From: a virus
Reading direction: 5' to 3' (one strand)
DNA length: 36,678 bases
Virus record (IMG/VR): IMGVR_UViG_3300033571_004799
Location: 1-36,678 of that record
Position 1 is the first letter of the stretch. Each line of letters begins with the position of its first letter. Both the position numbers and the translations under genes were made by a program. Of the stretch, positions 1 to 36,678 are shown piece by piece. The notes below the pieces were generated by a model. The model was not told the origin of the DNA. It did not search any database and worked only from the letters and a program-made list of their open reading frames with translations.

Positions 1-1
1 C

Positions 2-85
2 AATGTGTTGACGACTCTTCGCAACGCATCGTTCAACGAGCACGAGTTCCTGTCGCTGGTGACCCCAGCGGCTAACAACAACTGA
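2..85 (+). CDS. C-terminal end of a truncated hypothetical protein
   Basis: An open frame enters from the left edge and stops at TGA 83-85. The 27 visible residues end in a run of asparagines (PAANNN). No family can be recognised from so little. The next gene on the same strand begins about 60 bases later, so this is probably the end of an upstream gene in the same early-type cluster. The frame could be chance, since only 84 bases are visible. Confidence 0.5.
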   Translation, partial: NVLTTLRNASFNEHEFLSLVTPAANNN

Positions 86-146
86 TACACAGGGACGCTT
101 TGCAGTCAGGCTTCACCGCAGATTGCAGAGCGTCCCGCTTATCACT

Positions 147-554
147 ATGGGACTCGACCAAAACGCTTGGGCTGTTGAACCCAAGGTCGCACATCTCGCT
201 CTCATCACCGAGCGAGAACTCACGGACGAAGAAATGGCCTCGCTTGATGCTGGTCGCATTCACCTCATGGATTGGCGTAAACACGCTGACCTAAACAAGT
301 GGATGGAAGACCTGTATGTCCGCAAGGGAGGAACTGATGTCTTCAACTGCATTCCAATGCCGCTACTCAAGGATGACATCCTATCGTTGAGGATGCATCT
401 GCAAACGAACGGCAATGCATACGCAGAGCGAGGCCACGGCTTCTTCTGGGGCGAAACCAGAGCAGAGGACATCGCACAAGACCACGCATTCATCGACAAG
501 GCTCTCAACGCCATCGATGAAGGATACGAAGTGTATTACATCTGCTGGTGGTAA
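147..554 (+). CDS. Small phage protein of the 'phosphoglycerate kinase'-labelled family
   Basis: The protein is 135 residues. It opens MGLDQNAW, then has WRKHADLNKWMEDLY, a GG..VFNC segment, a GHGFFWGE segment and a C-terminal YEVYYICWW. This pattern fits a small conserved family in many tailed phages that databases often call phosphoglycerate kinase, although it is far shorter than the roughly 400-residue enzyme and lacks its nucleotide domain. I therefore do not assign a kinase reaction. The ATG at 147 is preferred over a TTG at 123 because family members start with MGLD. No clear ribosome binding site precedes it. The next gene starts 7 bases after the stop, so the two are probably co-transcribed. 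Confidence 0.75.
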   Translation: MGLDQNAWAVEPKVAHLALITERELTDEEMASLDAGRIHLMDWRKHADLNKWMEDLYVRKGGTDVFNCIPMPLLKDDILSLRMHLQTNGNAYAERGHGFFWGETRAEDIAQDHAFIDKALNAIDEGYEVYYICWW

Positions 555-561
555 CACGACC

Positions 562-990
562 ATGCCTCTGAACTTCAAGTTCGCTGACACCACCGATAGA
601 GCCATCATCGAGTACAAGCGAGATGATGGACAACTCTATTGGCATCCCCGTGCTGAGGTCTTCATCTATTATCAGATGTTGCTTCAGCACGACCTCACAG
701 GCGAGATGACAGACGACAAGTTGATTGAGATTGCGAGACGCATCGCACTCATCGACCTGTTTCATGTTTCTCCGCAACTGCATGAAGGAGACGAGTCGTA
801 TCGTATCCAACTCGCAGATGTTATCGCCTATTGGGGCTTATCCACCAACTGCTCCCATCTTACTCGCACCAAGTGGGACGCATACTACAACAGGTGCTTC
901 CTCAAGCGTGATGCCAAGGATGTCATCGAGCGTCTTCGTGTCCGTGTTCCAATGCACAAGAACACCAAACAAGATGCCATCGGTAGTTGA
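562..990 (+). CDS. Hypothetical protein, 142 residues
   Basis: The ATG at 562 follows the previous stop by 7 bases. The frame is open further upstream, but that part reads out of frame through the preceding gene, so 562 is the sensible start. The product is soluble and mixed in charge, with an aromatic patch (LYWHPRAEVFIYYQ) and a basic C-terminus (RLRVRVPMHKNTK). I see no catalytic motif or membrane segment and recognise no family. It sits in a cluster of small genes of the kind usually found in phage early regions. Confidence 0.7.
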   Translation: MPLNFKFADTTDRAIIEYKRDDGQLYWHPRAEVFIYYQMLLQHDLTGEMTDDKLIEIARRIALIDLFHVSPQLHEGDESYRIQLADVIAYWGLSTNCSHLTRTKWDAYYNRCFLKRDAKDVIERLRVRVPMHKNTKQDAIGS

Positions 991-1048
991 AGTCATCGTC
1001 ATCACAGTATGGGCTATCGCTATAGCCCGTGGTTTAGGAAAGAAATAA
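974..1048 (+). CDS. Possible 24-residue membrane peptide
   Basis: This short ORF begins at an ATG inside the end of the preceding gene (17-base overlap) and ends at TAA 1046-1048. The peptide is a single hydrophobic stretch (VEVIVITVWAIAIA) followed by a basic tail (RGLGKK), which is the form of a one-pass membrane peptide with its C-terminus in the cytoplasm. A 7-bp inverted repeat (1011-1017 with 1022-1028, loop of 4) lies inside it, so the composition could instead reflect RNA structure. A similar short peptide overlaps the end of the next gene at 1584. The ORF is too short to be certain. Confidence 0.35.
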   Translation: MPSVVEVIVITVWAIAIARGLGKK

Positions 1049-1075
1049 TCCCAAACCCTTGCGTAAGTGAGGTTT

Positions 1076-1090
1076 CACACACACACACAC
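1076..1090 (+). repeat. (CA)7 simple repeat
   Basis: Fifteen bases of uninterrupted CA dinucleotide lie in the gap between two genes. Such microsatellites are uncommon in compact phage genomes. No function can be assigned. Confidence 0.85.
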
Positions 1091-1100
1091 GCATAGCGAA

Positions 1101-1131
1101 ACGAGCCACGCCATAAAAAAGCGTGGTTCGT
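1101..1131 (+). terminator. Hairpin, possible weak terminator
   Basis: An 11-bp stem (1101-1111 with 1121-1131, one G-T pair) encloses a 9-base A-rich loop, with TCCATTTT after the stem. The T-tract is short and offset, so termination would be weak. The hairpin lies in the 194-base gap (1049-1242) between two co-directional genes. Besides this hairpin and the CA repeat I see no gene in that gap. Confidence 0.45.
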
Positions 1132-1242
1132 CCATTTTCCAGCCTAGGAAATGTTAAACTAATGATGTAGCAAGCACGGCACGACGCACGGCTTGTTGCC
1201 CGCACGAACCAACACCAAGTGCGGTGACAGATACGACACAAC

Positions 1243-1587
1243 ATGAAAGCCAAACAGTTCACCCTCACGCTCAACGCTCTCCTCGCCGCAAGCGAGCGAC
1301 TCACCAAGGACAAGAGCATCACCGCTCTCGCCAACTGGTGCGACAAGGCCAAGGACTTCGACGCTCTCGCAAGCGTTGCGGCCAAGGCCGCTCGCTCGCT
1401 CCGCTCGGATGACTCCGTTTCGCTCGGCAAGAAAATGAGCGTGGCCCAACTGACTGTGAAACTCCCGACCAAGTTGAAGCCTCGCAAACTTTTCCGTGCC
1501 GCGATGGAAATCGCCAAGCATCAGGCGAAGCGTGTGAAAACCATCAGCAAGTCGAAGGAAATCCTCAGCAAGCATCTCGCCAAGTGA
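1243..1587 (+). CDS. Hypothetical small basic protein, 114 residues
   Basis: The product is strongly basic, with an alanine-rich helical middle (DALASVAAKAARSLRS) and a Lys/Arg/Ser-rich C-terminus (AKRVKTISKSKEILSKHLAK). The charge and helical look would suit a nucleic-acid-binding protein, but there is no recognisable domain. It starts at ATG after a sequence without a Shine-Dalgarno site. A hairpin separates it from the upstream genes, so it may have its own transcription start. A GTG-initiated short ORF overlaps its stop. Confidence 0.65.
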   Translation: MKAKQFTLTLNALLAASERLTKDKSITALANWCDKAKDFDALASVAAKAARSLRSDDSVSLGKKMSVAQLTVKLPTKLKPRKLFRAAMEIAKHQAKRVKTISKSKEILSKHLAK

Positions 1588-1646
1588 CGGGGATCATTAC
1601 GCTCCTCGCCTTGCTCGCTGTGATGCGAGTGCTGAACGGCAAGTGA
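1584..1646 (+). CDS. Possible 20-residue membrane peptide (GTG start)
   Basis: A GTG overlaps the stop codon of the preceding gene as GTGA, a typical translational-coupling arrangement. The peptide is one hydrophobic helix (IITLLALLAVMRVLNGK) with a basic end. It resembles the short peptide at 974-1048 in placement and in its hydrophobic-then-R-x-L-x-G-K layout. No family can be assigned at this size. Confidence 0.3.
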   Translation: MTGIITLLALLAVMRVLNGK

Positions 1647-1677
1647 GACGCGTTCAGTAGCACGGCATTGCGGTAAA

Positions 1678-1713
1678 GAACTCCTCCTGCTCCTCACGGG
1701 GCGGGGGGAGTTC
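1678..1713 (+). terminator. G/C-rich hairpin, possible terminator
   Basis: A 10-bp stem (1678-1687 with 1704-1713, one G-T pair) with a 16-base loop follows the last of the small left-end genes. It is followed by TCTCCCGCTCTGTTT rather than a clean T-run. It would close the left transcription unit before the repeat-rich region. Confidence 0.4.
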
Positions 1714-1889
1714 TCCCGCTCTGTTTATGCATACCCCCTGACGGGTTCATGCACATACACTTTTAACGCAAAAGACCTATAAGTCTGTGGAAGACGGGGA
1801 TTATTAAGGGGGAATGGGGGTATCTTGTCAAGTCTGGTCGGTGGAAATATGTCTCTTTTTAATTTTTCAATGACAAAATGCGACTAAAT
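1714..1889 (+). other. Gene-free stretch with G-tracts
   Basis: No plausible gene is present. The + strand carries G-tracts at 1796-1799, 1808-1812 and 1816-1820, then an A/T-rich segment with short T runs around 1855-1868. A near match to a DnaA box (TCATGCACA) lies at 1747-1755. The stretch leads directly into the repeat array at 1890. Confidence 0.6.
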
Positions 1890-1958
1890 GGGGGGAGGAA
1901 ATGTATTTCCTAGGGGGGTGAAATGTATTTCCCGAGGGGGGTGAAGCAGATTTCCTAC
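1890..1958 (+). repeat. Three 23-bp direct repeats with a palindromic core (iteron-like)
   Basis: G6 tracts begin at 1890, 1913 and 1936, exactly 23 bp apart. Each is followed by a core of the type GGAAATGTATTTCC, a near-perfect palindrome in units 1 and 2. In unit 3 the left half is degenerate (GAAGCAGATTTCC). Spacing close to two helical turns puts the cores on one face of the DNA, as in protein-binding iterons. The array is followed by a tandem repeat, A/T-rich DNA and a DnaA-box match. It could be a replication origin, an operator array or a packaging site. Confidence 0.8.
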
Positions 1959-1960
1959 AT

Positions 1961-1984
1961 ATAGAATAGAGGATAGAATAGAGG
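1961..1984 (+). repeat. 12-bp perfect tandem repeat next to A/T-rich DNA
   Basis: ATAGAATAGAGG occurs twice without a gap (1961-1972 and 1973-1984). It is followed by ATATATAAAAAGG (1985-1997), an easily melted stretch. Direct repeats next to an A/T-rich unwinding segment are a common layout in iteron origins. Confidence 0.8.
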
Positions 1985-1997
1985 ATATATAAAAAGG

Positions 1998-2026
1998 TTG
2001 ACAGAGAGGGATTAGTAGGTTTTGTT
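1998..2026 (+). promoter_or_regulatory. Putative promoter (TTGACA box) just before the ORF at 2033
   Basis: A perfect -35 consensus TTGACA lies at 1998-2003. The hexamer 17 bases later (TTTGTT, 2021-2026) is a poor -10. The element shares a GATTAGT block (2010-2016) with the putative promoter at 8958. Taking a transcription start about 7 bases past the -10 would put +1 at or next to the ATG at 2033, that is, a leaderless message. Confidence 0.45.
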
Positions 2027-2030
2027 GGGG

Positions 2031-2039
2031 TTATGCACA
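2031..2039 (+). promoter_or_regulatory. DnaA-box match TTATGCACA
   Basis: TTATGCACA fits the 9-base bacterial DnaA-box consensus TTATNCACA exactly. It overlaps the start codon of the ORF at 2033. One 9-mer can occur by chance, but it lies just past the iteron-like repeats and the A/T-rich segment, which is where a host-initiator site would be expected in an origin. Confidence 0.45.
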
Positions 2040-2542
2040 AGGAGTCAGACATTTCAGAGTTAATGGGCATAAAGCGTAGCGAACTAAAGAAGATTAGGGA
2101 GAGCATCCCTAATATGCACCCTGAACTGGGTGTTCTTTGGACGAGAGAGGAGTCGAACAGACCCGAAAAGATGAAAACTGTCCTTTGGACTGACGGCGGG
2201 GTTCAGTTTTTGACATTATACTTAAACATTAAGGTTCAACACGAAGAGATTAAGAAGGATACTGAATTAATGAAGCCCATGACCAAGGGGGAGTTTGATA
2301 AATCGGTCAACAACACCAAATGGGTCGGTAAAGTATCTAATAACCGCTATAAGAATAAGACCTGCCTCATGGTTGAGCATGATACTGGCTTCAAGGTCAT
2401 TGTTTTATGCAAAGACAACCTGATGTACCCCAGAAACTCATTTGTCATTGTCGAATGTAAGAATTTACGACATACTGTCCGTCAACCTCATTTCCAAACC
2501 TATGAAAAAGCCTACCAGCAAGCCAACAAAGCAAAAGCCTAA
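2033..2542 (+). CDS. Putative DNA-binding protein next to the repeat array
   Basis: The product is 169 residues. Residues 6-22 (DISELMGIKRSELKKIR) read like a helix-turn-helix or MerR-type recognition helix. A middle segment and a C-terminal part with alternating hydrophobic residues (NNRYKNKTCLMVEHDTGFKVIVLCKDN) follow, then a basic tail. No family is recognised with confidence. Position suggests a role: it is the first gene after the iteron-like array and its start codon overlaps the DnaA-box match, so it may bind those repeats as an origin-binding protein, late regulator or small terminase subunit. I see no ATPase or nuclease motif. No Shine-Dalgarno site is present. Confidence 0.65.
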   Translation: MHKESDISELMGIKRSELKKIRESIPNMHPELGVLWTREESNRPEKMKTVLWTDGGVQFLTLYLNIKVQHEEIKKDTELMKPMTKGEFDKSVNNTKWVGKVSNNRYKNKTCLMVEHDTGFKVIVLCKDNLMYPRNSFVIVECKNLRHTVRQPHFQTYEKAYQQANKAKA

Positions 2543-2543
2543 C

Positions 2544-2636
2544 ATGGAGTCCGAAGTTTTTAAGAAACTTGGTATTCCTCCGTTTAAGAAGCCTGTCCAC
2601 GACGACGGCGTTAACAACAACCAGAAAAAGAAGTAA
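2544..2636 (+). CDS. Hypothetical small basic protein, 30 residues
   Basis: The ATG at 2544 lies one base after the preceding stop and the gene ends at TAA 2634-2636, which overlaps the next ATG as TAATG. An alternative ATG at 2502 would add 14 Lys/Pro-rich residues and overlap the upstream gene by 41 bases. The product (ESEVFKKLGIPPFKKP, then a Lys-rich end) has no recognisable fold. The tight coupling on both sides is the main support. Confidence 0.5.
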   Translation: MESEVFKKLGIPPFKKPVHDDGVNNNQKKK

Positions 2637-2881
2637 TGGCTACCTATAAAGGCCGAAAGGTCACACTCAACAAACCATTCAGAACCCCCAGCGGCCCAAA
2701 GAAGTCTGCCGTCTATGTTAAGGGTTCTGGTGGAAAAGCAAAGATTGTCCGCTTCGGTGACCCGAAGATGAGCATCAAAAAGAACAACCCCGCTCGCAGA
2801 AAGTCTTTCCGTGCTCGGCACAAGTGTGCTACCGCCAAGGACAAAACTTCTGCCAGATACTGGTCTTGCAAGGCTTGGTAA
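2636..2881 (+). CDS. Conserved small basic phage protein (RKSFRARHxC...RYWSCKxW type)
   Basis: The product is 81 residues and very basic. It starts MATYKGRKVTLNKPFRTP and ends with a signature: ARRKSFRARHKC, then ARYWSCKAW. This C-terminal Cys/His/Trp pattern is common in small proteins of many environmental podo- and myophages and also as the tail of some head-maturation proteins. I believe it matches a domain-of-unknown-function family, possibly DUF5872, but I could not check the name. The two Cys and the His could bind a metal. The ATG overlaps the upstream stop (TAATG). Its place just before the packaging and head genes suggests a particle-related or DNA-binding role, which is inference. 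Confidence 0.75.
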   Translation: MATYKGRKVTLNKPFRTPSGPKKSAVYVKGSGGKAKIVRFGDPKMSIKKNNPARRKSFRARHKCATAKDKTSARYWSCKAW

Positions 2882-2882
2882 T

Positions 2883-2936
2883 ATGAAATGCTCAAAAAAG
2901 AAGTGTTCTTGCCGCTCTAAGTGCAAGAAAAAGTAA
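2883..2936 (+). CDS. 17-residue Cys/Lys microprotein
   Basis: An ATG two bases after the previous stop opens a 17-codon ORF encoding MKCSKKKCSCRSKCKKK. It has four cysteines (positions 3, 8, 10, 14) and nine lysines plus one arginine. The pattern C-x4-C-x-C-x3-C could hold one metal ion or form disulfides. It follows directly on another Cys-containing basic protein and is closed by a hairpin at 2943. The biased composition is unlikely by chance, but expression cannot be judged from sequence. Confidence 0.45.
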   Translation: MKCSKKKCSCRSKCKKK

Positions 2937-2942
2937 AAACGA

Positions 2943-2962
2943 TGCGATGCTAAAGCATCGCA
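2943..2962 (+). terminator. Perfect 8-bp hairpin between microprotein and tRNA
   Basis: TGCGATGC (2943-2950) pairs fully with GCATCGCA (2955-2962) across a TAAA loop. No T-tract follows, so it may be an RNA-processing or attenuation element rather than a full terminator. It separates the upstream coding cluster from the tRNA. Confidence 0.5.
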
Positions 2963-2970
2963 AAGATAAC

Positions 2971-3045
2971 GCCACTGTAACTCAATGGTAGAGTGCCTCT
3001 TTTGTAAAGAGACTGTTGTCGGTTCAAGTCCGACCTGTGGCCCCA
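2971..3045 (+). tRNA. tRNA-Thr (anticodon UGU)
   Basis: The sequence folds as a 75-base cloverleaf with an encoded CCA end. The D stem ACTC/GAGT, anticodon loop TTTGTAA (anticodon TGT, reads ACA) and T arm GTCGG-TTCAAGT-CCGAC are clear. There are two irregular pairs: a T-T mismatch at 6-67 in the acceptor and a C-A mismatch at 27-43. The discriminator is C. It is the only tRNA on the + strand, between a microprotein gene and an HNH endonuclease gene. Confidence 0.92.
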
Positions 3046-3101
3046 CCTTATTAACGCCAAACGGCTTTCGCTTTAATAGCCAAATCCCTTATTAACGCCA
3101 A
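3046..3101 (+). repeat. 15-bp direct repeat pair between tRNA and HNH gene
   Basis: CCTTATTAACGCCAA is found at 3046-3060, directly after the tRNA CCA end, and again at 3087-3101, where its last A is the first base of the HNH start codon. A shorter piece, TAACGCCA, also spans the tRNA 5' end at 2967-2974. Such repeats may be traces of insertion of the tRNA/endonuclease segment or binding sites. Confidence 0.8.
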
Positions 3102-3502
3102 TGGACAAAGAAGAAGAATGGAAGCCAGTGCCAATCAAGCAATTTGATGGGTTGTACGACATTTCTAGCCACGGACGGCTCAGGGCTAGGGAGAAGGTGA
3201 CAAGTGACGGCAGAAGGCTTCCTGAGAAGATTGTTAAACCTACTAAACTTAAGAACGGCTACTTGCAGTTTAAGTTACACAACAACAAGTTTAGGTATAA
3301 TGTAAATGCACACAAGTTAGTTGCAATTACTTTTGGTCTGATATACTGGAACGAACATTCATCCTCGGAGTTACAGATAAACCACATAGATGGAAACAAG
3401 GAGAACAACTCCGTTTCAAATCTTGAAGCCTGTACCCCTAGCGAGAACCTACTTCACGCTTACAGGACTGGATTAAAGAAACCCTCTAAAAGATATGGCT
3501 GA
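3101..3502 (+). CDS. NUMOD4 / HNH homing endonuclease
   Basis: The 133-residue product starts with a NUMOD4-type DNA-binding motif (EEWKPVP...YDISSHGRLRAR, residues 5-30). It continues into an HNH nuclease: AHKLVA with H71, then INHIDGNKENNSVSNLE with H95, D97 and the following Asn residues. This is the usual build of phage freestanding HNH homing endonucleases, which cut DNA and promote their own spread by recombination. It is intact and full length. Its stop overlaps the start of the next gene by 8 bases, so it has been fitted into the operon. The 15-bp repeat just before it may mark its arrival. Confidence 0.93.
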   Translation: MDKEEEWKPVPIKQFDGLYDISSHGRLRAREKVTSDGRRLPEKIVKPTKLKNGYLQFKLHNNKFRYNVNAHKLVAITFGLIYWNEHSSSELQINHIDGNKENNSVSNLEACTPSENLLHAYRTGLKKPSKRYG

Positions 3503-4910
3503 ACCTAGTAACCCTTTTCAGGATGCGTTAAACGAACAGATTAGACAGTTCGAACTTAAGCAGAGACCCACCAACAAGAGAGCGACTACCGCTGTCGGAC
3601 TTGTTACGGAAACGGCTGGAGAGTATCCCCGTGCATCATTGACTGCTGGTGCTGGCACTTATGCCGCTTATAGTGGTGTCAAGGGTTGGAAGTCGGCTTA
3701 CAAGGAAGGTCTTGAAGTGATGAGGGGTCGTGTAGCCTCTGAAGGTAAGGCTGTTACAGAACTTGCAGGTAAGGGTGTTCAGGCAATTCCTCGCTTTGAA
3801 GGAGGCAACGCCGCCATTCGTACAGCCGCCAAAGAGTATGCGATGGAGAAGATTTTCTCTGGCTTCCCTTTTAGAAATCAGGAAGCAATTAACAGAGTCT
3901 CAGATTTAAGACAGGGAAGAGTTATTCTTACTGGAGAAAAGGTGGTTGGCGTTAGACCGAAATTAGACTTAACCAAGACTCCTACGGCTGTAACCATTAC
4001 TCCGTATGAAACACCTGTCGGAATTGCTCAAACACCTAGGCAAGTAACTTTAGAAACGGCAGGAAAAATTCCGAAGTTTGATTTAAAGCCTACTACATTC
4101 CCCCACGACCCTCTTAACAAAGTTGATTTAGACTCTATTAATTGGACTGGTAAAACACAGCCTACAAGAGTCAGTAATGCTCCTGCGTATACTCCTCCTA
4201 CGACAAGAAAGCCGTCTCTTCCTAGGAGAGCCGCTGAAATTGGCACTGGTGGTACATTTGGTAAAATCAATGTTGGCTTAGAAACTGCGGCTACTCTTTA
4301 CGACCTTGCAAGAGAAGAAGGCCCAGTCCGTACAGCATATAGGTCTGCCGCTGACCAAGGCGAAATGCTTGAAGGTGTTGCGTTAGGTGGACTTGCCGCC
4401 GCCAGTCGTGCTGGCAGAGGTGCTACTAATCTACTTACCCTTGGTGCTCCTGAATATTTAGGCATCTATGACACTATGGACTTGCTACAAGTCGAGAACG
4501 AAGCCAAACGCAGATATATGCAGATGCGTGGTACGCAAGGTTTCCCCGCTGAGAATTATCCTGTAATTAAGAATGGCAGAGAATTTGTACCTGTTGATGA
4601 CAGTCCTTATCTGCAAATGATGGAGGCTCAGATTGCCGCTGAAAGAGGCATCGATACTTCTTTGATGACGGAAAATTTCTACAAAGGCCCAGAGTTTAAC
4701 TATGTAGTTCAAAACGGAAAGGTCGTTGCTATGAGAAAGCCTGAGTATGCCGCCATGCGTGACGCTGAGGTTGATAAAGCACTCGACAGATATACATATA
4801 ACCGACCTGTGATGAACATCGACCCCCAGTTTGGCGGGATTGGTTATCAGTTTAACGCTCCTCGTGCTTTCAACTTCGGCGACTATACGGATTACATGGC
4901 AGACAGATAA
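3495..4910 (+). CDS. Hypothetical protein, 471 residues, possibly virion-associated
   Basis: No family is recognised. Residues 1-35 are polar. Gly/Ala-rich helices follow (ASLTAGAGTYAAYSG near 47), then a Thr/Pro-rich middle (about 155-240) that looks unfolded, another Gly/Ala-rich region (about 255-310), and an aromatic C-terminus (FGGIGYQFNAPRAFNFGDYT). The build, with low-complexity middle and amphipathic Ala/Gly helices, is like that of phage minor structural or ejected proteins. It is the gene directly before the large terminase and overlaps it as TAATG. The gene at 31775 has a comparable layout, but I cannot show homology. Confidence 0.7.
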   Translation: MAEPSNPFQDALNEQIRQFELKQRPTNKRATTAVGLVTETAGEYPRASLTAGAGTYAAYSGVKGWKSAYKEGLEVMRGRVASEGKAVTELAGKGVQAIPRFEGGNAAIRTAAKEYAMEKIFSGFPFRNQEAINRVSDLRQGRVILTGEKVVGVRPKLDLTKTPTAVTITPYETPVGIAQTPRQVTLETAGKIPKFDLKPTTFPHDPLNKVDLDSINWTGKTQPTRVSNAPAYTPPTTRKPSLPRRAAEIGTGGTFGKINVGLETAATLYDLAREEGPVRTAYRSAADQGEMLEGVALGGLAAASRAGRGATNLLTLGAPEYLGIYDTMDLLQVENEAKRRYMQMRGTQGFPAENYPVIKNGREFVPVDDSPYLQMMEAQIAAERGIDTSLMTENFYKGPEFNYVVQNGKVVAMRKPEYAAMRDAEVDKALDRYTYNRPVMNIDPQFGGIGYQFNAPRAFNFGDYTDYMADR

Positions 4911-6517
4911 TGGCTGAACTTAACTTCAAGCCAACTCCGCACCCAGTCATCAAGATGCCAGACATCAAGATGCTGGTTGAAAAACTGGGCATCGAAACGA
5001 CTGCACAGATACTGGAGTTGCGAGAAGATAAGATTTTAGCCGAACAGTTAGACCCTTATCGTCACGGCTTTGAGCCTGACCATTGGAAAAAAGCGGACGA
5101 ACTTCTTAAGAACAAGCAGGAGATACTGGTGCTTGGCGGCAATCGTGCAGGTAAGACGGAGTGGATGGCTAAGAGGGTAATCCAAACTCTCATCAATAAG
5201 GAAAAGTCGATGGTCTGGTGCTTGCACACGACACAGAAGTCGAGCATTCAGATGCAACAGAATGTTATCTGGAAGTATATGCCTCCAGAACTGAAGAACT
5301 GTAAGAAGACAAAGGTCACTAATATCGCATACTCACAGAAAAACGGGTTCTCTGAAGAGTCGTTTATTCTGCCAAACGGCTCACAGTGCGTGTTTATGAA
5401 TTACGCACAGAAGCGAGATGTCATCGAAGGTGGTGAGTGCGACCTTATTTGGTGCGATGAACTTGTGCCGATGGACTGGGTAGAGACTTTGCGGTATCGT
5501 CTGGTAACCAGAAGAGGAAAATTGGCTATTACTTTTACCCCTATTAGCGGCTACTCTCAGGTTGTTAAGGACTTTGTGGCTGGTTGCTCGTTCAAAGAGT
5601 GGTTACCTGCACCAATTTTAGATAATAATACAACATATGTGGGTGGAGTACCTAAGGGGCATATGCCTTTTACAGCCGACAGCCATCGTTCCAATGCATC
5701 GGTCATTTGGTTTCACTCCCAACTCAATCCTTACAACCCTTTTGACGAATTAGTTAAAACTTTAGAGGGAAAAAACCTCTACGAGAAGAAAATTCGTGCT
5801 TACGGATGGGCTGATAACACAGTAGGTAACCAGTTCCCTAGATTTTCTGACTCACATATCATTGACAGTAAGAAAGTTCCAGAAGAAGGGACTAATTACA
5901 TGGTAGTAGACCCCGCTGGGGCGAGAAACTGGTTTATGATTTGGGCTAGGAAGGCTGATGACGGCAATCTTTATATTTATAGAGAGTGGCCTGACATTTC
6001 TTACGGCGAATGGGCGTTACCTAGCGAAAAACCCGATGGTAAAGAGGGTATGGCTCAAAGAAACGGGGCTGGTATGGGTATTGATGACTACAAGCGTCTT
6101 ATAAAGAAACTGGAAGGAGACGAAGAGATGATGGAGCGGTATATCGACCCTCGTGCAGGTGCTACTCAAGCCATTGGCAGGGACGGAGGCACATCTGTTA
6201 TTGAACTTTTAGATGGTGGCGATGAGCCTATGTACTTCTCTCCTGCCGCAGGTATCAGCATAGAGCAAGGAGTTGCTATGATTAATGACTTAATTGCATG
6301 GAATTTAGAACAGCCGTTGTCTCCTCTCAACCAGCCTAAACTTTTTGTAACTAATAATTGCAAAAACCTAATATACTGTATAAAAGAATGGACAGGTGCT
6401 GATGGGGACAAAGGGTCTACAAAAGACCCGATTGACTGCCTTAGGTACTTGGTCGTTATGCAACCTGAGTACATAGACCTGCAACAGATGCCTGTCAATA
6501 AGCCGTTCTCCTACTAA
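4910..6517 (+). CDS. terL: Terminase large subunit
   Basis: The 535-residue length is normal for the family. An ATPase domain carries Walker A GGNRAGKT (76-83), a Walker B CDLIWCDE (177-184, acidic pair D183/E184) and the coupling motif TFTP (208-211). The RNase H-like nuclease domain has candidate metal ligands at D334 (VDPAG), D413 (YIDPRAG) and D509 (KDPIDCLRY). The enzyme drives genome packaging into the prohead and cuts the concatemer. ATG is taken from the TAATG overlap with the preceding gene, and the same overlap joins it to the portal gene. No small subunit is recognised. A candidate by position is the ORF at 2033. Confidence 0.95.
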   Translation: MAELNFKPTPHPVIKMPDIKMLVEKLGIETTAQILELREDKILAEQLDPYRHGFEPDHWKKADELLKNKQEILVLGGNRAGKTEWMAKRVIQTLINKEKSMVWCLHTTQKSSIQMQQNVIWKYMPPELKNCKKTKVTNIAYSQKNGFSEESFILPNGSQCVFMNYAQKRDVIEGGECDLIWCDELVPMDWVETLRYRLVTRRGKLAITFTPISGYSQVVKDFVAGCSFKEWLPAPILDNNTTYVGGVPKGHMPFTADSHRSNASVIWFHSQLNPYNPFDELVKTLEGKNLYEKKIRAYGWADNTVGNQFPRFSDSHIIDSKKVPEEGTNYMVVDPAGARNWFMIWARKADDGNLYIYREWPDISYGEWALPSEKPDGKEGMAQRNGAGMGIDDYKRLIKKLEGDEEMMERYIDPRAGATQAIGRDGGTSVIELLDGGDEPMYFSPAAGISIEQGVAMINDLIAWNLEQPLSPLNQPKLFVTNNCKNLIYCIKEWTGADGDKGSTKDPIDCLRYLVVMQPEYIDLQQMPVNKPFSY

Positions 6518-8721
6518 TGGACAATTATAATTCTAAAAGACACGAACTTGGTGAGTCGGCTGACCCGCTTTTGCTGGCAGACGACAAGCCGAACATCCCT
6601 GAACTGGTCAATGAACTGAGTCGCTCCTACTTGTTTGGTGCGAACACTACAGCACTTAACGACAATGATGACCTTCGTTTTTGCAGATGGGAAGGTCAGA
6701 CAACTGACGGAAAGAAATTTTCTGAAAATCGGAATGAAGATGACCCTGCTTTGCCGTTTGAAGGTGCTTCTGACTCTAGAATTAGGCTGATTGACAGAGT
6801 CATTAATGAGCAGGTGTCGCTTTGGATGAACTCTCTGAAGGGTTCTAAGTTAGGCGTGTCTGGAAGAACAGCGGACGACGCTAAGAACGCCGCTTCGATG
6901 TCTACTCTCCTTGAGTACATTACTGCTGGTCGCTTGAAGCAGGAAATTAGAAGAGAAGCCGAACTCTGGGCTAACTACACCAACCAGTATGGCTGGGCGG
7001 CTGTTCATGTTGGCTGGGAACAGGAAATGGGAACTCGTGAACAACGCTTTACCATCTCCGACTTGGTGAACATGGCTTCCGAGGCTTTTAAGGCCGACCC
7101 TGACTCTCCTCTGTCGTCTATTCCCTCTTTATTGCTCGACCCTGAAAAGGACGAGATGACAGTCTCTTTAATCGTAAATTTCCTACCTAATTTTTCCGAA
7201 AAGGAGATTAGAAGAATGGTCAAGGAACTTAGAGAACAAGGCTACACCAAAGTCTACGAGGAAGTTTTATTAAAAAGCCTTCCGTGCGTCACCACGCTTA
7301 AGCCGTATGACGAGATTTCTTTCCCTCCTGAAACCATTGATTTACAGAAGGCTCGCATTGTTTTCCGCAAGGTCTTTATGACCGAACTGGAAGTCCGTGC
7401 GATGATTAATACGGACAAGTGGGATGAAGAAGGTGTGGAAGAAGCCGTTAAAACAAAGGGTATGTTCACTTGGTACAGAGACCCTAATGTCGTCCCGACC
7501 AATTCTCTTGCTCAGGATTACAGACTCAGAACCAACAACCTTATCGAAATTTGCTACGCCTATTACAGGCAACTGAACGAGGACGGAACTCCCTGTGTCT
7601 ACTACACAGTGTTCTCTCCTAATGCCAGTTCTGAAACGCATTTGAAGCACGAAAAGTTAGGATATGCTCATGGCAAATATCCCTTTGTCGTGCTTCGCAG
7701 GGAGTATATTAGAAAGGCCATATACGAGAGTCGAGGCATCACGGACATCCTTTCTACTGACCAAGCCGAACTGAAGGCACAGCGAGACGCTATGCGTGAC
7801 CGCACGGCGTTTGAAACTGTCCCGCCCCTGATGTACAAGAGGCGGGTTGGAGGCACTGGCCGAATTGGGCCAGCGATGTTACTCCCTGTTTCAGATGTCA
7901 ATGCGGACTACAAGTGGATGGAGCCGCCTAAGGGTTCTCCCCAGATTGCTGAGTTTGTGGTCAATCAGATTGAGAAGGAAGCGGCTGGGTACTTTGGTCT
8001 TACCAGAGAAGAGTCTCCTCCTGCCCTTGCTCAGATGCTTCAGCAGACATCCGTTGACAACTGGCTTACTGCTTGGGGTGAGGTTTACACGCAGATGCTA
8101 CAACTCGCCGTCCAGTATATGGATGTCGTTGAAGTCGAGCGTATCTGCGGCTCTCCTGTTCCTAAGATGATGGACGACATCACAAACCAGTACGACTTTG
8201 AGGTTAAGTTTGATGTCAGAAATCTGTACAGCGACCTTGTCCTTGAGAAGTTACAGGCCATCAACCAGTACATCCTGCCTCAGGATACTGGTGGTATCAT
8301 CGACAGAAATGCGATGGTTAAACTTTCCGTTGAGGCTGTTTCCTCTGACATTGCCAAGGCTGTCGTCACAGACCAAGCCTCTGCCAGCCAGAAACTGTAC
8401 AGAGATGTGCAGACTGAAATCGGCATGATGATGCTTGGCAACGAAGCCAACTATGTCGAGAACGACCCGACTGCCCAGACTAAGTTGATGTACCTGCAAG
8501 ACATTATGGCTAAGAACCTGAAGGCTCAACAGGCTTCTCAGGGCGACCAGATGTTCCAAGCCCTGTTGCAGAATTATGTAAAGAACCTGCAAATGTCTGT
8601 CATGCAACAACAGAACAAGCAAATCGGCAGAATTGGAGTAACCCCAGTTTCTGATAAGATGCAACAGGAGTCGTCTCAGAACCAATCCCCGATGCAGGGA
8701 GGCCAGAATGAAGGATACTGA
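6517..8721 (+). CDS. Portal protein
   Basis: The 734-residue product follows the terminase by TAATG. Residues about 75-100 (DPALPFEGASDSRIRLIDRVI) and the following helical region match the N-terminal wing of large podovirus/P22-class portal proteins. The middle has mixed alpha/beta crown and stem segments, and the C-terminus is Gln/Met-rich and helical (about 640-734). Length is like the P22 portal (about 725) rather than the T7 connector (about 536). The portal forms the dodecameric ring through which DNA enters and leaves the head. The identification rests on this motif, size and position between terminase and scaffold. Confidence 0.88.
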   Translation: MDNYNSKRHELGESADPLLLADDKPNIPELVNELSRSYLFGANTTALNDNDDLRFCRWEGQTTDGKKFSENRNEDDPALPFEGASDSRIRLIDRVINEQVSLWMNSLKGSKLGVSGRTADDAKNAASMSTLLEYITAGRLKQEIRREAELWANYTNQYGWAAVHVGWEQEMGTREQRFTISDLVNMASEAFKADPDSPLSSIPSLLLDPEKDEMTVSLIVNFLPNFSEKEIRRMVKELREQGYTKVYEEVLLKSLPCVTTLKPYDEISFPPETIDLQKARIVFRKVFMTELEVRAMINTDKWDEEGVEEAVKTKGMFTWYRDPNVVPTNSLAQDYRLRTNNLIEICYAYYRQLNEDGTPCVYYTVFSPNASSETHLKHEKLGYAHGKYPFVVLRREYIRKAIYESRGITDILSTDQAELKAQRDAMRDRTAFETVPPLMYKRRVGGTGRIGPAMLLPVSDVNADYKWMEPPKGSPQIAEFVVNQIEKEAAGYFGLTREESPPALAQMLQQTSVDNWLTAWGEVYTQMLQLAVQYMDVVEVERICGSPVPKMMDDITNQYDFEVKFDVRNLYSDLVLEKLQAINQYILPQDTGGIIDRNAMVKLSVEAVSSDIAKAVVTDQASASQKLYRDVQTEIGMMMLGNEANYVENDPTAQTKLMYLQDIMAKNLKAQQASQGDQMFQALLQNYVKNLQMSVMQQQNKQIGRIGVTPVSDKMQQESSQNQSPMQGGQNEGY

Positions 8722-8953
8722 TTACAATATCGCTACTTTCGCATTTCCTGAAAAGAATGCGGTTTGGGAGCATATCATGTATGTTTTAGACCTTAACATT
8801 AAGGCCGAGACTGAAATGGCTATATCCAAGGACTCAGTTGGTGAAAATCGTATACACCAATGCGGTAGAGCCGAGGCTTTGGTCGCTTTTAAAGCCCTGA
8901 TTTTAGAAGAGCAAAAAAAGGCTAGGATACAGGCAGGACTAACAATAGAATAA
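8708..8953 (+). CDS. Small conserved-type protein after the portal, 81 residues
   Basis: The ATG lies 14 bases inside the end of the portal gene and is one of the few starts with a good Shine-Dalgarno match (GGGAGG, 7 bases upstream). The product is helical (WEHIMYVLDLNIKAETEMAIS) with a central RIHQCGRAEALVAFKAL. Many podophages carry a small protein of this form immediately downstream of the portal. Its function is unknown. It may be a small head protein or assembly factor. Confidence 0.75.
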   Translation: MKDTDYNIATFAFPEKNAVWEHIMYVLDLNIKAETEMAISKDSVGENRIHQCGRAEALVAFKALILEEQKKARIQAGLTIE

Positions 8954-8957
8954 TTTC

Positions 8958-8987
8958 TTGACACTATAAGGATTAGTGTCTTATTAA
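8958..8987 (+). promoter_or_regulatory. Putative late promoter with inverted repeat before scaffold/capsid genes
   Basis: TTGACA at 8958-8963 is followed 17-18 bases later by TTATTA/TATTAA (8981-8987), a fair sigma70-type -10. It lies in the 99-base gap (8954-9052) before the scaffold gene. GACACTA (8960-8966) pairs perfectly with TAGTGTC (8974-8980) across a 7-base loop and a T-rich run follows. The same DNA could therefore act as a hairpin or an operator. It shares TTGACA and GATTAGT (8971-8977) with the element at 1998. A separate promoter would fit the high output needed for capsid and scaffold. Confidence 0.5.
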
Positions 8988-9052
8988 CTTCAGTTTCTGG
9001 GAGTCTGTAAAAACCCTGACAAAAAAACTACAGGCACTTTAGACCTTATCTA

Positions 9053-10033
9053 ATGGACAATAATAATAACACTGGAGCAGAAAACGCATCCAACGCTGAC
9101 AACAGCGAAAGCAGTTTTCAGGAAAGCAACTTTCCTAGTGCCGCTGAAATCAGCGGAAAACTAAACGAACTTCTGTGGGACGATGTTGCCGAGCCACAGA
9201 CGGAAGCAGACGAAGCCGAAAGTAATCAGTCTGAAGACCAGCAGTCTGAGGGCGAGCCGCAAGAGGCCGTATCCGAAGAAACTGAAGGCGAAGAGGTTCA
9301 TTCAAAGTCCGAGGAAGAACAAGAAGAAGTTTCTCGTGGCGTTCAAAAGAGAATTGATAAACTCACAGCGAAGCGAAAAGAGGCCGAGGCCGAACTCGAA
9401 AAACTGAGAGAAGAAGTCGAACAACTTAAGAATGCTACTCCTGCTCCTAGAGAGCGTGAAATCCCTGACGAGCCTTATTCCAGTCTGAACACGATTGCCG
9501 AAATCGAGGCAGAGATTGCCCAAGCAAGGTCGGTTCGAAACTGGGCTGAGGAAAACGCAGATGGTTTTACGCACACGAACGAACAGGGCGAAGAAGAGTA
9601 CTATGACCCTGCCAAAGTCAGGCAGATTAAGGTAAACGCTATTAAGGCTCTCGAAGAGGGCTTACCTAGAAGATACCAGTACCTCCAAGCCAGAGACCAA
9701 ATCGAACAAGTTGTGACCAAGGAATATCCGTGGTGGGCAGATAAGACGGCTAAGGAACGGCAAATCGCCGAGCAATTCCTGAACGCTTTCCCTGCTATCA
9801 AGAAATTCCCTGATTACAAAATGGTTATCGGTGACTATATCAGAGGCGTAAAAGCCCGAGAAGCGACAGTGAGAGGTCAAAAGCCTGTCGTCAAAGCACC
9901 TATTCAGCCTCGCTCTAGCGGAGTTGCACCGACTGTCAAAAAGGAAGAAGTTCGCAGTCAGAACGCATACGCAAAGTTCGCCAAAACTGGCAGAACTGAT
10001 GACCTAGCAAATGTAATGAACAAGTTCCTATAA
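9053..10033 (+). CDS. Capsid scaffolding protein
   Basis: The 326-residue product lies directly upstream of the major capsid gene. Residues 1-95 are very acidic and Asn/Ser/Glu-rich. Residues about 97-127 form a charged coiled coil (RIDKLTAKRKEAEAELEKLR). The C-terminal part is basic, with a final helix (NAYAKFAKTGRTDDLANVMN) that would be the capsid-binding end. Acidic, helical, low in aromatic residues and adjacent to the capsid gene are the marks of podovirus scaffolds, which template the prohead and then leave. No protease motif is seen, so it is probably not a fused maturation protease. The start is ATG with no Shine-Dalgarno site. Confidence 0.85.
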   Translation: MDNNNNTGAENASNADNSESSFQESNFPSAAEISGKLNELLWDDVAEPQTEADEAESNQSEDQQSEGEPQEAVSEETEGEEVHSKSEEEQEEVSRGVQKRIDKLTAKRKEAEAELEKLREEVEQLKNATPAPREREIPDEPYSSLNTIAEIEAEIAQARSVRNWAEENADGFTHTNEQGEEEYYDPAKVRQIKVNAIKALEEGLPRRYQYLQARDQIEQVVTKEYPWWADKTAKERQIAEQFLNAFPAIKKFPDYKMVIGDYIRGVKAREATVRGQKPVVKAPIQPRSSGVAPTVKKEEVRSQNAYAKFAKTGRTDDLANVMNKFL

Positions 10034-10045
10034 TCATATACTACT

Positions 10046-11077
10046 ATGGCTAAATTAACAGAACCCAATATCGTCAGCGGTAAGCGTGAAGCCCTCGCTG
10101 ACATCATCTCGATGGTGGATGCTAAGTCCACCCCGTTCACCTCGATGGCCCCGAAGGTTGCTAAACCTGGCAACACTAAGTTCCGCTGGCAGGTTGACTC
10201 TCTCCCGAATGTGACACCCGAACAGGCTGGCATTGTCGATGGTACGGATGTTGACCCGAATGGTGCTCAGATTAAGAACTATGTCAAGGATGGTGCTAAC
10301 CAGTACCGCTACGAACTTGAAAACCACATTCAGATTTTCAGAGAAAGCACTCGTGTGTCTCCTCTGACAACTGACATTGCCGTGGTTGCTGGCGTTCGTT
10401 CCGAACTGTCGAACAATGTCGCTAAGGCTACCGAAATCCTGAAGCGTAAGATGGAAAGAACTCTTTGTTCTGCCAATCTTCCTAAGGCTGACGATGGCAA
10501 CACGCAGGGCTACGCTACTCGTGGTCTTGACTCGTGGATTAAGAACGACTTCACAGGCGACACTTACCTCGCTGTTCCGACTCCGTTCCGCACTCCTACC
10601 TCCAGCATCTCGACTGTCGGCACTGCCGCTCTTGATGAAATGGTCTGTCAGAACATCCTCGCTTCCGTCTTTGAACAGCAGGGCAAGCCGCAGGAATTCG
10701 ATGGTCTCGTTGGTTACAAGTTAAAGCAGGCTTTTACTGCTCTTACCTACACCACAAGACAGAATGCCAACTCTAACACTGCTTCCGTCATCCGCACTCT
10801 TAACAGAGACTCGGAACAGAGCGTGTACAAGTCCAGCATCGATGTCTTCGAAGGCGACTTCGGCTCCATCCGACTGCATACCTCGCTGTTCCTGAAGAAC
10901 AACTTCTGCGGTTACCTCCTGAACTGGGACTTAGTTGGCGTTGGCTACGGCGGCAACATCGCTCAGGTCAAGGAACTGACCGACAACGGCGGTGGCCCTG
11001 CTCGCATGGTCGAGGCGATTGCTACTTGCATCGTCAAGAACCCGCTCGGTCTCGCTAAGTTCGACTTCACCTCGTAA
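10046..11077 (+). CDS. Major capsid protein
   Basis: The 343-residue product begins with KREALADIISMVDAKSTPFTSM, a pattern typical of HK97-fold capsid proteins of the group often filed under DUF5309 or SU10-like capsid proteins. Further along, a helix with SELSNNVAKATEILKRKMERTL would be the long spine helix. The gene sits between scaffold and tail-adaptor genes. The first part of the gene is richer in C-ending codons than its neighbours, in keeping with high expression. The family label is from memory. The capsid role is strongly supported by position and sequence style. Confidence 0.9.
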   Translation: MAKLTEPNIVSGKREALADIISMVDAKSTPFTSMAPKVAKPGNTKFRWQVDSLPNVTPEQAGIVDGTDVDPNGAQIKNYVKDGANQYRYELENHIQIFRESTRVSPLTTDIAVVAGVRSELSNNVAKATEILKRKMERTLCSANLPKADDGNTQGYATRGLDSWIKNDFTGDTYLAVPTPFRTPTSSISTVGTAALDEMVCQNILASVFEQQGKPQEFDGLVGYKLKQAFTALTYTTRQNANSNTASVIRTLNRDSEQSVYKSSIDVFEGDFGSIRLHTSLFLKNNFCGYLLNWDLVGVGYGGNIAQVKELTDNGGGPARMVEAIATCIVKNPLGLAKFDFTS

Positions 11078-11081
11078 TTGA

Positions 11082-11447
11082 GTGGCTGACGCATTCGTCC
11101 AGTCTTTGGTTGAGATTATCCCTGCCCACCTCCACAAGGAGATGGAAAGGGAACTCGTCAACGGCTGGCGAATGCGTGAGTCTGTCGCACGAGCGGAAGC
11201 CAAGCAAATTGCCCATCATGGGCATATGAACGAGGCTAACGACATCAAAGGTCTCGGCAGAAAAATCGCAAGCATTCCTGCCGATGCCTATCACTATTGG
11301 GGACAGCGACTAGGGTACGAATGCTGGAAGGACAAGCAGTTTATGCGTGAATACCTTCGTGATAATCCCGAACTCGCTGTCCGCAATTATTGTAAGAAGA
11401 CTGTCGTGCAAGGCACAATCTTCACATCTGACGGCTACAAGGTCTAA
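11082..11447 (+). CDS. Hypothetical virion-region protein, 121 residues (GTG start)
   Basis: The frame opens at GTG 11082, four bases after the capsid stop. The first in-frame ATG would remove 20 residues of a good helix, so GTG is preferred. The product has KGLGRKIASIPADAYHYWGQRLGYECWKD and a basic C-terminus. Small proteins with a similar 'IP.DAY.YWG.RLG..CW' segment occur near capsid genes in other environmental phages as far as I recall, with unknown function. It ends as TAATG with the next gene. Its position suits a head-completion or decoration protein. Confidence 0.7.
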   Translation: MADAFVQSLVEIIPAHLHKEMERELVNGWRMRESVARAEAKQIAHHGHMNEANDIKGLGRKIASIPADAYHYWGQRLGYECWKDKQFMREYLRDNPELAVRNYCKKTVVQGTIFTSDGYKV

Positions 11448-12220
11448 TGCGTATATCCAACTTCTCACAAGTCCTCTTTGAAGCCCTGCAATACAGCGGC
11501 AACGACAGGCACAACATCTCGGACGAGACATTTGCTCAGTTCCGTGACTTCATTTCTGCCAGACTCCGTGAGGCGTGGGAACAGGACGAATGGTTGGACA
11601 TCTGCCGACTTGCACAATTTACTATTACGACAGACGCAAATAATGTGTCTTCGTTCACTTTACCTCCTGACGCTGGGGAAGTCCTCGGTGTCTATAATTT
11701 AAACCCTCAGGTTACCACCAGAGCCAGAGACATCGGATACGAGATATACGATGATGGCACTACAACCAAGGTCATCCTCCGCTCTAACTTTGTCACCGAA
11801 GGATGGTACAACTACAGAAAGAAGTGTCCTCAGTTGACTGGAGAACTGTACGACTCGGCTAGAGTTTACTCTCAGGGCGTTCAGGTCTACTTTGACAGCG
11901 GCTCTGGCACAGGCACATATCTTCCTGTGTCTGGAAAGCCTCACTACGGAAACTTCTATACCTGCCTTACAGCAGTTACTGTGGCTGGACAGAACCCTAA
12001 CACGCATCCTGCGTTGTGGGAAAAGGTAGAAATACCTTATATTTTTGGCAACTACCTTGCTTGGGGAGCCGCCGCTAATTGGCTGGTATCCGAAGGTCAA
12101 CTTCAAGAGGCCGCTGGCCTTGACTCCAAGGCAACCTATATGCTCTCTGTTGAGGCTGACAAGATTGCTCGTCAGCAGAACCAGTCTCAGAAAATTAAAT
12201 TCATCAATCCCTACACCTAA
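11447..12220 (+). CDS. Head-tail adaptor / tail tubular A-like protein
   Basis: The 257-residue product starts with helices (NISDETFAQFRDFISARLREAWEQDEWLDIC), then a beta-rich middle (about 60-170), then a helical C-terminus (LAWGAAANWLVSEGQLQEAAGLDSKA). This helix-beta-helix order and its place directly after the capsid gene fit the adaptor ring below the portal (T7 gp11, P22 gp4 class). Sequence identity to those is not visible by eye, so the assignment rests on architecture and gene order. It is coupled by TAATG on both sides. Confidence 0.65.
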   Translation: MRISNFSQVLFEALQYSGNDRHNISDETFAQFRDFISARLREAWEQDEWLDICRLAQFTITTDANNVSSFTLPPDAGEVLGVYNLNPQVTTRARDIGYEIYDDGTTTKVILRSNFVTEGWYNYRKKCPQLTGELYDSARVYSQGVQVYFDSGSGTGTYLPVSGKPHYGNFYTCLTAVTVAGQNPNTHPALWEKVEIPYIFGNYLAWGAAANWLVSEGQLQEAAGLDSKATYMLSVEADKIARQQNQSQKIKFINPYT

Positions 12221-12525
12221 TGTCTTTATCTTACACAGCCTTTTCTACACCCGCCCTGCGGAAGATGTCCCATTCGGACATTACTATGACAACTTCTTTT
12301 GCTCAGGTGCTTGGCCCTAGAGTTCTTCCTGAGCGTAGAGTTGTCGTAGCCATCCAGAACAAGTCTTCCACGGCTGTACTTGAGGTCATCTTTGACACGA
12401 CTGGCTCTACTGGTCTGCTTATTCCCCCCAACCAGACAATCTCTCTGGAAAATTATAACGGAACTGTCCGTCTTAAGTCTGACACTGCTGGCTCTATTGC
12501 TCATCTTGCTGTAGGCTCTGTCTAA
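12220..12525 (+). CDS. Hypothetical small beta-rich protein, 101 residues
   Basis: The product has short alternating hydrophobic strands (RRVVVAIQNKSSTAVLEVIFD, then GLLIPPNQTISLENYNG and GSIAHLAVGSV), which suggests a small beta sandwich. No family is recognised. It is coupled by TAATG to both neighbours in the tail cluster, so it may be a small virion protein such as a head or tail decoration protein. Confidence 0.65.
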   Translation: MSLSYTAFSTPALRKMSHSDITMTTSFAQVLGPRVLPERRVVVAIQNKSSTAVLEVIFDTTGSTGLLIPPNQTISLENYNGTVRLKSDTAGSIAHLAVGSV

Positions 12526-13505
12526 TGTTCGGTAGACTTTTCAGTCTAATCGGCCTTTCTTGGGGCAACGGAAGTATGTCCGTTGACGGCCCAAGCGAAC
12601 TTCCGTCTTTCCCAGAGGCTGGTACAATTCTTCACACCCTGACAGATGAAGTGTACCCAATTGCTGAAGGTGGTAGTTCTTTTTACTTTAACAGCAATCA
12701 GTATCCTAATCAGCAAGCAGATGTATACGAAAAAGCCAATGGTCTTGGTGGCAGTTACATAGACTGGGCAAACGCATTTAATGTAGAGTTCATTCCGCAA
12801 TACACTCCTGCGTTTACTAATTATGACTCAACTAACGACTATGGAGCAGTAGAAGTTCCGTATGGAAGTAATAATTACTACTCCGCACAATACACTCGTT
12901 CAACATATACCCACGATGGAAATGGAAGTTATGAGTACAGCGGAGAAACTTCTCCAGAAAACAAGCCGTCTTATTCTTACATAACATACGCATACGACGA
13001 AACTTTTGAAGTACCAGATTTGTACTATGTTTATAATACTAATTACATAATTTCTAGTGGTAGATATTATAACTACGAATGGACTGGAGATGGTTCAACT
13101 TATCAAGTTTCTTCAGTTCAGGGCTTTTACTTCTCCTACGGACAGTCTTTCTATAGTGCATCAAGTTATACCAATGTTAATGGAACTGATTACCAAAACG
13201 GAACAGGAACTGATTATGTCCATAATGGACTTGGAAGTTACACTACATTAGGTACTGGAAACTACTATCCTTCTGGATGGCTTATTTACGAAGACTATTA
13301 TTACGGAACACAGTACCCTGTTGAAGTTCCTTCTGGAAGCCTTTACTACTACGACTCTCAGCGATACGGACAAGCATATGTCTGGGATGGAACGGGTGGA
13401 TATACAAATGTTTCAAGTTGGTATCTTCCATACGGAACATACATTGGCTATTATGACGGGTACAACTACTACTGGGATGGTATCGGAGGATACTATGCAA
13501 ATTAA
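12525..13505 (+). CDS. Tyrosine-rich repeat protein, candidate adhesin or tail tip
   Basis: The 326-residue product holds about 57 tyrosines (roughly one in six residues), with many Gly, Ser, Asn and Thr, and I see no cysteine. A loose repeat runs through residues about 120-326. Each unit has an aromatic-[DN]-G-x-G-[SG]-Y turn (HDGNGSYEY, TGDGSTYQ, HNGLGSYTT, WDGTGGYTN, WDGIGGYYAN), then a P-x-G loop and a YY pair. The N-terminus (MFGRLFSLIGLSWGNG) may anchor it. I recognise no family. Its place between the tail adaptor and nozzle genes suggests a surface-exposed virion protein. Tyr/Gly repeats can form solenoids or beta fibres and can bind sugars, which is inference. Confidence 0.75.
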   Translation: MFGRLFSLIGLSWGNGSMSVDGPSELPSFPEAGTILHTLTDEVYPIAEGGSSFYFNSNQYPNQQADVYEKANGLGGSYIDWANAFNVEFIPQYTPAFTNYDSTNDYGAVEVPYGSNNYYSAQYTRSTYTHDGNGSYEYSGETSPENKPSYSYITYAYDETFEVPDLYYVYNTNYIISSGRYYNYEWTGDGSTYQVSSVQGFYFSYGQSFYSASSYTNVNGTDYQNGTGTDYVHNGLGSYTTLGTGNYYPSGWLIYEDYYYGTQYPVEVPSGSLYYYDSQRYGQAYVWDGTGGYTNVSSWYLPYGTYIGYYDGYNYYWDGIGGYYAN

Positions 13506-13510
13506 ACTTT

Positions 13511-13699
13511 ATGGCTACTGAACCTATTACAATCGAAATTGGATGGAACGCTTTTATTCAAGGAGGCAAGCATTGTACTGGCTTCCGAGAGTTTAAGAAG
13601 GCTGGAAAGTATTTCGGCACTCAAACACTTATCAACAAGCCCACTGAGGCTGAACTCAAGGCTGAACTCGAAAGACTCAAAATTTCCCTACCTAAATGA
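13511..13699 (+). CDS. Hypothetical protein, 62 residues
   Basis: The ATG lies 5 bases after the stop of the tyrosine-rich protein and the stop overlaps the next ATG as ATGA. The N-terminal half is beta-like (TEPITIEIGWNAFIQGGKHC), and the C-terminal half is a charged helix (TEAELKAELERLKISL) that could be a short coiled coil. No family is recognised. It may be a chaperone or partner of its neighbour. Confidence 0.65.
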   Translation: MATEPITIEIGWNAFIQGGKHCTGFREFKKAGKYFGTQTLINKPTEAELKAELERLKISLPK

Positions 13700-13803
13700 T
13701 TACACTTATCCTTGCTACTGTCACCTTCCTTGGTGGCGTTTATGTCGGTACTCGCTGGTCTGAAAAGATTAAGTCCGTGTACTTCTCTATTATCTCTCAG
13801 TAA
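13696..13803 (+). CDS. Small single-pass membrane protein, 35 residues
   Basis: The gene is too short for usual gene calling but is locked into the operon. Its ATG overlaps the previous stop (ATGA) and its stop overlaps the next ATG (TAATG). The product has one hydrophobic segment (ITLILATVTFLGGVYVG, residues 2-18), then a basic and amphipathic end (RWSEKIKSVYFSIISQ). The overlap on both sides makes chance unlikely. Its role is unknown. A membrane peptide in the tail cluster could aid infection or lysis. Confidence 0.6.
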   Translation: MITLILATVTFLGGVYVGTRWSEKIKSVYFSIISQ

Positions 13804-16091
13804 TGCCTAATGAATACCTAAAGGACGGGGATATTTCGTTTGTCGGGCTTAACAGCCGTGACAACCCTAGTTCCTTGCCTAAGGGTATCGTTAGCAGGTC
13901 TCAGAATTTTAGACTAGATAGAGGTATAGCCCAGACCAGAAAAGGGCTTCAGAGAAAGACCATTGGTTCTATCATAAACCAGAACATCTTTGGTGCTGGT
14001 ACATATATCCAGCCAAACGGACAGGAGATAATCGTCTTAGTTGTAGCGAACGGGCTGTACACATATAACCCGCAGACCGAAACACTGTCTTCTAAGATTT
14101 ATTTTCCTAATCATGTAACTGGAAAAACACTTACTTGCTCTGACTCAATAACTGTAACCATAAACTCTGTCGCACATGGCCTTAATGTAGGAGACAAAGT
14201 CTATGTTGAGGCAAATCAGAATGGGTACACTGGTTTGTTCGTCATTACTATTAAGACGAACGACACCTTTACCTACACGATGCCAGCAGTAGCCAGTCAC
14301 GGGCCTGTTGGTTTGGTCTCTTGTTCTTATTCTGCTTCTGAACTTATAACCACTACAGATGGTTGCGATGTCTGTAGTGCTATGGATAAAATCTTCATAA
14401 GCAGAGGCTTTGATAAGCGTCCGCTGATGTGGGATTTGGCTAATACCATCATAGCACTTCCTTCTAGTGGGACTGGCGTAGAGTTCCCTAACTGCTCTAC
14501 TTTGCTTTACTACGCAAATAGACTTGTAGCAATCGGCAAGTATCACTTAGAGCCAAACACTCTTAGAAACTACGACAGTATTTCTGTTAGCAACTACCTA
14601 GACTATACCGACTGGGATGTTGCAGATGTTTTTACAGTCAACAACGGAAGCAATGACCAACTGGTGGGCGTGTCGCCTTGGACTCTAAATGAGTTCCTTG
14701 TGTTCATGCGTAACAGCATCTACTATGTTTCCGTAGGTAGCGACAGATATGTAACAGGAGCACCACTGAGCACGGACTCTTATATCAAGACCCTTGCTAC
14801 AGACATAGGTTGTTCTGCCAGAAAGTCTGTAGTTCAGGCTGGCGGTGGAGTGTTCTTCCTGTCCGACAACGGCGTTTATTTCCTTCAGCCTCAACAGTCT
14901 TCTCAGGACTCGATGAAGTTGTTGACCATGAGCGACCCTATATCCGCTCCTATAGACGACATCATCCAGAGAATAAACAAGAACTATTCTAGTAACGCCG
15001 TTGCTACATACTGGAACAACAGATACTACCTTGCCGTTCCTTTAGACAACTCCACAGTTAATAACACTGTTCTTGTATTCAACTTTATCCTTAAGCAGTG
15101 GGAGTCGGTTGATACCTACCCTACTCTTGTTCAAACTGGCAACTCGCTAGTTGCTTATACTGCAAGTTTTTACACAAGCATAGTTACTGCTAATTACTAT
15201 TATTTAAATGTACAAAAGTACACAACCCCAAGACACGGCTTGGCAGTAGGAGATTATGTAAATTTAAGTTTCGGGAAAGCGTACAATGGTGCAACAGTAA
15301 CAAACTACAGACTTCCAGATGGTACATATAAGGTTGTTAATATAACAGAAAATAATTCTGTGCTTCCATTTTTTGACACTACATTTAGCGTAGAAATTCC
15401 AAAGTCTAGTTTTGTAATACAGCCCTACGATGGCACAAACTGGATTTTTAATGGTACTGATGACTGTACTTTTTCAAAGGCTGAATCAGTTTCTTTAAAA
15501 GACTTTATTGTTGTTAAGAAGGACAACCAGAGGCGTATGTTTTTAATTGACAATTATCAAGGCATATTCCTTACGGAACAACTTGACCATGATGAGTTTG
15601 GAAATTCTACAGGTGGCCCAATACTTCCTATTCCGATTGCGAATGTTGATACAAACGAAAACATCGCAAAAGGATTATACGGAAACCTGATACTTGTTTC
15701 TCCTCTTGATGCCAATGGAAACCCAAACCCTAATGTCATCATTCTTGACCCATTAGCGTTTACAAAGAATGACATTCTTGCTGTCTTAGAAACCAGACAG
15801 TACACGATGGACAGTATTACTGACAAGAGGTTTAGTTCCTATGAAGCCAACATTCTTACTGCTGGAGGCGAAAGAGTTGAAACCTATGCCGAAATCATTA
15901 ATCCAGATGTCAGCGTGAAGGTTGACTCCCTAGGCTCATCCTCGTTAGAAGACTATAATAGAAGTAACCCTGTCAGAAAGATAGGGTCTGGTGCTACGCT
16001 GAAGTTTGTCTCTTACTCTAAGAGGCCGTCTATCAGGTCTGCATTTATCTACGCTACACAGCAAAAGAAGAACAACATAAACAAAGAATAA
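13803..16091 (+). CDS. Tail nozzle / tail tubular B-like protein
   Basis: The 762-residue, beta-rich product begins with an SLPKGIVSRSQNFRLDRGIAQTRKGL segment typical of podovirus nozzle proteins (T7 gp12, P22 gp10 class), which continue as a beta-propeller-like ring. Segments such as RLVAIGKYHLEPN and NNRYYLAVPLDNS look like propeller blades. Two HGL-type beta modules are inserted, near residues 108-175 (AHGLNVGDKVYV) and from H478 (HGLAVGDYVNL). Length matches the family (about 790 for T7 gp12). It is coupled to the small membrane protein by TAATG. Confidence 0.78.
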   Translation: MPNEYLKDGDISFVGLNSRDNPSSLPKGIVSRSQNFRLDRGIAQTRKGLQRKTIGSIINQNIFGAGTYIQPNGQEIIVLVVANGLYTYNPQTETLSSKIYFPNHVTGKTLTCSDSITVTINSVAHGLNVGDKVYVEANQNGYTGLFVITIKTNDTFTYTMPAVASHGPVGLVSCSYSASELITTTDGCDVCSAMDKIFISRGFDKRPLMWDLANTIIALPSSGTGVEFPNCSTLLYYANRLVAIGKYHLEPNTLRNYDSISVSNYLDYTDWDVADVFTVNNGSNDQLVGVSPWTLNEFLVFMRNSIYYVSVGSDRYVTGAPLSTDSYIKTLATDIGCSARKSVVQAGGGVFFLSDNGVYFLQPQQSSQDSMKLLTMSDPISAPIDDIIQRINKNYSSNAVATYWNNRYYLAVPLDNSTVNNTVLVFNFILKQWESVDTYPTLVQTGNSLVAYTASFYTSIVTANYYYLNVQKYTTPRHGLAVGDYVNLSFGKAYNGATVTNYRLPDGTYKVVNITENNSVLPFFDTTFSVEIPKSSFVIQPYDGTNWIFNGTDDCTFSKAESVSLKDFIVVKKDNQRRMFLIDNYQGIFLTEQLDHDEFGNSTGGPILPIPIANVDTNENIAKGLYGNLILVSPLDANGNPNPNVIILDPLAFTKNDILAVLETRQYTMDSITDKRFSSYEANILTAGGERVETYAEIINPDVSVKVDSLGSSSLEDYNRSNPVRKIGSGATLKFVSYSKRPSIRSAFIYATQQKKNNINKE

Positions 16092-16092
16092 T

Positions 16093-17244
16093 ATGCCACA
16101 GATTTTAAAGGGCGATACCTTCGCCAACTCCCAGCAACTCACAGCCGCCAGACTTAACCAGTTGGTAGACTCTGCTCAAATCCTTGTAGGTGCTATTACG
16201 GAACAGCCCGTGATGACACCTAACACCCTTACGGCTACAGACTCTACCATAGTCAACGATGGTGGCACTCTTAAGCAAATTACAGTCAACGACATCTTAA
16301 ACAGCGGACTTCCTGTTACTACTCCTACTGTTACTGCAACCGCAAATAGAGATGTCATTGTTACGCCTTTAGATGCTGTGACTGTCGTAGGTAGCAACTA
16401 CACGAGCGTAGATGGTCTTACAGTTGTAGTTACGACTCTTTCTGCCCACGGACTGGCGATTAACAATGTAGTTCTTATTTCTGGTGCAGGTACTGGATAC
16501 AACGGCACTTTCATTATAACCAATGTTACATCTACTACATTTACTTATGTGATGTATACTGCGGCTACGCCGACTGCCTCGCCGACTGCCTGTACCTATG
16601 TAAGAAAGGCTACGGAGATTGTTAACGGAAACATTGTTGCGTCTGGATTTATCTTTGCAAAACAAGAGATTGATACGCTCAATCTTCAGGTTGATGGACA
16701 GGCTAACATCAACAACTCCACGACTAAAACCGCAAACATTACTTCTGCCATGCAGTACAGTGGTGTTCCTGTTTGGGGGCTTGTAGGAGTTTCTGATACT
16801 GCTATTCCTTTTGCTCAGTGCGATGCTACAACAGAGGCCGCAAGACTTGCTACCTGTAATGCATGGAGAAATGTTTTGGCTGTACCTTCTCTTACAAAAA
16901 CGAACAAGGAACTTTGGCAGATAGAAGTGAACTTCCCTGTCCTTGTTTGGAGTCAGTGGTACTCAAAGTTTAGGATTATCATTCAGAGCAGTGGGCAGGT
17001 TATTGCTCACGAAAACCTTTTCTTTCAGACAACCACTGGGTCTTTTTTTTACACATCTCAAATAAAAATTACAGCAGTTGTGCCAGAAGGCACTGTTCTT
17101 ACAAACGACAGCCTTGTGTTTCAGTTTAGATACCAGCCTACACTGGCTAATGCATCTAGCATTCTCAATGTAGGTTATGGCGGCCCTCTGGTAGACCCAG
17201 AAGTTACAAGAGTCTTTAGATTAACAAAGTACGCAAAGCCGTAA
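16093..17244 (+). CDS. Tail fibre or fibre-connector protein
   Basis: The 383-residue product starts with GDTFANSQQLTAARLNQLVDSAQ, a motif common at the N-terminus of phage fibre and fibre-connector proteins. The middle contains an HGL-type beta module (AHGLAINNVVLI with H119) matching those in the preceding gene, and the C-terminal third is beta-rich. No receptor-binding or enzymatic domain is recognisable. The gene follows the nozzle gene by one base. It is probably the link between nozzle and host surface, or a short fibre. Confidence 0.65.
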   Translation: MPQILKGDTFANSQQLTAARLNQLVDSAQILVGAITEQPVMTPNTLTATDSTIVNDGGTLKQITVNDILNSGLPVTTPTVTATANRDVIVTPLDAVTVVGSNYTSVDGLTVVVTTLSAHGLAINNVVLISGAGTGYNGTFIITNVTSTTFTYVMYTAATPTASPTACTYVRKATEIVNGNIVASGFIFAKQEIDTLNLQVDGQANINNSTTKTANITSAMQYSGVPVWGLVGVSDTAIPFAQCDATTEAARLATCNAWRNVLAVPSLTKTNKELWQIEVNFPVLVWSQWYSKFRIIIQSSGQVIAHENLFFQTTTGSFFYTSQIKITAVVPEGTVLTNDSLVFQFRYQPTLANASSILNVGYGGPLVDPEVTRVFRLTKYAKP

Positions 17245-17245
17245 C

Positions 17246-17695
17246 TTGAGTTGGAATTTCACAAACAAGAAGGCTAAGGATGCCTATGAGTATGTCCTCT
17301 CAAAAAAGGACACCAGCAAGCGTCCTGTATTTGACATAGAGTGGCTAGACGAATGGTTAGAGTGGCTGGCTGAACACAACTACCTGTTTCTTAACTACAA
17401 GGATGGACTGGTAGACGGCGTAATCACAATCTTCCCTATAGAGAGAACTAAAAACTTAAACAGCCTTAAGCACATACTGAGTAACATAACAGTAAAATAC
17501 CATAATCGTAACTTCTTTATTATGGACGCTTTAGTTGACAATCCTGAAGCCAGAGTAAACATTATAAAACAAATACTTAATTCTTACCCTGAAATTGAAC
17601 AAGACAGTGAAGTTCAACTTGTTGCGTGTAGGAGAGGGAAGGTAACCAAACTTAACAAACTTAAAATTTTAACACTTAAATCTAATGGGTTCTAA
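17246..17695 (+). CDS. Internal virion protein A-like (gp13 position), TTG start
   Basis: The frame opens at TTG 17246, one base after the preceding stop. The first ATG lies much later (before DALVDN), so TTG is the likely start. The 149-residue product has NYKDGLVDGVITIFPIE and a C-terminal part ending in RGKVTKLNKLKIL. T7 gp13 and its counterparts are small GNAT-like proteins placed between tail/fibre genes and gp14. Size, place and the central beta strand followed by helix fit this, but acetyl-CoA-binding residues are not visible. The assignment is by synteny. Confidence 0.6.
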   Translation: MSWNFTNKKAKDAYEYVLSKKDTSKRPVFDIEWLDEWLEWLAEHNYLFLNYKDGLVDGVITIFPIERTKNLNSLKHILSNITVKYHNRNFFIMDALVDNPEARVNIIKQILNSYPEIEQDSEVQLVACRRGKVTKLNKLKILTLKSNGF

Positions 17696-18566
17696 AAAAG
17701 TACAACTTCCTCCTCCGAGGGATTACGCCGCTGAAGCAGAGGCGAATATCAATGCCCAGATTAAGATGGCCCCCAAGATACTGGCGGCTGAGAGAGACTT
17801 AATCCCTCAGTTCCAGCAGATGCAGTTGGAGCAGATGATGGGCGGGGCTAACAACCTCAAGACCTTTTATCGTTCCGTAATGGGTGACAGTGCTGACCTG
17901 TTAGGTCAGTATGGACAGACATTTAGTAACGCCTTGTCTCCGATTGCTCAGGGTGCTAGAACTACCTATGAGGCTGGACTTGGTGGTGGTGCGGCCTTGC
18001 AGACAGCCATGAGAAACTCTGCTATGAGCGACCTTGACGCTGGCATGGGTCTTACTCCTGAGATGCAGAAGTTTGGAACTCAAGCGGCTCGTGCGGCCTT
18101 TTCAGCCAGAGGTCTCAACAGTTCCTATCAGGGAATGGCTGGTGAAATCCTTAACAACTATAACCTTGGCTTAGACAGACAGAACAGAGCCAGAACATTT
18201 GCTGGACAGGTGCTTGGCAACGATGTCACCATGTCTAATGCGGCTTACCAGCAGTATGGTTCTCCGCTGGTTTCTAGCGGCCTTCAGTCTCTTTCTCCGA
18301 TGGGTCTTGCTGGCATGGCTACGCAGTTTAACCAGAACCTTGGGCCTCAGTATGTACAGCCCGAGTCTCAGATGGGTCAGAACATTGCTTCTTCCAACTA
18401 CAACGCTCAACTTCAGAAGGCTACGGCTGATGCTCAGGCTAGTAACTCTATGCGTTCTGGCCTTATCAGTGCGGCTGGTTCTCTTGCCGCTGGCATGGCT
18501 ACTGGCGGGGTTGGCCTGTTTGCGTCTGGTGGCCTTAACTGGGGTGCTCCTGTTTCTAGAGGATAA
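17685..18566 (+). CDS. Internal virion protein B-like (gp14 position)
   Basis: The 293-residue product overlaps the upstream gene by 11 bases. It begins GSKKVQLPPPRDYAAEAEAN and is helical, rich in Ala, Gln, Gly and Met. The C-terminal 30 residues form a Gly/Ala-rich hydrophobic stretch (SGLISAAGSLAAGMATGGVG) that could insert in a membrane. T7 gp14 is the ejected protein that forms the outer-membrane pore. Position before two longer ejected proteins and composition support the same role. Identity by sequence is not shown. Confidence 0.7.
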   Translation: MGSKKVQLPPPRDYAAEAEANINAQIKMAPKILAAERDLIPQFQQMQLEQMMGGANNLKTFYRSVMGDSADLLGQYGQTFSNALSPIAQGARTTYEAGLGGGAALQTAMRNSAMSDLDAGMGLTPEMQKFGTQAARAAFSARGLNSSYQGMAGEILNNYNLGLDRQNRARTFAGQVLGNDVTMSNAAYQQYGSPLVSSGLQSLSPMGLAGMATQFNQNLGPQYVQPESQMGQNIASSNYNAQLQKATADAQASNSMRSGLISAAGSLAAGMATGGVGLFASGGLNWGAPVSRG

Positions 18567-18569
18567 TTT

Positions 18570-20549
18570 ATGCCTTCACCATTTCAAAAGTATCAGTCTG
18601 AACAAGTTCCGCAGATTAACATCCTGCCATACACTCAGGCTATGGCAGAGCAGAACGCCAATGCCATTGCTGGGTTTGGCAAGAACTTAGGCGATGCCAT
18701 TGCCAAGTACGGACAGGCACAGCAGGAGCGTGATGAACTGGCACAGGTTGCTCAGTCTGAACTGTCTAAGTTTGTCGTTCCTGACCCTGCTAACTCTGAC
18801 GACAAAGACAGATTTAAACCTTCTGATGACGCTCCTCAGCATTCTGCTGACCTTATTAACCTAGCCCTTAAGGAAGGTGACGGAGATGTTGCCAGAGGTA
18901 TGGCGGCTGTCCCTATGAGCAAACTCAAGGGGTGGTACAACGCTGACACTAGGTATCAGAAGGCCGTTCAGGTAGAAACAGAGAACAAGTTTAAAACAAG
19001 AGAATTAAACCTACGCAAAGATGCCAATGCGGTTGCTAAAGCCGCTCAGGATTTAGCGAAGAAAGAGTACCAATTAAGAAAGTCTGAGTCCGATAGAAAG
19101 GCACAGGACGCTAAGGAAGAAAAGGCCAAGTTAGACTTGTTCAGAAGAACAACTGACTTAAGCGGAGTTGTTACTTCTAAGGATGTCGATGAAGTTATTC
19201 CTGTGTTTGAGGAAGTTGGTGACATCTGGGGCAAGGACGGAGAATTAATTGCTTCTAATGTGATGCTTCAGGATGGCATGAAGGCTCTTGGCCTTAAGCC
19301 TACCGATGTTGTTACCGAGGCTCAGGCTATTGCCGCAAGGACAGAGGGTACTGGCTTTAAGCATAACGCCGTAGGCAAGTACTTAACGCAGAACGACAAG
19401 TTCAACTTTCAGGCTGGCTTTAGCGAGGCTGTTCAGAACGGCTATGCTGAGTCCTATATTCGTAATGCGTTTAGACAGGCTAACGCATGGTCTGTAGAGA
19501 ATACAGGCAGAGAACTTACTGGCCTTGAGGCCATCTTTCCTAGAGGCTTAGACGGGGAAATTCAGAACCCTGCAAAGGCTTATGAACTTGCCGTCAAGTA
19601 CGCCCAGAACCCTCAGTTTGTTGACTACATCAAGAAGCAGGGTGTCAATGTAATCCCTGATGGTGCGGCCTTCAATAAGGCGTTTTACACTGTTACAGGA
19701 AAGCAGGAGTACGGCTCTAAGACTGTAGTTCATAAGATGGAACTTAAAGAGGCCGAGCGTCTTAAGATAAGATACGATGCCATCGCCGCCGCCTCAGGTG
19801 GTTCAGACAAGTTGCCTCTTTCGTTGTATCAGATTATGGCAATGCAACCTGATAGGTTCTTGCCTTCTGCCGAAATAACACTGCCTGATGGCTCTACGCA
19901 GAGAGTATACAAGGCTGGCAAAGACTGGGTCTCTTCTACTTCGTTGGTTGGTCTTGGTGAGTCTGGAACTCCTACGACAGAAGCAGGACTTAACATTGCC
20001 TCTGCCGACAAGTGGTTGAGAAACTTCAATAAGCCGCAGACATTTGGTAATGTCACAGTTCAGTTTGTTGGTGGAATTAACAACTTTGCTGGCAAGTGGT
20101 CTGACGACTATCCGTTGCTTAAGCAGGGCTTTACCGATGTTGAACAGACTGGTAAACTTGCCAATGAGATGCGTCAGTATGTCGGTAAGGGTCTGTTGTC
20201 TAAGGTCATGGATGTTGAAGCCAGAAACCGCTTTGACTCCCTTGTGATGAGAGCCACGACATACAGAAGATACTTCATCGCTGGCGGTCAGGAAACTGAA
20301 CCCGATGCCCAGCGTCTCTTCGACATTGTCGGTGCGATGAACACATCAAGAATGGTGTTCAAGGACTCTCACCTTGCCGCCATTAATGCGTTTGAGTCTA
20401 TCCTTAGAGATAAGGTCGTAGGTCAAGCCAGACAGAACGGCTTCAGAGTTGCCGTCAATAAGAGCGGAGAAAAGTTTGACCTCAAGAAGATTATTAAAGA
20501 TGTTGAGGCAGACAACGCCAAACAGGGTTTAACAACTCCTACTAAATAA
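18570..20549 (+). CDS. Internal virion protein C-like (gp15 position)
   Basis: The 659-residue product is mostly helical, beginning with a Gln/Ala-rich helix (TQAMAEQNANAIAGFGKN) and including a long charged helix (about 135-195). Length is close to T7 gp15 (about 747), which with gp16 forms the periplasmic/inner-membrane ejection tube. The start is ATG with a fair Shine-Dalgarno match (GAGGA). The stop overlaps the giant gene as TAATG. No enzyme motif is seen. The role is inferred from order and helical build. Confidence 0.68.
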   Translation: MPSPFQKYQSEQVPQINILPYTQAMAEQNANAIAGFGKNLGDAIAKYGQAQQERDELAQVAQSELSKFVVPDPANSDDKDRFKPSDDAPQHSADLINLALKEGDGDVARGMAAVPMSKLKGWYNADTRYQKAVQVETENKFKTRELNLRKDANAVAKAAQDLAKKEYQLRKSESDRKAQDAKEEKAKLDLFRRTTDLSGVVTSKDVDEVIPVFEEVGDIWGKDGELIASNVMLQDGMKALGLKPTDVVTEAQAIAARTEGTGFKHNAVGKYLTQNDKFNFQAGFSEAVQNGYAESYIRNAFRQANAWSVENTGRELTGLEAIFPRGLDGEIQNPAKAYELAVKYAQNPQFVDYIKKQGVNVIPDGAAFNKAFYTVTGKQEYGSKTVVHKMELKEAERLKIRYDAIAAASGGSDKLPLSLYQIMAMQPDRFLPSAEITLPDGSTQRVYKAGKDWVSSTSLVGLGESGTPTTEAGLNIASADKWLRNFNKPQTFGNVTVQFVGGINNFAGKWSDDYPLLKQGFTDVEQTGKLANEMRQYVGKGLLSKVMDVEARNRFDSLVMRATTYRRYFIAGGQETEPDAQRLFDIVGAMNTSRMVFKDSHLAAINAFESILRDKVVGQARQNGFRVAVNKSGEKFDLKKIIKDVEADNAKQGLTTPTK

Positions 20550-23500
20550 TGTCCGAACTTACCTTTAGCAACCAAGAAGAACTTAGAAAACTCGCTCTTG
20601 CGAACGGCCTTATCATGCCGTCTCAGCAAAAGAAAGAGGACTCTGAAATCCCCCTTATCCCAGACGGCGATGTAAACATCCCTCAAGAACCTGAAGACGA
20701 GGGGATGATTGTCGCTGAAAAGATTAGGCAGTTTACTGGAGTCGGTTACAGACCTACATACGAAGAGGCCATCAAGTATAAGAACTTTATGGACAAGCAG
20801 GAAATCTCCGCTTGGGCTATGATTGGACAGGCAATCGAACAGACTGCTTCTGACCTTACGAATGCGGCTTTGTCCCTTGCTGGAGACACGCTGTCTTTGA
20901 AACTTCCTAAGGTCGCTGGCTCTGTGGTTGAAGGTGCGGCTCTTGGTACTAAGAACTGGTACTACATGATGGAAGAGGCCAAGTACAACGAAGCCTCTCC
21001 TATCCACAAATTACTTTATAAGAAGACTGCCTCTGACGAGGAGTACTACTACAACCTCACGAAGTTGTTGGATGTTCGTGAGAAGATGGAGCGAGACATA
21101 AACGAAGGCATCCTCCTTCCTAAGGAAGTAGAAGTTGGTGGCGTTAAGTTAGACCTTTGGAACCCCGCTACTGTGATGGGCATCTCTTATGTTGCCGACC
21201 CCAGTTGGGTGATGCCTAACCTTGGCATCGAGTCTGCCCTTGCAAAAAGTATGCGTGGTGCGTCTAAGGTCATGGCTCTTAACGAGCAATTAGCGAATGT
21301 CGCCGTCTGGTCTTCCAAGCAAGCGGAACTTGCGGCTGGTAAGTTGAAGGGTGGTTCTTCTGCCTTAGCCAACCAAATTGTCAAGACCGAGGAAGCCCTC
21401 ATTAAGAACATCGAAGACATCACAGGTCAGAAGGTGTTCGTTGGTACTTCTGGTAACATCGTGGACAAGAATGACCTTGGTCGTGGTGCTATGTCTGCGG
21501 CTGGTCTTAACGCCGTCAAAATTCCTGCTTGGGGTTTCACGACTCTTGCTTGGGGTGCTTCTAAGATTACCGAGACTGCGGCTAGTGCCGCTCAATTGGC
21601 GGCTAAGATTGCCCAAGAGCCTACTACTCAGTACGGACTGCGTATGTCTGAGCGTCTTGCGATGCAGTCGGACAACGCTTCTGTCCGTGCCTTGGCTGGC
21701 ACATGGGCTAAGACAGGCTCTCCGCTTGTAGAGTGGGCTGGAAACACTACCAGAACATCCCTTCACTCTGCCATGTATGGCGGTGCGTTTGGATTTACCT
21801 TTGGTGGTGAAGAAGGATTTTATCATGGCGTAGGTTCTGGTTTCACAATTGGCAGTGCCTTTCATCAGATTGGTGCTATACATAATACTGTTGCTGGTGC
21901 TGATGCTCCTCGTGAGGTCATCAAGAATTTTCTCTGGGCTACGGAGGGTTACGATTTCGCCAACAAGGAAGGCGTGTTCCGTCTTCTGGCTAATGCGGAA
22001 AAGGACTATGGTGCTGAGAGAAAGTTGAGCATCATGTCAGACATTGCCGCCTCTGAGCGTCTGCAAAGAGATGTCAAAAAGGTCATTCTAACGGAGGAAC
22101 GCATCAAGGAAATCATCGGTGAAAATTCACCTGAGTGGGCTGAGTTCATCAAGGAAGCCAATGGTAGTCCTGAGTTTGGTGGTATTGCGTTCCAGCGTAC
22201 TTTGGACGGACAGAAGGTTGTCATCATCAACGCCGACAGAGCACACCACTTTGCCGCCAAGGAAGAATTGTTCCACTCCCTACTGATGGACAACCGCTAT
22301 GGTCTGGAATTCCAACGCCATGCAATTGATGCCCTTATTGGTTCGGAAGACAACAAGGGTGCTCTGTACAGAGTCTCTAAGGAAGATGGTGCTAAAATGC
22401 TTGAAACTTTTAGAGACGCTTACCTTGGCGTAGAAGACAAGGCTTCCAACGGAGACCCTGAGCGTATCAACAAGACCAGAGGTGTCTGGAATGAGGTAAT
22501 CAACAAGTTTAGAAACGGAGAAACTGACGGACGACTTAACAAGTTGTTCGAAGAGTTCTTAGCGTCTTACTGGGTGTCATATGTTGACGACAAGCCTATC
22601 GACTTCCTGCTTAAGGGAGGTGACCTTGGTCTTGTCCGCAACGCTATTGAGTTAGCCAAGGATGCCTACAAGAACACCATGCACCAAGACCTTCGGGCGG
22701 CGGGGGGTAAGTTCGTGTTTGGCGACAAGATTGACGGCTTCTTTACCAATCATACCACAGGAGAAAGAGTCCGTATTCCTAAGTTGGAAAAGTTGATGAA
22801 GCACTTTGTGGAGCGTTCCAGAAAGGAAATGTACACGGGTTGGGTGCAAAACAAGCGTTCTGTTACCAGTGTCGAGAAGGCTCTGACTGGTGGCCTTGAC
22901 CACCTTGTAGTTACGAATGCCGATGGTTCTGCTAGAATTGGAAGTGCTGATGAGGTCTCTAAGAAGGTCGGAAAGAACCTTCAATCTGCCATTGAAGAGA
23001 TTTCTGAACTTGGAGAAGGAGGTCTTAAGTTCCAAGTCATTGGTAAGGACGGCGAAGTAAACGCCAGTTTCTCTCCTGCTAAGAACAGCAGAAAGCCCAA
23101 GAAGAAAAAGAAACCAGCCGCAAAACCTAGCAAGGATGTACTGCTTGACGATGACGGAGACCTTTCTCCTTTAGATTATACTGCCTCTAAGAGGTACAAC
23201 AAGCACTGGGAAGAACAGGCTGATGCTTTAGCGGAACAGGACAAGGCTCCTATTACCAATAAAGAACTTGCCGCCGCCGAACAAGCGGCTGGAGAAGCCC
23301 CTGATATGGGTGGTTGGAGTACGGACAAGAGAAAGAAGTTCTGGAAGAGCGTCTGGAACGGCAACCCGAGAATTAAGATTACTGGCGTAGCGACCAAGAA
23401 GGAACTCGCCATCTTGGAGAAGTGGCTTCCTTACAATGTGGTCAATAGGTTCAAACACCTTAACGCTGTCATTGAGATGTCCAGAATGGGTACATTTGCT

Positions 23501-26500
23501 GGCAATGTCTCAAATATCCTGAGAGCCGAAGTCGTTACTGAAAAGAAAGGTGCGTATAACAGAGTCTCTCTCAGAGAGGAAGGCCCGTTTACCGAGACAC
23601 GCAACTTCCAGCCTATCGAACTAAACATCTATTTTGAGCGTAAGAAAACAAAGGGAATGGAAGATGGCGAAGCCGTCTATACCTACGAGTCTGGTGAGCC
23701 TAATATGCTTGCTATGGTCATCGACCATGACGCAATCCTTACAAGAGTTGACTACTTCTTTGACGAGTATCGTGGCGACATAGACTACAAGGAAGTCAGA
23801 AGGCTGTTCGGAACGAAGGAAGACCTGTACATTGCCGCCAAGTCCCTTCTTTCCCATTACTCTACATCCAAGATTGCTGAAGGCGGCATAGCCATTTTCA
23901 GAAATGCTGGTGCTGTGTCCGTCAGAGATGCAGGAAGAATGCGTACCATCGTCAATGGTGTGCTTGGTTTCCATCCCACCAAGACCCAGATGAGGGCTGG
24001 TCAGTATGCCAATCCTTGGCATGAACTCCAGATTAGAAAGAACAGCGAACAGGCCGACCTTCCCGCTGTAATCAAGAACTTCAGAGTTGACCGAATTGGT
24101 CATATGCACGCCAGAGATGGCGAAGGTTTCTTCTACGACCATGACAATGCCCATGCTCGTTCTACTTACAACTTCTCTCCTTCCAAGTCTCACAGAGACC
24201 ATGAAGGAAACCCGATGTCCAAGTCTGAAATGCTTTCCGTCAAGAACAGCGTTTACAGAAATAGAGAAGGTGAAGTCCTTTCTGTCTACAGCCTGAGAAA
24301 GGCGTTAGGCAACAGAAGACGAAACAACAGAGAGTCTGTCTTTGACTATGTCGATGAGGGACTTGGTGCTGTCATTGACGGCATTAACCCTAGACTCAGA
24401 GGCAGACAGTATGTGTCTGAGAGCGGATGGATGCACTATACTCCTGACATGAGCGAGGCTTCGTTTGTCAGCAAAGGCTCGATGGAGACTGGCTACATCG
24501 ACACTACTAAGCATCTGGACATCTCCAGCGTAGACTACAACTCTACCCCTGACCAGTACATCAGAGCCATTGCCGAAGGCATGAGCCGTCTGACTGGAAG
24601 AAAGTTGGAAGAGCATCTTAAGGAAATCCTAAACCTTAGGGATGTCGATGGCTACAAACTGTCCGAAAAAATTAACGGAACTAAATCTCCGTTTGAGGCA
24701 AAGACGGACATCGTTGAGGGCTATGTCTTCACAAAGGACATGGCTAAGTACTTTAGGGACAACGACATTCACTCCCTTGAATACATCCACTTCAACCCTG
24801 TCAGACAACACGCCACCTCTGCCGTGGCTGTTTGGGACAATGGTCGTTTCATAGAGAACAGAGCAAGAAGAAGAGAGGCTAACTACTTTGCGTTCTCTCC
24901 AGCCAAGAAGAGAGAGATTACTGCTGACGGAACTCTTGCTCCCAAGTCCATGCTTGACCAGTTGGACAAGCGTCTTGCGGCTACCAAGGCCGCTAACATG
25001 GCAAAGGGAATGAAGGCTGACGAGGCTGTGCTTGAGGCGTTGATGGAATGGAAGATGTCTGATGACGGAGAAACGATTGTAGAAAACACGAAGAGAATTA
25101 CAGAAAACGACATCGACAAGATTATCGCCGAAGAAACCGCTAAGTATGAAAAGTTGCTGGGCAAGGAACTAGGCGACGACTTCTTCGACTACGAAGGCAG
25201 AAAGAAGATTAATACTCAACTGAAGCCGCTTGTTCTTAAGTCGTTGAGAAAGTCGATGCCGTTTGCCCCTAACGCCATCCTTAACCAGATTGCAGACATC
25301 GCTCTTAATGGCATAACCGCCAAGTCCGTTGTAGAAAAGAAGTTAAAACTCAAGTTTGCTGGTGAGCGTGGTAGCGGAAGAACCGCCGACTATAAGGTCA
25401 TCAGAGACAGTGTTCTTGGAAGATACAAGAAGCACTACCAGATGTCCGCTGAAAAGATAAACAACGGCTACAAGAGTTCTCTGTTTAGGGCTGTCGAGAT
25501 GAGCGAAGGAGAGTACTCCTTGGCGAAAAAAGTACCCGAGTTCATGGACGCTGTCAGGGAAGGAAGACAGGCAGAGTGGATTGCCAACAACAGGGATGTC
25601 ATTGACAATCTGTTCGGTGACCACGGCGGCTTGCGTGGCTTTGAAGACATGGTTCAGGGAAGAGAAAAGGAAATCTTCATCCTGATGGAGAAGGCGTTGC
25701 AGACAGAGATGGAAGACACAGGAGGCAACAAGCATAAGATTATGAACTACAAGGCTCTTGAGGAATTGTACGCCGCAAGAACCAAGGAGTTCGTCTATGA
25801 AACCTTAAAGGAAAACAAACTAGACCTTCAAAAGAGAGGCGAACTTCTTAAGACATACCAGAAGTTCAGAAACATGGCACAGGAAAAGAGAGACCTACGC
25901 AGTAGGTTCAGGTCATACAACGACACCATCCATGCCTTCATCAAGGAAGAGTTTAATACCCGAGTCCTCGACACCCTTACAGCACTTGAGATTGACACGA
26001 AGTTAGACGATGAAGTCGTTCAGCAAGTAAGAGCATTGATGTATAGAGATGTGAGAAATGGTCTCTATAAGTTTGGTTCTTATGATGCCATTGCAGAGTC
26101 TGTAAGATACTACTACGCACAATCTAATTCCAATGGAAAGAACAAGGTCATTAACGCTAGACTCGCTGTACAAAAGAACCTTCTTAGTTCATTAGCCGAC
26201 CTTGAGGCCGCTGGTTTTGTTGGAATTAACTTCCACAAGATGGAAAGACCTTATGAAATAGTCGATGGTCAAAAATCTTACCTTACACACAAGGTGGACA
26301 TCGTAGACCCTCAGCGTGGAGTCATTGACACCTTAGATGCGTTCAATGTCTGGAACTTTGACGGCACTTATTTCAAGGTTATTGAAGCATTGTCTGATGA
26401 AACACGCTGGGATAAGTCTATCCTTAAGTTAATCGACACAAGAAATGGCAGAGAGGTTCTTACACAGCCTGTCACAAGAGACGAGAACGCTGAAAGAGTA

Positions 26501-29500
26501 GCCGTAATCAACAACTTCATCAGAGAAGCCTCTGGCAGAATGAACAAAGAAGTTCCTGCCACAGTTCTCAACTCTCAGTTCGGCAAGGTAGACGGCCCGA
26601 TGAAGAGTTATGTCCTTATTAACCACGAGTTGAACGAATACAGGGGCGATATTGACAAGAGTTCCCCGCTGTTTACGGACTGGTCTAACTACGACCTGTA
26701 CAAGAACGGCAACTACTTTGTCGCCATCAGAAAGTGGAACACGGAAAGTGCCGACATCAAGACCCTTGAAAGAATTAACAAACTGAAGGACGACATTTCT
26801 CGTGGCTTTGAGATTACCGAGAGAAAAAAGAACGGCAAGACCATCAAGACCAAGAGAGAATTCTCCATCGAGGAGATTGTGCAGAAGCGTGAGCAGGTCA
26901 CAGAACTTCAGGGCAAGGTAAACAAGGACAGAGGCATCATCCTTGAGGTGGACAACATCGGAAGGGTCACAAAGATTGGCTCTCCGCATACCTTGCTTGA
27001 ACAGAGCAAGGCTCTTTCTGCCCTTAAGAAGGGTAAGATTGAGAACTACGCCTTACAGCACTATGTCACCGAACTGTTTGCCGACTATGTGAAACTTGAA
27101 GGCACGATGCGTAAGAAGCAGGCAGATAAGATTGCCGAAGTCTTAGGCACAGGCGAGAACGGAAACATCGCCAAGATTAAGAAACTTGAGAAGATACTCC
27201 GTGAGGCTGAGACGGATATGCAGTCTGCCGTCAACTCCAAGATGCGTGAGATGAACAAGCAACTGAAGGATGCTGGCATCAACAGAGAGGTCACAGCCCT
27301 TGAAGCCTATCGCAGAATTGAGATGGACTTGGACAGTCTCAGAAAGAACTCCGACAACGCCATGAAGCGTCTTACCGCTCTAGAGAATGTGTTGTTCATG
27401 GAGGGTGCTTTCCCTGAGTACCAAGCGATGTCTCCTGAGCAGAAGCGTCTGTTCGAAGAAAGAATTCGAAACCGAGGTGACGAAGGCGAGTGGGTGCAAG
27501 ACCCGATGACTGGAAAGTACACTTGGACTGTGACTGATTGGGTCGCACAGAATGCGGCTAAACTGCCGAACGAAAGCAGGATTGAATACGCTACCAGACT
27601 TAGAAAGGAATACGCCAAGCAGAGAAGCCTTCATGCCGAATACTCTACCAAGTTTGAACAACTTTCTGAAATCATAGACAGAAAGAAGAGCACCCTGATG
27701 GATGTGGAGGAGCAGTTAGAGTTCCTTGTCAGACAGTACGGCTTGGCTAAGGGATTAAAAATTAGCAAAAAGACCGCCTTGTCACTCATTGAAAAGTCCA
27801 AGAAGGGAGACGACCTTGTCGGTCTTTCTACCATTAATATTAGCAATCTAAAAAACTTCACGGGCAAGAAGGTAGAGCCTGTGTACCTGCCTGACACGGA
27901 AGGCATCATCCCTGACAAGAAGGGTCGTACAGGTATCCCTGAAAAGGGTGAGACTGTGGAAGACCTGCGGAAAATTTTCGCAAATGTCTTAGCAAATGTG
28001 TCTGGCAACTGGCACAGTATGTCTGACTCCGTAATGGTAATTAACACCCTTATTGAGCGTCAGGGCATACTGAAAGACCGAGGTAAATTTAAAGAAAAAG
28101 CCCCTGTCAGAGAAGACTTTGAGTCTCCTCGTCAGTTCGAACAGGCGTATGAAGACTGGAATTCCAGAAAGTCTGCATACGAGTCCAACTACCTACAGAT
28201 ACTTGGCACTATAGAGTCTTGGGGTAAGGACAAGAAGACTGGTTTAGACAGAAAGTCCTTCAACCAGAGACCTAACAAGCAGGTAAACGAGCGTATCAGA
28301 AAGTTGATGCAGGATGAACTTGGCGAGATGAACGCCATGCTAGGCAAGGCCATGCGTCTTGCCAGAGAGGCAAAGAACAACGCTGAGTTTAACTTCAACG
28401 CTGAGTTTGAGTCCTTCCTTACCAGTGCCACCAAGTTGACAGGCAAGCAGGAGGGCTGGGTTAGAGACCCTCTCAACAGACAGCGGGTCAACGAACTTCA
28501 GGATGCATTCTCAAGAGGTGACATCACCGAAAATCAGTTGATTGAGACCATCCAGAACGAGGCTTATCTCTCCTCCTATGGAGAAGAGGGTGTCGAACTG
28601 ATGAGAACCGATGAGGAACTTCAGTTGACCAGAACCAGAATTGCCGAGAAGATGGACAGGATAGACAGCATCGAGTTCGGTAAGTACAGGGAGAAGTATG
28701 ACCCTAACTTCGTGTACAACGAGGAGAACGCCAAGGTTACAATCGATAAGATAAACAAGGACATCGACGACCTTAGGATGACAGAGAGTGCTCTTCTCAT
28801 GCGGCTTGATGACATCATCGCTGGAGTTGAAAGAGCAAACGCTTCCAACAGATACCAACTTGCCTTCTCTAGAAACGAACACAACAACCAGCGTATCGCC
28901 AACAAGCGGTTCTTAATCGAGCAGTGGAAGGAAGCGGTTGACGCTGATGGTAGTTCTGAAAACAGAAAAGGACTTATTCAGGCTCAGAAGGAACTCGAAA
29001 GCCTTCTTCAGATTAAGGACACGCTTGAAGCCGAGATGCGTAAGACGGAAGGCGACAAGGATGTCGTTGTTTTTGACGACAAGAAGACCCTGTATAACTC
29101 CTCTGAGTTCAGAGAACTCGTGGACAGGGTAATCGCCTCCAGAAAGACTGACGACCAGAAGGAACTTCTCAGAGTCCAGAGAGTGAAGGAGCGTATCGAA
29201 CTGGCTAAACTCTGGGCTGATGACTATAAAATGTTCCTCGATATGTTCAGGCAGGACGCTCTGGAGATTGGCCTCAAAGACCCGAACATTGTGGTCAGTG
29301 CCAACAACCCTAGAACCAGACACCTGTTCAACGCCTTCCCTAGGATTTCCTACGACCTGTACGGAAGTTCCCACCCGCTTGATTGGAGCGGTAGCGGATA
29401 CGAGATTGGATACACCGAAAGAGGCGAGCAGATTGTCCGCTTCAGGGGTGGTCAAGACCCTGCTGGCCTTGTAAACAGAAGCCAGACCGAGTCTGCCAGA

Positions 29501-31498
29501 CGGATGTTTACTGTCGCAGACTATATGTTCTTCGCCAGAAAGAGAGCGGACTACCACATGGCTAATCCCGATGCTCCTATGAGTGCGGAAGATTACCTGC
29601 TCATTACGCATCTTGTTCCCAAGAGCAGATATGTTCCTACAGAGCAGAAGGTTGCCACAATCAACAAACTTGAACTAGCAAACAAGCGTAGGGTTGCCAA
29701 CGGCATCTTGGACAATGTCTCTCTCCCTGAGAACAGACAGAAGTTCCTTAGGTCGTTCGTAAAGGATGGCCTGTCTCTGGTAATGGGAAGCAGGGGAGAA
29801 AGACTCCGTGCTCTTCAGAGAATAAGCGGCTTGGACAACGATGCTTGGAATAAGAAACTGCTTACGATGACAGAGGAAGACATCCTCAAGGCCGCTTCTA
29901 CCAGAGAAGTTGTTGAGAACGCCTTCTACTGGATTACTGACGGCTACATTCCGCTCAGTGATGCCACGAAGAAGACTGTTATGCTTGAGCGTAAGGATGG
30001 AACTAAGACTCCTATCAGAACAGAGACTATGGATGTCCAGCGTCTCATCGAGTTCGAAGAGTTCTCCTCCTTCATGGACGAAGAACTGTCTGCCGCCAAA
30101 CTGACATCGATGTTCGACAATATGCCTTACGCCAAGGCTCAGTATGAGATGCTTGCCCCCGAAGACAGAATGGGCATGAACATGGATACATTCCAGCGTC
30201 TTGCGATGGACAACAACGCTGAGATGCTTAGGTATCAGCGTGAACAGCACCTTGCCCGTGGCGAAAAGCCTGTCTGGTTCTCCGACAGATTCCACGAAGC
30301 CAAGCACACAGGCAAGAGCAAGGACTACCAGATGCTGGAGCAGGAAAGAATTGGCAGACTCATCGCCCAGACTGCGGCTGTCGAGTCGTCCATCCAGAAG
30401 TACAAGGGTGACCTCACGGGCTTTATGAAGCACCGACCTGCGGCTGTGCGTAATATGCTTGGGCTTAAAGACGGCCTTCACTTCCCTGACCTTATGTTCA
30501 GGGAAACAGATGGCATCGTCACACAGGCCGACTCTTGGAAGGAGTCCAATGACGGCAGGTATATCATCCAGAGAGTAGCCACCGAGAAGAAGGGTGTTCA
30601 CTACAAGTTATACTTCATCGGCGAGACAGTTAAGAACGCTGACGGGGCTACCATGTACGAAATTCCTACCACACAGTTGGGTAACTTCGGTGAACTTGAC
30701 CAAGCCCAAATCATGGCTCGCTTCTACGAGGATGACATCCAGCGTATCAAGCAGACCGCTTCCTATGTGTCTGGCGGCGAAGGTGCTTTCGACTCCCTTA
30801 GGGTTGGCGATGTGCTCCTTGCCAGAGAGGGTGCTGGTGCTGTCCTTAAGTCTGCCTATGACGCACCTGCCTTCTCCAAGGCTGTCATTGCCGCCTTCAA
30901 GAAGGCCAAGGCCAAGCCTGAGAATGTAGCCGACATGGAGACAGTCCTCAGACCTCTCTACAACTTCGGCGAGACACAGCGACTGGTGTGGAGCACAGCC
31001 AACGGCAAGCCTATGCAGAAGGAGTTCGTCATCACGCCTCGCTCTGAAGGCATACTTAGCAAGTACTACCACAGGGATGTAGCCTCTGACGGCGTGGTCA
31101 AGTGGACACAGAAGCCTCGCAAGGCCAACGATGGTGCTCAGTCCGACCCGACTGTATCTGTGGACAGCAATACTCCGTCCGAACAGCAGAACCCCAGCAC
31201 CAACACCAAGCCTGACGCTAACACAGAGCCTACTCCTGAGGATAAGATTGTGACCAACGCCACCGAGTTCACCATCGTCCAGAACAAGAGCAAGAACGGC
31301 GAGAGGTTTGAGCAGTGGGAAATCCTTAAGAACCGACTGGGCTACCAGATTATTAGGCTGAAGGATAAGACCTCTAACAGGGATGTGTTCAAGTTGTTTA
31401 ACGCTACCTCAAACTATCTTGGTCAGTACTACGATGAGATGGATGCTGTTGACGAAATTCTACAACAGGAGTTCAAGAAACTTCGCGGCAATGAATGA
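20549..31498 (+). CDS. Giant internal virion / ejected polyvalent protein, 3649 residues
   Basis: One uninterrupted frame of about 11 kb occupies the position of T7 gp16. At 3649 residues it is far longer than gp16 (about 1318) and similar in size to the N4 virion RNA polymerase (about 3500), but I find no polymerase motifs and no clear lytic transglycosylase site. Residues about 1-470 have Ala/Gly-rich amphipathic or hydrophobic segments. Residues 565-675 look like a zincin (EELFH 572-576, EE 668-669), with the first His of HExxH replaced. FSPAK-type motifs occur at 841, 1209 and 1449, followed by basic residues. Long coiled coils lie around 1500-2900. Related-looking modules of about 60 residues lie near 1937, 3335 and 3588. 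Such large polyvalent proteins are packaged and ejected ahead of the DNA. Confidence 0.85.
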   Translation: MSELTFSNQEELRKLALANGLIMPSQQKKEDSEIPLIPDGDVNIPQEPEDEGMIVAEKIRQFTGVGYRPTYEEAIKYKNFMDKQEISAWAMIGQAIEQTASDLTNAALSLAGDTLSLKLPKVAGSVVEGAALGTKNWYYMMEEAKYNEASPIHKLLYKKTASDEEYYYNLTKLLDVREKMERDINEGILLPKEVEVGGVKLDLWNPATVMGISYVADPSWVMPNLGIESALAKSMRGASKVMALNEQLANVAVWSSKQAELAAGKLKGGSSALANQIVKTEEALIKNIEDITGQKVFVGTSGNIVDKNDLGRGAMSAAGLNAVKIPAWGFTTLAWGASKITETAASAAQLAAKIAQEPTTQYGLRMSERLAMQSDNASVRALAGTWAKTGSPLVEWAGNTTRTSLHSAMYGGAFGFTFGGEEGFYHGVGSGFTIGSAFHQIGAIHNTVAGADAPREVIKNFLWATEGYDFANKEGVFRLLANAEKDYGAERKLSIMSDIAASERLQRDVKKVILTEERIKEIIGENSPEWAEFIKEANGSPEFGGIAFQRTLDGQKVVIINADRAHHFAAKEELFHSLLMDNRYGLEFQRHAIDALIGSEDNKGALYRVSKEDGAKMLETFRDAYLGVEDKASNGDPERINKTRGVWNEVINKFRNGETDGRLNKLFEEFLASYWVSYVDDKPIDFLLKGGDLGLVRNAIELAKDAYKNTMHQDLRAAGGKFVFGDKIDGFFTNHTTGERVRIPKLEKLMKHFVERSRKEMYTGWVQNKRSVTSVEKALTGGLDHLVVTNADGSARIGSADEVSKKVGKNLQSAIEEISELGEGGLKFQVIGKDGEVNASFSPAKNSRKPKKKKKPAAKPSKDVLLDDDGDLSPLDYTASKRYNKHWEEQADALAEQDKAPITNKELAAAEQAAGEAPDMGGWSTDKRKKFWKSVWNGNPRIKITGVATKKELAILEKWLPYNVVNRFKHLNAVIEMSRMGTFAGNVSNILRAEVVTEKKGAYNRVSLREEGPFTETRNFQPIELNIYFERKKTKGMEDGEAVYTYESGEPNMLAMVIDHDAILTRVDYFFDEYRGDIDYKEVRRLFGTKEDLYIAAKSLLSHYSTSKIAEGGIAIFRNAGAVSVRDAGRMRTIVNGVLGFHPTKTQMRAGQYANPWHELQIRKNSEQADLPAVIKNFRVDRIGHMHARDGEGFFYDHDNAHARSTYNFSPSKSHRDHEGNPMSKSEMLSVKNSVYRNREGEVLSVYSLRKALGNRRRNNRESVFDYVDEGLGAVIDGINPRLRGRQYVSESGWMHYTPDMSEASFVSKGSMETGYIDTTKHLDISSVDYNSTPDQYIRAIAEGMSRLTGRKLEEHLKEILNLRDVDGYKLSEKINGTKSPFEAKTDIVEGYVFTKDMAKYFRDNDIHSLEYIHFNPVRQHATSAVAVWDNGRFIENRARRREANYFAFSPAKKREITADGTLAPKSMLDQLDKRLAATKAANMAKGMKADEAVLEALMEWKMSDDGETIVENTKRITENDIDKIIAEETAKYEKLLGKELGDDFFDYEGRKKINTQLKPLVLKSLRKSMPFAPNAILNQIADIALNGITAKSVVEKKLKLKFAGERGSGRTADYKVIRDSVLGRYKKHYQMSAEKINNGYKSSLFRAVEMSEGEYSLAKKVPEFMDAVREGRQAEWIANNRDVIDNLFGDHGGLRGFEDMVQGREKEIFILMEKALQTEMEDTGGNKHKIMNYKALEELYAARTKEFVYETLKENKLDLQKRGELLKTYQKFRNMAQEKRDLRSRFRSYNDTIHAFIKEEFNTRVLDTLTALEIDTKLDDEVVQQVRALMYRDVRNGLYKFGSYDAIAESVRYYYAQSNSNGKNKVINARLAVQKNLLSSLADLEAAGFVGINFHKMERPYEIVDGQKSYLTHKVDIVDPQRGVIDTLDAFNVWNFDGTYFKVIEALSDETRWDKSILKLIDTRNGREVLTQPVTRDENAERVAVINNFIREASGRMNKEVPATVLNSQFGKVDGPMKSYVLINHELNEYRGDIDKSSPLFTDWSNYDLYKNGNYFVAIRKWNTESADIKTLERINKLKDDISRGFEITERKKNGKTIKTKREFSIEEIVQKREQVTELQGKVNKDRGIILEVDNIGRVTKIGSPHTLLEQSKALSALKKGKIENYALQHYVTELFADYVKLEGTMRKKQADKIAEVLGTGENGNIAKIKKLEKILREAETDMQSAVNSKMREMNKQLKDAGINREVTALEAYRRIEMDLDSLRKNSDNAMKRLTALENVLFMEGAFPEYQAMSPEQKRLFEERIRNRGDEGEWVQDPMTGKYTWTVTDWVAQNAAKLPNESRIEYATRLRKEYAKQRSLHAEYSTKFEQLSEIIDRKKSTLMDVEEQLEFLVRQYGLAKGLKISKKTALSLIEKSKKGDDLVGLSTINISNLKNFTGKKVEPVYLPDTEGIIPDKKGRTGIPEKGETVEDLRKIFANVLANVSGNWHSMSDSVMVINTLIERQGILKDRGKFKEKAPVREDFESPRQFEQAYEDWNSRKSAYESNYLQILGTIESWGKDKKTGLDRKSFNQRPNKQVNERIRKLMQDELGEMNAMLGKAMRLAREAKNNAEFNFNAEFESFLTSATKLTGKQEGWVRDPLNRQRVNELQDAFSRGDITENQLIETIQNEAYLSSYGEEGVELMRTDEELQLTRTRIAEKMDRIDSIEFGKYREKYDPNFVYNEENAKVTIDKINKDIDDLRMTESALLMRLDDIIAGVERANASNRYQLAFSRNEHNNQRIANKRFLIEQWKEAVDADGSSENRKGLIQAQKELESLLQIKDTLEAEMRKTEGDKDVVVFDDKKTLYNSSEFRELVDRVIASRKTDDQKELLRVQRVKERIELAKLWADDYKMFLDMFRQDALEIGLKDPNIVVSANNPRTRHLFNAFPRISYDLYGSSHPLDWSGSGYEIGYTERGEQIVRFRGGQDPAGLVNRSQTESARRMFTVADYMFFARKRADYHMANPDAPMSAEDYLLITHLVPKSRYVPTEQKVATINKLELANKRRVANGILDNVSLPENRQKFLRSFVKDGLSLVMGSRGERLRALQRISGLDNDAWNKKLLTMTEEDILKAASTREVVENAFYWITDGYIPLSDATKKTVMLERKDGTKTPIRTETMDVQRLIEFEEFSSFMDEELSAAKLTSMFDNMPYAKAQYEMLAPEDRMGMNMDTFQRLAMDNNAEMLRYQREQHLARGEKPVWFSDRFHEAKHTGKSKDYQMLEQERIGRLIAQTAAVESSIQKYKGDLTGFMKHRPAAVRNMLGLKDGLHFPDLMFRETDGIVTQADSWKESNDGRYIIQRVATEKKGVHYKLYFIGETVKNADGATMYEIPTTQLGNFGELDQAQIMARFYEDDIQRIKQTASYVSGGEGAFDSLRVGDVLLAREGAGAVLKSAYDAPAFSKAVIAAFKKAKAKPENVADMETVLRPLYNFGETQRLVWSTANGKPMQKEFVITPRSEGILSKYYHRDVASDGVVKWTQKPRKANDGAQSDPTVSVDSNTPSEQQNPSTNTKPDANTEPTPEDKIVTNATEFTIVQNKSKNGERFEQWEILKNRLGYQIIRLKDKTSNRDVFKLFNATSNYLGQYYDEMDAVDEILQQEFKKLRGNE

Positions 31499-31778
31499 TT
31501 ACTTAGAAGAATTTAAAAAGACTGGCTGGGTCTTTGCCGTACTTGGCGGTCTTGGTATGCTGGCTAGGCTCATCCTTACGGACGAGAGGTACAACACTAC
31601 CAAATGGTTTAGGATGGTCATCGCTGGTGCTATAGTGGGAGTAATTTGCTACTTTTCTTTGCATAAAGCAGACATTGACCCATTTTATAAATCCGTATTG
31701 TGCTCCGTATCTGGGTCTCTAGCACCTGAGTTGTTTAACTGGGTACGAGCGAAATTTTTACAAAAAGCCACACTATGA
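31491..31778 (+). CDS. Holin
   Basis: The ATG lies 8 bases inside the end of the giant gene. The 95-residue product has three likely membrane segments (about 12-29 WVFAVLGGLGMLARLIL, 41-57 MVIAGAIVGVICYF and 65-83 around SVSGSLAPELF), a short charged N-terminus and a basic C-terminus. The pattern, including GSLAPE, is typical of a LydA/holin-3-like group in podophages. It would form inner-membrane holes at lysis. The muralytic enzyme is not adjacent but lies on the other strand at 35637. The stop overlaps the next ATG as ATGA. Confidence 0.82.
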   Translation: MNDYLEEFKKTGWVFAVLGGLGMLARLILTDERYNTTKWFRMVIAGAIVGVICYFSLHKADIDPFYKSVLCSVSGSLAPELFNWVRAKFLQKATL

Positions 31779-32764
31779 GTAATGAACAATTAAGAGGTTT
31801 TAGCCTTCAAGACGAAAACTCTATTTTCTGGGATGCAGTAAAAGACTTTGAACAAGATTATACTCCTGTATTCGGATTAGAAAACAAGACTCCTTACAAT
31901 GAAGCATTAAGGAGAAACATGAACAACCCGAATTACGGGTACATTTTTCACACAGACCCACAATCTGGTTACACATATCCCAAGGCAATTACTCAAGGAT
32001 ACTGGGATGAATGGAGGAAGTATCGTGGCTCTCAAGTTCTTCCAGAAGGTTACCCAGCAAAGGATTACCCACAGTCTCAAGAATACACAAGAAGACTTAT
32101 CTCTCCGACAGATAATCCTGCCACTCCTTATTACACTGGAAACAGAGCATCCCCTCCTTCTCCTTTTTATGTCAACGGAATGGCTGACAAGAGAGTAACA
32201 GTTAGAAATCCTGTTATTGCATCTCCTAGAGTTCGCTACACTCCTACTACGCCAGCAGAAAAAGCGGCCTACCTTGCGTCTCAGGCTGAAAGAGGGTTTA
32301 CGATGGTTGGCGAGCCGTACACTCCTGTTACTGATACAAGGCTTGCTCCTCGCACAATGCTTTCTACGGAAAGAGTTCCGTACTATGGTGACTACAGGGC
32401 TGGCTCTATTCCTGCCCCTTCTGGGAAGCCGTTTATGACGGCTGGACAGGCCGCAAGATATGTCCCTCACTACCTTGCCAGACCTGATGTTGCCAGAGAC
32501 TTAATGGCTAAGGCTGGAACAGCGGGTAACGCTCTTGGTGCGGCTGGTATAATTGCAGACGCATATAACAGGGCTACGGCAGACTACGAGAACCCTGTTA
32601 CTGGTGAGACATTCAGCAAAAAGGATGTCAAAGAACTTGACGGCCTTAACTATGCGAATGCCGACCTTGAGACCATAGCCATGTTCCATCCTGACAACGC
32701 CGAAAACCATCCTGAGATAACGGATGCTATGCGTGACAAGTTCTTCAAGAAAAAGAAGAAATGA
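31775..32764 (+). CDS. Hypothetical protein, 329 residues, between holin and spanin-like gene
   Basis: No family is recognised. The N-terminal half is aromatic and Pro/Thr/Tyr-rich (NPNYGYIFHTDPQSGYTYPK), the middle is low in structure, and the C-terminus has an Ala/Gly helix (GNALGAAGIIADAYNRATADY) and a lysine tail. This layout is like the 471-residue protein at 3495 and suits a minor virion protein. It overlaps both neighbours by ATGA, so it is made together with lysis proteins. It could be a late structural protein or a lysis accessory protein. Confidence 0.65.
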   Translation: MSNEQLRGFSLQDENSIFWDAVKDFEQDYTPVFGLENKTPYNEALRRNMNNPNYGYIFHTDPQSGYTYPKAITQGYWDEWRKYRGSQVLPEGYPAKDYPQSQEYTRRLISPTDNPATPYYTGNRASPPSPFYVNGMADKRVTVRNPVIASPRVRYTPTTPAEKAAYLASQAERGFTMVGEPYTPVTDTRLAPRTMLSTERVPYYGDYRAGSIPAPSGKPFMTAGQAARYVPHYLARPDVARDLMAKAGTAGNALGAAGIIADAYNRATADYENPVTGETFSKKDVKELDGLNYANADLETIAMFHPDNAENHPEITDAMRDKFFKKKKK

Positions 32765-33360
32765 GGTTCATTGTTCTGACAGTACTGCTGTGCGGCTGTT
32801 CTGTTTTTACAAAAACGCCTGAAATCCCCGTAGTTGTTTCTAACAATGGTCAAAAGGATGCGTACATCGCCAAGGTCGAAGAAGTCGTCTCTGAGTCGGC
32901 TTCTGCTCTCACTGCTGTCGCTCCTTCCGTTCCTGTTGGAGTCCCTAGAGAAATTGTCAAAGGGCAAGTCGAAAGACTGAGCGGCATCAGCAAGCCTACG
33001 GACGCTCGCATCAAAGAGTACGAGCGTATCATCAGGGATAAAGACCTTAAGGCCGCAGAGGATGACAAGAAGCGAGCGGCTAAGGTTGATGAAGAGACCA
33101 ATAAACTGTGGGCAGAAGTAGAGAAGAAAGACAAGATGCTAACAGAAGCAATCGCAGTACGAGAAGAAGCAAAACGGCAGTTGCAAGAAGAGCGTAAAAC
33201 AAAACTAACTCTCCAAGCGTCTCTGGCTTGTTTAGGGTTATTAGTATTTGGAGTTTTGGTAACCGCATTTGCTCCGTCAATTTTTCTTAAAAGGGCTGGT
33301 ATAATTGTAGTGGTGTTAGCCGTACTGCTTGAAGGATTGCTCCTCTGGTATACCTCTTGA
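32761..33360 (+). CDS. Lipoprotein with C-terminal membrane segments, spanin-like
   Basis: The 199-residue product starts with a lipoprotein signal (MRFIVLTVLLCGCS, lipobox LCGC, modified Cys 13). A periplasmic region with a long charged coiled coil follows (about 80-148). Two hydrophobic segments lie at about 150-171 (LQASLACLGLLVFGVLVTAF) and 179-197 (GIIVVVLAVLLEGLLLWY). A lipidated N-terminus with a membrane-anchored C-terminus is the build of a unimolecular spanin, which joins outer and inner membranes at the last step of lysis in Gram-negative hosts. Known ones have one C-terminal membrane segment, whereas this has two. The gene is two genes after the holin and coupled by ATGA. Confidence 0.6.
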   Translation: MRFIVLTVLLCGCSVFTKTPEIPVVVSNNGQKDAYIAKVEEVVSESASALTAVAPSVPVGVPREIVKGQVERLSGISKPTDARIKEYERIIRDKDLKAAEDDKKRAAKVDEETNKLWAEVEKKDKMLTEAIAVREEAKRQLQEERKTKLTLQASLACLGLLVFGVLVTAFAPSIFLKRAGIIVVVLAVLLEGLLLWYTS

Positions 33361-33489
33361 CATAGGATGTCATCAGGTAACACTGACAAGGCTTCTGCTT
33401 GTGAAGGGTGGGCTTTGTATGTGCGTTGTGCCTTTGGGGCGAGCAGAGGAAGTGTCCTAGCCAACCCTTCATGGCTAGGATGCGTTTAC
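33361..33489. other. Convergent intergenic region with competing RNA structures
   Basis: The + strand operon ends at 33360 and the - strand operon ends at the tRNA starting at 33490. The gap holds TTGACATAGGATGTCA (an inverted repeat TGACAT/ATGTCA), then a 12-of-13 complementarity between 33402-33414 and 33459-33471, and the hairpin at 33455-33480. A 42-codon ORF (33367-33495) crosses these structures and is not accepted as a gene. Confidence 0.65.
33455..33480. terminator. Hairpin at convergent operon junction
   Basis: TCCTAGCCA (33455-33463) pairs perfectly with TGGCTAGGA (33472-33480) over an 8-base loop. It lies where two operons converge and can act on transcripts of either strand. T-tracts are absent on the + side, so it may need Rho or act as an RNA-stability hairpin. 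Confidence 0.55.
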
Positions 33490-33565
33490 TGGTAGGCGTG
33501 GAGGGAGTTGAACCCTCGACTTAACCCTTATAAAGAGTCCACTCTAACCGCTGAGTTACACGCCC
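33490..33565 (-). tRNA. tRNA-Ile (anticodon UAU)
   Basis: The - strand folds as a 76-base cloverleaf with encoded CCA. Acceptor GGGCGTG pairs with CACGCCT (one G-T pair). The D stem ACTC/GAGT, anticodon loop TTTATAA (anticodon TAT, reads ATA) and T arm GAGGG-TTCAACT-CCCTC are clear. A UAU anticodon is uncommon in bacteria, which usually read ATA with a modified CAU, so the phage supplies a distinct decoder. Confidence 0.92.
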
Positions 33566-33573
33566 AGTAAAGG

Positions 33574-33646
33574 TGCGGGAGATGGGAGTCGAACCCACAA
33601 AGAGCGGATTTTAAGTCCGATGCGTCTGCCATTTCGCCACTCCCGC
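33574..33646 (-). tRNA. tRNA-Leu-like (anticodon UAA) lacking the long variable arm
   Basis: The - strand folds with acceptor GCGGGAG/CTCCCGC, D stem GCG/CGC, anticodon loop CTTAAAA (anticodon TAA, reads TTA) and T arm GTGGG-TTCGACT-CCCAT. The discriminator is A and CCA is not encoded. The D arm resembles leucine tRNAs, but the variable region is only 5 bases, giving a 73-base class I body. Bacterial leucine tRNAs normally carry a long variable arm, so this is either reduced or of unusual charging identity. Confidence 0.85.
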
Positions 33647-33652
33647 TAAACT

Positions 33653-33979
33653 TCAGTCATCGTCCTCTTCGTCCCATTCGGTAGGCTCTTCGTTCCATTC
33701 GGTCTCCAGTTTCTCACGCTCGATGACGGGACGAGGAATAGGCATATAGGGTATGCTACGCTCCGTATTGAAGTCAACGACCTGAGAGGCTTGGTCATAG
33801 GTCAGGGAGTCCTTGGTCATGTACGCCTCGATAAGGGAGTCGTAGTCATAGATGATGCCACCAGTATGGAGGCACTTGCCAGAGATGGCGTTGTCCAGCC
33901 ATTCCCTAGGCTCTAGGAAGGTACAACCCTTGTAGAGTTCGTCATTTTCCTTGATGTCTGCTTTTGAAACTTTTCGCAT
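33653..33979 (-). CDS. Hypothetical acidic-tailed protein, 108 residues
   Basis: The product has a basic start (MRKVSKADIK), a segment DSLIEAYMTKDSLTYDQASQVVDF and a very acidic C-terminus (WNEEPTEWDEEDDD). No family is recognised. The start overlaps the end of the winged-helix-like gene upstream by 38 bases, and the stop is 6 bases before the tRNA-Leu on this strand. Acidic-tailed small phage proteins sometimes mimic DNA or bind host proteins, but nothing here proves that. Confidence 0.65.
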   Translation of the reverse strand: MRKVSKADIKENDELYKGCTFLEPREWLDNAISGKCLHTGGIIYDYDSLIEAYMTKDSLTYDQASQVVDFNTERSIPYMPIPRPVIEREKLETEWNEEPTEWDEEDDD

Positions 33980-34253
33980 TGGCTTTGGTCTTGAATTTAT
34001 AGACGGGAATTTTTCTTACGAACACTCCGTTTGTGCTTCTTCTTACGAACCTTATCTCCAGTTCGTTTCTTTGGATGCTTTCGCTTATCCATCTTTGAGT
34101 AACACGCTGGACAGTGTTGTACTTCTTCGCAAGGTCGGCTGAAGAGAAGAAACCATTCGGCATCGGCTCTTCCTTTACAGCCCTGTAGCGGCTCTTGAAC
34201 CCTCTCAGGTTGCTGAGTTCGTTCAGGAACACATTCGTATCTAGTTTCTTCAT
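33942..34253 (-). CDS. Small winged-helix-like DNA-binding protein, 103 residues
   Basis: The ATG at 34253 overlaps the stop of the phosphoesterase gene (ATGA), so I prefer it over an in-frame ATG at 34313. Residues about 38-60 (SSADLAKKYNTVQRVTQRWI) form a helix-turn-helix, followed by a strand-loop-strand wing (FVRRSTNGVFVRKIPVYKF) and a basic tail. It probably binds DNA as a regulator. The family cannot be named further. Confidence 0.65.
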   Translation of the reverse strand: MKKLDTNVFLNELSNLRGFKSRYRAVKEEPMPNGFFSSADLAKKYNTVQRVTQRWISESIQRNELEIRFVRRSTNGVFVRKIPVYKFKTKANAKSFKSRHQGK

Positions 34254-34999
34254 TTTGCTTCTTGAGGGTAGATGAACTTGTCGCCGACCCTGTGGATTTG
34301 CCATATCTTCCAATTCTTACCTTCCACATATCCACAGAGCCATCCTGTACCCCACTCAGATGTTCCAAGACGATTTTTGGCATATCGCATCTCACGCTTT
34401 CGTGAAAGGTGACCCCCGCAAAAACCAACAACACCGCCGTGTTTTCTGGCGTTGACACAGGCAATTCGATGGAGGTGTCCCATCGTAACTGCTCCTCCAG
34501 ATACTCCGTAGAACTCAGCGTGTTCTTGTACTGAGTATCTGTTGACAGTGTACCCATGCACGATAGCGACTGGGCCGAGCCTGAAGACTCCTTCGTCTGC
34601 GTGATAGGGGAGAATAGTCTTACAGCCAACATCTTTAAGGAAGTTGTCAATGTCTTCCATAAGATGATGGCAGTAGTCTTTAACGATTGCATTGGTTGTA
34701 GCATAGAAGATGTTCTCAGGTCTTTCGCAGTGGTTGCCCTTCAGGTATCTGGTGGGCTTAAGGTGACGGATGAATTTCTTGCCCCACTTGATGTCGTCTT
34801 CAAGCGACTCCGACTGTTCGTTGGCACTAGCACCGCCACGGATGGAGCGGAAATCGAACCCGTCTCCAGCATGGACGATTTCATCAGGCTGATACCACTG
34901 GATGAAGTCGAACAGGGCTTTGGCGGCATCCCAGTCCACCATGTCCCCGTGGTTGTCGGAGACTATGATGAACTTTATCTTTTTTTCTTTTTTTGGCAT
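34250..34999 (-). CDS. Calcineurin-like metallophosphoesterase
   Basis: The 249-residue product has the full metallophosphoesterase motif set: D15-x-H17 (SDNHGD), G45-D46 (AGDGFDF), G88-N89-H90 (GNH), H148 (VHGY) and G174-H175-L-H177 (GHLH). These residues bind two metal ions and would hydrolyse phosphomono- or diesters, possibly on nucleotides or DNA ends. The exact substrate is not given by sequence. A polyA stretch at its start overlaps the preceding ORF by 25 bases and contains a dnaX-type slippery heptamer. The winged-helix gene overlaps its stop. The context is a nucleic-acid metabolism operon. Confidence 0.92.
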   Translation of the reverse strand: MPKKEKKIKFIIVSDNHGDMVDWDAAKALFDFIQWYQPDEIVHAGDGFDFRSIRGGASANEQSESLEDDIKWGKKFIRHLKPTRYLKGNHCERPENIFYATTNAIVKDYCHHLMEDIDNFLKDVGCKTILPYHADEGVFRLGPVAIVHGYTVNRYSVQEHAEFYGVSGGAVTMGHLHRIACVNARKHGGVVGFCGGHLSRKREMRYAKNRLGTSEWGTGWLCGYVEGKNWKIWQIHRVGDKFIYPQEAK

Positions 35000-35100
35000 A
35001 GTTCGTATTGTAGAAGTTTGTAGCGTAGGTTCGTTACCTCGTCAGTAAGGTACTGCATGGCCTTTACCATGTCTCCGAACTTCACAGTGGCTTCGTCCAT
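34975..35100 (-). CDS. Hypothetical coiled-coil protein, 41 residues
   Basis: The ATG at 35100 opens MDEATVKFGDMVKAMQYL, which continues as a helical segment and ends with CQKKKKR. An upstream ATG at 35217 exists, but the extra 39 residues (Pro/Gly/Ala-rich) overlap the preceding gene and look like out-of-frame translation. The C-terminal lysine run is encoded by two A7 tracts that overlap the phosphoesterase start, where a -1 slip would fuse the two products. No family is recognised. Confidence 0.5.
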   Translation of the reverse strand: MDEATVKFGDMVKAMQYLTDEVTNLRYKLLQYELCQKKKKR

Positions 35101-35255
35101 TTGTTGAGGGACAACAGGTATTCCCATCGCTCCTTTGCCCACTTCTGGTGCAGGTCTACTTTCTTCTGCTCCGTTGGAGTCAGCCCCTGCTTCTGGAATG
35201 GTTTTCCTTTTCCGCATAGTCCTCGTTTGTTGCCTAGTTTTTTACTTGGCTTCAT
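35082..35255 (-). CDS. Hypothetical small basic protein, 57 residues
   Basis: The ATG at 35255 overlaps the end of the 132-residue gene by 14 bases. The product is basic at the N-terminus (MKPSKKLGNKRGLCGKGK) and helical at the C-terminus (EQKKVDLHQKWAKERWEYLL). An ATG 11 codons upstream is possible. It overlaps the following 41-codon gene by 19 bases. No family is recognised. Confidence 0.5.
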   Translation of the reverse strand: MKPSKKLGNKRGLCGKGKPFQKQGLTPTEQKKVDLHQKWAKERWEYLLSLNKWTKPL

Positions 35256-35640
35256 AGATGCCCATATTCGGAGGAATAGGCCCGACATAGGGTTTCTTGA
35301 TTGTGTTTAGCCAGCATCCGTGCCAGTGCTGTGCTTCAATCTGCCAGTAGTGCAGGGCTTGACTCAGTTGGATGACTGCTCTTTTACACTCATCGGGATT
35401 GGCATAGTTCGGTTCCTCAAAGCAGTCAGTATCAGTTCTGCGTCCTTGACGGAAAGACTCACATACTTCTGAAAGGGACTCTTCCTTGCCTTCCCTAGTA
35501 GGTAGGACAAACGGACATCCACTGGTAGTACGGATTTCTTGGACTTTGGAGGCGTTGTGGAGGACATTGATAAGTTCTTCTACGGAGATGCCTAGCATAT
35601 AGGCACACCCCTTTAGGCTGTTCTGCTTCGTGTGGTTCAC
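35242..35640 (-). CDS. Hypothetical protein, 132 residues (GTG start)
   Basis: The GTG at 35640 overlaps the stop of the endolysin gene as GTGA. The N-terminus (KGCAYMLGISVEELINVLHNASKVQEI) is helical. The C-terminal third has ECKRAVIQLSQALHYWQIEAQHWHG. Several Cys and His residues are scattered without a metal-site pattern I recognise. No family is assigned. Coupling to the endolysin suggests co-expression. Confidence 0.65.
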   Translation of the reverse strand: MNHTKQNSLKGCAYMLGISVEELINVLHNASKVQEIRTTSGCPFVLPTREGKEESLSEVCESFRQGRRTDTDCFEEPNYANPDECKRAVIQLSQALHYWQIEAQHWHGCWLNTIKKPYVGPIPPNMGIYEAK

Positions 35641-36053
35641 AGGATGTTCCTAGCCCGATTGAGGGCAGGGTAGTCTAGGTTGGTATTGAAGCCGTGTTTC
35701 ATAGCCCCGCTGAAGCCCATAGCGTAGCACATATAGACACGCAACGCAGTAGGCTTGATGCCGTTGGCCTTGAGGCGTTCGACAAGCCACTCGCAGTGCC
35801 ATTGGGCTACCTGACGGGCGATAGGGTAGTTGAAGGCGTTGGACTTGTTGTAGTCCCAGTTGGCGTAGTTACGCTTACAGGCATCGACCCAAGCCTCACG
35901 CTTCATCTGGAAGCATCCGAGACTTTGGCCTTTGTCTCCTACAGCAGTACAGCGTTCGCTGGACTCGATGACGGCTAATTTATCCAAAAAGCCGTCCGTA
36001 ATTTCCATAGCCTGTGCTTGGATGCACAGGGCAAGGAGGAGTGCGTATTTCAT
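35637..36053 (-). CDS. Exported endolysin, lytic transglycosylase (SLT-like)
   Basis: The 138-residue product begins with a signal peptide (MKYALLLALCIQAQA, likely cut after residue 15). A lysozyme-fold lytic transglycosylase follows: catalytic Glu E30 in AVIESSE, then GDKGQSLGCFQM, the usual ES...G..S.G.FQ pattern, and later AMGFSGAMKHG. It would cut peptidoglycan glycan strands. With its own export signal it need not depend on the holin for access. It sits on the opposite strand, in the operon with the recombination genes and away from holin and spanin-like genes, so it may serve another purpose such as superinfection control or slow wall remodelling. Confidence 0.85.
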   Translation of the reverse strand: MKYALLLALCIQAQAMEITDGFLDKLAVIESSERCTAVGDKGQSLGCFQMKREAWVDACKRNYANWDYNKSNAFNYPIARQVAQWHCEWLVERLKANGIKPTALRVYMCYAMGFSGAMKHGFNTNLDYPALNRARNIL

Positions 36054-36061
36054 TGGGAAAA

Positions 36062-36133
36062 TGTCCCTGCTAGGAATTGAACCTAGATATTCTGCTTAGA
36101 AGGCAGATGTTCTATCCATTGAACTACAGGGAC
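36062..36133 (-). tRNA. tRNA-Arg (anticodon UCU)
   Basis: The - strand folds as a 72-base cloverleaf without encoded CCA. Acceptor GTCCCTG/CAGGGAC, D stem GTTC/GAAC, anticodon stem TCTGC/GCAGA with loop CTTCTAA (anticodon TCT, reads AGA) and T arm CTAGG-TTCAATT-CCTAG are all fully paired. AGA is visibly common in the virion genes. It lies between the ERF-like gene and the endolysin gene. Confidence 0.95.
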
Positions 36134-36141
36134 AAGGTCAG

Positions 36142-36678
36142 TTAGAACGGAACTTCGTCTTGGGTTTCGGGTTCGCCTTCCTCGCCACGCTCCTTGATAG
36201 CCCAGAGAGCCTGTGCGGACTTCTTGAGGGACAAGTCCTTCGGGCCGACCTTGCCAGTCTTTTCCCACGGCTTCGGCTCCCACTTGTTCGCCCAGTAGTC
36301 GAGGTCAGCGAGCGGCAGGTTGTTCAGGGTAGTACCCTTGTTCTTGCCGAACGGCACGGGCAGGTCGAAGTCGATGCTGACTCCAGCCGCAGGAGCGGCA
36401 GGGGCGGCAGGAGCGGCCTTCTTGACAGGGGCAGGAGCAGAGGCGGTCTTGACCACCCTGTCGGCTTCACAGTCATCATCCGTGGTAGCCAGACCCCCGA
36501 TGGAGGCCAGACAGTAGCGTCTCAGGTAGGTCAGGATAGCACCAGCCTGTTGACCAGTGGCCTGTTCGCCTACGGGGACGATGCACGAGGACTCGATGCT
36601 CGTGCCGTTCTTGTGGGCGATGATGGTCTTGATGCCGATGCCGTTGTCGTGGTACTCAGAGGTCGGCAGTTGGATGAC
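36142..36678 (-). CDS. ERF-type single-strand annealing protein, C-terminal part, with an added 'FGKxKG' domain
   Basis: The frame is open to the right edge, so the N-terminus is missing. The visible 178 residues start inside an ERF-type domain: a strand-rich part, then GQQAGAILTYLRRYCLASIGGLATTDDDCEAD, close to the ERF pattern of a TY.RRY helix and a D-rich loop. A Pro/Ala-rich linker (APAPVKKAAPAAPAAPAAG) leads to a second domain (VPFGKNKGTTLNNLPLADLDYW) that resembles the DUF3820 type, and the end is acidic (DEVPF). ERF proteins anneal single strands in phage recombination, and the acidic tail may bind an SSB-like partner. It marks the start of the replication/recombination side of the genome. 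Confidence 0.82.
   Translation of the reverse strand, partial: VIQLPTSEYHDNGIGIKTIIAHKNGTSIESSCIVPVGEQATGQQAGAILTYLRRYCLASIGGLATTDDDCEADRVVKTASAPAPVKKAAPAAPAAPAAGVSIDFDLPVPFGKNKGTTLNNLPLADLDYWANKWEPKPWEKTGKVGPKDLSLKKSAQALWAIKERGEEGEPETQDEVPF

Follow-up and report, generated by a model that had tools for sequence, protein, structure and literature searches.

Which function is served by a compact array of poly-G runs, palindromes and A+T-rich DNA located directly ahead of the virion genes of an environmental phage? The stretch of DNA analysed here (the window, 36,678 bp) is an IMG/VR phage contig that is classed as linear by IMG/VR and is, judged against relatives of 42-46 kb, incomplete. Its genes lie on the plus strand up to 33360 and on the minus strand from 33490 on, and the array is placed between a terminator-like hairpin and the first gene of the virion operon (Table 1). 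A first-pass annotation had read this array as an iteron origin with a DnaA box and an adjacent helix-turn-helix protein, and had mentioned a late operator array as an alternative. Among named genomes, Phage C75C1 is nearest, with a large terminase (TerL) identity of 31%; a search of genome contigs with a capsid-alignment profile, aimed at the host, gave no relative. Rfam searches of positions 1-3200 returned nothing above threshold except a tRNA-Thr, which is followed, early in the virion operon, by a gene for a homing-type endonuclease (NUMOD4/HNH; both within 2971-3502). A single ORF of 3649 aa (20549-31498) occupies almost a third of the window and has no match in PHROGs.

Table 1 Features of the window that are relevant to the array (positions count from the first letter of the window).
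Feature	Position	Strand	Sequence or remark
Terminator-like hairpin closing the upstream transcription unit	1678-1713	+	from sequence; arms vary yet persist in aligned relatives (by eye)
Iteron 1	1890-1910	+	GGGGGG + AGGAAATGTATTTCC; palindrome 1897-1910
Iteron 2	1913-1932	+	GGGGGGTGAAATGTATTTCC
Iteron 3, degenerate	1936-1955	+	GGGGGGTGAAGCAGATTTCC
Purine-rich A+T tract, putative DNA unwinding element	1956-1997	+	holds the 12-bp tandem repeat; conserved
TTGACA, probable -35 element of the late promoter	1998-2003	+	kept in 22/22 clade leaders
DnaA-box-like string, non-conserved	2031-2039	+	TTATGCACA; overlaps the start codon
First gene of the virion operon	2033-2542	+	169-aa product; N-terminal helix-turn-helix, coiled coil, OB-like barrel (predicted fold)
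Large terminase TerL	4910-6517		
Major capsid protein	10046-11077		phrog_1328, 1e-30

Architecture of the intergenic array

The G6 runs of the three iteron units start at 1890, 1913 and 1936, exactly 23 bp apart as had been claimed, and the 14-bp palindromes that belong to them start at 1897, 1919 and 1942, resulting in a spacing of 22 and 23 bp. Unit 1 alone is a near-perfect palindrome (AGGAAAT-GT-ATTTCCT). The 12-bp tandem repeat at 1961-1984 is exact and is separated from the TTGACA at 1998 by ATATATAAAAAGG (1985-1997); all three elements lie where the first-pass annotation had put them. The easily melted segment that it had described was also recovered, as positions 1956-1995 take rank 2 in meltability among the 40-bp segments of the window (99.96th percentile). 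A search of the whole window revealed a single copy of the array, and 300 simulated versions of the window (first-order Markov) contained no comparable array. GC skew was determined for seven rotated relatives and showed no inflection at the array; it follows the gene strand, for which there is a strong bias, and is therefore of little informative value here.

Conservation of the array among relatives

Relatives were collected as approximately 150 loci in scans with the 2033-2542 product, TerL and the capsid protein. Their contigs are circularly permuted relative to each other, with ends scattered over many places, which is compatible with circular forms or with packaging from concatemers. The array precedes the same gene in all 22 distinct leaders of the window's clade, compared with none of 21 leaders of more distant relatives. 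Conservation of the repeat spacing had been named beforehand as a test of the origin idea, and number and spacing of the units are indeed kept throughout the 22 clade leaders. In an alignment of 19 leaders the iteron units average 1.6-1.8 bits per position; the values for the A+T tract and the flanks are 1.5 and 0.7, respectively. The claimed DnaA box fared differently: the string TTATGCACA is real, but it is present in 2 of the 22 related leaders only (the window and one close relative), and the ATG inside it is the start codon at 2033, which argues against a DnaA-type origin. Two contigs end in or near the array. That of G005 (L027) is broken inside it and carries 28 unusual bases (CCCCCCAGCGGGGCCTACCCGATCCCCC) at this point, and L003 begins 42 bp before it, with 42 bp that differ from the window sequence; these ends reflect either an assembly problem or a genuine DNA terminus or variant.

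A matching array within an O-like initiator gene

In the full-length relatives (42-46 kb), a whole-genome search for the iteron pattern detected a second array at a distance of 8.4-9.0 kb from the first and on the opposite strand. It comprises three units at 22-23 bp (four units in G006 and G010) and is followed in G001 by the purine-rich A+T tract ACATATAGAACAGAGGATAAGAAAGAGGATAG. This array is located within an ORF of 210 aa, the product of which matches the 'replication initiation O-like' family (phrog_678, 8.5e-15) and also Pfam HTH_36. The O-like gene adjoins a gene for a DnaC-like helicase loader (phrog_50, 1.2e-25), and the ERF annealing protein, exonuclease VIII and RusA resolvase families are represented in its neighbourhood in G001. 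The pairing of two arrays was seen in the relatives; the initiator gene is outside the window, which ends ~1.1 kb short of it according to an alignment with G013, and the closest pair for the window is formed by L003 and G013, two separate contigs of one metagenome.

An AlphaFold2 model of the O-like protein features a winged helix-turn-helix (wHTH) at residues 13-95, a disordered linker (97-126) and a helical C-terminal part. The array is carried by codons 91-124 in the linker region, and synonymous variation in this segment of the gene amounts to 0.11, compared with 0.29 and 0.33 on either side. As it falls to about a third there, the DNA of the array itself is constrained. Mid-gene repeats were present in 14 of 14 further O genes inspected, with differing sequences. 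The best solved match to the modelled wHTH is 4pql (VIA-align Z 8.1, rmsd 2.4, 81 residues aligned), a margin that is too small to name a family from the predicted fold alone, and a sequence search of solved structures with the O-like profile gave weak wHTH matches only. An initiator of the O family, mid-gene iterons with an A+T tract, constraint on the DNA and an adjacent loader gene were thus all found, as in a lambda-type in-gene origin. Note that the fourth in-gene iteron of L266 (10001-10651) and L267 (6844-7485) is an in-frame insertion of 21 bases that lengthens the linker by 7 residues. G007 (IMGVR_UViG_3300010970_000150, 88287 bp) has double the usual size and two different O-like genes at 27867 and 71432; it probably consists of two phages joined.

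One iteron code at both sites

Three genomes (G021, G024 and G027), the initiators of which are 36-39% identical to the G001 initiator, have another iteron, GCCAGAAAACTGGC or a close variant, in the O gene and again in the late leader, where the second array combines the GCCAGAAAACTGGC-type palindrome with a ACATATAGTAATAG tract. In G021 and G024 the late-leader array is followed by TTGACT ahead of the first late gene. The corresponding array of L207/G027 (15667-15756) points, from iterons to tract, away from the late operon and has the reverse orientation of the arrays in the window clade. There are two lineages with two iteron codes, and each genome uses one code at both places. The presence of one code at both sites in a distant lineage indicates that both sites follow the same protein, and from these sequences we strongly infer that the O-like initiator binds both arrays.

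When the mid-gene segment was used as the query, a second array was found in 11 of 65 O loci; in the controls over the same loci, neither the reversed sequence nor the 5' part of the gene detected any, and the 3' part detected 1. The remaining loci are on contigs that are too short to include the leader or belong to clades in which a second array is absent. Clades with an O identity of 40-52% retain the in-gene array in the absence of a second copy, and sensitive blastn searches with each genome's own iterons detected no second array in G014-G020, G023 and G025. Since some clades keep the in-gene array alone, this replication system can do without a second origin.

Probable late promoter and first late gene

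In most array-bearing leaders the late start codon follows the TTGACA at a distance of 35-38 bp (46 bp in two leaders), and 8 of the 21 array-less leaders have TTGAC 31-38 bp upstream of the start codon. Its occurrence with or without an array makes it the probable -35 element of a short-leader late promoter, and this promoter probably exists independently of the array. A -10 element was not recognisable in the array-bearing leaders of the window clade, whereas the array-less G016 and G018 have TTTGACA-17-TTAATA.

As for the putative helix-turn-helix protein that had been proposed to start at 2033, the helix-turn-helix is indeed predicted, but nothing points to an initiator. Family searches with the 2033-2542 product gave neither an initiator nor a TerS-like match, and its candidacy as initiator was rejected on the basis of this result and the predicted combination of helix-turn-helix, coiled coil and OB-like barrel.

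On the minus strand at 1801-1831, a conserved block, TTATTA(A)GGGGG...TGTCAAG, reads TTGACA-18-TTAATA and is promoter-like. It points away from the late operon and toward the hairpin at 1678-1713, and may give rise to a short leftward RNA next to the array; G016 and G018 have similar blocks in forward orientation. Tiny hydrophobic frames at ~1587-1647 (+) and 973-1047 (+), which follow the genes preceding the array, are kept in relatives, for example in L159, where the frame ends with ...LRILNGR.

Comparison with known systems

The origin of lambdoid phages is located inside gene O (PMC7466680). The origins of lambda and Stx phages resemble the in-gene array described here in that iterons and then an A+T tract lie in the middle of the gene of a wHTH initiator, with the loader gene downstream (PMC7466680). 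They differ in the number of iterons (4 or 6), and a second intergenic copy is not described in the cited literature. The best solved folds for the O-like wHTH are the N-terminal domains of plasmid RepA initiators (4pql, 4pt7, 5kbj, 4pta), but many unrelated wHTH proteins score nearly equally and the C-terminal half of the O-like protein is unmatched.

A further parallel is provided by the Bacillus phage SPP1, the initiator of which is gp38. Its oriL is located in gene 38, and oriR lies between genes at a distance of 12-13 kb; in the model proposed for it, gp38 bound to oriR stalls forks and starts recombination-dependent concatemer synthesis (PMC6316719, PMC3485210). As far as the arrays can be compared by published description, the likeness extends to the genome size (~44 kb), to one array of direct repeats with an A+T tract in the initiator gene and one in an intergenic region, to the adjacent helicase loader and to the encoded exonuclease, annealing protein and RusA-type resolvase (PMC6316719, PMC3485210). 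A second, intergenic array with matching repeats and an A+T tract was found in the present phages, as were an exonuclease, an annealing protein and a resolvase. In contrast to SPP1, the two arrays are 8.4-9 kb apart and inverted, the intergenic array is joined to the late promoter at the head of the virion operon and does not lie amid late genes, the iterons are palindromes spaced by poly-G or poly-C, and a phage DnaB-like helicase is absent among the genes scanned.

Proposed function and alternative explanations

We consider it probable that positions 1890-1997 are an intergenic duplicate of the phage's own replication origin, which would function on the late promoter as a second origin similar to SPP1 oriR or as an initiator-bound fork barrier. 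Of the iteron origin suggested by the first-pass annotation, the origin-type DNA is strongly supported, given the iterons, the unwinding tract and the same array in the O-like gene. The DnaA-type origin had to be abandoned: the box is not conserved, the adjacent ORF has no initiator match and the O-like gene is 8.4-9 kb away. A phage origin of the lambda/SPP1 type is known; what is new is an intergenic duplicate of the in-gene origin on the late promoter that is kept clade-wide and has matching codes in two lineages.

In our reading, the origin of this family is located within the O-like initiator gene and consists of roughly three palindromic iterons, spaced by poly-G or poly-C, and a purine-rich A+T tract, all in linker-coding DNA. 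The window clade repeats this module before the virion operon, 8.4-9 kb off and inverted. Replication would begin at the in-gene origin, as proposed for SPP1, and the initiator on the intergenic copy would either fire a second origin or stall forks. Stalled forks would then allow the exonuclease, the ERF annealing protein and the RusA resolvase to launch recombination-dependent concatemer synthesis. In our analysis firing and stalling appear equally open; firing keeps this standing because the window copy exceeds the minimal unwinding unit of lambda, which comprises two iterons and the adjacent A+T tract (as cited in PMC7466680). The iteron-to-tract direction in G027, which is reversed relative to the late genes, counts against this proposal. 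As the intergenic copy lies directly at the late promoter, binding of the initiator to it may also couple replication to late transcription.

That the bound initiator acts in late transcription is a serious rival or addition to the proposed second copy of the origin because the TTGACA is joined to the array and no -10 element is recognisable. The late operator array, the earlier alternative, likewise stays open on account of its contact with the late promoter. We tentatively propose, as an idea with well below even chances, that origin and promoter are fused: the initiator on the late-promoter copy would time the virion genes, one protein and one module would launch both concatemers and late genes, and the iteron code would have changed in step at both sites. 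Equally doubtful is a pure transcription switch, in which an early-made initiator on the iterons would activate, or repress and then release, the virion operon while no DNA synthesis is started here. It would explain why the array ends right at the conserved TTGACA and why a -10 element is recognisable in the array-less G016 and G018 and not in array-bearing leaders. However, the unwinding tract, superfluous for an operator, has been copied with the iterons and is conserved, distant relatives have TTGAC at the same place without any array, and the orientation of the array is flipped in G027.

Extra copies of the lambda origin in trans block lambda replication (PMC4488673), and a second array should therefore lower the amount of free initiator; the array could thus act as a decoy that titrates the initiator or pairs with the other array (handcuffing) and limits initiation. 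We judge this improbable, as titration requires neither an unwinding tract nor a fixed position at the late promoter, and both are conserved. Slightly less credit still is given to the array as a pac site, at which packaging would be started by a small terminase; the 2033-2542 product would be a possible candidate for this enzyme. The array lies ~2.9 kb before TerL, the pac of SPP1 overlaps late promoters and the TerS gene (PMC6316719), the product has a helix-turn-helix, a coiled coil and a barrel in its predicted outline, and the G005 and L003 contigs end in or close to the array. On the other hand, matched iterons recur in the initiator gene, the product is without a TerS-like match and the circularly permuted contigs have ends at many places; fixed packaging ends at the array were rejected for this permutation. 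A chance assembly of G-runs and palindromes, finally, has a negligible probability: homopolymer runs by themselves are not rare in the window, but the conservation of number, spacing and sequence in 22 leaders already refutes this explanation, and the array is absent from the simulations and matched at a second site.

Phages with two origins and an initiator-bound second site have so far been represented largely by SPP1, and even there the role of oriR as a late origin or a fork barrier is still a model. The environmental phage family described here offers natural comparisons: the second array is present in some clades and lacking in others, its orientation is reversed in one case, its junction with the late promoter is fixed, and two iteron codes are in use. 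It thereby makes testable how lytic phages go from circle to concatemer replication, and whether this switch is tied to late transcription.
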